In this document: positions 1 through 64,000 of the stretch, in pieces | Numbering within the stretch: the stretch's first letter is position 1 | How the letters are laid out: every line of letters starts with the position of its first letter | Source of the DNA: Tridacna crocea | Taxonomy: Eukaryota > Mollusca > Bivalvia > Cardiida > Cardiidae | Length of the DNA stretch: 64,000 nt | Assembly: GCA_943736015.1 (NCBI GenBank) | Contig: OX031069.1 | Span: forward strand, 22,945,235 to 23,009,234 | Reading direction: 5' to 3' | Notes under the pieces: model-generated | What the model was told of the DNA's origin: nothing | The model's database searches: none | What the model saw: the letters and a program-made list of their open reading frames with translations, nothing else | Position numbers and translations under genes: made by a program

Positions 1-340
1 TGCAAGAAGTCTGTACGTATCAGCGTACAGATAAACTCGAAAAAGCAAATTGTCGTTAAAGCTGAAGCGGCATATTCGTTGATTCGTCACCTGTATTATT
101 CGTTACTTTGGTAACTATGCGAATGTATAACATCGACAGGGGTTTTTGCTTTAATTGTCAGCTTATAGTGTATCATTTTTAGGCAACAGATGAGTTACTG
201 AATAGTTACAATTTACGGCAAATGCACAAAATCATGTTGAATATGTGTTGTGAAGTAATTTTAGTAAATTGACCCATTCATGATAGGAATCATCCTTGTT
301 GTAGATTTTGAGGCTGTCTTTTCATAGTTCAAAGATAAGA
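1..340. other. Unassigned left edge
   Basis: No coding exon can be supported here. A possible donor (TTTG followed by GTAACT near 108-114) could end a 5' untranslated or first exon of the TMEM177-like gene to the right, which lacks a visible start codon, but nothing confirms it. Confidence 0.3.
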
Positions 341-594
341 TTAACCCTTCATCACATCCCAGAGATTTAGGTACCCTTGCCCAACAAATTTTAGACTCTT
401 CCGGATTCAAAACATCTGCAAATAATAAGTTCAAAATTGGTTTCATTGTGCTTGAATTCTTGGATAGTGTAGAAAACATCGTGGGAAAATGAGAAAATGC
501 TGGTTAAGAGCATTTTCTCCTTTTCCACAATGTTTCCAACTGTCATTTTCCATGGAGTTGTTTGATCTCTTGATTTGTGTGATAAAGGGTAAAG
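341..594 (-). repeat. TTAA hairpin MITE, degenerate copy
   Basis: It begins TTAACCCTTCATCAC and ends GATAAAGGGTAAAG. The central inverted repeat near 471-532 is recognisable but mismatched. A second, half-eroded hairpin arm follows at 600-650. Confidence 0.5.
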
Positions 595-839
595 GAAAAG
601 GCTTTTGAAAGATTTTTTGAAACATTGTCTCCTTTTCCAGCATTTTTTTTTCTATATTTCAGAGCAAATCAAATCATTTTAGCATCATTGATTGTCTGCA
701 ACTGCTTAGACTTCTGGCTAGTGTGAAACATTGTCATTTAGTCTGGAGGTAAATTCACAGGAGTAGTATAGATCTGACTTTGTAGAGATAAACTTAAAAG
801 GTTTTTCTCTTTCAAAGCTGTGAATAGTCCATTTGCACA

Positions 840-1060
840 TTAACTCATTCCAATGTTTTAGGCTTGTCCAAACTGAAAGCATTTGCTGACAACAAAATAA
901 AAGTGACAGAAAATTTGATATTTGTCATGTAAAGAGTAGAAAACATTGTGGGAAAAGGAGAAAATGCTGGTTACCAGCATTTTCTCCTTTTCCCACAATG
1001 TTTTCTACAGGCTTCTTCTTCAGGAGCGTCAAAAGTAGGGATTGTGTGGTAATGGGTTAA
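840..1060 (-). repeat. TTAA hairpin MITE
   Basis: Complete copy from TTAACTCATT to GTAATGGGTTAA, with a near-perfect central palindrome around the GCTGGTTACCAGC core. One base separates it from the next copy. Confidence 0.85.
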
Positions 1061-1061
1061 T

Positions 1062-1290
1062 TTAACTCATTACCAAATGCCAGTGTTTTAGGCTTGTCCA
1101 AACTGAAAGCATTTGCAGACAACAAAATAAAAGTGACTGTAAATTTTAAATTTGTCATGTGAAGAGTAGAAAACATTGTGGGAAAAGGAGAAAATGCTGC
1201 TAACCAGCATTTTCTCATTTTCCCACAATGTTTTCTACAGGCTTCTTTTTCAGGGTCATCAAAAGTAGGGATTGTGTGGTAATGGGTTAA
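1062..1290 (-). repeat. TTAA hairpin MITE, tandem partner
   Basis: Nearly identical to the copy at 840-1060 and in the same orientation, so the pair looks like a local tandem duplication rather than two insertions. A further fragment of the same end follows at about 1291-1370. Confidence 0.85.
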
Positions 1291-1384
1291 GGCAATGTAA
1301 CAAACTTTTGGACTTGACTGAATTGAAAGCATTTGAACAACATCAAAAAAATGTAGCTGACATAATTGTTGTCTCTGTTGGGGT

Positions 1385-1650
1385 ACGAAAAGATTTTTTC
1401 CTAGTCCCACACCCCGACTTGGCCAATTTCTTTCTGAGGGTTGTGGTTGCTACAGGATGCATTCCTCTCCCACTGCTGACCATCATCTTGACGATGGTCA
1501 TGCTGGAAAGCAGCCAGTGGCTTGGAAAGAAAATTGTGCGGAGTACTGGTAAAGAGACTGCAGGAAAGTATGGTTAGGTACATCAGTTGGCCGCCACAAC
1601 ATAACTGAAATAATGTTGAAAACAGTGTTTAATACCACAGTGACCACACA
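1385..1650 (+). mobile_element. tRNA-derived SINE body
   Basis: Contains the shared SINE stretch CTTGGCCAATTTCTTTC, a CAGCCAGTGGCTTGGAAAG segment and the tail ATAACTGAAATAATGTTG. The same order occurs at 35385, 59015 and 60033, and reversed at 14157, 38525, 54205 and 62268. The tRNA-like head is missing here. Confidence 0.6.
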
Positions 1651-1738
1651 CTCAATCAGAATGGCATTAAACGCCATACAATAAATCAAACAATCCTTTT
1701 TTAACAATGTTTTCAAAAGCTATCTCCTTTAGGGTTGT

Positions 1739-1965
1739 TTAACTCTTTACCACACAATCCCGACTTTTAACGACCTTGAGAAAGAAGCCCTTTGAAAACA
1801 CTGTGGGAAAAGGAGAAAATGCTGGTGACCAGCATTTTCTCCTTTCCCCACTGTGTTTTCTACCCTTCCCAAACCGATTTTAATTTTTCAGTACCTTAAT
1901 TTTGTTTTCTGCAAATGCTTTCATTTTGGACCTGCCTAAAATTTTTGTGTGGGGTAAAGAGTTAA
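1739..1965 (+). repeat. TTAA hairpin MITE
   Basis: Complete, from TTAACTCTTTACCACACAAT to GGGTAAAGAGTTAA. The stem base reads CACTGTGGG on the left and CACTGTG on the right, a paired variant of the usual CATTGTGGG / CCCACAATG. It ends 45 bp before the first exon found for the TMEM177-like gene. Confidence 0.85.
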
Positions 1966-2009
1966 AGTCCAGATTTGATGGTAAAGGCTTCATTAATTTA
2001 AAATTGTAG

Positions 2010-5000
2010 GCTCTTAAAGATGGAACCTGGAAACTACGCCGACAGTTTATTGTGACTGGTATAGGAATAGCAGGATGGATAACCTTCAAGTACTCGCCTT
2101 ATTCTAAAGTAGTGAACAGGACTGGGTTTTTATTTTTTGGCACAGAACAGGGACCTCGAAAAGAGATTGCTCGGCTACGAAGTCTTGGGTTCAAAATACC
2201 TACATATGAAGATCAATTGCGGAAAATGACATTTTCTATATCACAGAAAATTATAGATCAGGTAGTACCTTTTACTGTCCATGAATACTCTGGGCTTATC
2301 CTATTGCTTTTTATCACATAAATTCCATGGTGTTCAGTGTAATTACACTCATTAAAGATTTTCTTATCACACACATATTTGAGATGAGCATTGTGTGGCA
2401 TTGATCAGTTATCATATTGTTTTGTATTTCTGTCAGTGAAGTGAATGGGGTTTTATTTGTGGAAATTAACATAATTATATTCCTAGATGGTTGCCTGAGA
2501 TTTTTAGCTCACCTGAGCACAACGTGCTCAGGGGGAGCTATTGTGACCGGTCATCGTCCGGCGTCCGTCCGTCCGTCCGTCCATCTGTCCGTCCGTCCGT
2601 TAACAATTTCTTTAAAAATCTTCTCCTCCAAAACCAGAAGGCCAATCTTGATAAAACTTGGCAGGAATGTTCCTTGGGTGAAGCTCTACAAAAATTGTTA
2701 AAAGAATCTAATTCCAACAAAAACTCTGGTTGCCATGGCAACAAAATGGCTGAAAATGGAAAAATTTTTAAAAATCTTCTTGTGACAAATTATAAGGCCA
2801 GGAGCATTCATATTTTGTATGAAGCATCATTGGGTGACCCTTTACCAAAATTGTTAAAATTATTCCCCTGGGGTCATATTTGGGCTTTGCCCGGGCGCAC
2901 CCTATTTTACATAGAAACAAAGAAGGAAAGCTTTAAAAAATCTTCTTCTGACAAACCATAATGGCTAGAGCATTCATATTTGGTATGTAGCATTATCTGA
3001 TGATCCTGTACCAAAATTGTTAAAATTATTCCTCTGCTGTCATATTTGGGTTCTGCCCGGGCGCACCCTATTTTAAAATCTTTAAAAATCTTCTTGTGAC
3101 AAAACATAAGGTTGGGAACATTCATATTTTGTTTGAAACATCATTGGGTGACCCCTTACCAAAATTGTTAAAATCATTCCCATAGGGTCATATTTGGGCT
3201 TTGCCCGGGCGCACTCTATTTTACATAGAAATTTAGAAGGAAATCTTTAAAACTTCTTCTGGTGACAAATCATAATGGCTAGAACATTCCTATTTAGTGT
3301 GTAGCATTAACTTATGATCTTCTACCAAAATTGTTGAAATTAGCCTTCTGCGGTCATATTTGGGCTCTGCCCGGGTGCACCCTATTTTACAATCTTTAAA
3401 AAAATTGATGTTAAACAGCAGCTTTTAGCTCCACTGGCCAAAGACAAAGAAGAAAATCTGTAAACATATTTTTGTGACAAACCCCAGGGTATGCCTTATT
3501 TGAAAAGAATAAATAGCCTGCCCTTGATAAACCATGTAAGTTACAAATATACTCAGGTGAGCGATATAGGACCATCATGGTCCTCTTGTTGAAAGATTTT
3601 TATGTGATAAAAGAATCTTAACATTCATTGGCTTGGCTTTTGAGATGACTTTTTTTTATTTACCCTTTTCCACAAAATCGTGAGTTTTAATGAGGATTGG
3701 AAAAATTCTTTTAAAAATATGGGTAAATGAGTAAATGCATGTCACCAGTATTGTTAGCTCAACTGAGGACAAAATGCTCAAGATGAGCTTTTGTGATCAT
3801 GCCTGTGTCTGGAGTCTGGTGTCTGCCATGCATTGTCAACATTTACCAACATTTTACCAGGTGTAGGCCAGGTGGAAGTTAGCATGTTTGTCTTGGTGAT
3901 ACCTCAGACGACTTGGATAATGTGTTATGTCAGATTGAAAACTATGTCACTAGGTCAAATCTTACAAAAAACCTTGTGTGAAAACTAGAGGTGTTATTTC
4001 CAATCCAGTGCTCTTGAAAATTAGTCAGTGTTTGTCTTGATGATATCTTGGATGAGTTACAAAATGGGTCACATGGTTAAAAACTAGGTTGATTCTGCAG
4101 AATCGAGAGAGATTAGTATAAGTTGTAAGAACTTGTTTCTCAATCGATGTAAAATGAATATGTTTAAACTTAACTAAAAACTAGGTCACTAGGTCAAATC
4201 TTTGAAAATAGCTTGAAATAAAATTGGGTCATTTTGGATTGAAAACTAGGTCACCAGGTCAAATCTTTCAAAACCTTGTGTTATGCCCTAGAGGCCAAAT
4301 TTTCAATCCTGTACCAGTGAAAGTTTGTCAGCATGTTTTCTGAACAATATCTTGACAATATCTTGGTAATATATAGGTCACTAGGTCAAGTCTTAGAAAA
4401 TTCTTATGTATATTCTAGAGAGCACATTTTTGAATCAAAACTTATGAAACTTAATAATAATAATCTTAAACTAGTTTGAAATGGGTCATGTTGGATAATA
4501 AACTAGGTCACTGGGTCAAATTTTAGTGGTAAAACCTCATGTACACTCTACACAATATTTTTGTCAAATACTTGTGAAAGGTGGTCAGAATGTTTTTCTG
4601 GATAATTCTACAGACCTAGTTTAAAAAAGGCAATGTTGAGCTTAAAAGTAGGTCACTGAGATAAGTTGCAGAAAAAGCTTGAGGCTTTAAATTAAAGTCC
4701 AATACTTGTGAAAGTTTGTCAGAATGTCTGTCATGAATATTTGTCAGAATGTTTGTCATTATATCTTCGAATAGATTAGAAACGGGTCCTCTATGCTCAA
4801 AAGAGCGACCTCAGGGCCATCATGGCCCTTTTGATTCCTTTCCCAATAGCATTTTCTATCCCTTCTATTTTTGAGTCACAATTACTGTGATGTAGGCAAA
4901 ATCTTTCAAAATGGGTATGACTACAACTTTTTCGTTTGATAAAAAATTGAAGGCAGAGGGTAGCTTATAAAAACTTTTGCTGGTAGTGAACACAAGTAAA

Positions 5001-8000
5001 CAATGTGAGTGGTAAAATGCATTTTACACACAATGACCCCCCTGGGAAAGAAGGCTTTTGAAAACAATGTGGGAAAGGAGAAAATGCTGATAACCAGCAT
5101 TTTCTCCTTTTCCCACAATGTTTTTTACCCTGTCAAAGAAACATTGCGTCATTTGAGCCACCATGAAATTGTCATCTTTGAATCCAACAATGTTAAAATT
5201 TTGTCATCTGGTAAAGGGTTAAGTTTAACCATGCCATTGAAAGGTCTGAAGGTGCCCCTGTATTATTGTAAGATACGTCCAAGTGTTTGTGACCAGCAGG
5301 AAAAAAAAGGGTTTTAAAATTTGGTCAAAAGTTGCAGTTCATCCTTTCTTTGTGTACCTTTACCTGACTACATTTGAAAACATTGTGATGAAAGAATAAA
5401 ATGCTGATAGTGTATTGGTAAACATTATTCTCCTTTCCCCACAGTGTTTCAGCCACAGTTCATCTTTCACCTGCAGATGCTTTGAATACAGACAAGTTAA
5501 AATTTTTGTTGCGTGGTAAGGATTTAATCCTTTACAACACAATCCCGACTTTTAACAACCCTGAAAAGGAAGCCTGTTGATAACATTGAGGGAAAACCTT
5601 TTGAAAACATTGAGGAAACAAGAGCGGCAAATTGTCGCAAGATACGCCCGTCTTACCCCAAGTTGTAAAGCTGGGGCATGCACCAGACAAAATTCAAGTA
5701 TGAAAAACAACAAAGGGCAATAACTCAAAAATTAAGCAAGCAAGAGTTGTGATTTTGGTGCACTGCACTCCCCCTTGATGAGATCTATCCACCAATGAAA
5801 TTTCATAACCCTAGCTAGTATAGTTTTAGAGATATGCTTCGGACAAAAATCAAGTATGAAAAACGACAAAGGGCAATAACTCAAAAATTAAGCAAGCAAG
5901 AGTTATGATTCCTGTGCACTGCACTCCGCCTCGGTGAGATCTATCCACCCATGAAATTTCATAACCCTAGCTAGTATAGTTTTGGAGATATTCACCGGAC
6001 AAAATTCAAGTATAAAAAATGACAAAGGGCAATAACTGAAAAATTAAGAAAGCAAGAGTTATGATTCTTGTGCACTGCACTCCCCCTCAGTGAGATCTAT
6101 CCACCCATGAAATTTCATAACCCTAGCTACTATAGTTTTGGAGATATGCTCCGGACAAAATTCAAGTATGAAAAACAACAAAGGGCAATAACTCAAAAAT
6201 TAAGCAAGCAAGAGTTGTGATTTGTGTGCACTGCACCCCCCATCCATGAGATCTATCCACCCATGAAATTTCATAACCCTAGGTAGTATAGTATTGGTGA
6301 TATGCTTCGGACAAAAATCAAGTATGAAAAACGACAAAGGGCAATAACTCAAAAATTAAGCAAGCAAGGATTATGATTCCTGTGCACTGCACTCCGCCTC
6401 GGTGAGATCTATCCACCCATGAAATTTCATAACCCTAGCTAGTATAGTTTTGGAGATATTCACCGGACAAAATTCAAGTATAAAAAACGACAAAGGGCAA
6501 TAACTCAAAAATTAAGCGAGCAAGAGTTATGATTCTTGTGCACTGCACTCCCCCTCAGTGAGATCTATCCACCCATGAAATTTCATAACCCTAGCTACTA
6601 TAGTTTTGGAGATATGCTCCGGACAAAATTCAAGTATGAAAAACAACAAAGGGCAATAACTCAAAAATTAAGCAAGCAAGAGTTATGATTCTTGTGCACT
6701 GCACTCCCCCTGAATGAGATCTATCCACCCATGAAATTTCATAACCCTAGCTACTATAGTTTTGGAGATATGCTCCGGACAAAATTCAAGTATGAAAAAC
6801 AACAAAGGGCAATAACTCAAAAATTAAGCAAGCAAGAGTTGTGATTCTTGTGCACTGCACTCCCCCTTGATGAGATCTATCCACCCATGAAATTTCATAA
6901 CCCTAGCTAGTATAGTTTTGGAGATATGCTCCGGACAAAATTCAAGTATGAAAAACAACAAAGGGCAATAACTCAAAAATTAAGCGAGCAAGAGTTGTGA
7001 TTCTTGTGCACTGCACTCCGCCTCGATGAGATCTATCCACCCATGAAATTTCATAACCCTAGCTTGTATAGTTTGGGAGATATGCTCCGGACAAAGAACT
7101 GGACGCCGCCTGCCCGCCCGCCCGCCCGCCCGCCACAGGTGATCCCATAATACGTCCCGTCTTCGACGGGCGTATAAAAAGGAGAAAATGCTGGCAACCA
7201 GCATTTTTCCCCCTTTACCACAGTTGTTTTCTACCTTATCAAATATCGAAATTACCAATGTAGCAACATTTGATTTTTCATCTGCACAGTCATGCATTCA
7301 GTTTGGACCAGTCTAAAGTTTTGAGGTTGGTTAGAGAACTGTTATGCAAAAAAAAACCAAAACCTTAACCCTTTACCACACATTCCCGACTTTTGATGAC
7401 CCTGAAGAAGAAGCCTTTTGAAAACATTGTGAGAAAAGGAGAAAATGCTGGTAACCAGCATTTTCTGCTTTTCCCACTATGTTTTCTACCTTTCCCAAGG
7501 CAAGTTTCAATTTTTCAGTCACATTTTATTTTTGTTGTCTGCAAAATTTATGGTTTGAATTTGGACCAGTCTAAAATTTTCTTGTGTGGTAAAGAATTTT
7601 AATGATAAAAAATCCAAACATATCTGAAATTTCATATTTTTTCCTCTTTTTTTTTTCCTCTAGGCAATAGCAGATATAAACACGAATAGAAAAACCCCAA
7701 TTGATGTCAGCAAAGTTAATTTTGCAACAACATTAGCCGTCCATCTTGGTAGCGAATACCACTCAGGATCGTTGAAAAACGGGGGGTTTATAGGTGAGGT
7801 TGAAAATTTAACGCTTTCCCAAACTGACAATTTGAGACATTTCTAGACTGACCACATCTTCATATCACTTAACCCATTACCAAACGACAATATTTTAGAC
7901 TGGTCCAAATTGAAAGCATTTGCAGACGACAAAATAAAAGTGATTGAAAATTTGAAATTTGTTTTGTGAAGGATAGAAAACATTGTGGGAAAAGGAGAAA

Positions 8001-9249
8001 ATGCTGGTTACCAGCATTTTCTCCTTATCCCACAATGTTTTCTAAAGGCTTCTTTCTCAGGGGCGTCAAAAGTAGGGAATGTGTGGTAATGGGTTGATTG
8101 ATTTAAGTGAGTTAAAGCTCCTTAATAGGGTAGAAAACATAGTAGAAAATGCTGAATACCAGCATTTTCTCCATTACCATTTATGTTTTCCAAGGCCTTC
8201 TTCCTCGGGTTGTCACAACATTGAATTGTTTGTTACAAGATCAAGTTACTTTTAACTCTTTCCCAAATAATAAAATTTTGAACTTGTCCAAGTTGAAAGC
8301 ATTCAGAGAAAATAAGTTGGATTGATTCAAAATATTAAAGCAGCTTGTCGTAGTGTAGAAAATCTTTTGGGAAAAGGAGGAAATGCTGGTAACCCTTCCA
8401 AAAACAAATTTCAGTTTTTGAGTGACATTAATTTTGTCTTCTGCAAATGCTTTCAATTTGGACAAGCCTAAAATTATGTCGTTTGGTAAAGAGTTAATTA
8501 TTATGAGGGTCATAGCCTATTATCATAGGGATTCTGTATGGCCTTTAAGTTTTGACTCATTGTTAAAATCTTTTTTTTAATTTTCAGTTTTACCAGGACC
8601 ATTTGGAATAACACAGAATGAGAAGTCAATTTATATGGCTTCAAAATATTTTGACTCTAGCTCCATCTTGTTTTCTGTTCTAGACAAAAACACCTGGAAA
8701 TTCATGGTAGCCAAAGAAATATTACTGCTTGAGAATGAAAGGAACTTGATGAAATTTGGCATGTATATCGGCTCTTTCCTAATCTGTGTTTCCTATGTGA
8801 TAATTTACAAATTAAACGAATACTTAAACTCCAAGGATTATGTGAATAAACTTTTCTATGCTGCCGCTAAGCGCAGAGGTCAATTTTCAGAAAAACATGT
8901 ACTTCAGAAAGATGTGAAAAAGTTTCTGCGTTCATCCTTGATACTTTCTATAGTTTCCATGTTTGGTGTCTCCTTTATAATATACAAAATATCATGGTAC
9001 CTGTATTTGTGCTCAAAAACAAGGAAGATTGATGCAACTCTGGCAGGAATGGGAGAAGACTATGTTAAAGGGGGAAAAGATTATTTTGAAAAGATGCAAG
9101 ACTCTGGGTATTTCCAGCACCACATGCTAGCCAACAAGAGTTTTAACAGAATCGGAAATAAGGAGATGAACAGTTTTTTGTATTTAATTCCCAAGTTTGT
9201 TCCGGGGAATGAAAGATTAGAATATTTCAGAAAAGTGAGTGATAAATAA
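2010..9249 (+). CDS. TMEM177: TMEM177-like mitochondrial membrane protein (5' end missing)
   Basis: Three coding exons join in frame: 2010-2261, 7664-7793 and 8588-9249, giving 347 visible residues. An in-frame TAG lies just upstream of the 2010 acceptor, so the start codon must sit in an unseen upstream exon. Two hydrophobic segments (MYIGSFLICVSYVIIY and SSLILSIVSMFGVSFIIY) predict two membrane spans. Similarity to TMEM177 is recalled rather than searched: the WKFMVAKEILLLE stretch before the first span and YVKGGKDYFEKM after the second match in order and spacing. Human TMEM177 (311 aa) is an inner-membrane factor in COX2/COX20 assembly; the same role here is inference. The introns are filled with MITEs and two Helentron-like elements. 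The gene is tail-to-tail with the thiolase. Confidence 0.55.
2507..3593 (+). mobile_element. Helentron/pearl-like non-autonomous element
   Basis: The left end carries AGCTCACCTGAGC and a GTCC-rich run. The right end carries the inverted counterpart CTCAGGTGAGC, then the hairpin AGGACCATCATGGTCC and CTTG. Between them are tandem ~148-166-bp repeats marked by GCCCGGGCGCAC at 2889, 3055, 3203 and 3369. Subterminal inverted repeats, central tandem repeats and a 3' hairpin are the layout known for DINE-1/HINE and bivalve pearl elements. The ORFs inside are not credible genes. Confidence 0.65.
2562..2604 (+). repeat. GTCC microsatellite
   Basis: Imperfect run of GTCC units just inside the 5' end of the Helentron-like element. 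The same kind of run sits near the end of the element at 5619-7175. Confidence 0.85.
3757..4834 (+). mobile_element. Degenerate Helentron/pearl-like element
   Basis: It starts TTAGCTCAACTGAGGAC and ends with CGACCTC plus the hairpin AGGGCCATCATGGCCCT. This matches the layout of the element at 2507-3593. The interior has diverged repeats built on CACTAGGTCAAATCTT. A 65-bp foreign segment at about 4099-4163 is shared with 35290-35375. Confidence 0.55.
4099..4163 (+). repeat. Short dispersed repeat
   Basis: The segment from AGAATCGAGAGAGATTAGTA to ATATGTTTAAAC is almost identical to one at about 35290-35375, where a short internal piece is duplicated. It interrupts the surrounding Helentron-like sequence. 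I do not recognise the family. Confidence 0.6.
5011..5222 (+). repeat. TTAA hairpin MITE
   Basis: The left end is eroded (TTTTACACACAATGACC). The palindrome around GCTGATAACCAGC is intact and the right end is GGTAAAGGGTTAA. Confidence 0.75.
5370..5526 (+). repeat. TTAA hairpin MITE, degenerate
   Basis: The stem is weak and the loop is expanded (TGCTGATAGTGTATTGG). The right end GTGGTAAGGATTTAA leads directly into the next copy. Confidence 0.45.
5619..7175 (-). mobile_element. Helentron/pearl-like element with 156-bp tandem core
   Basis: Inverted motifs ATACGCCCGTC (5642-5652) and GACGGGCGTAT (7165-7175) bound the element. Beyond the left motif lies a small hairpin, GCGGCAAATTGTCGC. Read on -, the order is 5' inverted motif, CGGG-rich run, tandem repeats, inverted motif, hairpin, CTTG, the same order as the element at 2507. 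This matches the known architecture of HINE/pearl elements. No transposase is encoded. Confidence 0.7.
5683..7095 (-). repeat. 156-bp tandem array, nine units
   Basis: The unit mark (CCGGACAAA or variant) falls at 5683, 5839, 5995, 6151, 6307, 6463, 6619, 6775, 6931 and 7087: exactly 156 bp each time with no indels. Marker variants recur every third unit (5839=6307, 5995=6463, 6151=6619), a 468-bp higher-order repeat. Confidence 0.95.
7365..7602 (+). repeat. TTAA hairpin MITE
   Basis: Complete copy ending 61 bp before the 7664 exon of the TMEM177-like gene. It starts TTAACCCTTTACCACACATT. The palindrome has one stem mismatch (TTTCTGC). Confidence 0.85.
7869..8097 (-). repeat. TTAA hairpin MITE
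   Basis: Complete, TTAACCCATTACC to GTAATGGGTTGA. It is intronic, 75 bp past the 7664-7793 exon. Confidence 0.85.
8124..8240 (-). repeat. TTAA hairpin MITE fragment
   Basis: A shortened stem (ATAGTAGAAAATGCTG / CAGCATTTTCTCC) plus an eroded right flank. The left end is absent. Confidence 0.5.
8252..8497. repeat. TTAA hairpin MITE, inverted hybrid
   Basis: Both termini are of the same type: AAAATTTTGAACTTGTCC on the left and GGACAAGCCTAAAATTA on the right. The element is therefore two copies of one end joined through a half hairpin. Confidence 0.6.
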
Positions 9250-9250
9250 A
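9245..9250 (+). promoter_or_regulatory. Candidate poly(A) signal overlapping a stop codon
   Basis: AATAAA overlaps the TAA stop (9247-9249) of the TMEM177-like gene. A second AATAAA lies at 9273-9278 and is the likelier functional one by position. Confidence 0.35.
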
Positions 9251-9352
9251 AGAATATGACCACTTACCTCGCAATAAAATCCGAGAGTTGTCCAAATTCA
9301 AAGTCTTAAAATTTTGCATGCAACAACTTTACTATGCTCAGACAAAAGGGGC

Positions 9353-9579
9353 TTAACCCTTTTCCACGCAAAAAAAAAAATAGATTGGTCTAAATTGAAA
9401 CAAATGCAGACAACAAAATAAACGTTACTCAGAAACTGAAATTTGTTTCCAGCAGAGTAGAAAACATTGTGGGAAAAGGAGAAAATGCTGGTTACCAGCA
9501 TTTTCTCCTTTTCCCACAATGTTTTCAAAAGGCCTCTATGTCAGGGTCGTAAAAACCAGAGATTGTTTGGTAAAGGGTA
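9353..9579 (-). repeat. TTAA hairpin MITE
   Basis: Full length with an intact palindrome. An 11-A run replaces part of the left end. The next copy abuts it in the opposite orientation. Confidence 0.8.
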
Positions 9580-9804
9580 GACTCTTTACCACCCAATCCT
9601 GACTTTTAACAACCCTGAAAAAGAAGCCTATAGAAAACATTGTGGGAAATGGAGAAAATGCTGGTAACCAGCATTTTCTCCTTTTCCCACAATGTTTTCT
9701 TACCTATCCGAAACAGAAATTCTTATTTCAATTACTTTTAATTTGTCATCTGCAAATCCTTTCAGTTTGGACCAGTCTAGTTTTTTGTCGTTTGGCAGAG
9801 TTAA
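9580..9804 (+). repeat. TTAA hairpin MITE
   Basis: It begins GACTCTTTACCACCCAAT and ends TTTGGCAGAGTTAA, back-to-back with the preceding copy. Confidence 0.8.
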
Positions 9805-9879
9805 TGCATCCCCTTGATAAACGATACCAGACAGGTCATCACATAAATATGGACCCAAAATAGCGATGTTTATGCAACA

Positions 9880-9998
9880 TCCTTAATCATGAGGCAGTCT
9901 GGTCATTGGACACACAGAAAATTTACCAATTACGAAAAAGTTTCAGCCCAGGTCAGCCTGCGCAGCGGAACTGGTTGATGTTTTTCGCAGATGCATTA
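9880..9998 (+). repeat. CAGCCTGCGCAG-type dispersed repeat
   Basis: Shares AGGTCAGCCTGCGCAG and a CGCAGATGCATTAA tail with copies near 36480, 45050, 52611, 57005 and 58480. Its second arm is lost. Confidence 0.55.
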
Positions 9999-10225
9999 AC
10001 CCTTTACCTAATATGCCAATTTGAGGCTCTTCCATTTCAGCAGCAAATAAAGATATGACGTCAAAAATATGGACAAATGAGGATACAAATATCTGGTTGA
10101 GTGGAAAAAATTGTGGGAAAATGAGAAATTGCTCTTTATGAGTAATTTCTCCTTTTCCTACAATGTTTTCAAAAGCTGTCTGTTGTTGATACGTCAAAAT
10201 GAGTATCTATGGAGTAAAGGGTTAA
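9996..10225 (-). repeat. TTAA hairpin MITE, divergent subtype
   Basis: Ends TTAACCCTTTACC / GTAAAGGGTTAA. The stem reads GAGAAATTGCTC / GAGTAATTTCTCC in place of GAGAAAATGCTGG. Confidence 0.65.
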
Positions 10226-10284
10226 GCCCGTTTTTCAGGGAGCATAGCTCAAATACATGTAACTCGGATTATGGAGCTGGTCTT

Positions 10285-10402
10285 TCATGAGAATAGAAAA
10301 CATTGTAAGATATGGATAAAGTGCTGGTTACCAGTGTTTGCTCCATATCCTAATATTTTTTTAGAAGTCTTTTTCTTTAGGGTCATTTAACACTGGATGG
10401 TT
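10285..10402 (-). repeat. TTAA hairpin MITE fragment
   Basis: A degraded stem (AACATTGTAAGATATGG / CCATATCCTAATATT) and right flank remain. Confidence 0.4.
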
Positions 10403-10472
10403 TAATGAAAGAATAATGAAGTATCTTTTATTAGAATCTGTTTGTTTTGATAAAGTTTTCTATTATTCTTAT

Positions 10473-11490
10473 TATACCCCCTCCACCCCTTCAAACGAAA
10501 TTTGAGGGGGTATGCTGGAATCATCCTGTCCGTCCGGTTGTCAGTCCATCAGGTTTTCGTCCGTCTGTGCATCAGGAAATCTTGTCTGGGGCATAACTTC
10601 CAAAGTATAAAAACTTCGTATTCAGATAGATCAAGTTAAGGAGAAGTGCAGTGCAAAAAAACCATTACTCTATTCCAACTATTTTTTCACTTATTGCCCT
10701 TTGCAAATTTTAACTTTTGATTTTTGTCCGGGGCAAAACTTCCAAAGTATACAAGCTAGTTACTTCAAACTTCACATAAAGCTAGATTACGTTAAGAAGA
10801 AGTGCATTGTACAAGAACCATAATGCTATTCCAACTAGTTTTTGGGTTATTGCCCTCTGTAAATTTTAACTCTTGATTTTTGTCCTGAGCATAAGTTCCG
10901 AAGTATTGAAGCTAGTAACTTTAAATTTCACACACAGCTAGATCACATTGAGGAGAAGTGCAATTTACATGAACCAATACTCTATACCAATTATTTTTTT
11001 AATTATTGCCCTTTGTAAATTTTAACTTTGGATTTTTGTCTAGGCCATAACTTCCAATGTATTGAAGCTAGTTACTTCAAACTTCACACACAGCTAGATC
11101 ACATTAAGGAGAAGTGCAGTGTACAAGAACCATAACTCTATACCAACTATTTTGGGTTATTGCCCTTTGTAATTTCAACTCTTGATTTTTGTCCGGAGCA
11201 TAACTTCCAAAGTATTGAAATTAGTATAGTTTAAAATTTCACACACAGCTAGATCACATTGAGGAGAAGTGCAGTGTACAATAACCATTACTCTATACCA
11301 ACTATATTTTTAGTTATTGCCTATAGTAAATTTAAACTTTGTATTTTTGTCCAGGTCATAACTTCCATTGTATTGAAGCTAGTAAATTCAAACACACATC
11401 TAGATCACATAAAGGAGACTTGCAGTGTACAAGAACCATTACTCTATTCCAACTTTTTTTTTCATATAGCCCTTTGTAAATTTTAATGTG
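10473..11490 (+). mobile_element. Helentron/pearl-like element, 3' end not seen
   Basis: The left end is a GC-rich hairpin (ATACCCCCT ... AGGGGGTAT, about 10474-10513), then GTCC-rich sequence, then about six diverged ~156-bp units. Unit marks (GTCC/GTCT) fall at 10584, 10726, 10882, 11038, 11191 and 11349. The reverse complement of a unit aligns with the 5683-7095 array (GGACAAAAATCAA, AGGGCAATAAC, TAGCTTGTATA), so both arrays belong to one repeat family in opposite orientation. Confidence 0.7.
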
Positions 11491-11722
11491 ACCTGTAGAG
11501 TGCACTTTTTGACCCAAGTTTTTCTAAACTATGTCCTAGTGACCTACTTTTTTATCCAACATCACCCAATTTCAAACTTGTCCAAGATATTGATTACTAC
11601 ATGTATCAAGAAAACATTCTGATCAGGTTTCATGAGTTTCTGACTGAATTTGTGGCTTCCAGAGTGCACACAGGGTTTTCCTAAGATTTGGCCCAGTTTC
11701 ACGAGAATTAGGCTGAACATGT
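11490..11722 (-). repeat. Diverged relative of the 3757-4834 element
   Basis: TAGTGACCTACTTTTTTATCC, TTTTTGACCCAAG and similar phrases are reversed, decayed versions of the GGTCACTAGGTCAAATC repeats at 3757-4834. Confidence 0.45.
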
Positions 11723-11731
11723 GGCCTACAT

Positions 11732-12077
11732 AGTGCACATTGTGGGAAAAAAAGAAATTGCTGGTTACCTTTTCCTACAATGTTTTCAATAGCCTACTTC
11801 TACTCTTTAAAACTCGAGATTTAGTGGTAAAGGCTTAATCCTATACCTTACAATCTCAATGACCCTGTGAAAGAAGCTAACAGAAAACATAGTAAAGAGT
11901 GAAAAGCATTTTGTGTCTTTCCCACAATGTTTTCTACACTTCCAGAGACATATCCAATAATTTGAGTCACAAGAATTTCAAACCTGTCCAAATTGAAAGC
12001 ATTTGCAGAAGACAGTTACTGTCTTCTGCAAATGCTTTCAATTTGGACAGGTTTGAAATTTTGTTGTCTGGTTAAGA
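11732..12077. repeat. Two adjoining TTAA hairpin MITEs
   Basis: A - copy with a reduced hairpin (11732-11838) is followed by a + copy (11836-12077). The + copy's right end has become the perfect palindrome annotated at 11974-12060. Confidence 0.6.
11974..12060. repeat. Perfect 42-bp inverted repeat
   Basis: Arms 11974-12015 and 12019-12060 are exactly complementary around TTA. The sequence is the MITE end (AATTGAAAGCATTTGCAGA), present here in both orientations head-to-head. Confidence 0.9.
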
Positions 12078-12959
12078 GCACATGTTAAATGTCCCATAGG
12101 TACTTGCTTCATACTAGTCTTACAGAGGTTAACCAGTTCTAAGTGTCGTAGTATTTGATCGAGGTTGAAATATTTCTTTTCTCGAAAGATTAGAAGCCTC
12201 AGTATGTTGCTTGTGTGAATGCGTGAGCCAAGCACTTCAGTAATGTTTCAATCTATAAGGTTCCTTTGATGGCACCCACCAGTGGTTGAAAAAAAAAAAC
12301 GACTTTTGTTGAAACATTTAAAGCTTCAGCAAGTTGTTTGCGTACATGCACTAGCCAAGAACTGCAGTAATATTTAGATATGTTGGGTTCCTATGATGGC
12401 ACACACCAACGGTTGAAAAAAAAAGGTTCCAGACAGATAATTATTACAAATTTAGTTAATTTACTCAACAAATTATTTCAAATTTACTCAACAACTTATT
12501 TGAAATTGACTCAACATCCGGGCATGTATTCATCAACCAGTCTAACTTGCATTTGAAGTCTTATTCTCAAGTCTTCAGCAAATTGCTGAAGGTCAAAGTA
12601 AGACAGGTACTGATTGGCTTGACCACGTTTTAAATAATCAGAAAATGTGTTACTATTTCAACTCAGATTTAGACTAAGAATTCTATCCAAGATGGTTTGT
12701 GAATATATGCCCTAATCACAATTAAATGAAAACACGTACATGTATCATAATTTATTTTAATACATTTATAACTGGCCATGCAAAAAGCAACCAACTGCAA
12801 AGAGTTTCGACCCTTGTCAGCCTGTACAGATTGCCCATGCTGATCAGGGTTGACACTTAGCTTTTATGATATTTTTTGTATGAAAAGTGGTTATACTATT
12901 TAACTGTCATTCTGAACTATCAGCTTAAAATGACCTGCACTATCTTTGATCTCTTTTCA

Positions 12960-13181
12960 TTTAAACAAACAAGCCCTGGTTTTTACATGTCTGCAGTAAA
13001 AGTCTTTTGAAAACAATGTGGGAAAAGGAGAAATTGCTCGTTACAAGCAATTTCTCCTTTTCCCACAGTGTTTTCTACCCTTTTAGAGAACTTTCTGCCA
13101 TTTTCTCAAAATCTAAAATTGTCGTCTGCAAACTCTTTCAGTTTGGAAGAGTCCAAAATTTGTCGTTTTGGGAAAGGGTAA
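12960..13181 (+). repeat. TTAA hairpin MITE, ATTGCTC subtype
   Basis: The stem loop reads GAAATTGCTCGTTACAAGCA, with a matching right arm. The same subtype occurs at 31930 and 34726. It lies 73 bp beyond the thiolase poly(A) signal. Confidence 0.65.
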
Positions 13182-13253
13182 ATGGATGTGCGGAATTCCC
13201 AGAATGTCCCTTTTTGATTAATTTTCAGGTATCTGCATCATGGCAAATTTATA

Positions 13254-13259
13254 TTTATT
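13254..13259 (-). promoter_or_regulatory. Thiolase poly(A) signal
   Basis: AATAAA on the - strand, 8 nt after the thiolase stop codon. This implies a very short 3' UTR unless a later signal is used. Confidence 0.45.
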
Positions 13260-13267
13260 ATAAATGT

Positions 13268-16200
13268 TTATGGATTGTATTCGAATACTGCAGCAGCTCC
13301 CATTCCTGTACCCATACACATAGACACCACACCAAGGCTCCTACAAAAAAAAAACAAAGACAAAGACCAAATAAAGAAGCAGTGCATGCTAGTGGGAACA
13401 GTTAGCTTAACTCTTTACCACATGAGAAAATTTAAGACTGGTCCAAATTGAAAGCATTTGCAGACAAAAAAGTAAAAGTGACTGAAAAATTGAAATTTGA
13501 TTTGGGAAGGGTAGAAAAAACTTTGGGAAAAGAAGAAAATGCTGGTTACCAGCATTTTTTCCTCTTCCCACAAAGTTTTTCAAAAATCTTCTTTTTCAGA
13601 GTGATTAAAAGTCAGGACTGTGTGGTAAAAAGGGTTAAGTTGTATTTTCACAGGGATATTACATGTAACTGTGAGTTTAAAAAGGGGCATAACTGTGTAA
13701 AAAAGATTTTTAGAGTTACCTGCCCTTCTGGTTCAGATAAACAACTAGCTAAAGTACGAAGTAAATACATGTATCTAACTCTTTACCAAATGACAAAACA
13801 TTACGAGACTGAACTAAAAGCATTTGCAGATAACAAAGGTAGCTCAAATGATTCTTGTTTCTTATAGAGTAGAAAACATTGTGGGAAAAGGAGAAAATGC
13901 TGGTCACATGCTGGTGACCAGCATTTTCTCCAATTCCGATAATGTTTTCAAAAGCCTGGAAAAGGGTTCACTCTTTATAAAACATAAAATCTAATTTTCT
14001 GTATGACCAAACTGTACCACGATTTTCCCCTTTTCATATAAGCTTTTGTGCTTGTTCAGATATAAAATTTGTGAACTGAGCCAAATTCAGTCTGTTTTCT
14101 CCACCTGTTTCGAAGTTGGACAAGTCTAAAAATTTTTTGTTTGGTAAAGGTTTTCAGCACTATTTCAGTTATATCACAGCTGCTACCACACCTATCGGAT
14201 AATCCATGATTTCCTGTACAAGTATTTTGCCAGTGTTTTGCACAATATCCAAACCAACCCACAGGCTATCATCAAGCCCCAGAAATAAGCAAAACTTAGA
14301 ATACAAACCCATCCTCCCTTGTATCAAGTCAGAACACAACCAGTTATGTAATTGGGCATGCATTGTTGTCCTGTAAAGCTTTAACACGCTATGGGAAAAC
14401 TTAGACTTTATTTCATGCTTTCCAATAGGATATCGAGAAATAGTGAAAATATTTTTCGATATTTCACGGGTACGACCAGTGAAAATACCAATGTTCATGT
14501 TCTTGTTGCCTAAGTAAATTGCATGTGCCTTACAACCAGATGGAAATATGACGTCATTTACCTTATATTTCTCGCTCTTGACGTAATATTGTAATGTGTT
14601 GCTATGCGGGAAGGGTACACCACCAGGAATAACGGAAAAGAACTACTGGATTTTGATAAACCTCCTCCCAGAAAGGATTAATAGCATTAAATACATTTAA
14701 ATAGAACATTTGTTTTTATTTGTTTTTTTTGGTGAAAGATTGAAATTTATTTCATCTCGTGAACACCATCAGTAATATTTTCATGAGTGGCAGAGCCACT
14801 CATGAAAATATTACCGATGGTGTTCAGTTGATGAAATAAATTTTGATCTTTCACCAAAAAAAAGACAAATACTCTCTACCTATTGTTTATGTATCAACAA
14901 AACCCATATAGCACAACAAGCGAGCAGAGGGTTCATGAAAAATCTCATTCAATCTCAACCTCACACATCTCGACCAACTTGACATAAAATTTTTGAGCAC
15001 TCACCTTTTCCCTCTTCTTTTCATTTCATGTAAGAGTGTGGCAATCATTCTGGCCCCTGTGGCCCCTAAAGGATGCCCAAATGCAATAGCACCACCTTTA
15101 GGGTTAACTTTCTCTTTGGGTATACCCAGTTTCTGAATACAGTAAAATGCTTGACTTGCAAAAGCCTCATTGATCTCAAATATGTCGATGTCCTCAATTG
15201 TTAAACCTGGAAAATCATAAATCATTTTGTTTGAACTAAATCCATTTAAAGGTGGGTACTTAGAATTTTTACATCTCACCAAATTAAAAAATATATATCA
15301 CTGAAATTCATATGAAAAAATAATACAAATTATCAAAAATTAAGATTCATAAAATTGCACACAAAAAAAAAATTGATGGTGTACCCTTAAATGGCTACAT
15401 AGCCTCTTAAGGTATTTTTAGATTTCATGCCAAATATCGATAAAGCATTTTGGAAACGTAAGTGACTGGCACTTGACTCAGAACGCTTAAATCCCATTAC
15501 ATAATAAACATGTAATAATTATTTTCCATAATGTCTTCTTTGGATGCTATGTTTGAAACTTTGTCTGTGTATTCCTTTATGTAAATGAGCGAATTGATCA
15601 TCTTAAAATAGAACGTGTCTCCCTTTGGTGTCAACCTGGGCCGTAGTAAATCTCTAATTTCTCGTGTTGTCGGACGGTTTTCAACTACTGGGGTTTTATG
15701 AATGAAAATTAAAAGGCTTTGGGAGTATAAGGATGATTTTTTTGCATTTATGTAAATTTTCTTCCCAAACTGTGAAGGGCCACCCTTAAGATCTAACAAA
15801 GAAAGGAACAAATTGATATTGATACCGATGTGATATCATTTTGACAAGTGGAGAACATGGCTATTTTTCAACCCTTTACCAAATGACAAAATTTTTCACC
15901 TTGTCTGATAAACCTCCTCAATCTAAGACCCTAATCATCTTTCTTTTAAGATAGGTACTTTGATAGAAACAGTGCATTCTCAACATTACCGAAACAGGAA
16001 ACCAAACGTATCTGTTCAAACTCACCTGCCATTTTTAAGGCTTCAGGTATTGCCACAGCAGGCCCAATACCCATGATCTCAGGGGGACAGCCCCTAACTG
16101 CAAAAGCCCTCAAGGTACCCAGTACTGGAAGCCCACGATCTTGAGCCCCTTGTCTACTGGCCACCAACACAGCTGCAGCACCATCACTAGTTTGACTTGA

Positions 16201-19200
16201 GTTCCCTATTGATCCAGAAAACAAAGTCAACTTTAGATAAAGAACCTCAACTTCAGTTAACTCGTTACCAAACGATGAATATGATTTTAGACTTGTCGAA
16301 ATTGAAAGCATTTGCAGACGACGAAATAAAAATGACTGAAAATTTGAAATTTGTTTTGTGTTTTGGGGAGGGGGGGGGGGGGAGAAAACATTGTGGGAAA
16401 AGGAGAAAATGCTGGTTACCAGCATTATCTCCTTTATCCTCAATGTTTTCAGAAGGCTTTCTTTCTCAGGGTAATCAAAAGTCAGGATTGTGTGGTAAAG
16501 AGTTAAACCGATTATTTAAATTTGTAATTTAATTAACCTGTTTTATCCACTCAAAGAATGAAAGCTTTTGTCAACCAGCGATTTCTCCTTTTCCCACAAT
16601 GTTTTCCACCTTTCCAAATTTCAATTTTTGAGTTGCATTTCTTTCAGTATCTTCAAATGTTTTTTAACCCTTTACAGCACAGCAAAATTTTAGATCTATC
16701 TACTTAGAAAGCATTTGTAGATGACAATTTCTGGTTACCAGCATTTTCTCCATTTCCCACAATATTTTCAAAAGGCTTCTTCAGGGTCTTCAAAAGTTGT
16801 CATTGTGTGGTAAAGGGTTAATCAGACTACTCATGTGATAAAGGATTTGCATATTACCCTCCTACTCTGCTATCATACATGTACCTCACCGGAAGAAAAA
16901 TGTTGAAAACATGTATCAATGTTGGCCTGAATGGTTTCAAATGATAAAACATCAGCTCCTTTTCCCATAAAGTAGACCCTTCAAAAACAAGTACATACTA
17001 GAACTGTTGCACACCTACTAAAATCCCCAACCTGGTTGCCTCCAACTGAATCAGGAATAAAACTACAAAGGGCTATAACTTCTGTAATTTTAACTAGCCT
17101 TTCAGTACACAGCAAAATTTTAGCCTGATCCAAATTCAAAGAATTGCAGACAACAAAAACATGACTCAAAAATTGAAACTCGACTTAGAAGAGTAAAAAA
17201 CACTGTGGGAAAAGAAGAAAATACTGGCTACCAGCATTTTCTCCTTTTCCAACAATGTTTTCAGAAGGCTTCTTCCTCTGGGTCATAAAAACCAGGGATT
17301 GTTTGGTATATGGTTAACCCTTTGCCATACTGCAAAATTTCAGATTTGTCCAAACTCAGAGTGATTTGCAGACAGCTAGTGTGGCTAAAACTGTCCTTGA
17401 TACCAAAAAAAAAAAAATACCGTGAATTATTGTGAAAAAAGAAGAAAATCCTAACAATTATACCGGTTACCAGTATTTCCTCATTTTCCCAAAATGTTTT
17501 CCATAGCATTCCTTGCCTAGGTTGTGAAGAGTCAGTGCTGTTTTGTAAAGTGTTAAATCAGAATGAAAGTTGTAGGCGCTGCAAGTTCTGTAAACCCATG
17601 CCACACAATCCTGACTTTTAACAACCCTGTGAAGAAACCTTGTGAAGATATCATGGGAAAAGGAGAATATACTGGTAACCAGCATTTTCTCCCTTTTGCA
17701 TACTGTTTTACCATCCTTCCCAAAACAAATTTGATTAGCCACATTTATTTTGTTGTATGCAAATGCTTTAAATTTGGACAAGTCTGAAATTTTGTTGTTT
17801 GGTAATGAGTAAAGTAACCATGTTTTCTCTTTCTCTTTAGAGCGAGTGCACCCATTACCGAACACCTAAGCATGATAATTTGCCATTCGGAAATAAAACC
17901 ACCTACTGAACAGGTGACGTCATTTGGATCATCTTTTGTGTATTCCTTTCAATTGTGACAGATAACTAACGCAGTATAGTGCACCAATATCTAGTTATGA
18001 GCATTTCTTCAGCGTAACTAAAGGGTTGAAATTACGAACACTGGTTATGAATCCGAACACATGTGGTTATAAATCCGAACACATTGGCGATTTTTAAAAA
18101 TTACCACTTTAAACATACGTTAATAGCAGCCTATACATGTACTAGAAGTTGCGGGTAGTTGCGAACACACTTGTGTATGCAAACAACAACAACTCTGGGA
18201 CAGATATCTATGTTGACTGGGTTCTGTCAGATATCGAGGTAAATGTATGCTGTTGGGATCACAGTCTAATCAATATCTATGGGTCACTACTAAATCACTG
18301 AACGGAAAGAGGAAAAACTCTCTTGAAATCTTGTTGTCTAGTTTGCTTAACTGAAAAGTTTTGAAAATATTGTGACAAAATGGAGATTTTGCTTATGATG
18401 ATTAATATTTCCTTTTGTCACAATGTTCTCAACATCATTTTACAGTAATGCTCACGATATCAACATAACAATGGATTTATTTTTAAAATATGAAACATGC
18501 AAATGAAATGAGCTCGTATCAGTGAATGAATTTTCATGATTATCGTATCTTCAGTGATTGAACTTAACACTATTTTCATAATTTGTAATTAAAACCAGTC
18601 TGGGAAATCAAGGTTTGAAATCCGAACAGTCAAAATTCGTTATCCATGTGTAATGATTTAAAATGTCTATTGGTGCTGGTAAATAGTAGTTTCACACCAT
18701 CAAGAAAACAGTACAAAAACATATTTTTAGCGTTTTTGTGCCGCAAGGTAACCTTAAGTAACAATGTCGTTGGATTAACAAAAGTCACAATTTTACTCAC
18801 CCAATTGCGGGTAACAAAACTAACTTGAAGTTGTGGGAGATATAATCACGGTATCAACTCCAAACCGGCAAAATAGAAAAGAGTAATAAAATGTTGTTAT
18901 ACATGTGATGTCATATCTGTACAGTACAGTAGTGCAAAAGAAATAAGGTCATAAATAGGAACTTGTTTGGAATTAGACGTCGTTCGGAATAACATGCACC
19001 CGCTCTATCTCTTTACCAAACAACAAAATTTTAGTCTGGTTCAAGATGAAAGCACTTGCAGACAAAAAAATCAATATGACTCAAAAATTGAAATTGGACT
19101 TTGAGAGAGTAAAAAACATTGTGGGAAAAGGAGAAAATGCTGGTTACCAGCATTTTCTCCTTTTCCCACAGTGTTTTCAAAACACATCTTTCACAGGATC

Positions 19201-22200
19201 ATTAAAATCCGGGATTGCTTGATGAAGTTGTACTAAAGACTTGAATCACAATCATATATTGACTAGAAAACAATGAGGCAGAAGCTACATACCTGCAGTT
19301 GTCGATCCCCCAGCCTGGAAAGCTGGTTTCAGTTTTGCAAGTGTTTCCATTGAAGTGTTGCCACGGATACCATCATCTTTAGTGACCTTGACATAAGCAA
19401 AAAGAGTCAGCAATATACATGAAAAATGATATTTTACAAATTATATCAAGGAGACGTTGTTTTTTTTTGTCTTGTGTAAAACAGACTTGACAATATTGTT
19501 AGAAAAAAAAATAAAATGATTGTTACAGTTTCTCCTTCCAGTGGAATGCTTTCAAAGTGGTTCATGTACTTGTTAAGGATAAAAAAAGTCTTAGAAGCCA
19601 TTACTAGGTAAGACCCAGCTATCATGGTAATGTTCAGCCTATTCGTTTCACCTTAAAAGTGCTTAATAAACTCTACAGGCATTACAGTTGAAAAATCTGA
19701 CCCACATTTATTTTTACAGTTCCTTCTGTCTCTTGAATAGCACAGCAAACTGGACATAATACACTGAAAATCAGACTGCACCTTTTGTGCAGTAGGATCT
19801 GAATCTACATTGAAAACAAAGGTCACAGGGGTTAAGATAGTAATTTATACCAACAAAGTCAATAGTAACTGTTCTACAATTATTGAAAAAGAGGGTTAAA
19901 GGCTTCTGCAAAAAGTATCCACTCAGGTAAGCCTGCACAGACTACACACGATGTACCGAGTCCAAACTTTTTTGTTATTGGTCAATGTTCTGCATTTTAA
20001 AGTACCATTCTACTGTAACTAAATCCATACTTTTGTGATGACTGTCTTTACATAATACATTACAAAGATTAACTCTTTACTAAGTGACAAAATTTCACAC
20101 TGGTCTAAAGTGAAAACATTTGCAGACAACAAAATAATTGTAACTCAAAAATTGAAATTTGTTTCCACAAGGACAGAAAACATTGTGGGAAAAGAAGAAA
20201 ATGCTGGTTACCAGCATTTTCTCCTTTTCCCACAACGTTTTGAAAAGGCTTCTATTTCATAGTTGTAAAAACCTGGGATTGTTTGGGAAAGGTTTAAATC
20301 CCATTTTGCCAGAGTGCCACTCATACCAGGGAGCATCACACTGGTGAAGGGAAGTTTAATGATTCATAATGATGCCTTATACCATGCAAGCTTTGGCAAA
20401 GTTATGGATCCATAAAATCCATTTAGTCTAAACCGACAGAATCTGGATATAGACTGGTCCTTGGACATGCAGAAAAATTTTATAAGAGCAAAGATTCAAC
20501 CCATATTAACCCTTTCCCAAACAACAAGATTTTAGACTGGTCCAAATTGAAAGCGCTTGCAGACGACAAAATAAACATAACTTAAAAATTGAAATTTGTT
20601 TCAAGCTGGGTAGAAAACATTGTGGGAAAAGGAGAAAATGCTGGTTTCCAAGTAGGAAAAGAAGAAAATGCTGGTTACCAGCATTTTCTCCTTTTCCCCC
20701 AATGTTTTCAAAAGGCTTCTATCTCAGGGTCGTAAAAACCAGGGATTGTTTAGTAAAGGGTTAACCTGGGCACTCAGGCTGGCATGGACCAATACATTTT
20801 TGCATGTGTATAATTTTGGACTCGTCCAAATTCAAAGCATTTTCAGACAACAAAAAAGATCTGATTCGAATGATGATGTCTTTGATCAGGTGGAAAACTT
20901 CGTAGAAGAGAAAATGTCTCTGTTGAGACTGTATCTATTTTTTCTGTCTTACCGTAATTATTCTTTTCTCTCCATTTTTATCTGTGACTGTTGTTGTTAC
21001 AGGAACTATTTCATCCCTAAAATATCCCTTCTCTGTTGCTGCAGCAGCTCTGAAAGCGTAAAGAGATAGGTCTTCGCTCTGTACAAAACCACAACATTTA
21101 GGACTTCACCAATTTGAAAGCATTTGAATAAGAAAATATAACTTGTAGCACAAATGTGCTAAAGTAGGGTAGAAAACATTGTGGAAAAAGAACACAATGC
21201 TGATTACCAGCATTGTCTCCATTTTCCCACTAAGTTTCATAAGCATTCCTCTTCAGGGTTGTTAAAAGATGGGATTATGTGGCAAAGGGTTAACTGAAAT
21301 ATTTATTTCAGTGAGTATGACAGACCGGTCAAAGAGCAGCTATTGGTAGAGACCAAAAATAAATCACTCTGATACAATGCCAGCATGTGTTGATCAAACT
21401 CATGCCCTCCGGGTTTCCTACTTTACATCTTTACCTCTGACCCAAAGAGAACCTTGAGTAATATAATTCTTACTTGTGATGAGACTCCATGGAAAATCGG
21501 TCTTGTTGCTCTCTTGTGATTCCAAACTTTGCCGCTACATTCTCTGACGTAATTCTGCAAGAGAAAGATGTCTATCTCGTTAACTCTTGATATCTATATC
21601 TTTTACATAACCATTTACTTCAGAATCTGCAATTTTCAAGACCTTAACACTTTACCAAAAAACAACATTTTGGACTGGTCCAAATTGAAAGCATTTGCAG
21701 ACAACAAAATAAATGTGACTAAAAAATTGAAATTTGTTTAACTCATTACCAAACGACAAAATTTTAGACTGGTCCAAATTAAAAGCATTTGCAGATGACA
21801 AAATGAAAGTGACTTAAAATTTGAAATTTGTTTTGAAAAGTGAAGAAAGCATTGTGGGAAATGGAGAAAATGCTGGTTACCAGCATTTTCTCCTTTTCCA
21901 ACAGTGTTTTCAAAAGGCTTCTTTCATGGGGGTGTTAAAAGTCGGGATTGTGTGGTAAAGGGTTAAGGAAGGAAGAAAACATTGTAGGAAAAGGAGAAAA
22001 TGCTGGTTACCAGCATTTTCTCCTTTTCCCTCCATGCTTTCAAAAGGCTTCTTTCACAGAGGTGTAAAAAGTCGGGATTGTGTGGTAAAGACTTGATGAA
22101 GAACATTTTTAAAAAGAAACATTGTGGATACAGGAGAAAATGCCGGAAAGCAGTACTTCCCCTTTTTTCTCACAATGTTTTCAACCCTATCAAAAACGAA

Positions 22201-25200
22201 TTCTGAATCACCTTCATTTTTCTGTCTTCAAATACCTTCAATCTGGACAATTCTAAAATTTTGTCATCTTCGTAAGAGTTTACTACACCCTTATTAGAAA
22301 TTGCCATCAGAAAACTTGATTCAAACATTAGTTAATATGGATAAAACAACACCTTTATCCTTTTACCACACAGTCCTGATTTTTAACGAACCTGTGAAAG
22401 AAACCTTTTGAAAACATTGTGGGAAAAGGAGAAAATGCTGGTTACCAGCATTTTCTCCTTTTCCCACAATGTTTTCTTCCCTTCATGAAACATATTTTAA
22501 TTTTTTAGTCACTTTTATTTTTGTCGTCTGCAAATGCTCTCAATTTGGACCAGTCTAAAATTTTGTCATTTGGTAAAGAGTTTAAAGCCCTAAAGCAAAT
22601 TTCACTGCTTTTCTTGGTAACATTTAACCCATTACCAAATGACAATATTTTAGACTGGTCAAAATTGAAAGCATTTGCAGACGACAAAATTAATGTGACT
22701 GAAAAACTGAAATTTGGTTTGGGAAGGGTAGAAAACATTCTGGGAAAAAGGAGAAAATGCTGGTTACCAGCATTTTCTCCTTTTCCCACAATGTTTTCTA
22801 AAGGCTTCTTTCTCAGGGGCATCAAAAGTAGGGATTGTGTGGTAATGGGTTAATATCATAAAAAATTACTTAGAAGAATCAATACTTGAAGGATTCAAAA
22901 CCATCATTTTCCACAAAGAAAAGATGTTGATTGAATATTAAGTTATCCAAATTTCAACATTATTTCAGTCATATCATGGTCACAGCTCTCTGACTCATAT
23001 TCATGTAGGTCCTGAGTTTCACAAGCTAGGTAGGTTTCACTAGGCAAAGGTTCTGGAGTGTCTTGCGCAACGACACTCCCATTAACTCTTTACCACACAA
23101 GAAAATTATAGATCGGATCCAAAGTGAAGGAATTTGCAGACAACAAAATAAATGTGATTAAAATATTGAAATTTGGTCCTGGAAGGGTCAAAAACATTCT
23201 GGGAAAAGGAGAAAATGCTAGTTACCAGCATTTCCTCATTTTCCTTCAATGTTTTCAAAAAGCTTCAATTTCAGGGTCGTTAAAAGTCAGGATTGTGTGG
23301 TAAAGAGTTTTAACTCTTTACCAAACCACAAAATTGTAGACCAGTCAAAATTGAAAGCAATTGCAAAAGACAACATAAGATTCAAGTCAGCAAATGCTGA
23401 CGTGAATGCATTTAAATTTAATGCTTTCCGACTTCCAATTGGGTTTTTGCTCATTATTTCAATGCTGCATAATAATGAATAAATATACACAAAAGATTAA
23501 GTAAGCAATACATTACCCCATTGACACCAGGCTGTTACGGGCTAATTCAATGTCCATGATCTTGGGATTCAGGTCTGAAAAAGCATCACTGTTGCCGCCC
23601 ATTGGATTTTTACTCATCATTTCAACACTGCCAATAATAAGAAATTCCTCAATTAACCCTTTACTCCACAGTAGCAACTTTTAACAACCCTGAGGAAGAA
23701 GCCTTTCGAAAACATTGAGTTTTCAACCCTATCAAAGAAAAATTGCATCAGTTGAGCCACTATGAAATTGTCGTCAGCAAATGCTTTCAATTTGGCTAGA
23801 TCTTAAATTTTGCTATGTGGTAAAGGGATAAACTCATTATTGGACAACAAATTTAGTTGTTTTTCAAATGGTAGGCATTTGCATATACATGTAACAACTA
23901 AACTCTTTACCACACGACGACATTTTAGACTGGTTCAAAATGAAAGCATTTGCAGACGACAATATAAAGGTGACTGAAAAATTGCAATTGGTTCTGGGAA
24001 GGGTAGAAAACACTGTGGGAAAAGGAGAAAATGCTGGTTACCAGCATTTTCTCCTTTTCCTACAGTGTTTTCAAAAGGCTTCCTTTTCAGGGGCGTCAAA
24101 AGTAGGGATTGTGTGGTAATGGGTTTACCAAGATGTAGTAAATTGTCCTTAAAGGGGTAGAAACATTGTAAGAAAAGAAGAAAATGCTGATTACCAGCAT
24201 TTTCTTCTTTCCAACAATGTTTTCAAATGCCTCCTTCCTCAAGATAATTAAAGTTTGAGATTAGTTTTTCATAAAAAGACAACATTGCAGGCAGGTCGAA
24301 GTTGAAATTTGAAAGTATTTGCACACTACCAATTAAGACCGGCTCAAACCATGGAAAATGTTTTTGTCTTTGAAAAGGTAGAAATCACGCTGGAAATTGA
24401 GGAAAATGCTGGTGACCAAAGTTAACTCTTTATCAAAGAACAAATTTTTGGGCTGGACCAAATTCAAAGCATTTGCAGACAACAATTTAAATCTTGTTTA
24501 ATATAATGCTTTCTGAACTTGATGGATGGAAAATATTTTGGGAAAAGGAGAATATGCTTGTTACCAGCATTTTTTCCTTATCCATGGGCTTTGTTCTCAT
24601 GGTCACTTAAACTTGGGATTCTGTAGTACAGATTTAACCTTGTCTCAGATAAGCTCTGGTTCTTATGGCTCTGATGTTGAGGAAGTTTAAAACAATTTTA
24701 GAAAAAGAAGAAAATGCTAATAATTAACATTTTTTTCCATTTTGCACAGTGTTTTCTTCCTTTATAGATAAAGATATTGCCTTTTTAGCCAATCTAAATT
24801 TTTCATCTGCAAATTCTTTCATTTTCAGCTGACCAAAATTACCTCATTAGGTAAAGAGTTAAGAGAGACTCACCCTCCTGCAATGGCAACATCATAGGAT
24901 CTGTTCTTGATCCCACCAGCAATATTCATAAAGGCCTGGAGCCCCGACCCACATTGTCTGTTTACTGCTGAAACTGGAACCGTCTCTGGCATTCCACTGT
25001 AAACAAACATCACTCCTTGTATTTGTTTGTTTATCTGTATAAGCTGTTTTCAATGGTACTTCATTTATACAAACACTTCAGTGCATCTCTTTATCCATAC
25101 CTTAAGGACTTTACCAAAGGTCCCTGTATTCTCATCCTCGGGGTCTCCCTATTTGCTACGCTACATCGACCCCTGGGACAACTGACTAATAAAACTTTGA

Positions 25201-28200
25201 ATCAGCCTCCGAAAATAGATACGAAACGTCATAGCGTACAGTCTACTCGCCCATCACAAAATGATGATGGAACCAACGAAAAGCCAGCATTCGGCCAGCG
25301 GTTAACCGAGGGAAATTCAATTAATTGTCCCAGGGGTCGATGTAGCGTAGCAAATAGGGAGACCCCGGGGTATACGAGGATGCTGTATTCTAACCCTTTA
25401 CCAAACAACAAAATTTTAGACTGGTCCAAATTGAAAGCACTCGCAGACGACAAAATAAATGTAGCTCAAAAATTTATTTCATTTTTTCTAGCAGGGTAGA
25501 AAAGACTGTGGGAAAGGAAGAAAATGCTGGTTACCAGCATTTTCTCCTTTTCCCACAATGTTTTCAAAAGATTCTCCTGAGGGTCGTTAAAAGTCAGGAT
25601 TGTGTAATAATGTGTTGACAGCCTGGTGTGGGGGGGGGGGGGAGAGTATGGAAGGCTTTGGAAAACATCCGAAAAGGAGAAAATGCTGATGACCATCAAT
25701 CTTTGCTCAAGTATGCTCAAATACGCTCAAGCATGCATTTTCACACAACAATTTTACGTGTAAATGAAACTAAAAACAGGAAATTCTTCCTACACGGGCA
25801 AAAGAATGTGGTAGAATAAAAGTTTTGCAAAGCAGCGCATATATTCCAAAAGGGACTTGTCAGTGAAATGGGTTAGAACACCTGCAGAGATCCAAATTTT
25901 AAGAGTCAAATGCACGACTACACTACACATTGTGGTAAGTTTCAAATTATTCCAATGGAAACTGTAGAAGGAGTTGCACAAACAAGAAATTGCTAAAAGA
26001 TGAACGAACAGACAGAGATGGACAGACAGCCAAGGCCATAGAATAATATGACCCTTCAAGAATATGAAAAGTTAAAAATGCTGGTTACCAGTCTTGAGGG
26101 TTGTTAGGTAGAGACTGTGTCAAAAAAGCTGAACCCTTAGGCTGCTAAGAGCGACTTACTGATCTTTTGTGGATATTGCAGATTAAAATCAGACTGCACA
26201 GAATATGTAGTCCATTCTTTAATCTACACTCTCCGATACGGGACATAACTGTCCCCCTAAAAGTGCCTTTGAAAAAGCAAAATGATAATTTGCCTTATTT
26301 AGCAGGTTAATTCCTGGTTGGCAAAAATGCTTTCAATTTGGACAAGTCTTACACTGCCATTTGGTACAGAGATTCAGAACTGCTGGAGTCTGGTCTACAG
26401 GAAGATGTCATCATGATCTAGGGATCAATGCAAGACTAGAAACAAAAAGCACTTCAGATGAATTTCCTTTGGAAAGACTTCAAAGTCTTCTAGAAGAAAT
26501 GTGTTAATATGGCTTGCAACACACCAAAAGGGCCATTCTGGCATTTGTATAAAGTGCCATCTTGGATCAGCCTGCTCAATCTACGTAGGCTAATCTGGAA
26601 TGGCACTTTACAACTACATTAGATTTTGGACTACAGTAGACTTTCCCAGAATGAAAATTACATAAATCGGAAAGTGTCATTTTGAATTAGCTCACCCAGA
26701 CTACAAAGGCTGGTCTGAGACAAGAGTTAGACTGTATATGAAGGTCCAAACGTCCCATTTCACATGTTGCAGGCCATACTTAATCCGATCTATCGATGAC
26801 ACTGACAAGCATAAGCAGGACAGGGTCAAACACAACAAATATCCTAGCAATTAAAATCTAAAACTTTCAATCAAGGTTAGCATGTTTTGAATCAACTTGA
26901 AATATTGTTTTGGGGAAAAGTTTAAATCTGATTCAGGTATGGTACCTTCTTGAATCATCTCACAGAAACAACTCTAATTTGCACCAATAGCAAAGATCTG
27001 AGTAAAGAATTTTCAGCCTCTTTTATTAGGATCTCAGTCATTTTTTGATAGCTGGCTAACTGCAGGTTTTACCTGAAAAACTGAGCAACTCTTGCAGTAA
27101 AGGCATCTCTTGCATCATTCACGTTACCGATACATACATCACCAATTTCATCTGGTCTGACATTATTTCTTTTAAATAATCCTTCAAAAGCAATTGCTAA
27201 CAAATCGTCACCATGTGTTTCCTGAAAAAAGGGTAAAAGTATTGTGCACATGATTAAATTAAATTTCAAAAGAGTAGCTTTTAACCTTAACCTTTTGCCT
27301 TGTGTGAACGTGTACTGATTTTTTTGTCTGCAGCTAAAACTTGCTTCCTTCTTTAAAATGAAGTTGTACCTTACATTGTAAATTCTACATGGCTTGCAAC
27401 ACTTTGATTTTAGCATAAAGCGTCATCTTGGATAAGCCTGTACGCACAGGATGATCCGAGAAGGCACTGTTCCAGTACATCAGATTTCGATCCAACAGCA
27501 GACTTGCACAAAACCCTTTTCAAAACAATCTTGAGTTTTAACTCTTTACAACACAAACAAACTAAAGACTAGTCCAATAGAAAGCAACTGCAGACAAAAG
27601 TTTAAATGTAGCTTACATGATGAAGTTGTCTATAATAGGGTAGAAAACATTGTGGAAAAAGGAGAAAATGCTGGTTACCAGCATTTTCTCCTTTTCCTAC
27701 ATAGTTTTCAAAAGGTTTCTTCCTCAGACTTATCAAAACTTTAAATTGTGTGGTATAGGGTTAAAAGACCGTAATTAAAAGCGAATGCTTTTGAGATAAT
27801 TGTTTCAAAAGGAAAAGATGATGGTTATCCCGACTTATAACGTCCCTGAATAATATTTTTAAAAAAAATTAGAAAGATGTAGATAAAAGGAAAAAAATGC
27901 TGTTAATCAACATTTATTCCTTTCACCACAATGTTCACTGCCTTATCAACGACAGAAATCGTCCTTTGGGACATTGTATTTGTTATCTACAAATGATTTC
28001 AATTTCGTCCAAAATTTCATGATAAAGAGTACCTTCAGTCTGAAGGTGTCTTCTCCGATGCTAATTTTGTAACTGTTCTTCGCATACACCTTCAGGCCAA
28101 CCTTCATTAAATACGTCTGGGTTTTACCCGCATCTTTTTGAACGGTTCTATACATCATAATTTCCAATGACAGCTTATAAAATGGGCATGGATCGTTAGA

Positions 28201-29126
28201 TAAATGATAAATCTTTACCATCACACAAACTGTACTACGAAATACCAATTAAATCAATAGAAATTTACCTTTTTTCCCAATGTAAATAAATCCAGTGTAA
28301 TTTGTAAAACAACTAACACAGCGACTTCCGTTGAACAGGCATGCACACTCAACGGAATCTGGATTTTCGAACAGTCTGGTTCTCTAACCCAAACAAAGAT
28401 TTTCACTCACGGTTCCTCTGTCATAAGTGAAATTCGCAACTAAACCGTCCTGTAGCCTGTCAGAGATACTGCGATTTTTGCCGAGATATGCGCATTGATG
28501 ATATCACCATGTTTTGATTTCTGGTGACGTAGGTCAGCGGTTATTTACGTTGAAAAGTACAGATTTGCACAAAGGTAAGATTTGGATATTAACAAACATC
28601 AGTCTTTTTGTAAAGATTAATCATTTATCTATCGATCCATGCCCATTTTATTAGTTGTCATTGGAAATTCTGTCGCATAGACCTGTTCCAAAAGATGCGG
28701 GTAAAAATCTTATTTGTTCCCGATACTTTTAATGAACGTTGGTCTGAATGTGAATGCGAAGACCAGTCACAAAAATAGCATCGGGCAGACACCTTCAGAC
28801 TGAAGGTAGATAAAGAGCTAATATAAATTTCTTGCTTTAAAACATTTTGGCATGGAATAATGATGTAATTCACAAATCTATAGGGTATGCATAACAAACT
28901 TTTCTCTTATAAAGAACTGAATTGGTGGCATTTGACAGGTTTTTACCACAAATGATCCACGTTTAGATTTCCCGATTGGTGTTCTGACAGCATCTATAAC
29001 AACAATATCTTCTGGACTAAAAGCAAACACCGGGGGCCCGGACCTCGTCGCTGCTGTTTTCGAAACTGTCGGATCAAATTTCCGGGATACTGCTAGGTGG
29101 TTGGCCAACACGTTAAGTCGATCCAT
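13268..29126 (-). CDS. ACAA1: Peroxisomal 3-ketoacyl-CoA thiolase, 10 exons, 429 aa
   Basis: Catalyses the last step of peroxisomal beta-oxidation, cleaving 3-ketoacyl-CoA to acetyl-CoA and a shortened acyl-CoA. Exons (5' to 3'): 29126-28947, 27221-27073, 24996-24874, 23627-23517, 21554-21474, 21049-20953, 19386-19293, 16205-16026, 15206-15005, 13340-13268. All have GT-AG sites and the phases close to 1290 bases. The N-terminus MDRLNVLANHL fits the PTS2 consensus (RL-x5-HL). Active-site motifs are complete: VNRQCGSGLQA (nucleophile Cys125), INEAFA (Asn351), GHPLG (His383) and SMCMGTGMG (Cys414). Length and colinearity match human ACAA1 (424 aa). The introns are packed with MITEs. A decayed copy of exon 4 lies at 23370-23464. 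Confidence 0.95.
13407..13638 (-). repeat. TTAA hairpin MITE
   Basis: Intronic, TTAACTCTTTACCACATGAG to AAAAAGGGTTAA. The stem carries the paired variant AACTTTGGG / CCCACAAAGTT. Confidence 0.8.
13775..13968 (-). repeat. TTAA hairpin MITE with enlarged loop
   Basis: The loop has grown to GCTGGTCACATGCTGGTGACC, so the core is a duplicated GCTGGT(C/G)AC. The right end is truncated. Confidence 0.6.
14157..14290 (-). mobile_element. SINE tail, reversed
   Basis: TTTCAGTTATATCACAGC is the reverse complement of the SINE 3' end, followed by reversed body sequence. The ORFs seen here are SINE sequence, not genes. Confidence 0.5.
14723..14863. repeat. 141-bp near-perfect palindrome
   Basis: Arms from TTTTTTGGTGAAAGATTG to CACTCATGAAAATATTACCG fold back around GTGGCAGAGCCAC. 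Only a few mismatches occur over ~65 bp. One arm of the same element recurs at 41960-42029. It is intronic in the thiolase gene and has no coding capacity. Confidence 0.85.
15390..15792. repeat. Dispersed repeat shared with 46700-46925
   Basis: About 200 bp (AGTAAATCTCTAATTTCT, GTTTTATGAATGAAAATTA, GGCTTTGGGAGTATAA, GAAGGGCCACC) is highly similar to 46700-46925. The family is not recognised. Confidence 0.65.
16257..16505 (-). repeat. TTAA hairpin MITE with poly-G insertion
   Basis: It lies 51 bp from the thiolase exon 8 acceptor. A GGGGAGGGGGGGGGGGG tract replaces the usual GGAAGGGTA before the stem. Ends are TTAACTCGTTACC and GTAAAGAGTTAA. Confidence 0.8.
16533..16821. repeat. Two partial TTAA hairpin MITEs
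   Basis: 16533-16660 is a + fragment lacking the left stem arm. 16664-16821 is a - copy (TTAACCCTTTACAGC to GTAAAGGGTTAA) that has lost the left arm and keeps only the right half of the hairpin. Confidence 0.6.
17090..17317 (-). repeat. TTAA hairpin MITE
   Basis: Complete, TTAACTAGCC to GTATATGGTTAA. The stem is slightly mismatched (GAAGAAAATACTGG). The final TTAA is shared with the next copy. Confidence 0.75.
17314..17556 (-). repeat. TTAA hairpin MITE, older copy
   Basis: Same orientation as its left neighbour and sharing its TTAA. The stem is weak and interrupted (CCTAACAATTATACCGG). Confidence 0.6.
17596..17815 (+). repeat. TTAA hairpin MITE
   Basis: CCACACAATCCTGACTTTTA to TTGGTAATGAGTAAA. 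The distal stem is eroded (CTCCCTTTTGCATACTG). Confidence 0.65.
18340..18430. repeat. Divergent hairpin fragment
   Basis: The inverted pair ATTGTGACAAAATGGAG / CCTTTTGTCACAATG resembles the MITE stem with a GACAAA substitution on both arms. The flanking ends are absent. Confidence 0.4.
19007..19230 (-). repeat. TTAA hairpin MITE
   Basis: Intact palindrome with eroded outer ends (ATCTCTTTACC on the left, GATGAAGTT on the right). It lies 63 bp downstream of the thiolase exon 7 donor. Confidence 0.7.
20069..20297 (-). repeat. TTAA hairpin MITE
   Basis: TTAACTCTTTACTAAG to GGGAAAGGTTTAA, with an intact stem apart from AAAGAAG and AACG. Confidence 0.8.
20506..20764 (-). repeat. TTAA hairpin MITE with duplicated left arm
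   Basis: The left arm is present twice (GGAGAAAATGCTGGTTTCC, then GAAGAAAATGCTGGTTACC), giving 259 bp instead of ~225. Confidence 0.8.
21083..21293 (-). repeat. TTAA hairpin MITE
   Basis: It abuts thiolase exon 6 (35 bp away). The stem carries the partly paired variant AACACAATGCTG / CAGCATTGTCTCC. The right end is GGCAAAGGGTTAA. Confidence 0.65.
21644..22095 (-). repeat. TTAA hairpin MITE interrupted by another copy
   Basis: The left part (21644-21737) stops at AAATTTGT, and the right part (21967-22095) resumes GGAAGGAAGAAAACATTGTA with its own full hairpin. The inner copy at 21742-21962 is flanked by TTAA on both sides. Confidence 0.85.
21742..21962 (-). mobile_element. Nested TTAA hairpin MITE with target duplication
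   Basis: A 221-bp element, CTCATTACC to GGTAAAGGG, lies between TTAA (21738-21741) and TTAA (21963-21966), inside an older copy. This fixes both the element boundaries and the TTAA target site, the hallmark of the piggyBac superfamily. Confidence 0.85.
22095..22585 (+). repeat. Two TTAA hairpin MITEs in series
   Basis: 22095-22282 is degenerate. 22355-22585 is complete with a perfect palindrome and ends GGTAAAGAGTTTAA. Confidence 0.7.
22624..22853 (-). repeat. TTAA hairpin MITE
   Basis: TTAACCCATTACCAAATGAC to GGTAATGGGTTAA. The stem differs from perfect only by CATTCTGGG and one inserted A. Confidence 0.85.
23092..23312 (-). repeat. TTAA hairpin MITE
   Basis: TTAACTCTTTACCACACAAG to GTAAAGAGTTTTAA. 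It is followed at once by another left end (23309-23370) that runs into the exon-4 duplicate. Confidence 0.75.
23370..23464 (-). pseudogene. Partial duplicate of thiolase exon 4
   Basis: On - it reads acceptor CAG, then codons for IEIMSKNPIG, against VEMMSKNPMG in the real exon 4, 53 bp upstream in the gene. Several changes are synonymous (AGT/AGC, AAT/AAC). An AFADLN stretch (AFSDLN in the real exon) follows after an insertion, then the sequence fades into a MITE end at about 23370. It has no usable donor. It is a decayed tandem exon duplicate, or less likely a former alternative exon. Confidence 0.7.
23653..23832 (+). repeat. TTAA hairpin MITE lacking the hairpin
   Basis: Both ends are present (TTAACCCTTTACTCCACA, GTGGTAAAGGGATAA), but AACATTGA joins directly to GTTTTCAACCC. 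The whole central palindrome is deleted. Confidence 0.75.
23908..24127 (-). repeat. TTAA hairpin MITE
   Basis: The stem has the paired variant AACACTGTGGG / CCTACAGTGTT. The right end is GGTAATGGGTTTA. A degraded copy follows at about 24145-24270. Confidence 0.75.
24422..24862. repeat. Two degenerate TTAA hairpin MITEs, opposite orientation
   Basis: 24422-24636 is -, 24634-24862 is +, and they share TTTAA. The second ends GGTAAAGAGTTAA only 11 bp from the thiolase exon 3 donor. Confidence 0.6.
25133..25382. mobile_element. Mutator-like MITE with 9-bp target duplication
   Basis: ~48-bp terminal inverted repeats beginning CATCCTCGG and including TAGCGTAGCAAATAGGGAG, with CTGTATTCT repeated exactly on both sides (25124-25132 and 25383-25391). 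9-bp duplications with long inverted ends are typical of Mutator-like elements. It lies in thiolase intron 2. The ORFs across it are spurious. Confidence 0.85.
25390..25619 (-). repeat. TTAA hairpin MITE
   Basis: CTAACCCTTTACCAAACAAC to ATAATGTGTTGA. Its left border abuts the Mutator-like element, whose target duplication includes the first bases of this copy. Confidence 0.75.
26100..27070. other. Thiolase intron 2, low-copy repeat remnants
   Basis: No exon is seen. It contains a TCAGACTGCACAGAATATG fragment (about 26165-26240), a MITE end (26325-26365), and a degraded palindrome (26548-26612) whose ends, AAAGTGCCATC and GGCACTTTAC, match the 52611 element. Confidence 0.45.
27538..27774 (-). 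repeat. TTAA hairpin MITE
   Basis: TTAACTCTTTACAACACAAA to GGTATAGGGTTAA, in thiolase intron 1, with an intact palindrome core. Confidence 0.75.
28030..28808. mobile_element. Mutator-like element with ~190-bp inverted ends and 9-bp target duplication
   Basis: The terminal inverted repeats begin TACCTTCAGTCTGAAGGTGT and continue with interruptions for about 190 bp (28030-28220 against 28620-28808), including AATGGGCATGGATCG in both. GATAAAGAG flanks it exactly on both sides (28021-28029 and 28809-28817). It sits inside a degenerate TTAA hairpin MITE (about 27825-28825) in thiolase intron 1. No transposase is seen. Confidence 0.85.
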
Positions 29127-29990
29127 CTTCTGAAGAAAATATGCAGAAATAGGATTAGAGTTGTATTTTGCTGTCCCTTAATTTCGAATATTCTATATCC
29201 AAAAAATAAAACATCTAATTTTCTTCAAGTGACACTCTCTACTCAGGCCGATAAACGATGTCAAATACTAGAACGATAGAAGGTTCAATATTTCATGAAC
29301 CGGATGTTTACTACTTTGCAAGCTGGTTCCCCTATTAATTTCACAAACGGCCGACTCTCTTAAAATAAACAAAAAGGACATTTTATTGAAGAAATTAATT
29401 AAGTGTAGCGCATAGGGCTTAATTAGATGTAGGCCACAAACCTTAAATTTATCAACTGACAACTTAGAGACTACTTGTTTATTTTCAACACATATCTGTA
29501 CAAAGAGCTTTGGATCAACCTTAAACAAAACCAACGTCACGTGACTGACGTCATCAATGACGTTATCATGATGGAGTAGCGTAAGTCGTATCGTTTTGTA
29601 GTCTTTTTGGAGCAAAATTACCTTCATAAATAATTAAAACAAGCTACATATGATTAATGCTATCTTAGTAGTTTCAGGGCTTTTGATTGTCAGTTTTTTA
29701 ATCAATACATAACCGTCAGCAATGTAAATCAGGTAGCAAATGTGAGACAATGCACCAAGTTGAATATGTGCGGCTGTTGATCAGCAAAATATTTTCTCCT
29801 GTTATTTTCATCTTAACCAAGACAGAGACCGAATGAAATATCGAAGCAACTTCTGGAATATTGGTGATTTTTGGGACTTCAATTACTTCTTTTAATTGCT
29901 TTTATTTAATAATTAATTCGCTCTCAATTTACAGCCATTGGAAAGGAGATGACAAATGAAGGGATGGAATAAGCCCAATGCAGATCTACA
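29127..29990. promoter_or_regulatory. Head-to-head intergenic region, candidate bidirectional promoter
   Basis: This 864-bp gap separates the start codons of the thiolase (-) and the receptor-like gene (+). It is free of recognisable hairpin MITEs, unlike its surroundings. It holds CACGTG (29538-29543), a full CRE TGACGTCA (29546-29553) and a half site TGACGT (29558-29563) within 26 bp. These sites are seen; promoter activity in both directions is inferred. Confidence 0.5.
29949..29972 (+). other. Short upstream ORF
   Basis: ATG to TAA, seven codons, 18 bp ahead of the chosen start of the receptor-like gene. A second out-of-frame ATG lies at 29979. Translation control is possible only if the mRNA begins upstream of it. 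Confidence 0.35.
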
Positions 29991-32900
29991 ATGAGAACTT
30001 TTTTCAATTCATTGGTGTTCCTTACATTTACTGTGTGGAAGACTGATGCCAAAGAGGCATGTCCTCCAACCTGCAATCCACCTCCAGATATCACAGGGTG
30101 CACAGCATATATTTCTTCAGATAGCTGTGCAGGATTAAAACGGTAAAAATTGTTTATGAAGGTGTTTTACATTTAGAATTTTTGTTATGTAGGAACTATA
30201 GTTATAGTAATACAAAATAAAGCTGTTTCATGGAAACAATTGCAATAACCTTAATAATTTTACCACATCATCAGGATTCTTATTCTAATGCTGCTTTCAT
30301 AAATGAAATGAAACTCTTAACCCATTACCACACAATCCCTAATTTTGATGATGCTGAGAAAGAAGGCTTTAGAAAACATTGTGGGAAAAGGAGAAAATGC
30401 TGGTTACCAGCAATTTCTCCTTTTCCCACAATGCTTTCTACTCTTCACGAAACACATTTCAAATTTTTAGTCACTTTTATTTTGTCGTCTGCAAATGCTT
30501 CAGATTTGGACAAGCCTAAAATATTGTCGTTTGGTAAAGAGTTAAACCAAAGTAAAAACCAGATCGAATTATGCTATTTCACACAATTTTTTTTGAGAAA
30601 ATATGTCTTTTTATCTGTGCTGAACGTGCAGTCTGATCACAGATCTATACTGTCTGATAAAGGTCAGGAGTCCTGCTTAGCAGCCTAAGGATTAATGACC
30701 CTGAAAAAGGTGTTTGAAAACAAGGTGGGAAAAATAGAAAATACCAGTAACTCGCGTTTTCTCGTTTTCCCAAGATGTTTTTTCACTTTTTGATGGGAGA
30801 AATCTAAAATTTTTAGTTACAGTTAGCTTTTCATCTGCAGATGCTTTCAATTTTCAAGAATTCATAAAAGGTTGTAAAAAGTTGATGATATTTATGTTGC
30901 AATGATTCTTTTTTTTTCATAATTTGAACTGAAAAATGTGTACTAAAGAAACCTGATTCTTGTATTTGAAGTTGTGATAATGGGTTACATGTAGTTAAGA
31001 CACCATGGAAAAAATGCTGTGATTTACAACAAGAAAAAAAATAAGAAAAATTTATCAATTGCTAAAGATATTCACTTTTTCATCTCTCACAGGGACATGA
31101 AGACTTCTTTAGCAGAATGTGGCTGTCTGTGGAAAAACTACATCCAAAGCCTTGTGGAGCCAGACAGAAACATTATTTTTACAAACTACGGCATTCAGTG
31201 TTATGTTTGGGCAATGACAGTATGTGGTTAGTAAAAGCTATTTTATGTCTATGAATGGGAATTTAATCCAAGGCTGCTAAGCGTGAATCAATTGCCTTTT
31301 GCAGACAATGTAGATCAAGATCAGACTGCACAGAATGTGCAGTCTGATCTTTGATCTACATTGTTTAATAAGGAGATATCTTTCCCTGAGAAATACCTTT
31401 GAAACGGCAGAATTTGGGGTCTTACTGTCAGCTTGAAAGTTGCATGTTACTTATTAATAGCAGGATAAGGATAAATGCACATCTATACGTCTTAAACCTT
31501 TACTCCATAGATACTCATTTCTACGCATTGCTTGTAGGAGCCTTTGGAAAACATTGTGGCAAAAGGTGAAATTGCTCGTGACGAGCAATTTCACCATTTG
31601 TCACAATTGTTTTCTATGCTATCAAAAGGTGTCATAAACGCATTAGAAAGGGCTTCACCCTTGCTGTTATTTAGGGTCAATTAGAGATACTTATTTGCAT
31701 AGCACAAGCTATGAGTAAAAGAAGGTAAGAAAGTGTCATCTCTTCAAATGAGCAATTCTACAGTTTTGGGCATCGCAGAGGCTTGAATTTGATTGTATTT
31801 GCGTTTATTTTTTGTCGCCCCATGTGGGCGACAACCCCTGAAGGCTGTTAGTATTGTTACGGGTGATAGTGCAGATACAAGAGGAAACCCATCTTAAGTT
31901 AGGCCTGGGTCTTTTATGTGCTCGGTATATAGCACCGTCACATGAGACTTTGGAAAACACTGTGGGAAAAGCAGAAATTGCTCGTTACAAGCAATTTCTC
32001 CTTTTCCCATAGTGTTTTCAAAAGACTTTTACTGCAGACACGTAAAATTCAGGGCTTGTTTGGGAAAGGATTAAAGTATGATAACATTTCATGTTGGCTG
32101 AATATATTTGCATACTATGGGTCAGCTAAGGGGAGGCAATAGCTTGGGGTGGAAGTGGGGGGTCACAACAATATAATGCTAAGAGATTTTTACCCTTTAC
32201 AAGTAAAAAGAGCGCAGGGTCATAATCTTACAACTAGCCCTTGGGATGATTGAGGTATCTCAGCAATTTATGTCGCATGTCTATAAAATTCATCTCGTAC
32301 TCATCACCGGAAGTAAAGCAATCAATTTTATACTTTGGACTTGTATTCTTAGTCATACTGTAAAAAGTCAGAAAGAAACACAAACTCTGATTGTCTATTA
32401 ACCCTTTACCAAATAATCCCTGGTTTTTACGACCCTGAGATAGAAACCTTCTGAAAACATTGTGGGAAAAGGAGAAAATGCTGGTAACCAGCATTTTCTC
32501 CTTTTCCCACAATGTTTTCTACCACAGGAATTTGACATTCTATAACCAAAATAAAAATGATAAAATATAAAAAAAAAAACCTCCCTATATAATATAAACA
32601 CTGTGTTTATATTATATTGGGGAGATTTTTTTTTCATAGTTTATCATTTATTATAGTTATAGAATGTCAAATTTCTGTGTTTCTACCCTGCTGTTATCAT
32701 ATTTCAATTTTTGAGTTACGTTTATTTTGTCGTCTGCAAGTGCTTTCAATCTGGACCAGTCTAAAATCTTGTCGTTGAGAAAAGCGTTAAAACATTTTGT
32801 TAAGATATAGTCTGAACTGAGTTACTTCTAGAAAGTTTTTCAAATGACTAGTAAATATGGCCAGTGGTCAGTAGCATCCTTATAAAGACATTGATTTGGA

Positions 32901-35900
32901 TTTTTTTTTTCTCATTTTGCTTTTAAAACATGGAACTGTGAAGTAAATGGTTAACATGCAAAATTATAACGTGACTTTTTTTGATTTTCAGCTGTTCATG
33001 TGGAAACAACAACAACGACAACAACAAGTAAACCACCAGCTTTAGAAGTGGACTACGAGACTGGTGATTTATTTGGTAAACTTGATGGAGGTAATGCTTT
33101 CTGTTCAATTATATCACAGGAATTTGTCATTCTATAATGAAAATATATGATTAAATGTGAAGAAAAACTACTCCCCTATATTAAGAGCCATGCTCTGGGA
33201 AAAAGGGACTTAATGCATTTGCAAAAAGTATCAAATTCAGGTCATTCTGCGCAGTCCATGCAGGTTGACCTGGGCCAAAACTTTTTTGCTAGTGGTAAAT
33301 TCTCTGCATGCCCAAGGACCAGCCTACCCCAGGATTGAATCAGTTGTTGAAAAAGGTGGCAATCATGGGGGGGGAAGGCAATGATGGGGGGGGGGGGGGG
33401 GAACGCACTCGTCTTAATATATGATACTTTGATTTCCGGATTTCAGTGGATGTAAGCTGTTTACAAGAAAAGTCAACGTTTCCAGTTCTAACCATGAGGA
33501 GGTCTCCACATTTAGAACCTTTCTTTTTTTTATTTTTGACTGTATTTTACATAAATGCTGTGCAATATCAAACCAGTACCATTTCAAACCATCCGATAAC
33601 CACATTTCTGCCAAAATTCCAGGGGGGGTCCGGAACCCCGGTCCCCCCCTCTGGATCCGCCCATGCCTATTTATGTGATGACTTGCTTGGTACTATGGAT
33701 CAGGGAAATGCACTTAGCCCCCTTTTGCGAGAGCCTGGCACATATAAAGAAACATAAGTATTTTTTTATATATAGGTATTTTGTTTCATATTTAATCATA
33801 TGTGACTTGTCATGCAAAAAGGGTCCTTCATCTTCGCGAGCCAAGGTTACGATCATTACGTTGATCTTACCTTGGCTGATTGAGCCTAATTTCGAGATTC
33901 CTGCGATGTGCCCTCTATTGGATGCTGGTTATTACCCCCCTTTACATCATAGTTCTGAAAGCCAATGAAGTATCATTTTATAAACCGCTTACTAATACAA
34001 TAATTCAACATGAAGGGATAAGCAGAAATCCATGTCGGTTTCCATGTTTACCCTCTATTTGAACGGTCACAACCTTATTCTATTTTTATCAAAGATGAAA
34101 TGCTTCGAGAGATTCCATTCGTTGCAGCTGGAGTTGGCTGCATCTGATGAAAAAGTGTATCAGGGGAATTTAAAAATCAAGCTCGATCCGCCAAGGGTAG
34201 AGTAGCGTAGTGAATCGTCAGCCTTGGCTTGCGAAGATGAGGGACCTTCTGCTAGACATTCATTTATATTTTGCAGATAAAGGAAAGTTCAAGTCTGTAG
34301 AAAGAGTTACTTCAAAGATTTTTTCTGAAAAGGATTTAAAGCGTCTTGAAGGTATGCTGTTGGACACGTATTACTCTTAACTCCTTTTCACACAATCCCG
34401 ACTTTTGATGACCCTGAGAAAGATGCGTTTTGAAATTATTGCAGGAAAAGGAGAAAATGCTGGTAACCAGTATTTTCTCCTTTTCCCACTACGTTTTCTA
34501 CCCTATCAAAGCAAAATTGTATCACTTGAGACACTTTGAAATTGTCATCTGCAAATGCTTTCAATCTGGACAGGTCTAAAATTTTGCTGTGCGGTAACAG
34601 TTCAAATGAACAACAAAATTTTAGACTTGTCCTCATTGAAGGCATTTTCTGATGGCAAAGCTATATTGTATAGGATTTGACTATGCAAGGGTCTCTAAAT
34701 TTGAGGTAAGGAAGAAAATGCTGGTTTAACCATTTCCCAAAAGGCAAATTTTAGACTCTTCCAAACTCAAAGAGTTTGCAGACGACAATTTCAAATTTGA
34801 TGAAAATGGCAGAAAGTTCTCCAAATGGGTAGAAAACATTGTGGGAAAAGGAGAAATTGCTCGTTACGAGCAATTTCTCCTTTTCCCACAGTGTTTTCAA
34901 AAGACTTGTACTGCAGACACGTAAATCAAGGGCTCTTTTGGGAAAGGGTTAATAGAATTTTTTGCAGTTGCTATGTTTACAAAAGCTTTCTCCTTCAGGG
35001 TTGTATAACACCAGACTATTTTGTAAGGGCTATAACTATTCTGTGTGAGCCAAGTCAGCATTTTAAAACTGTTTGTATGTATAATGAGCTGCCAAACCCC
35101 AGTAGCAAAGTCTGTAGCATACAGTACTCTAGGTCAGGGGGTCGCTTCTTAAAATCCCTAGCTCAGTAGATTTCTACACCAGTACTCGCGCCGAATGTGT
35201 GGGCCAATGAAAAATCCCAAAGTTGACACCCGCTCCTGGGTATCGAACTTGGGACCTTTAGGTTATGAGGCCGACGCTGTACCTCATGACCACAGTAGAA
35301 TCGAGAGAGATTAGTATAAGTTGTAAGAACTTGTTTCTCAACTTGTTTCTCAATCGATGAAAAATAAATATGTTTAAACCAAGCATATTTCTTTTAAAGG
35401 ATTGATGATAGTCATTTCTACGAGATTCATATCTCTCTCACCATAATTTTGAAAATGGTGATCTGGAAAAGCAGCCAGCAGCATGAGAAGAAATTGTGAA
35501 AAACTAGTAAAAAGAAACACATGAAAGCATGGGTAGGTACACTGGCTGCCATGCGATAACTGAAATGATGTGAAAACTGTGCTAAACACCATAAGAAGAA
35601 TCAATCAGTTGTCTATCGAGCCTGACAATTTTTTAGGAGAAACCATTGAGATATTGTCACAGCCCTATTATCAGCTGACTGGTTACCATGCAAAAACTGA
35701 GACGTCTTCTCTCTCATTACAGGATCATCTTTACTTTAAACTTGAGCTCAACCCTTTAATACCACAAAACAAAATTGTAGACTTTTCCAAATTGAAAGCA
35801 TTTGCAGATGACAATCTAAATGTGGTTAAAATGATGGAATTTGTTATTGATAGGGTAGAAAACATTGTTGGAAAAGGAGAAAATGCTGGTAACCAGCATT

Positions 35901-38900
35901 TTCTCCTTTTCAGGAGAAAATGCTGGTAACCAGCATTTTCTCCTTTTCCCACAATGTTTTCCAAAGCCCCCCCAAATAATTTTGAAAATCATACTAGTAA
36001 CTAAAATATGAGTTTTTAGTGCAATGCAACAACCTAAAATCTCAGTATTTCGAAGTTAGCCCCCCCTCATTACATGTCTGATATGTTTTGTTTACCTCTT
36101 TTTTTTCAGAGAAAGGTGTTGTAATAAAGGTATGTAATTCACATTTGAACCATGTGATGACAAAAGGGGACTTAGCCCTTTACCACACAGCAAAATTTTA
36201 GACCAATCCAAATTGAAAGCATTTGAAGACAACAATTTCAAACTGGCTCAAATGAAGACATTTGTCTTTGATAGGGTAGAAAACATTGTGGGAAAAGGAG
36301 AGAATGCTCGTTACCAGCATTTCCTCCTTTTCCCACAATGTTTTCAAAAGCCTTCTTTGATAGGGCCGTAAAAACCCAGGTATTGTTTGGTAAAGGGTTA
36401 GTTAATGCTCCTTGGACAAAAAGAAGACTGACAGCAAAAACGTTCAAGCCCAAAGCAGCAAAAAAAAACTGAATCTTGAAGCTGGTTCTTCTAATTCAGA
36501 AAAATTTACCATTAGCATAAGGTTTTGACTCATATCAGCCTGCATGGACTGTGCCACAGGCTAACCTTACCTTTTTGCAAACGTATTAAATGCTATTTTC
36601 ACAGAGTACAGCTCATGTGTACTGAAAAGTATAATTATGGTAAAAAAAAAAGTCAAATGAAATAAAATGGAGAAAATGTTGGCTGAAAAGAGACTGTATG
36701 GGCCGTGCCTGTTACTTGACTGGACGCTGGTGACATGCTATCAGCTATGTTGTTGAGGATGGGTCCCAGTGACGAGCAAGGGCGCAAGTCCTAGAGGAGT
36801 CAAACTGCTTGCCTTGCTAATCTGTGGAGACATGCTTCTGGGCATGTCAGTATCTGTGACATCATTAGACTTGGGAGACATGCATCTTTGCAAGCCAAGG
36901 GTTACAATCCACTATGCTACTCTACCCTTGGCAGATTGAGCTTGATTTCGACAATCACCAGATACGCATTTTCATTGGTTGCAGCTAGCTCTAACTGCAT
37001 CAAATCAAATCGCTTGTAGCATTTCATCCTCGGATAAAAATAGAACAGGGTCACAATAAAAATAGAAGGTAAACATGAATACCTCTGTGGATGTGTGTAG
37101 GATCTGTAATGATTTATTACCAAAGAAAACATCTATATACGAACAATATATACATAAAGTTTCAATTTGACCAATAAATTATCAGATGTCTTAGGCTATT
37201 TCCCAGCACCTGACCATGGAATGTCGAAGTATGTTTGCGGTTATCGCTTCATGTTGAATTATTGTATTCATAAGCGGTTTGTAAAACGACATGTCATTGG
37301 CTATAAGAAATATGATATAGAGGGAGATAACAAGCAGCAGATGACAAAATAAATGTGAATCAGAAAATAAAATTTGATTTGGAAAGGGTAGAAAACATTG
37401 TGGAAAAAGGAGAAAATGCTGGTTACCAGCATTTTCTCCTTTTCTCACAATGTTTTCAAAAGCTTTCTGTCTCAGGATTGTTAAAAGTGGGGATTGTATG
37501 GTAAAGAGTTCATCTGTATTCAGCAAACACTTTAGATATAGACCAGTCTAAAATTTTGCTATGTGGTAAAGAATTAATAGTTATATAATTTTTTGAATAA
37601 GTCATTCCACCATCAAGGATCTTATCTTTTTGTCCAGAGAAAGAGCCATTGGTCATCTTGGAATATCCATGACGATCAATTCAAGTTGGCCGTGTTTGGT
37701 TTTATACTTTTGTTCAATGTTGCATGTGTTGCAATAGCAGTATGCTGTAGGGTAAGTATCAATGATAGATTTGAATCTAAGCTCAAGTATACTACTCAAC
37801 ATTTGCTAGGGATCAATTCGATACTTCAATACAGGAATATGTTACATAAATACCGTTTTGCTTAAGAAATATTCATTATCTTAGATAGTTTATATCATCA
37901 GTGTGGCAATGTTATGTACTGAAAAACCATACCAAATGCATGCCACGCATACATATTGGCTCAATATAAGATGGTGATCCCTAGCAAATGTTGAGTAGTA
38001 TACATACCAGATATACCACTTATGACAAATTTTTTGTCATAGGCCATATTGATTTATTGACTGTATTATGTTTAACCCTTTAAGCGCTGGAACCGACTTA
38101 ACTTGCTTTTGTGGACAGTGTAGATCAAGATCAGACTGCACAGAATGTGGAGTCTGATCTTAGATCTACACTGTCCACTATTTTGTTACATATTGTGGCA
38201 AAGAAAAAACTTAATACAGTAATATATCAGATGATTTTCCTATTTAAAAATGTCTCTTTGTCTTAATTCAGCACTTTAACTCTTTACCACACAATCCCGA
38301 CTTTTAACAACCCTGAGAAAGAAGCCTTTTGAAAACACTGTGGGAAAAAGAGAAAATGCTGGAAACCAGCATTTTCTCCTTTTCCCACAGTGTTTTCTGC
38401 CCTTCCCAAACCAAATTTTAATTTTTCAGTCACCTTTATTTTGTGGTCTGTAAATGCTTTCAATTTGGACCAACCTAAAATTTTCTTTTGTGATAAAGAG
38501 TTAAGGGTTAATGCTGCTATCAACATTATTTCAGTTATATCAAAGCAGCCAGTGCACCTATCCATGCTTTCCTTGAGTTTCTTTTACCAGTACTCTACAC
38601 TACATTCTCCCAAGCCACTGGCAGCTTACCATTATAACTATCATTGAAACAATAGTCAACGGTTAGAGAGGAATTTATCCTGTCGCAATGACTGACATCA
38701 CTCTGAGAATTGGAATTGGCTGAGCCATATGGATGGGAGGATAATTGTATGTAAGTTGGCGCAAGTTAGCAGTTGAGATACTAGTAATATCTTATAAACC
38801 TTTCCAATACATTCATATGGGAAAATGAAGAAAATGCTGGCTATCAGCATTTTCTCCTTTTCTATCAATGTTTTCTACTCTGTCATTATCAAATCTACTT

Positions 38901-41900
38901 GTTTTAGCCACACTTAATTTCTTGCCTGAAATTGCTTTCAATTTGGACAAGTCTAAAATTTTGTCATGTGGTAAAGGGTTTAACAAGTCTAGAAAAATGG
39001 CATTAAGCATGCCTCTGGTGAGCTTTTCAACATTTTCATAGACAAGTTTGATAAAATTTTATCTCAAATGCTAATAAATGTCAAATCCTTCTTATTATAT
39101 AATGAAAAATAGGTCAGATACAAAACTAAGAAGCACATGTGGTAATTTCTTACTAAATCTAAGGGGTATGTTGCACCGAAAAAAGTGGTTATTATGTGTA
39201 AAAGACTAGATCTAAAAGCCCCCCCACCCCCCAAAAAAAGTAAAGAAAAATAGGTAATTTTCACCATTTATAACTCAAAAAATATAATGGATAACCCATC
39301 ACAGCCACATATATATGATCTGAGAAAATGAGAATGTTTCAGTTTCTGTATTGGTTGCCATGATATGCATGTGCGAAAATGCATGGAGAAACTGTCAATT
39401 TCAGGGATACCATTGATTGAGACAACCTTCGTTATTGTATGTGTGTATTCGAACTAGGTCTTCGGGAATGTCATGTGATAGCATTGCATCTCATTAGTGC
39501 TATGGCGTAGTACACAGGGTTCAGGACTATTGTTTGCACTTCCAATATCATGCCATCGGAGAGTAAGATTGCTGATTCTGAACCTGTTTTCTTACTTAAT
39601 GTAGTAAAACTTCCTGTATTGATGATGAACAAATAAGTGACAATCAGCCTGTGTCGTCATTTCTGTTTACTGTATGTGTCAATAAACTTAGTTTTTCAAG
39701 ACTAGCATGGGGACAAAACTATCAAGTGAATGTAAGTTTTGTTTCAACGCGTTGAATTACTACATGATGTTTACATCACTATTATTTCACTGCAGAGATT
39801 TACAACGAAAAATCGGCTAATCAGCGGCAATTATCGATGTAAACAAACGAATAATGCAACATGATAGGATTTGTCTTAGTTTCAAAATTCTTTTTCCTGC
39901 CATTGACTGACTCTTATGAACTGCGCCTTTACATATTGTTAAAGTCGTATTAATGTTCTCTACCCATCTAGAACCAATTCAATTTTTCAGTCACATTTAT
40001 TTCTTCGTCTGCAAATGCTTTCAATTTGAACCAGTCTAAAATTTTGTCATTTCATAAAGGGTGAAACAACAAAATTTTCAACTTGCCCGATTTTAAAGCA
40101 TTTTCAAACAACAATTTAAATGTAATATTGAAATGACTAGATTTATCTATGAAAGGGTGGAAAAAGCTGGGAAAAGAAGGAAATACTTTTTACCTACATT
40201 TTTCCTTTTCCCACATAGTTTTCAAAAGGCTTTGAGTCAATAAACACAAGGAAAGAGTTAAAATCCTTTTCTCCAGTACACACTGTTGAATCTGGTCATT
40301 ATGTCTTAGTACCGGTAAAAGTTTCAATATCACTGATTTATGCTTTTAGGATTAACCGTTATGAAAAAGATATGAATAGCTATATGTGATTTATTATTCA
40401 GTGTGATACAAGAACTAAAGAGAAAGAGCAACACATGGCTGGTGACTTGGAGGACAACAAATATCCAGACAGACCAGCAAGGATTATAAATTTTGAGTAA
40501 ATCATTTCTGAAGCCATACAGTCCCTCCTGCCAAATTACCCCTTTTCAAACAACATATTTTAGACTCTTTAATTCAAATTGAAAGCAATATGGCAGATAA
40601 TAACGTTAAGATTGGTGCAAATGAACTGAGTTTCTCTGATATGGTAGAAAACATTGTGGAAATGGTTTCGATGGGCTCAATCCTTTTAACTCTTTACCAC
40701 ACAATCCCTACTATTAACGCCCCTGAGAAAGAAGCCTTTTGAAAACACTATGGGAAAAGGAGAAAATGCTGGTAACCAGCATTTTCTCCTTTTCCCACAG
40801 TGTTTTCTACCCTTCCCAGAACAAATTTCTATTTTTGAATCACCTTTATTTTGTTGTCTGCAAATGCTTTCAATTTGGAGCAGTCTAAAATTTTCTCGTG
40901 TGGTAAAGAGTTAACTCTTTACCACACAATCCCTACTTTTATCGACCCTGAGAAAGAAAACTATAAAAAAAACATTTTGGGAAAAGGAGAAAATGCTGGT
41001 AACCAGAGCATTTCCAGATGATATATTAGATATATCTGAAAGGATGCTAATTGTCAATGAAAGTGTCGAAAACCTTGTGGGAAAAGGAGAAAATGCTGGT
41101 AACCAGCATTTTCTCCTTTTTCCGCAAGGTTTTCAAAAGGCTCCATCCTCAGGGTTGTTAAGACCGGGGATTGTTTGGTAAAGGGTTTAGAAATAGATTG
41201 GATTCCAGAGAAACTTCTGAGTGGGAAAAGGGACATAAGTGTGTCAAAACATTTTGATAATTACCTACCCCAGTTGGATAGGCGCTCTTTTTAACTCTCT
41301 ACCAAAAGCCCAAATTGAAAGCATTTGCAAATGACAAGATAGATGTCAATAAAAAAATGAATTTTGATTTTGGAAGGGCAGAAAATATTGTGGGAAAAGG
41401 AGAAATGCTGGTTACCAGCATTTTCTATGTTTTCCCACAATGTTTTCAAAAGGTTTCCTTCCCAGGGTCGTTGAAAGTAGGGATTTTGTGGTAAAGAGTT
41501 AAAAACTAGTTTGGGTTTGAAGTGAATATCTTTGGTAATGAGTGAGTTATGTCAAGTTAGTGCATGGCAAATTCTAGGTTAAAAAAAAAAAAGGGCATAA
41601 CTGCATCAAAATATTTTGATATTTACCTGCCATTGTTGTATGGGTTACCCTTTTAATAATTAACGGCTAGTCCAAATCTGAAGTTTGAAAACATTGTGGG
41701 AAAAGGAGAAAATGCTGGTAACCAGCATTTTCTCCTTTTTCCATAATGTTTTCTACCCTTCTGGAAACAAAATTCAGTTTTTGAGTGAACATTTATTTTG
41801 TCTTCTACAAATGTTTTCAATTTGGACCAGTCTAAAATTATAAGGTTTGGTACAAAGAGTATACCTCTTCTTATTTTGCACTTGATAAAGCCAGCTTTTG

Positions 41901-44900
41901 TATGGCATCCTAGGAAACTGAGCATGTGCTGTATTCATTCTTTCTGACTAATCATGATGAGTACGCTGTGCCACTCGTGAAAATATTACCGATGGTGTCC
42001 ACTCGACGAAATAAATTTCGATCTTTCATCGAAAAAAAACAACTATCCTCTATTTATCTGTGACAGAGTAGGAAACACTGTTGGAAATGGAGGAGACACT
42101 GTTTAACAATTTCATTTGTTTTAATCATTTATTTGACTTACAGTTGGAAAAAAATTCACAGAATCACCAGTTCTTATTGTGTATGCCTTTTTCCCAACTT
42201 GTTTGCTAGGAAATTCTTGGAAAAGTTACGACTCCATAAGGCACGAAAAAGGGAGGAACAAGAGAACTCTTATGCCATCTTGGGAATGCAGAGCATTGGA
42301 CCCATTGACAAACGTCAGGTTGGTAATAACTCGTATGTGTAGTACAACCTTTTACCCAAGTGGCAAAAGGAGAAATGGCTAGTTAACACTTTACCACAAA
42401 ATTCTGACTGGTATCATCCATAAGGAAAAACCTTTTGAAAATTTTGTGGTAAATGAAGAAAATGTTGGTAACCAGCATTTTCTCCTTTCCCACAATGTTT
42501 TTTTACAATTATGCAGGATAATATCATCTTTTGAACCAAATCATTTTGTCGTCTACAAACGCTTTGAGTTTGGACTAGTGTAAAATTTTGTCCTGCAGTA
42601 AAGAGTCAAAATAATTTTAAACATTAATGTATCAACAAGAATTCTCTTTTATATGTATAGCAGACGATCATTAATCAAGTTCATTTAATAAGATTTAACC
42701 CTTTCCCCTACAACAAAACTTTGTTCTTGTCCAGACTGAAAGTATTTGCAGGCAACAAAATTATTGTGACTCAAAGTTTAAAACATTATGGTAAAAGGGG
42801 CCAGAGCCTGCACTTTCTCTTTTGCCCTCATTGTTTTAAAAATCTTCTCCTTTCAAGTTTTCAAAAGTCAGGATTGCATCATAGAGGGTTAAGACACTGA
42901 CAGGATGAAGAATCAAAGCAGTAGTTTCCTAAAACACTTTGCTTTACCTGTTATCAAACAATCCCGTCTTTTAATGACTCTGAGGAAGAAGGATTTTGAA
43001 AACATTGTGGAAAAAGGAGAAAATGCTGGTGACCAGCAATTTCTCCATTTTCCACAATAATTTTTTTTTTTCAAATACAGAAATAATTTTTTGAGCAACA
43101 TTAAATTTGTCATCTTCAAATGCTTTTAATTTGGAGAGATCTCAAAGTTTGTTGCATGGAAAAGGGTTGATAGGTGAGTTAGTCTCAATAATGAGACACT
43201 AGGGTTTTTTTTTTTATACATGAACATTTATTGTGCACAGCACCGTCTCAAGTCCATCGAAAATTTTCCTTTAGCAAAGGTAGTGTGCTACACTGCCTTT
43301 TTGTTTTGTCAGTTTAATCTGTATTGCAGCGAAATGCAACTGAATTTAAGTAACTCGACTAACATGACCAAAGACAAATTATTAAACCTTTTGTCACCTT
43401 AAAAGCTAGTAGAAATCATGTATGACATGTAAATCTCTGAAAGAACACTGACAAAATTTATTGTGTGTGGCGGCCATTTTGACTGTTTTCGAGAATGTAA
43501 ACAACTCAAGTAACAGATAAAACTTACGGTTTTCTCTTATTGTCAGAATTTAAACATATTTGTATTTCAAACGAAGGATTTTTAACCCATTACCACACAA
43601 TCCCTACTTTTGACGCCCCTGAGAAAGAAGTCTTTTGAAAACACTGTGGGAAAAGGAGAAAATGCTGGTAACCAGCATTTTCTCCTTTTTCCACAGTGTT
43701 TTCTACCCTTCCCAGAACAAATTTCAATCTTTCAGTCACCTTTACTTTGTCGTCTGCAAATGCTTTCAATTTGGACCAGTCTAATATTTTCTTGTGTGGT
43801 AAAGAGTTAAATACACAAGCAACAGGTATGTTTAAATCCTAGTTTTGTGCTCTATTTGTGAAAATATGAGAGTTCAAACTTGCGCACAGAATCTCTGTGG
43901 AACTTTCAATTGGTTTTTTCTTGATCATCTTTGTACCAGAGGTGACCAATAAAAAAGTAATATCACCTATTGGGACAATTATCTGTACTAATACATGTAC
44001 ATGAGTAAACTTTGAGGAAAAAGGCACTATTGCTCATTAGGAAGAATTTCTACTCGAGTCTCAAACTTTCAAAGATTGTCTGCTGACATGTGGAGAAGGG
44101 AATGAAAGTAAAACAGCACAACTTACATACATAAAATGTTCTAGCTTTCTTATTATACCCAGCAGAAGTTATACTCCACAAGGCTGTCGTGTCCACAGTA
44201 TGACAGTGCTGATGAGCAGTCGGATCTTCTAGATACTTCATATGAGGAACCTCTACCATTAGCCAGGGAGGTGCATCCAAAACATGCAAGGTAACATGTA
44301 CCCTACTTCCATACATGTTATTTTTTATGCTTGCAGGCTTCCCTTGATGTAACATTAGGTATAACCATAAGCATATGTCAAACCCTTCACTTTTATTTTG
44401 GAAGTGTAGAAAACATTGTAGAGAGAAAAGAAATACTGTTCACCAGTAATTTCTTACATCCACAATGGTTTCAACATGTAGAATGTATATTTCTATATTT
44501 GGGTAGCATGGTCATGTCTAACTTGACATTTTTGTTTTGGACTGTCCATCCTCTGGCAAAGGGGGGCTTAAGGTAGTGGACCCATAATAAAAAGCAGCTA
44601 TTTCCAGTATAATATCATCCTAAAAAATTGCTATGATTAAAAATAAGAATTATTGTACTACTTTTTTCCAGCCACTTTTTCCTTTTTTTCTTTCTAAGAA
44701 TTATTCTTTATAAATCTAAAACAACTATATTCTCATTACAAATGAAAAATATAATTACCTCCCTTTTCTGGAAACTTACAAAAATATCAACAATAATTTC
44801 AAGATAGACATCAAAGAAATTTCTGGTCTGTTAAGAATATGCAAAAAGTATGATATTTGTATAAATTCATATTTATCAGCTATCAAACAAAAATCATTCC

Positions 44901-47332
44901 ATGTTGCACCAGAAGTATTACGGGTCTACTTCCTTAATGTATCTCTCTGATTCACATACGTACATGTAGTAGGTCATCATAATAATTATAGACCCATAAA
45001 AATCCAATTTGTGTTACAACAGACTGAATCTTAAGGTATGCTGGTCTGTTGACTTGAAGAATTATTGACCAATAGCGAAAAGTTTCACCCAAGGTCAGCC
45101 TGCACAGTCCAGATGCATTAAGCCCCCTTTTCAAAGAGCATGGTTTATTTAGATTCTTAAACAACTGTAGTGTGCATAGTTCAGTTAACTTGTGTTTTGT
45201 GCTACATGAAGAATGAATAAACTTTTTGTTGCCATTTGATATTCATTACTGCATTAATGCTCAACAAGGACGATTCGGGTCATGCTGGATTTGATAATTC
45301 TCTGAACAGTTTTGAGGATGCACGGACATTTGCTGTCCAGTCAAATGTTGACTTTAATTTAACCCTTTACCACACAATCCCTACTTTTAACACCCCTGTG
45401 AAAGAAGCCTTTTGAAAACATTGTTGGAAAAGGAGAAAATGTTGGTAACCAGCATTTTCTCGTTTTCCCACAATGTTTTCTACCCTTCATAAAACAAATT
45501 TCAAATTTTCAGTCATTTTTATTGCCTTGTGCAAATGCTTTTGATTTGGACAAATCTAGAATTATATCATTTGGTAATGAGATAACAAGAAGGGATTTTT
45601 CAACACCTAGGTTGAAATCTTAATATTTAGGAAGCCAGCCATTTGTTTTTCTATACCAGTGAATTGTTTGGTGATGATGACTAGAAGGCAGGAAAGATAT
45701 TTAAGACTGAATTAAAAAAGACAAAAATATTGCATATGTGGAATTCTATGTAAAGAGTATGGATGATTGACTATTGTAATGCTTTACCAAACTTCACATT
45801 TTTTATCCGGTTTAAATGGAAGGCAATTGCAGACGAAAATTTAAGTATTGCACAAATAATGAGATTTGTCTCTGATTGACTGAAAATATTGTGACAAATG
45901 GAGAAAATACTGGTTATCAGCATTTTCTCCTTTATATCATAGTATTTTAGCAAGCAGTTTGCACAGGGTCATTAGCACATTGTTGGTAAAAGTTAAACTG
46001 GTTTCTATAATTGTAGAAAGAGCAGCATGTCAGATGAAGACACGCTTTACGAAAATGTACAGCCTAAAAACAGATCTGTATCATTCAAGGCACCACAAGG
46101 CTTATCGGCAGATCAGACGGAGAGAGTAGGTACTAAATATTGAGTTTTGCCAATCAATAGTGACATAAGTATAATTATCTAAGATGTATTCTCTAACCCC
46201 TGTGCTAGACAACAAAATTTTAACCCTTTACCACACGAAAAAATTTCAGATTTATCCAAATCGAAAGCATTTGCAGATGACAATTTCATAGTGGCTCAAA
46301 TGATGTAATTTTTCTTTGATAGGATGGAAAACTTTGTGGGAAAAGGAGAAAGTGCTGATTATCAGCATTTTCTCCTTTTCCCACAATGTTGTCAACAGGC
46401 TTCTCTCTAAAGGTCATTTTTTAAAAGGCATCATTGTGTTGTAAAGGGTTGACCATATTTAACACTTTACCACACAAGAAAATTTTAGACTGGTCCAAAT
46501 TGAAAACATTTGCAGGCGACAAACTAAATGTGTCTGAAAAATTAAAATTTGGTTAGAAAAGGGTAGAAAACACTGTGGGAAAAGTAGAAAATTTTTCTGT
46601 GGTTACCAGCATTTTTCCTTTTCCACAGTGTTTTCAAAAGGCTTCTTTCTCAGGGTCGTTAAAAGTCAGGATTGTGTATTAAAGAGTCGAAGATTAACCC
46701 TGTACCAATTTATTCCATAAATGAGCAAGTTGCTCATGTAAAAATAGACCGTGTTTCCCATTGGCGTCGACCTGGGCTGTAGTAAATCTCTAATTTCTTT
46801 TGTTTTCGGATGGTTTTCAACCACTTGGGTTTTATGAATGAAAATTATAAGGCTTTGGGAGTATAAAGATTATTTTTTTGTATTTTTGTAAAATTTTTGG
46901 CCCAAAATTTGAAGGGCCACCTTTAAGAGGGGGTGGGTAACAGGATTTTTAACGACCTGCTAAATGAAGACTTTTAAAAAAGTTTAGGAATAGAAGAAAA
47001 ATGCTGGCAACCAGCATTTCCTCTTTTTCTAGCAATGTATTCTACCCAAACAAGGCCAGAAGTCATCCTTCTGATGTTACAGCAGCTTTCAAGTCTAAAC
47101 TTTTGTTGTGTGGTTAAGAATTAATTTACACTTAATTATAGGCACTCTTGGTTTTAGCTGTTATCACACACTTGTATCACAAGTCATGTGACCAGGTTTT
47201 GGCCATCAATTATACATGTCTGTGGACAATATCATTCTGTAATGACAAGTACATGTATTCCTTTTTCAGATACCAAAGAAAAGTAGCAAGAACGATATGA
47301 AGTTTTTACCAACAGTGAAATGGACAAGATAA
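29991..47332 (+). CDS. Unrecognised type I membrane protein, receptor-like, 11 exons, 365 aa
   Basis: Exons: 29991-30142, 31093-31226, 32992-33090, 34277-34351, 36110-36129, 37638-37751, 40402-40496, 42210-42318, 44163-44290, 46017-46125, 47270-47332. Phases close to 1098 bases. Residues 1-20 form a signal peptide. The ectodomain has eight cysteines (24, 28, 37, 46, 60, 62, 87, 95) and a seven-Thr run (101-107). The span is about 177-197 (LAVFGFILLFNVACVAIAV), followed by cysteines 196, 197 and 199 (possible palmitoylation). The 168-aa tail has Tyr219, 251, 270, 279, 293 and 320. Y251 is in NSYAIL (YxxL). Y320 is in TLYENV, which fits TxYxx(V/I) (ITSM) and YxN (Grb2 SH2). I know no family with this layout; a signalling receptor is inference. 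Confidence 0.8.
30317..30545 (+). repeat. TTAA hairpin MITE
   Basis: Intron 1 of the receptor-like gene. TTAACCCATTACCACACAAT to GGTAAAGAGTTAA, with one stem mismatch (CAGCAATTTCTCC). A degraded relative follows at about 30700-30890. Confidence 0.85.
31308..31367. repeat. Palindrome, GATCAGACTGCACA type
   Basis: GATCAGACTGCACAGAATGT folds on GTGCAGTCTGATC, with AATGTAGATCAA / TTGATCTACATT outside. Copies or fragments occur at 38107-38163, 26165, 30630, 57320 and 61140. Confidence 0.8.
31496..31650 (+). repeat. TTAA hairpin MITE, GGTGAAATTGCTC subtype
   Basis: The stem is GGTGAAATTGCTCGTGACG with right arm CGAGCAATTTCACC. Both arms carry the same departure from the usual GGAGAAA / TTTCTCC. 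Confidence 0.65.
31930..32073 (+). repeat. TTAA hairpin MITE, ATTGCTC subtype, partial
   Basis: The stem GAAATTGCTCGTTACAAGCA matches 12960-13181. The left end is absent and the right end is GGGAAAGGATTAA. Confidence 0.6.
32398..32790 (+). repeat. TTAA hairpin MITE carrying an inserted element
   Basis: The host parts 32398-32522 and 32680-32790 join into a normal copy. The 157-bp insert is described separately. Confidence 0.85.
32523..32679. mobile_element. 157-bp foldback MITE with 7-bp target duplication
   Basis: Inverted ends CACAGGAATTTGACATTC and GAATGTCAAATTTCTGTG continue as an almost complete palindrome around AAACACTGTGTTT. TTTCTAC is duplicated on both sides (32516-32522, 32680-32686); 8 bp (TTTCTACC) is possible if the first C belongs to the target. 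An end of the same element recurs at 33115-33160. Confidence 0.85.
33190..33340 (+). repeat. CAGCCTGC-type dispersed repeat
   Basis: GCTCTGGGAAAAAGGGACTTAATGCATTTGC, TCAGGTCATTCTGCGCAG and TTGACCTGGGCC identify a diverged copy of the family seen cleanly at 57005-57190. Confidence 0.5.
33386..33401 (+). repeat. Poly-G tract
   Basis: Sixteen consecutive G, next to two shorter G runs, in intron 3 of the receptor-like gene. Confidence 0.9.
33821..34247. mobile_element. ~427-bp long-TIR element (CATCTTCGCAAGCC family)
   Basis: The ends TTCATCTTCGCGAGCCAAGG and CCTTGGCTTGCGAAGATGAG are inverted repeats. Similarity continues inward through CCTTGGCTGATTGAGCCTAA against its reversed counterpart. Related copies occur at 36875-37330 and at the right edge (63763-64000). 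Confidence 0.75.
34377..34603 (+). repeat. TTAA hairpin MITE
   Basis: Starts 26 bp past the exon 4 donor of the receptor-like gene. It has an intact hairpin and right end GCGGTAACAGTTCAA. A further end fragment follows at 34612-34660. Confidence 0.75.
34726..34952 (-). repeat. TTAA hairpin MITE, ATTGCTC subtype, perfect stem
   Basis: GAGAAATTGCTCGTTACGAG gives a perfect inner palindrome. The left end TTAACCATTTCCCAAAAG and right end GGGAAAGGGTTAA differ from the main subfamily. Confidence 0.8.
35205..35292 (-). mobile_element. tRNA-like SINE head, reversed
   Basis: On - it has a B-box-like AAGTTCGATACCC preceded by an A-box-like segment (GTACAGCGTCGG). It stands next to the short dispersed repeat at 35290-35375. 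Confidence 0.45.
35290..35375 (+). repeat. Short dispersed repeat (second copy)
   Basis: Same sequence as 4099-4163, with ACTTGTTTCTCA tandemly duplicated. Confidence 0.6.
35385..35590 (+). mobile_element. SINE body
   Basis: Carries AAAGCAGCCAGCAGC, CATGAAAGCATGGGTAGG and the tail GATAACTGAAATGATG shared with the other SINE copies. The ORFs on either strand are SINE sequence. Confidence 0.6.
35749..35968 (-). repeat. TTAA hairpin MITE with doubled hairpin
   Basis: The whole inner palindrome (GGAGAAAATGCTGG and its complement) occurs twice in tandem before the stem closes with CCCACAATG. The right end is replaced by unrelated sequence. Confidence 0.75.
36110..36129 (+). CDS. 20-nt microexon of the receptor-like gene
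   Basis: Acceptor TTTTTTTCAG, coding AG-AAA-GGT-GTT-GTA-ATA-AAG, donor GTATGT. It bridges phase 1 of exon 4 to phase 0 of exon 6 and adds EKGVVIK just before the membrane span. Without it the frame breaks. Confidence 0.65.
36173..36400 (-). repeat. TTAA hairpin MITE
   Basis: TTAGCCCTTTACCACACAGC to GGTAAAGGGTTAG. The hairpin has a single loop-side change (GCTCGTTACC). Confidence 0.8.
36480..36606 (+). repeat. CAGCCTGC-type dispersed repeat
   Basis: AAAATTTACCATTAGCA, TCATATCAGCCTGCATGG and TATTTTCACAGAG keep the family order with a diverged second arm. Confidence 0.55.
36875..37330. mobile_element. Diverged CATCTTCGCAAGCC-family element
   Basis: The left part (GCATCTTTGCAAGCCAAGG, CTACTCTACCCTTGGCAGAT) and the later GTTATCGCTTCATGTTGAA / GGTTTGTAAAACGACATG match the copies at 33821 and 63763. 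Confidence 0.6.
37346..37510 (-). repeat. TTAA hairpin MITE, left end replaced
   Basis: The hairpin and the right side (TATGGTAAAGAGTT) are intact. The left side begins mid-element at AATAAATGTGA. Confidence 0.7.
37787..38003. mobile_element. 217-bp element with 29-bp perfect inverted ends
   Basis: 37787-37815 and 37975-38003 are exact reverse complements (GTATACTACTCAACATTTGC...). TA dinucleotides at the tips would suit a Tc1/mariner-type target. It starts 36 bp after the exon encoding the membrane span. Confidence 0.75.
38107..38163. repeat. Palindrome, GATCAGACTGCACA type
   Basis: Second clean copy of the element at 31308-31367, with a GTGTAGATC / GATCTACAC outer stem. Confidence 0.75.
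38277..38504 (+). repeat. TTAA hairpin MITE
   Basis: Near-consensus. The stem has the paired variant CACTGTGGG / CCCACAGTG and the loop is GCTGGAAACCAGC. Confidence 0.9.
38525..38740 (-). mobile_element. SINE, reversed
   Basis: TTTCAGTTATATCAAAGCAG, AAGCCACTGGCAGC and TTGGCTGAGCC are the reversed tail, body and head junction of the SINE. Confidence 0.6.
38800..38983 (+). repeat. TTAA hairpin MITE, left-truncated
   Basis: Hairpin with core GCTGGCTATCAGC and right end GGTAAAGGGTTTAA. Confidence 0.6.
39000..39950. other. Intron 6 sequence without recognised features
   Basis: No exon, hairpin or inverted repeat that I can support; only short homopolymers (C and A runs near 39220). Confidence 0.4.
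39958..40262. repeat. Two partial TTAA hairpin MITEs
   Basis: A + right half (39958-40062, lacking the hairpin) is followed by a - copy (40063-40262) with a shortened stem. Confidence 0.55.
40686..40914 (+). repeat. TTAA hairpin MITE
   Basis: Near-consensus, TTAACTCTTTACCACACAAT to GGTAAAGAGTTAA. The last TTAA is shared with the next element. Confidence 0.9.
40911..41190. repeat. TTAA hairpin MITE, hybrid of two left ends
   Basis: It opens with a + left end and one stem arm, is cut at ACCAGAGC, then continues with a - copy whose stem base is CCTTGTGGG / CCGCAAGG, changed on both arms together. Confidence 0.65.
41289..41502 (-). repeat. TTAA hairpin MITE
   Basis: TTAACTCTCTACC to GGTAAAGAGTTAA. 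The right arm is altered to TTTTCTATGTTTTCCC. Confidence 0.75.
41648..41862 (+). repeat. TTAA hairpin MITE
   Basis: Hairpin intact. The left end is replaced by TTTTAATAATTAACGGC; right end GTTTGGTACAAAGAGTA. Confidence 0.65.
41960..42029 (+). repeat. Half copy of the 14723-14863 palindrome
   Basis: GTGCCACTCGTGAAAATATT, ACCGATGGTGTCCA and GATCTTTCATCGAAAAAAA match one arm in order. Confidence 0.7.
42381..42609 (+). repeat. TTAA hairpin MITE, diverged
   Basis: GTTAACACTTTACCACAAAA to CAGTAAAGAGTCAA, 63 bp beyond exon 8 of the receptor-like gene. Confidence 0.65.
42696..43170. repeat. Two TTAA hairpin MITEs
   Basis: 42696-42893 is a - copy with a decayed hairpin (AAAGGGGCCAGAGCC). 42946-43170 is + with a good stem and core GCTGGTGACCAGC. 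Confidence 0.65.
43582..43810 (+). repeat. TTAA hairpin MITE
   Basis: Near-consensus, TTAACCCATTACCACACAAT to GGTAAAGAGTTAA, with the CACTGTGGG / CCACAGTG stem variant. Confidence 0.9.
44330..44567 (-). repeat. TTAA hairpin MITE, degenerate
   Basis: Stem ACATTGTAGAGAG ... CATCCACAATGG with a weak core (GTTCACCAGTAATTTC). Its right end was the target of the element at 44568. Confidence 0.45.
44568..44937. mobile_element. TTAA-flanked TIR element, second family
   Basis: TTAAGGTAGTGGACCC at the left faces GGGTCTACTTCCTTAA at the right: 22-bp inverted ends with three mismatches, bounded by TTAA. The AT-rich interior has no ORF. Confidence 0.65.
45050..45150 (+). repeat. CAGCCTGC-type dispersed repeat
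   Basis: AAAAGTTTCACCCAAGGTCAG, CCTGCACAGTCC and ATGCATTAAGCCCCCTTTTC are diagnostic; one arm is deleted. Confidence 0.55.
45359..45585 (+). repeat. TTAA hairpin MITE
   Basis: TTAACCCTTTACCACACAAT to GGTAATGAGATAA. Hairpin complete with two mismatches (ATGTTGG, CTCGTTTTCC). Confidence 0.85.
45779..45996 (-). repeat. TTAA hairpin MITE near a splice acceptor
   Basis: Diverged copy ending GGTAAAAGTTAA only 20 bp before exon 10 of the receptor-like gene. Confidence 0.6.
46219..46690 (-). repeat. Two TTAA hairpin MITEs in tandem orientation
   Basis: 46219-46451 has core GCTGATTATCAGC. 46458-46690 has CACTGTGGG / CCACAGTG and a disrupted loop (TTTTTCTGTGGTTACC). Confidence 0.75.
46700..46925. 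repeat. Dispersed repeat shared with 15390-15792
   Basis: GACCTGGGCTGTAGTAAATC, TTTTATGAATGAAAATTATA and GAAGGGCCACC match the first copy closely in the same orientation. Confidence 0.7.
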
Positions 47333-47348
47333 TAGCAATTCTGAGCTG

Positions 47349-47548
47349 TTTAACTCATAACCAAACAACAAAGTTTTAGGTTTGTCCCAATCGAAAGCAT
47401 TTGCAGGCAACAGAATAAAAGTGACTGAAAATTTAAGATTTGTTTTGTTGAGGGTTGAAAACCAGCATTTTCTCCTTTTCCCACAATGTTTTCCAATGGC
47501 TTCTTTCTCAGGGTCGTCAAAAGTAGGGATTGTATGGTAATGGGCTAA
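47349..47548 (-). repeat. TTAA hairpin MITE in the 3' UTR, left arm lost
   Basis: Starts 16 bp after the receptor-like gene's stop codon. The left hairpin arm is deleted (GGGTTGAAAACCAGCATTTT). It contains AATAAA at 47414-47419. Confidence 0.75.
47414..47419 (+). promoter_or_regulatory. Candidate poly(A) signal supplied by a MITE
   Basis: AATAAA, 82 nt past the stop codon, within the ACAAAATAAAAGTGA part of a - oriented MITE. It is the first such hexamer after the stop. Confidence 0.45.
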
Positions 47549-47705
47549 AGCTTGACCACACAATCCTAGGTTTGAACTAATTCACTAAAAGGGCTTTCGA
47601 AAAAAAATTGTATGAAATGGAGTAAAAGCTGATAAACAGCAATTTTTCCTTTTGTCAAAATGTTTACCATACTTTTTAAGACAAAATCCTTTTATTGAGC
47701 AACAT

Positions 47706-48172
47706 TTAACTCTTTACCAAACAATACCAGGTTTTAACGATCCTTAGAGAGAAGTTTTCTGAAAAATTGTGGGAAAAAGAGCAAATGCTTTCTCTTTTTC
47801 CAACAGTGTCTTTAGAAAACTTCTGTCCAGCATTTTCTCCTATTCCCATGATGTTTTCTACTCTACCAAAGTCAAGTTACAATTTTTTTTGTCTGCAAAT
47901 GCGTTCAGTTTGAGCCAGTCTAAGATTTTACATTTGGTAAAGAGTTAACTTTTTACAAAACGACAAAATTTTTGACAGGTCAAAGTATAAAACTCTTGCA
48001 AACCACAACATAAACATAGCTCAAAAATTGAAATTTATTTCCAGCAGGGTAGAAAATACTGTGGCAAAAGGAGAAAATGCTGGTTACCAGCATTTTCTCC
48101 TTTTTCCACAATGTTTTCAAAAGGTTTCTATCTCAGGGTCGTGAAAACCAGGGACTGTTTGGTAAAGAGTTA
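47706..48172. repeat. Two TTAA hairpin MITEs
   Basis: 47706-47946 (+) has a scrambled hairpin with both arms partly duplicated. 47943-48172 (-) is complete and shares the TTAA. A degraded - copy follows at about 48480-48690. Confidence 0.7.
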
Positions 48173-49082
48173 ATCAGTTGTCCAAAAATGCTATCAATTC
48201 AGACAAGTGTAAAAGCTTCTTGGATACATTGTTTACCCTGAAATAGCTTTTTTTAAATTTTTCATGAATTTAATGAAAAAAAAGTATTTGGAAAATATCT
48301 TGGAAATATTGATTTGGACAAATAGCCCACCCTTATATTTTTGGCTAACCATGACATAAATACATTGGCATATGTCTGCAATATTGCCCGCTTGGCAAAA
48401 AGTATGGGCCGACTTGTGCACCAGCTAAAAAGTCTTTGCGTTCACAGTTTTCACTTTTCTAAATTGAGCTAGATTCACAGTAAGAGAATAAGTATGTTAT
48501 CCAGCAGATTTATTTGAAAGCATTATTTTTTCAGACAACAAATTGAACATGGCTCATTCAGTGGGATTTGTCAAGAAAGATAAAACTCATTGTGGATTTC
48601 AGCATTTTCTCCTTTTTCCACCTTTTTTTATTACAAGACGTCTTACTCAGGGTCATCAAACTAAGGATTGTTTGGTAAAGGGTTTACAAATCAAATGTTG
48701 ACTCTTCATCACTACTTCATGGTCGTTATGGTTGTTACTCTAATCCTTTCATTTTTTTCCTGTTGAAGTAAAATTATATACAAAGATTTTCCTTGGTATT
48801 TTATCTTTATTGTTACCGTCACTTCCCAGCATTCCTCTTTTCATCCCAATTTCAAGATTTATGAATAATGAATTCTCTGCCGTGCATTTTTCAATGAGGG
48901 GATACTTATTTATTATATACCTAGCAGTGAAATCCTGGAATTTCCCAGTGTAATAAATTTTGATATCATCACTAGTGACGTTATCAACTTTCACTTCCTG
49001 ACGTCATTTGGGAACTACATTTTTTTCGACTTTCAAACGCAAAATTACAAATAATGATGTTAATAAGGTATATAATAAATAG

Positions 49083-49232
49083 AATAATCAACTGGTTATT
49101 TTTGATGAAAAATATCTCACTCGGACGCGTCGTAAGGCGTTAAAAAAACTCGTGCTGCGCACTCGTTTTTTCAACGCCTAACAACGCATCCTCGTGAGAT
49201 ATTTTTCATATCAAAAACAACCAGTTGATTAT
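49083..49232. repeat. 150-bp inverted repeat
   Basis: ATAATCAACTGGTTATTTTT and AAAAACAACCAGTTGATTAT bound arms that pair inward through TGAAAAATATCTCAC and GGCGTT to the centre near GTGCTGCGCAC. It is non-coding. Confidence 0.8.
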
Positions 49233-49249
49233 CCTCTATCTCATAAACA

Positions 49250-50111
49250 TGTAGGCCTAGGGGTCACTCTAAAAAAAAGGAGAGAAACAAATGCATTCAA
49301 AAATAGTCGTCATATAAATGTCATAAAAACAAAGTTCTATTTGTGCTGATGGGACATTTTTCTGATTCAATGGGACAATGTCACAAATCTCCACCCCCAC
49401 TCACCATTTGGCAGAATACTGTTATTTATGTCGTTGTAATTTTCCTAGTAATTCCATTGGCTCAAAACTTTCACGGTGTAAAAAGTAAAAAAAATGCCCT
49501 CTTGCATGACCTTTGGTATTGCGAGATGTAAAGAAAATTGAAATGTGCATATTTTAACAATTTAATGTTTCAGGTACATGTATTGACAATTTTATGCAGA
49601 AAAAACCCGGAATGAAATTCAAACAAATACATCTACCAGGTTTGTGCATGGTAACATTTAGTATGAATGTTAAAATTGTTTTATGTAAAGTTTTAGATAC
49701 AGTTATATAACGTGACGTCATCGTACTAGATTTGGGTCTGTCAACTACGGACTTAATTTCTGTTGAGTCGGATTTCATCCATGTGGGGTGACTGTTTTTG
49801 AGCTAGATTATTGACATGTATACAATAAACATGAAATTTTTTGTAACGTACATGTATATTAACTTTCCTGTGGCTCAAATTCCCTTCGAGGATGTGTGGG
49901 AAAATTTAGTTCCTAGCTAGTAATAAACTGTTGCATGTGAAGTTAGAATTAATGTTGCTGTCAAAGTTTAAGTCTTTCGTTTGGAGACAGAAATAATTTA
50001 TCTAGGTCAAGTTACCAAGGTTGACAACAGGTGCTTCAAAGGGAGTCCAATATGGTGCAGTGTTACCAAGGTAATTTGGAAACTTGCAATAAAGTGATTT
50101 TTCATTTTCAG
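49250..50111. other. Intergenic region without recognised repeats
   Basis: I see no hairpin MITE or convincing exon between the inverted repeat and the exon-like segment at 50112. Confidence 0.4.
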
Positions 50112-50193
50112 AAAATTATTTACCTTCCTTGGTTTTTGCTTTCGGCGAGGATTATGACGTCACAGCAGACGACCTTCACTTGTCAAACATGAG
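50112..50193 (+). CDS. Isolated exon-like segment, unknown gene
   Basis: Acceptor TTCATTTTCAG, 82 nt open in the frame NYLPSLVFAFGEDYDVTADD followed by LHLSNM, then donor GAG|GTATTT. The acidic, non-repetitive peptide looks coding. It could be an alternative 3' exon of the receptor-like gene or part of another gene. No partner exon was found. Confidence 0.3.
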
Positions 50194-50253
50194 GTATTTG
50201 TTTTATGAAGAAAAATTAGATAATTATTTTTAATACATTAAGGAAAATTGTGC

Positions 50254-50259
50254 TTTATT
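50254..50259 (-). promoter_or_regulatory. 14-3-3 poly(A) signal
   Basis: AATAAA on -, 199 nt beyond the 14-3-3 stop codon. Confidence 0.45.
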
Positions 50260-50457
50260 ATTGCGTCATTTGGTAACCTATGAGATTTTAAAACACCCCT
50301 GCTTTCAATTTGATGGGTAAACAGCAGCTACATGTGGGTGGCGCTACGTGTGAAAATTAAGTATTTTTCGGGTCTCCGCGGTATATCACCGATGGCGTGG
50401 TACCAGCCAGGACGACTCTATGAGAAATAATGGCTGACTCATCCTGAAATTTCTGTC

Positions 50458-51180
50458 TCATTTTTTCTTTGCTTCCTCTTCCATTTCAGCAGCCCATATT
50501 TTCATATTATCTTTCAAAAGATGCATAATTAAGACACTGTCGTCTTTCGAGGGCGGAGCTATGCTATTTATATCTTCTTCTGCTAGAGAGTGTCCTTGTT
50601 TGGCGAGTTCACACGCCCCCTCGTAAGAATTCAAAATTTCATAGTGAAACACAGAATAGTTCAGAACCAGTCCAAGTCTAAGTGGGTTTGCGGGACTTAA
50701 GAATTCTTTCGCGAGTTCGAGACCGGTTTCGTATGATTCTTTTGCTTTGTCGTAGACATCGATGTGAGAGTTTTCACGACAGAATTCCGACAGGTAACGA
50801 TAATAATCTCCTTTCATTTTATGATAAAACACAAGGCTTTCGTTGTCGATTGTATTTAGCAGGTATTTGTCGACCATTTGTATTAGTTCACTACATGTTG
50901 CCTTCAATTCTTCCTCAACTTTCTGCCGGTATTCTTTAGATATTTCTTTACGTCTCTGATTTGTATCGATCCCTTGTTCTATGGTAGAAATCGCTCTCCA
51001 GGCAGCTCTTTTACAACCAACATAATTCTTGTATCCATTTGCCATCAAATTTCGTTCTTCAACTGTTAGTCCTGTTCCCATAGCGACAACCTTTTTCAGC
51101 CAAGCGACCATGTCGTCCCATCTTTGAGCTGCCTCTGCAAGTCTGATTCTTTCTATCAGATTTCTGCGTTCATCTGCCAT
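50458..51180 (-). CDS. Divergent 14-3-3 protein, single coding exon, 240 aa
   Basis: 14-3-3 proteins are dimeric cytosolic adaptors that bind phosphoserine/threonine motifs. The fold is complete from RRNLIERIRLAEAAQRWDDM to the C-terminus. The phosphate-binding set is kept: Lys51, Arg58, Arg128, Tyr129, plus Asn174, Glu181, Asn225 and Trp229 of the groove. Signature stretches are EERNLMANGYKNYVG, KGDYYRYLSEF, LNYSVFHYEIL and LIMHLLKDN. It departs from ordinary zeta/epsilon types at many otherwise fixed positions (for example CKRAAW for ARRSSW) and has a short basic tail (EEEAKKK). With no introns in the coding region it may be a retrocopy-derived paralogue, but the frame is intact. An acceptor-like TTTCAG at 51198 suggests a 5' UTR intron. 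Confidence 0.93.
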   Translation of the reverse strand: MADERRNLIERIRLAEAAQRWDDMVAWLKKVVAMGTGLTVEERNLMANGYKNYVGCKRAAWRAISTIEQGIDTNQRRKEISKEYRQKVEEELKATCSELIQMVDKYLLNTIDNESLVFYHKMKGDYYRYLSEFCRENSHIDVYDKAKESYETGLELAKEFLSPANPLRLGLVLNYSVFHYEILNSYEGACELAKQGHSLAEEDINSIAPPSKDDSVLIMHLLKDNMKIWAAEMEEEAKKK

Positions 51181-51319
51181 GGTGTGTTAAACCCTCGCTG
51201 AAAGCACAAAAGAAAACGAAATCAGCAGGTCTGCATTACAGGCGCTCGTGCAATCTTTATTCACTGATACTACCACACAAAATTAACATTCGAGTGTTCA
51301 ATAATTGGATAAATGCGTC

Positions 51320-51327
51320 TATATATA
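51320..51327 (-). promoter_or_regulatory. TATA-like element upstream of 14-3-3
   Basis: TATATATA, 140 bp upstream of the 14-3-3 start codon on -. It is the only such element close by. Confidence 0.3.
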
Positions 51328-51811
51328 CTCCCCTGGTAGAATTTCAGTTTCCCACGTATACTCCCGTGAAAAACCTTCAGTGCCTTGAATGAAGATCGAA
51401 CAGTGAGTCTTTTAGTAGCGACCGCACAGCGACTCAGGACAACGCCACCCCCCCTTTTTTAGAAGTGTTATGATACTCCCGAAAACATGGAGATAGAGAT
51501 TTAGTATGAACAGCAGCTGCTTATCTCAAGGGCTTTAAACGTGATATTTCGGGCAAATGTTTCATGGTGCAGTAATCAGACAGGTACAGAACATGTAGTT
51601 CAGCCGGGCTCCCTTCACATTCTAAAATAATGTGTGCACATGCACCTCGAGACAAGAATATGTTTTTGAATCAAAAGCAAACGGAAAAAATATTCTCAGT
51701 TAGACTCTATTCATTAAATTTTGAAGACGTATCGTTGATGTGTTACTGATACATGCTACAATATTCGCCAAAATACATTGATCGGGTGAAACAAAGGATT
51801 AAGATATTACC

Positions 51812-51871
51812 CATCCTCGGATACCCCGATGTAGCGTAGCAAATAGGGAGACCTCGGGGTATCCGAGGATG
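51812..51871. mobile_element. 60-bp Mutator-like mini-element with 9-bp target duplication
   Basis: CATCCTCGGATACCCCG and CGGGGTATCCGAGGATG are inverted ends around TAGCGTAGCAAATAGGG. GATATTACC is duplicated exactly (51803-51811, 51872-51880). The ends and core match the 250-bp element at 25133-25382, so this is an extreme internal deletion of that family. Confidence 0.85.
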
Positions 51872-51899
51872 GATATTACCTAAATAAACTGGTCGACAC

Positions 51900-52605
51900 A
51901 ATGCCACTTTGACGTGCTGTTGACATGACATCAGTCACTTGCATGAATACGTTTCCTGCAACGGAAATCTGTTTATTGCACATGCCTATGTATAAATAGT
52001 TTATCGAAGGAAGATACAATCTGCAAGAACAACTAACAAGCCTTGGTAATGGAAACCGACTCATGTTTTTGGTATCAGCCCATTTTATCCATTTTCTTAC
52101 TATAATATGAAACCGGATTAAAAATAAATACCAGTAAATAGTTGGTAAAAACTCCTTCTTTTAGTTTAAACATATTGCATTTGCAGATTCACTAAAATGT
52201 ACAAGATAATTTACAATTCACTTCAAAATTATGCAAAATGGATAAGATCGAAAGCAGTGTTTATAATGTTCTTCTCCGAGTTGATAGCCTAAAAAAACGA
52301 GAACATGTCATAAATTTAAACTAATACACTATGCAATTAGAGAAAGATAACAGCGATAATTGTTTAGGAATAAGGGAGAAAATATGTTTTGATTGGAAAT
52401 AACATTAAATGAGTTAGACTGAGAAGTACAGGAAGAGAAAGGGAAAAGTAACGGTAATGGAAGAGATAGGGTAAGGTAGATAACGTAAAGGAGTGTTCTA
52501 TTGGGCTACTACACGGTAAAAATATATATATGTATATGACGTCACTTCCTGTTTTTACGTCATTTTCTGTTTTGTACATGTCTACTGCAGCACAAAATCG
52601 AATGT
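51900..52605. other. Intergenic region, nothing recognised
   Basis: Only low-complexity stretches (AGAGAAAGGGAAAAG-type purine runs near 52430-52500 and a short TATA run). No supportable gene. Confidence 0.4.
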
Positions 52606-52610
52606 AGTCG

Positions 52611-52671
52611 TAAAGTGCCGTCTCGGATTAGCCTGCGCAGTCCGCGCAGGCTAATCCGGGACGACACTTTA
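52611..52671. repeat. 61-bp palindrome, AGCCTGCGCAG type
   Basis: TAAAGTG...TCTCGGATTAGCCTGCGCAG pairs with CGCGCAGGCTAATCCGGGAC...CACTTTA, with few mismatches. Diverged relatives occur at 26548-26612 and 27415-27490. Confidence 0.85.
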
Positions 52672-52849
52672 CGCAGATGTCCGAATGCACCTTTTCGCGT
52701 GTTGCACTCCAATTATAATATATTCCATACTAAGCGTCAGTATTCCTGATAATTTTTTATAAAGATAGAAGACAAAATTATCATACTGGAAATCGAATGC
52801 TTAACCTTATAAAGATTTTATAAGTATCGGATCAATTTTATAACGTTAT

Positions 52850-53060
52850 TAATTAATGCTTTTGAAAACATTGTGAAAACCAGTGACAAAAATACGTACA
52901 GATCAGTAAACATTATCACGTCTGCAGAAACAAGTTCTATTTAACAATGATGAGATTTGTCCATGATCCATGAAAGGATAGAAAACATAGTTGGAAAATG
53001 AAGAATAAATTTACTCATTTTCTCAAAATGTTTTCATGAGCGTTCTTTCTGCATGTCGTG
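52850..53060. repeat. Degenerate TTAA hairpin MITE remnants
   Basis: TTTTGAAAACATTGTGAAAACC, then GAAAACATAGTTGGAAAATG and CTCAAAATGTTTTCATGAG. The palindrome is mostly lost. Confidence 0.4.
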
Positions 53061-54160
53061 AAAACACAGACATGTTTTGTGGAGCTTTAAAACACAGTAC
53101 AGAAAATGAAGAAAAAAAAAACAGTTTACGTACCCAAAGGTCTGGTAGAAGACGGGCATCACACGCCACAATATGTAAAATGACTGAATTGACACGGACA
53201 AGTCTGAAACTCTCCAATAACAAGTGGACTGAAAAATAAAGTTTATATAATGAAAACAGTTACGTAAGAGGTTCAATGTAATAAAGAACTTTCCAGAACT
53301 AAGAAGAGATAAACACATCCTTCACTTTCAACCCATCCTTTTTGTTTTCCTGGGAAGCGAATCACGTGTTTGTGCTTTGATATGCTGGATGGAAAATTGT
53401 AGAATTCAGGCTAAATGTTTGGGTTAAATGCCTTTTATGTTCGGAATTTATGCTTAATGATATTTGCGAATGATCTGTGCATCGAACATCAGTGAGCTAA
53501 TGCTTATGTGTAATTTAATGTGGAATTTAATGATACTTTTATCACATTGATGTAAAAAAAATGTCATTCTCTTTGCAACATTTGCGATGACTCTCAAACT
53601 AAAAAAGATATGTCAAAAACTGTTTTCTTCAACTACAACAAAACCCATGTGATTTCCCGGCGTTTTCTCTACAAGCAAGTAACTTGTTTTCAGTTCTAGT
53701 ATAATTTTCAGCATAGATGAATGTGTTGGCTTTTTACTGGTCTAACGTTATTATTTTGATACTTACAACAAATGAATAAACAGAGGTTCGTGATTGGTAA
53801 AAAATATGAAGGCATGTTTATTCAAACGGTCCCTATCTTTCACTCTCATATTTACGCCTTCTTTTTTGTTTTTGATATTTCTTGTTCCCTTCTACGTAAC
53901 CCTCAGGATGGGAAAGTCACAACATGGTGACGAATGTATGTTTTACAGGAAAAAAGTTCTTGTGAAAAAAGGAGAAGGGGGTTAAGGGTTACATAAACGA
54001 ATCCGTTTTGATCTATTTTCAGCTTCATAACAAATGACAAAGCCGAGGTTCTTTTTGTTTAGTAAATCGATCGAGAAAAGGTTAATGCACTCGTTCGTTT
54101 CAGATGCTTGTTTATTTGTTTGTTTGAATGCTTATTCGTTTACTAGTTTTGTGTGTATGT

Positions 54161-54179
54161 GGGGGGGGGGGGGGGGGGG
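54161..54179 (+). repeat. Poly-G tract
   Basis: Nineteen consecutive G, followed by TTGGGGGG. Confidence 0.95.
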
Positions 54180-54204
54180 TTGGGGGGCAATGCAGTTTTT
54201 AATT

Positions 54205-54320
54205 TGTTATTTCAGTTTTATCACGGAGCTTAGACCACCTAACCATGCTTACCAGAGTTTCTGTTTAGTTACCAGTACTTTGTACAACACTGTTTTAGAT
54301 GCACTGGCTGCACGATGGCC
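54205..54320 (-). mobile_element. SINE fragment, reversed
   Basis: TTTCAGTTTTATCACGGAGC and CCATGCTTACCAGAGTTTCTG are the reversed SINE tail and adjoining body. Confidence 0.5.
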
Positions 54321-54488
54321 AAAAGTAAACGATTCGGGAATGAAAATGCAGGCAACTTTTAATCATACCATTTAAAAGTATTAATATCATTTTAAGTTTC
54401 ACTGTTCTCCTGGACAGACTGTCAAATGTCCAGTCGTTGACAAATTTTATCCTAGTTTTTAGATTCCTTTTCCAGACTGCAACTTGCT

Positions 54489-54915
54489 CATTACTACACA
54501 ATTCAGACTTTTAAAGATCCAAGGCAAGGAAGTTTGAAAGCATTGTGTGAAAAGGAGAGAATGCTGGTAACCAACATTTTCTCCTTTTCACACGATGTTT
54601 TCTGCCCTTTCATAAAACGATTCCTTTCCTGAACAATTCGAAAAAACTACCCGCTTACAAAAGGCTTATCAATAACCTCAGCCCTTTACAAAACTAACCA
54701 GTGATTAAACGACCCCGGCTCCAGAAAGGTATTTTGAAAACATCGATGAAAAACTATGACTGCTGATAAATATTATTTCCTCCTTTACCTTCGGTGACAA
54801 TGTTTTCTCTACCGATAAAAGACGAATTCCATCATTTGAATCACAGTAACACGGTCGTTGGCAAATGCTTTCAATTCGGACGACGCTAAAATTTTGTCGC
54901 ATGGTGAAGAGCAAA
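54489..54915 (+). repeat. Two TTAA hairpin MITEs
   Basis: 54489-54640 has the doubly changed stem CATTGTGTGAAAAGG / CCTTTTCACACGATG. 54680-54915 is degenerate, ending GCATGGTGAAGAGCAAA. Confidence 0.6.
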
Positions 54916-55269
54916 CGTTTAGGCATCAATAAAACTGAATGGATATTTTAGTCAAAAGGAAAAGCAAAAATACCATGTCACTACCGTTCTAACTAGTGCT
55001 TAATACTTGACAGAAAGGATCAAGGATCATGTTTCACTTGCAATCTTATATTGATCAATACTGTCCGCAAACAGCATGAAAATCTTCTCCAAAACTTAAC
55101 GCAGACAGAACTTCATCGATTATTTATAAAAACGCCTCTTATTGTTCGATTAAATATTCCCTTTCAGCACAAGAATACACGGATCCGAGAAACAAACAGA
55201 CCGGAAATTAAACGAGTTGGTAAATGTCGTCCGTTACTTCAAACATCAAATAGCTATTTATGTAGTTGA

Positions 55270-55600
55270 AAGGTTTGAACTTCACCATTTAGAATTTTTT
55301 TTTGTCTAAATGACACTAAAACGTAGAGCTATGCAAACATAGATTAGCGTTGGCTAAGGTATCGATTGTTCATATGCATACCCAAATGCCCTATCCAGAC
55401 TCTGTAATGCTGGCTTGATGGATGGACATATTTTGAAGAAAGAACATAAATGAAGAAAACTTTTTTTTGGAATTAGAGCTTTTCTTTTACTTTCTGCATA
55501 ACATTTCCTAAAACTTCTAATTGGTTTCAAGGACGCAATTTAGTCGTAAGCCTAGTTCTGTGTGTTCTAAATTAGTCGCATCACACTGACACCTGCCAAC
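55270..55600. other. Nothing recognised
   Basis: AT-rich single-copy-looking sequence without repeats or exons that I can support. Confidence 0.35.
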
Positions 55601-55712
55601 ATGCAAATTTTTCTAGTATCACATTCAATGACGTTTGAGACAGCAGATGGTGCCACTAAGGACTGGAATGCAGCAAAACTTTACACTGAATGGATGAGTA
55701 AACTACATGTAT
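55601..55712 (+). CDS. Isolated exon-like segment, unknown gene
   Basis: An ATG-led frame reads MQIFLVSHSMTFETADGATK, then DWNAAKLYTEWMSKLH, and meets a consensus donor GTAAGT at 55713. An alternative acceptor TTTTTCTAG exists at 55616. I recognise no family and found no following exon. Confidence 0.25.
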
Positions 55713-55919
55713 GTAAGTTGGATAAACAATCTTGTGAAAGTTTTGCATAGGATGATATGGGCAACCGCAAGTCATAGATCTATATTCCCAATTTATTTTC
55801 ATGTTTCCCTAAATATGACACGGCATGGATATGTGTAATCATTGGTCTGCAACATGCGACAACGGGCTTTAAGACATTTAAAACTGACTAGGTAACAAAC
55901 ACGCGATCTCTAAAAGTTG

Positions 55920-56110
55920 CCGATGACGACCCTGAGGAATTCATACGTTTTAAGAGAACTATTTAGTAGAGGAGAACAAGATGGTAATCAGCATGTTTTC
56001 CCTTTTCCACAATGTTTGTCACCCTTTCAAAAATCAATCCTACCATTTCAGTCATAGGCCTACATGTTTTTTATTTGTCGCCTTCAGATTCCCGCAAAAG
56101 TTTCACGGAT
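55920..56110 (+). repeat. Degenerate TTAA hairpin MITE
   Basis: CCTGAGGAATTC, AGATGGTAATCAGCATG and CCTTTTCCACAATGTTTGT keep the order of the right half. Confidence 0.4.
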
Positions 56111-56261
56111 CATCTGGAAAAAAAATATCAAGTCATTGTGAGCAAACTGATGACTTGACAGAGTTTGTTCGGAAGATTTTACATACAATCAGACTTTATC
56201 AAAAAAAAAAAAATTCGTTAAATCGAAAAAAATCAGCTGCCGTCAACAGCATTATCTCCAG

Positions 56262-57878
56262 CCAGATGGCATTCTACAAATACATATCTATCTAATATGG
56301 ACATTCTAGGTACATAAGCGGACTAATTTTTCAAAACCACAACCGTTACTTTGAATTTCAAACTAAAATAAACGTTTAGTCAATCAAACGCCTACCTGGT
56401 GCGATTCATTCAATTATGATCAGCTATCAGGTAACCTATGCACCGGCTATTTATTAAAACAGTCCCTACAGGCTTATAAGCCCTACTTTTCCCAAGTATC
56501 GGGGAATGGGTGATGCGTCATAGCAGACAGGTCGAATCTTCGAAGCACCGGCAACAGAATATCTGTAGTAAAACCACCCCCCCGCCCCCAATAATTTGAT
56601 CACCAATAAAATGACAGTATCAGTATTTCGCTGAATATTGCTATAGACAATCACCGTGCATATAGAGAATGAAATGATAGAAAAATTCGAGCGATTTAAA
56701 ATAGTTCGAAACAAACGGCAGCAAGAAATGGAGATTTTTCTTCTACTTTTGTTATCAGACTGACAACAAACAATTTCTGACGTCACATTTCATTCCGTGT
56801 GATTTTCTGCTTTATTTTTCTTTCTCCAAAGCTCATAATTCACCACATTGTTGAACAAATTTCCTTCTTTTTCGGTCATTGGTATTAGTAGTTGGGTTAT
56901 TTCTCACTGCATAACCAAACGCAGTAAAAGTAAAATCAGGACAAGCCGATTCTAAAATGATGTTGCCCCCCCCCCCCCCCATCCAATCCAAAATTGCTTC
57001 CTACGGGCCTGGTGATGGATCCATAAAATCCATTTTGTCTAATAATCATGAGGAGGCTTGTCCTCTAACACGCAGAAAATTGACCATCAGCAAAAAGTAT
57101 CGAGTCAGATCAGCCTGCGCGGACTGCGCAGGCTGATCTGACTCGATACATTTTGCAGATGCATTGAACCCCCTTTTCACAGAGTTTTTTTTTTTTCAAC
57201 CCCGGCTCAGCTATTTAAGCCAAATTATTTTATACGTAAACACATGCTCACGGCTGTAGGTAAAATGCACTGAATTTCAGAAAGATTTTTAACCCATAGA
57301 CTTTACTCAACAAGTGGACAGTAAAGGTTTAAGATCAGACACCTTGTTCTGTACAGTCTGATCTTTATATATATTTCTTTTGCACAAGTCCCTGTTTTCG
57401 CCTATGGCGCCAAAATTGTTGAAATGGTGTCAACAAATGTAATTTTTTCGATTAAGGAGGGAGGCAAGGAGATCCCTTCTCTCCCCCCAGCCCTATATCT
57501 CTCTCTTCCCATATCTATACCACTTTTCATTTTCCGTTGTCTGCGCGTGTCATATTCTTCGAAGATTCGACCTGTCTTATATGACGCATCACTCCCCCCA
57601 ATATTGGGAAGATTATAGTCATACGTGATATAAATAAGCAATGGAGAAAATGGCTTTTATCAATACGTTTGGGGAAAAATCAAGCCTGTTTTTGCTCCAG
57701 ATTTCTCTAAAATGCTGATAGCTGAATGAATTGCTCCATGTAGCGTTTTATTTCAAGTAAACGTTTATTTTAGTTTAAAATTCAATTTAACGGTTGTCGC
57801 GTAGAAAAGTAGTCCGGTTCTGTACCACTGATGCCCAAATTAGATGGATGAGTTTTTGTAGAATGCCATCTAGCGAGA
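56262..57878. mobile_element. ~1.6-kb foldback structure with ~300-bp inverted arms
   Basis: 56262-56550 and 57550-57878 are diverged reverse complements. GATGGCATTCTACAAA, AAACTAAAATAAACGTTTA and GACAGGTCGAATCTTCGAAG occur in this order on one arm and reversed on the other. The interior holds a CAGCCTGCGC palindrome (57005-57190). No ORF of transposase size is seen. Confidence 0.65.
57005..57190. repeat. CAGCCTGCGC-type element with perfect 24-bp palindrome
   Basis: Arms 57097-57120 and 57126-57149 are exact complements (GTATCGAGTCAGATCAGCCT...). ATCCATAAAATCCATTT lies upstream and CAGATGCATTGAACCCCC downstream, as in the copy at 20405-20505. Confidence 0.85.
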
Positions 57879-58265
57879 GATATTGTTCCCTTTTTTCGCA
57901 AAAGAGGCGTTAAGACAAATGTTAAAAAGGTTGCCCCCTCCCACCCCAGCCCATATTATAAACCGGCCATTATATTCAACGAATTTATGAAATTCAATTT
58001 TGTAATTTGCTAAATACTCCCCCGTTAAATATTTTGTCACTTAAATCTATTGATTGTATGGTATTTTGCTGGTAATAGATCTAAATCCAATGCACGCGGT
58101 AACGAAAGGTGTATTTTTCGTGTTATCAACCAAACAAAATAGATTTTCTTTCCCTTCCCTCGTTTATGAATAGTGGCTTTCCGTATATTTTCTCAGTCTT
58201 ATTAATAATGCGAAACTTGCAGAAACATTTTAGCAATCCCGTTCTTCGTGGAATTATTCCCTTGT

Positions 58266-58435
58266 TTAACTCTTTACCGACAAAAAAATAGACTGATCCA
58301 AATTGAAAGGATTTGCAGACGACAAATTAAATGTAACTGAAATCATGATTTTTGTTTTGGATGGGGAAGAAAACACTGTGGGAAAGGCTTCTTTCTCGGG
58401 GGTGTTAAAAGTCGGGATTGTGTGGTAAAGAGTTA
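58266..58435 (-). repeat. TTAA hairpin MITE lacking the palindrome
   Basis: Both ends are near-perfect (TTAACTCTTTACC, GTAAAGAGTTAA), but AACACTGTGGGAAAGG joins directly to CTTCTTTCTC. The element is 170 bp. Confidence 0.85.
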
Positions 58436-58479
58436 ATTCTCCTTTTTTTTAAAGACTTATGCTCTGTGAAAAGGGTGCT

Positions 58480-58600
58480 TAATGCATCAGCAGAGAAAAG
58501 GAAAACAGTGCAACTGCAAATAAAAGAAAGTATCGACTCAGGTCAGCCTGAGCCGACACTTTTTTTGTAATTGGCATTTTTTTGCATGACAAAAGACCAG
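58480..58600 (+). repeat. CAGCCTGC-type dispersed repeat
   Basis: AAGTATCGACTCAGGTCAGC followed by CTGAGCCGACACTTTTTTTG: the central palindrome is shortened. Confidence 0.6.
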
Positions 58601-58758
58601 TTTACCTAATGATTTACACGGTCAACCAATAAAATAGATCTCTAATTTTGTGTTGACTTGTTATAATGTATCACGCGGAGAAAACACTAAAACCCCCATA
58701 ATGCCAGAACATGGTTCCTAATATTGGCTGTAGGCCTATATATATGTCTGTTTGCCTC

Positions 58759-59010
58759 TTAACTCGTTACCATACGACAAAAGTTTTAAGGTTCGACCAA
58801 ATTGAAAGCGTCTGCAGACGACAGAGTAACTGCAGACGACAGAGTAAAAGTGACTGAAATTTTGAATTTTTTTTTCTTATGCAGGGTAGAAAACACTGTG
58901 GGAAAAGGAGAAAATGCTGGTTACCAGCATTTTCTCCTTTTCCCACAATGTTTTCTGAAAGCTTCTCTCTCAGGGTCGTCAAAAGTAGGGATTTTGTGGT
59001 AATGGGTTAA
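58759..59010 (-). repeat. TTAA hairpin MITE with internal 18-bp duplication
   Basis: CTGCAGACGACAGAGTAA occurs twice in tandem. Left stem CACTGTGGG faces CCCACAATG, so the base pair is mismatched here. Confidence 0.85.
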
Positions 59011-59014
59011 ATCT

Positions 59015-59300
59015 GGCGGCTGAGCCCGATAGTGCAGGTGGCAGCCTACTGGACTTGAAACAACTCTGGGATCGCTGGTTCAAATACTCACTGCAGAGAA
59101 TTTCTTAACGAGGATTGATAAGAATCACTTCGACAGGATCCGTTCTTGTCTCATCGCTGATCATTGTTTTTACAAACGTTATATGTGGGAAAGCAGCTAG
59201 CGGAGAGAAAAATTGTTTAAAGTACTGGAAAGGAAAATCAAGAATTGGTGCACTGGCCGCCGCGATATAACTGAAATGATATTGAAAACGGCTTCAAACA
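59015..59300 (+). mobile_element. Full SINE copy
   Basis: A tRNA-like head (CCGATAGTGCAGG ... GCTGGTTCAAATACTC) is followed by the body (GAAAGCAGCTAGCGG) and tail (GATATAACTGAAATGATATT). Pol III box resemblance is by eye. Confidence 0.65.
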
Positions 59301-59306
59301 CTACAC

Positions 59307-59334
59307 AATCAATCCATCAATCAATCAATCAATC
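59307..59334 (+). repeat. ATCA microsatellite
   Basis: About seven tetramer units at the 3' tail of the preceding SINE, a common place for such tails. Confidence 0.8.
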
Positions 59335-59512
59335 GCCCCTCTGGAGAGTGGAAGAGGATGGAAACAAGAAAAAATACAGCATGTATATGAAGTTTCTTTT
59401 TTTAACTGTCACAATACCTGCAGGGATCAAGAGAAGAAGAAAAACAAATGATACGTACAACAAAATTTGAGGAGAAAATATCTCTCGAAGAGCTCAAATA
59501 AACATATAGATA

Positions 59513-59530
59513 GGAGAGAGAGAGAGAGAT
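59513..59530 (+). repeat. GA microsatellite
   Basis: Short uninterrupted run of GA dinucleotides. Confidence 0.85.
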
Positions 59531-59856
59531 CCTACATTACACAGCACACACCAAAAAAACACACGATGAGGCGTACGGACGGTTGGACAGACAGATGGTA
59601 TGTGAAATGTTCATACAAAACATAAACACTTTAGCTTACCTGTCAGAAGCTCATTTACCCTCCACTAACCTTAAAGTTCTAATAATACTGATCGATTTTT
59701 CCCTCAAATTCATTCATACATACGACCAGATACGATCAGATTTCTATATCTCCCTTCGCATGGTCGATCTAAACTTTACTATCAATTTTCCACTCTGTTA
59801 GTAATACCCTTAACCCTCTACAATATCCTTAACCCTCTACAAAACAATCCCGTATC

Positions 59857-60290
59857 TAACCCTTTACCGCATGACAAAACTTTAGTCTTGTCCAAACCGA
59901 ACGTATTTGCATAAGACACTTTATATGTGGATCTAATTATTGCATATTATTGATAGAGTAGAAAACATTGGGGGAAAAGGAGAAAATGCTGGTTACCAGC
60001 ATTTTCTCTTTTTCCAACAATGTTTTCAAACACCGGTAACTCAGCCACTAGTATAAAGGACCTGAGAGTGATGGGTCGCTGGTTCGATGCTCGGCTTGGG
60101 CCAATTTCTTTACGAGCGTCGATACTAGTCATTGCGATAGGATTCATTCCTCTCTCACCGCTTACGTTATGTGGGAAAGAAGCCAGTGGTTTAGAAAAAA
60201 TATTGTGCAGAGTGCTGGCAAAAAAATACAGGAAAGCATGGGTGGGCGCATTGAAATAATGTTGAAAATGTTAGACACGTTACAATCAAC
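59857..60290. repeat. TTAA hairpin MITE truncated by a SINE
   Basis: A - MITE copy (59857-60030, CTAACCCTTTACCGCATG, intact hairpin) loses its right end at CAAACACCGG. There a + SINE begins (60033-60290: CGCTGGTTCGATGCTCGG, GAAGCCAGTGG, GAAATAATGTTG). Confidence 0.7.
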
Positions 60291-60484
60291 ACTGAATCCT
60301 TTACAGACAACCCCGTGTCTTAAGGATTTGGGAGGGGGGGTGGGCTTTGAAAACATTGCAGGAAAGGGAGAATTTGGGATTTTGGTGTTTGATATAAAGG
60401 GTTAAATCTTTCATTATAGCTAAAAAAATACAATTGAACGTCAAATTTGTTTTTAAAAAATCGTTACGTAGTATAGAAACTATT

Positions 60485-60693
60485 GTGTACCAAACGAGAA
60501 AATTTTTGGTTTATCCAAATCAAAAGCATTTGCAGACGACAAAATAAAAGTGACTGAAATTTTGAAATTTTTTTTGTGAAGGGTAGAAAACATTGTGGGA
60601 AAAGGAGAAAATGCTGGTTACCAGCATTTTCTCCTTTTCCCACAATGTTTTCTAAAGCCTTTTTTCTCAGGGTTTTCAAAAGTAGGGATTGTG
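60485..60693 (-). repeat. TTAA hairpin MITE
   Basis: Perfect palindrome; outer ends eroded (GTACCAAACGAGAAAATT, GGGATTGTGGG). A degraded relative lies at about 60294-60405. Confidence 0.75.
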
Positions 60694-61304
60694 GGAAATT
60701 TTGGCAATCGCTTGTCACAAGGGTTTCCTCTCTTTTCCCCCACAATTATTTTCAGTATGTAGAATGCTGTAAAATATATGGTATGATATGTCATAGATAG
60801 AATTCTGTTCATGAATAAAGTCAATGTCACGAAGAAAACTGATCTTATATATTCAATACTAATTTCAATAGATAAAATTACATTCGTATAATATATTTAC
60901 TTTTTACCCTTTTCTTGGTTGAAAGTCTGTCGCTTTGTTGTTGTGTTGATTTTTCGAAACAAGCGAAAAAATATAGCTAGCAAAAAATATTTCTAGCAAG
61001 CAATATCTCCTTTTGCCAGAGGTGATCTGCATCTGGAAAAAAAGTATCTGCTTTTGATTAAATATTTATAAGTATTTTTTAAGCGCATTGTTGCAAATTC
61101 ATTATCTTTTTTGGAAAAATATATTAGTAGTGCCCTTTACAGTAAAACTCAGATCGTGTACATGCAAGATCAAACCGCAAGTTCTGGACATATGCAGTCT
61201 GGTTTTGGATCTATACTACTTGCACAGTCATCTGAACTTCGCAGCATTCTACAGTGGTCGGTCGGTCTGTCTATCTGTCTGTTCTCCAGTTGGCCACTTT
61301 ACCA

Positions 61305-61770
61305 AACGATCTAGTGTTTTGAACGATCTTGTAAAAGACAGCGATCGCAAAGAAAAAGACTGTGGGAAAAGGGGAAATGCCAATGACCAGTATTTTTTCC
61401 CTCTTGCTCACTTTTTTTCTTTTTCACTTTCAAAGACAGATCCCATCGTTTGATCCACGTTTAAACTGTCTTCTACAGAGGTTTACAGTTCGAATCTAAA
61501 GCAGTATCATGTTATAAAAGTGTATAAACACAAACATGACTTCTTAATTCATTACCAAAGCACAATATTTAGGCTTGTTCAAATCGAAAGCATTTGCAGA
61601 CGACAAAATAAAAGTGAATGAAAATTTGAAATTTGTTTTCTGAAGGGTAGAAAACATTGTGGGAAAAGGAGAAAATGCTGGTTAACAGCATTTTCTCCTT
61701 TTCCCACCATGTTTTCTAAAAGTTTCTTTTCCAGGGTCGTGAAAAGTAGGGATTGTGTGGTAGTGGGTTA
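61305..61770. repeat. Two TTAA hairpin MITEs
   Basis: 61305-61500 (+) is degenerate. 61543-61770 (-) is complete, TTAATTCATTACCAAAGCAC to GGTAGTGGGTTA. Confidence 0.7.
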
Positions 61771-61910
61771 GATAAATAGTATTTCATTTATATCACGGGA
61801 ACAGGTCGAGTATTTGTGTCTCTTTTTCACCCGTGCTGGGACTTTTAAGTACTTTGCCAAAGAGCACTTTAATCGATTACAAAGCACTATACAGAAATTT
61901 GATATTTTCA

Positions 61911-62265
61911 CAGCACCATTAACGCGAACTGCAGCGACAGCACCACAAACGCGAAACTGCAGCGACAGCACCCTTTAACGCGAACTGCATCGACAGCACC
62001 TTTAACGCGGACTGCAGCGACAGCACCTTTAACGCGGACTGCAGCGACAGCACCATAAACGCGAACTGCAGCGACAGCACCTTTAACGCGGACTGCAGCG
62101 ACAGCACCATAAACGCGAACTGCATCGAAGGCACCATAAACGCGAACTGCAGCGACAGCACCCTTTAACGCGAACTGCATCGAAGGCACCATAAACGCGA
62201 ACTGCAGCGACAGCACCCTTTAACGCGCACTGCATCGAAGGCACCATAAACGCGAACTGCATCAA
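61911..62265 (-). repeat. 27-bp minisatellite, about 13 units
   Basis: Unit CAGCACCATAAACGCGAACT plus GCAGCGA. Variants alternate CATAAACG / CCTTTAACG and GCAGCGA / GCATCGA. Units are 27 or 28 bp, so the long open frames on - (AVAAVRVYG-type repeats) are by-products of a multiple-of-three period. Confidence 0.9.
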
Positions 62266-62267
62266 AG

Positions 62268-62460
62268 GCGCCATATCCAAGCCACTGGCTGCTTTCCAAT
62301 ATAACCATCGTCGAGACAATGGTCAGTGGTGGCAGAGTAATGGATCTTGTCGCAATGACCATCATCAATCCTCGGAAGGAGATTGGCCGAGCCAGGGATC
62401 GAAACCATGACTTCCTCTTCTCACGTCCTGCACGGTACCGACCGAGCTACCGTGGTTCGG
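62268..62460 (-). mobile_element. SINE, reversed
   Basis: AAGCCACTGGCTGCTTTCC, GGAGATTGGCCGAGCC, B-box complement GGGATCGAAACC and ACCGAGCTACCGTGG show body, junction and tRNA-like head in reverse. It abuts the minisatellite. Confidence 0.7.
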
Positions 62461-62598
62461 CGCGATCATGAAGGAAGAATCTTGTAATGACAATATTGAT
62501 ACGAATAGAGAGATTGTAATTCTCTACCTGATATTGGCGCATAAATAACAAACATTGATAAGTGATATTAGATTTATCCACTGTCCTTCTTGTATCTT

Positions 62599-62840
62599 TA
62601 ATTCTATACCACACATACCAAAAAAGAAAAAACCCATTTAAAGTAGACAAATTGAAAGCATTTGCAGTCAACAAGCTAAATGTAGCTCTAAAAGATGTTT
62701 TCCCTCCATAAATTGGTTGAAAACATTGTAGGAAAAGGAGAAAATGCTGGTTACCAGCATTTTCTCCTTTTCCTACATTGTTTTCATGAGCCGTCCTAAT
62801 CAGTGTGGTCAAATCTCGGGAGTGTGTGATAAAGATTTAA
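62599..62840 (-). repeat. TTAA hairpin MITE
   Basis: The stem has the paired change CATTGTAGG / CCTACATTG. Right end GTGATAAAGATTTAA. Confidence 0.75.
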
Positions 62841-62857
62841 AGGTTTCAGCGACACAG

Positions 62858-62990
62858 AGCCACGGTAGCGCAGTCGTTAGCGTTCAGGACTAAAGATCAT
62901 GCGGTTTGTTGGTTCGAACCCCAGCTCGGCCAATTTCTTTCCGGGCATTGATGAAAGTCATAGCGACAGGATGGCATGGGTCGATACTTT
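62858..62990 (+). mobile_element. SINE with clear tRNA-like promoter
   Basis: Head GCCACGGTAGCGCAGTCG (A-box-like, 62866-62876), then GTTGGTTCGAACCCC (B box, 62911-62921) and CTCGGCCAATTTCTTTCC. After GCGACAGGATGG it switches into a CAGCCTGC-type repeat tail (CTTTTTTGCAGATGTATTA), a chimaera. Confidence 0.75.
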
Positions 62991-63657
62991 TTTGCAGATG
63001 TATTAGGCCAGATGCAATAAACCCCCTTTTCACAGAGAATGACTCATGTACCCGGTGGATTGATATGCAGCAGATCGGTACATTCATCTCCCGGAAAAAC
63101 GCAGGTTTACCGTTCTGAAAATTGAAAGGCTCCTCGAGCCTGGACGAGGTTAAATGAAGGTATGGGATCAGCCGAGTTGAGTTATGACGAATGGAAACAG
63201 AGGCGGTCATTATGAAAGAATCAGTTGTCAGCTTAAACTATGCATGTGCGAAAATTACAAGAATAACTGACCTCATAATCAATTTAGGGGTAAATAGTTC
63301 GATAAATCATGATTGTTTTTTACCAAACGATCAATAAAATCTGCAATAAAATTTATGGATGTGCTCATGAAACGACTGAGACTGCTGAGCGGCGTGGGCC
63401 GAGGATGGGCGAACTTGTTTGTCAGTAGATGAAAACAACATTCAAATGTGTTGAAATGGGCATTTATTAATGCCAGAAACATGAACAAATTTTATCTATA
63501 AAAGTACATATTAAAAAGAAAGAGAACATATTCAAACAGAATATTAAAACATGGGAAAGAACATTTATGATATAATAATGGATGATAGACTACTGACAAA
63601 GCTGGGTGGCAAGAGAAACCGCCACGAGACACACCCAGAAGAGATTAAGCATCTTAC

Positions 63658-63768
63658 CAGTTTCTGACGCATTCTCTTCAGCTCTAGACTTTTGCGATTT
63701 TGTTTGGAACTCTTTCGAACATAATCGCGGACAGTCAATCCATTGTTAATGAAATCGTGTAAACTCAT
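63658..63768 (-). CDS. Candidate 5' coding exon, unknown gene
   Basis: On -, ATG opens 37 codons (MSLHDFINNGLTVRDYVRKS, then SKQNRKSLELKRMRQKL) ending at donor CTG|GTAAGA. The peptide is basic and likely helical. The start codon lies within the inverted end (CATTTTCGAAAGCC) of the repeat to the right, so coding status is uncertain. An in-frame upstream ATG exists at 63798. Confidence 0.3.
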
Positions 63769-64000
63769 TTTCGAAAGCCAAGGCTGATGACGATTCACTA
63801 CGCGACTCTACCCTTGGCGGATCGAGCTTAATTTTTACATTCCCCCATACGCTTTTTCATTGGATGCAGCCAGCTCTAACTGCAACGAATGAAAGAAAAA
63901 TAGAATAAGATCGCTACCTTTCGAATAGAAGGGAAATATGGAAACCCACGTGGATGTCTGCTTATCGCTTCATGTCTATTCGGTTTGTAAAACGATATTT
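63763..64000. mobile_element. CATCTTCGCAAGCC-family element, cut by the window edge
   Basis: CATTTTCGAAAGCCAAGGCT, CTACTCTACCCTTGGCGGAT-like sequence and GCTTATCGCTTCATG / GGTTTGTAAAACGATAT match the copies at 33821 and 36875. Confidence 0.65.

Follow-up and report, generated by a model that had tools for sequence, protein, structure and literature searches.

A candidate receptor-like membrane protein with an eight-cysteine ectodomain and a tyrosine-containing tail in the giant clam Tridacna crocea

Tyrosine motifs of the ITIM and ITSM type are well described in PD-1, where two motifs that lie 25 residues apart are both reported to be used in SHP2 binding and where SHP2 is described as binding best via the ITIM and the ITSM together (PMC8631942). 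The range of partners that a single motif may recruit is illustrated by CD244, as the phosphorylated ITSM peptide is reported to bind SAP, EAT-2, SHIP-1, SHIP-2, SHP-1 and SHP-2 from lysates of human NK cells, and the same pull-down also yielded CSK, GRB2 and PLC-gamma1 (PMC3958483). Among invertebrates, FcoR of Botryllus and Alr of Hydractinia are presented as receptors or candidate allorecognition genes with ITIM or related tyrosine motifs (PMC12065747), and BbLcLRR of amphioxus is reported as a membrane receptor with tyrosine motifs (PMC8211107). Among the titles and abstracts listed by our searches of open-licence papers, we found no description from a mollusc of a protein like the one presented here. 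It is encoded within a stretch of 64,000 nucleotides from the genome of Tridacna crocea (the window), and we tentatively favour, at a little under even chances, the interpretation that it is a type I surface protein with a tail that serves as a docking site for SH2 domains and with a residence at the surface that is tuned by sorting signals.

The sequence-only reading had proposed 11 exons on the + strand (29991-47332) with exactly closing phases, and this model could be rebuilt from the window without change. The exons sum to 1098 nt, corresponding to 365 codons plus TAA, with AG/GT at every internal boundary of the ten introns, phases that close, and a stop codon that ends at 47332. As these exons had been picked by eye in about 17 kb, we wrote an unsupervised exon-chain gene-finder, which was run over 29200-47600 with order-4 Markov simulations as the null. 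The codon model was derived from 12,513 codons in 29 of 30 open frames that encode GPCRs in this genome (L032 was omitted for an internal stop); for splice sites and amino-acid frequencies, generic untrained values were used.

At an intron cost of 8, the best chain on the + strand scored 43.2 bits, as against 12.6 on the - strand and a maximum of 29.0 in 100 simulations (mean 14.8, sd 4.5). At costs of 9 and 10, the best chains scored 31.7 and 25.6 bits, with simulated maxima of 22.5 and 18.5, so that all 100 simulations were surpassed at each of the three costs. As a positive control, almost all of the adjoining thiolase gene was found, with a score of 109 bits. When the minimal exon size was set to just a few bases, exons 1-6 and 8-10 were picked exactly; with a minimum of 18 bases the same exons were picked, but exon 10 ran on to a stop at 46143. 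Fewer exons were retained at higher intron costs, and at a cost of 12 the best chain (18.7) was devoid of exons 1, 2, 4, 6 and 8, the full 11-exon model scoring -2.0.

A chance string of open pieces, with no gene at all, is the reading to which the moderate codon bias might point: synonymous codon use is midway between the background and the GPCR genes (z +2.3 from the former, ~2.2 sd below the expectation for the latter), and the full model at a cost of 10 scores 18.0, which is about the simulated maximum of 18.5. It is nevertheless extremely improbable, given the superiority of the best chain over every simulation at costs 8, 9 and 10 and over the other strand, and it fits poorly with the behaviour of the two halves of the gene, each of which exceeded 200 of 200 simulations when analyzed separately. 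The ectodomain half (29200-38000) gave 26.1 bits (null maximum 20.1), with a chain consisting of exons 2-6 and one piece overlapping a repeat, without exon 1, and the tail half (40300-47600) gave 17.3 bits (null maximum 15.5), with exons 8, 9 and 10 and nothing besides. The locus is thus, with high probability, a genuine gene that encodes a small protein of the cell surface, as had been claimed, its exon chain being recovered by an independent gene-finder far above simulations, and the structure is supported for 9 of the 11 exons (1-6 and 8-10; Table 1).

Table 1. Exons of the receptor-like gene and the features they encode (positions in the window)
Feature	Position	Strand	Content and recovery by the gene-finder
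Exon 1	29991..30142	+	Start codon, putative signal peptide, Cys 1-4; exact recovery
Signal peptide (putative)	29991-30050, about residues 1-20	+	Judged by eye
Exon 2	31093..31226	+	Cys 5-8; exact recovery
Exon 3	32992..33090	+	Run of seven Thr (33006-33026) and stalk; exact recovery; coding score 11.3 bits
Exon 4	34277..34351	+	Stalk; exact at intron cost 8, missed at costs 9, 10 and 12
Exon 5	36110..36129	+	Stalk, 20 nt; exact recovery
Exon 6	37638..37751	+	Membrane span (about 37686-37742), Cys 196 and 197 at its inner edge; exact recovery at intron cost 8; codon score -2.5 bits, i.e. below zero
Exon 7	40402..40496	+	Membrane-proximal tail, Y219; not secured, only the start recovered
Exon 8	42210..42318	+	Tail, NSYAIL with Y251 (42265-42282); exact at intron cost 8 and also when the tail half was run alone
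Exon 9	44163..44290	+	Tail, Y270, Y279, EQSDLL (44214-44231), YEEP with Y293 (44241-44252); exact recovery; coding score 12.0 bits
Exon 10	46017..46125	+	Tail, TLYENV with Y320 (46042-46059); exact with the minimal exon-size limit and in the tail-only run
Exon 11	47270..47332	+	Last 20 residues and TAA; not secured, not picked

The two remaining exons, 7 and 11, are plausible without being secured. Exon 7 is included because the frame between exons 6 and 8 requires a bridge, and this in-frame connection of the membrane span to the tail is the weakest link of the model. Its donor (GA|gtaaat) is weak at -3.5 bits, and it ranks second of 33 among the single-exon bridges that pass loose splice thresholds, while exon 11 ranks fourth of 67 possible last exons; an AATAAA is found at 47414, about 80 bases past the stop of exon 11. 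The weak donor and the two ranks, and the other pieces that the gene-finder took in the places of both exons, are what would be expected if exons 1-6 encoded a short-tailed protein and exons 8-10 belonged to another transcript or isoform, or if a different bridge or last exon were used. We consider such a wrong join unlikely, as the two halves are on the same strand in compatible frames, either half is significant as a chain, and when the region is analyzed as a whole the top-scoring chain links them. Several further pieces were rejected as exons. Those chosen by the gene-finder at 35637-35888, 35914-35925 and 41018-41098 overlap a palindromic repeat and that at 41466-41490 resembles, by eye, the end of the same repeat, whereas 45269-45340 was dropped because it is not followed by a GT.

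The core of this near-palindromic repeat, GAGAAAATGCTGGTAACCAGCATTTTCTC, occurs for example at 32472-32500, 35877-35905 and 43656-43684, and has 98 strand matches over the whole window with up to 3 mismatches, none being expected from shuffled sequence. It is thus extremely dense, is present in introns of both the receptor-like gene and its thiolase neighbour, and has the appearance of a MITE. The thiolase (13277-29126, - strand) is of the peroxisomal 3-ketoacyl-CoA type (ACAA1-like), with a start codon near 29126, and is arranged head to head with the receptor-like gene, with fewer than 900 bases between the start codons. Downstream, and tail to tail with the receptor-like gene, a 14-3-3 protein is encoded in a single open frame (50458-51186, - strand; Pfam E 3.7e-75). 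The window also contains an open frame of 222 codons (8581-9246, + strand), which includes hydrophobic stretches and matches nothing in Pfam at E up to 1, and a short repetitive stretch (61908-62446) in which several reading frames of either strand are open and repetitive.

The spliced sequence has a receptor-like layout of type I, with a signal peptide judged by eye, and the individual elements agree with the sequence-only reading. The eight ectodomain cysteines (Cys 24, 28, 37, 46, 60, 62, 87 and 95) are all within 72 residues, they are followed by seven threonines in a row (residues 101-107), and there is a single hydrophobic span at about residues 177-195 (best window, Kyte-Doolittle value 2.71). 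About 156 residues separate the putative signal peptide from the span. The only other cysteines of the protein are at 190, 196, 197, 199 and 276, with Cys 196, 197 and 199 at the inner membrane edge, the last of these within the unsecured exon 7. We conclude from this arrangement that the product most likely crosses the membrane once, in type I orientation, with a compact eight-cysteine ectodomain that is probably disulphide-bonded and a threonine-rich stalk that is probably O-glycosylated.

The protein had been assigned to no nameable family, and this assessment stands, as nothing above cut-off was found in Pfam and nothing in NCBIfam, a prokaryote-oriented library. Searches of Pfam gave nothing for the whole protein at E up to 10 and nothing above cut-off for its three parts; the ectodomain as a member of the Euplotes (ciliate) pheromone family (E 0.15) and the tail as HGAL (E 0.068, 13.7 bits versus a cut-off of 27) were rejected on these grounds. 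Among PDB sequences there was no meaningful match, the resemblance of the ectodomain to METTL6 (E 1.3-1.8) being noise. Neither the whole protein nor the ectodomain matched, above cut-off, the profile of a curated cysteine-rich ectodomain family (TNFR, Ly6, EGF, WSC and others) in this comparison of sequence profiles, in which kinship in the fold might well escape notice.

A second copy in the species' own genome (1.05 Gb, 31 contigs) was found neither with residues 1-93 (E up to 0.001) nor with the tail (E up to 10), and judged by these two queries the gene is apparently single-copy. With the first 128 residues, 24 pattern matches in the genome_contigs collection and 4 in viral_contigs were obtained and none was confirmed, a result that says little because neither collection consists of animal genomes.

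The cytoplasmic tail comprises 167 residues, not 168 as originally counted, is mostly hydrophilic, and does contain the six tyrosines (219, 251, 270, 279, 293 and 320) and both motifs that had been noted, NSYAIL at Y251 and TLYENV at Y320, with the numbering unaltered. Its description as an ITSM/Grb2-type tail holds in part. TLYENV (residues 318-323) fits the ITSM pattern TxYxx(V/I) and the pattern YxN together, in one copy, whereas NSYAIL, with its N at -2, qualifies as neither of the two motif types; the tail holds no ITIM at all and no further TxYxx(V/I). Three elements had escaped mention in the sequence-only reading, namely the string EQSDLL, the cysteines that border the membrane, and TSYEEP, which is found 27 residues upstream of TLYENV and differs from TxYxx(V/I) at +3. 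Y293 and Y320 share three flanking residues, and an equally similar pair is present in 13% of shuffled tails.

Patterns of this kind arise easily. When the tail was shuffled, TxYxx(V/I) was present in 1.7% of cases, YxN in 20% and YxxP in 34%, and so frequent a yield of motifs means that motifs alone are no proof of signalling. The tyrosine motif evidence is weak, and the protein may plausibly act as a receptor in signalling. Of seven classes of tyrosine motif, at least one is present in 35% of shuffled tails, as would be expected if the tail motifs were due to chance and the ectodomain did the work, in adhesion or ligand presentation and perhaps upon shedding from the stalk. The concentration of all eight ectodomain cysteines in so short a region would also fit this explanation. 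The combination TxYxN(V/I) at one tyrosine argues against it, as it occurred in just 0.1% of shuffles, though this pattern was singled out afterwards, and so do the tail exons, which together with exon 3 hold the best coding scores in the gene. On balance, we regard a function confined to the ectodomain as rather improbable but as a serious rival nonetheless.

The same tail can be read as a trafficking device. YAIL within NSYAIL fits the YxxPhi sorting signal and EQSDLL has the acidic dileucine form [DE]xxxL[LI], signals that are read by clathrin adaptors. In such a case the protein would resemble uptake or scavenger receptors and phosphotyrosine would be of minor importance. Exons 8 and 9, which encode the two strings, are well supported, yet YxxPhi occurs in 72% and [DE]xxxL[LI] in 23% of tail shuffles, so that both strings are common by chance. 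This is the other serious rival, possible but on the unlikely side, and it and the ectodomain-only explanation weigh more than a wrong join or the absence of a gene.

As to potential partners, 42 SH2 matches were found in the species' own genome. From these, 30 loci were fetched, 13 were translated and two were compared with PDB sequences, one proving SHP2-like (best E 4e-35) and the other CSK-like (best E 6e-27); GRB2 as such is not among these two. Docking at the tail is possible, since the genome encodes SH2 domains including SHP2-like and CSK-like ones. The CSK-like locus (L038) is one of three SH2 loci (with L041 and L039; G000 C11:33226027-33232386) that are located within ~6.4 kb on one strand and are alike by eye, and which may represent either CSK-like genes in tandem or a single gene that carries all three of these SH2 domains.

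In the SH2-docking process that we favour, the ectodomain of a protein presumed to reside at the cell surface would bind a ligand or a neighbouring cell, and a Src-family kinase would phosphorylate tail tyrosines, for which Y320 in TLYENV is the best candidate and Y251 and Y293 are others. The phosphorylated residues could then serve as docking sites for SH2 proteins, for example SHP2, GRB2 or CSK, while YAIL and EQSDLL might control endocytosis. A narrower version, in which the eight-cysteine ectodomain has a fold of its own, unrelated to Ig, lectin and LRR receptors, and the ITSM-like tyrosine leads to SHP2, GRB2 or CSK, must be considered doubtful. Should the tyrosines prove to be both conserved and phosphorylated, the gene would provide a simple, apparently single-copy system for tyrosine-based receptor signalling outside the vertebrates, with a kind of ectodomain that the family libraries searched here do not contain; otherwise it is one among many uncharacterised membrane proteins.

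Transmembrane adaptors such as LAT, PAG, LAX and NTAL are reminiscent of this protein in having cysteines at the inner membrane edge (juxtamembrane palmitoylation cysteines in the LAT/PAG/LAX type), several tail tyrosines and a YxN. Adaptors of this type have almost no ectodomain, in contrast to the approximately 156 outside residues found here. The likeness to HGAL consists of the sub-threshold Pfam match of the tail only. Among the invertebrate receptors, FcoR is described as carrying Ig and sushi domains and as a family of 53 loci (PMC12065747), whereas neither domain was matched and no second copy was found for the Tridacna gene; BbLcLRR is described with LRR and WSC domains, also unmatched here, and its ITSM-like string is in the predicted ectodomain (PMC8211107), not in the tail as in Tridacna. 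SLAM family receptors and PD-1 have an Ig-type ectodomain, and no Ig domain was matched here in Pfam with either the whole protein or the ectodomain; also, the single ITSM-like site without an ITIM is unlike the ITIM and ITSM pair of PD-1. What the Tridacna protein has in common with these ITSM/ITIM receptors is the type I layout and a TxYxx(V/I) site in the tail, and SH2 domains resembling those of their partners, SHP2-like and CSK-like, are encoded in the Tridacna crocea genome too.
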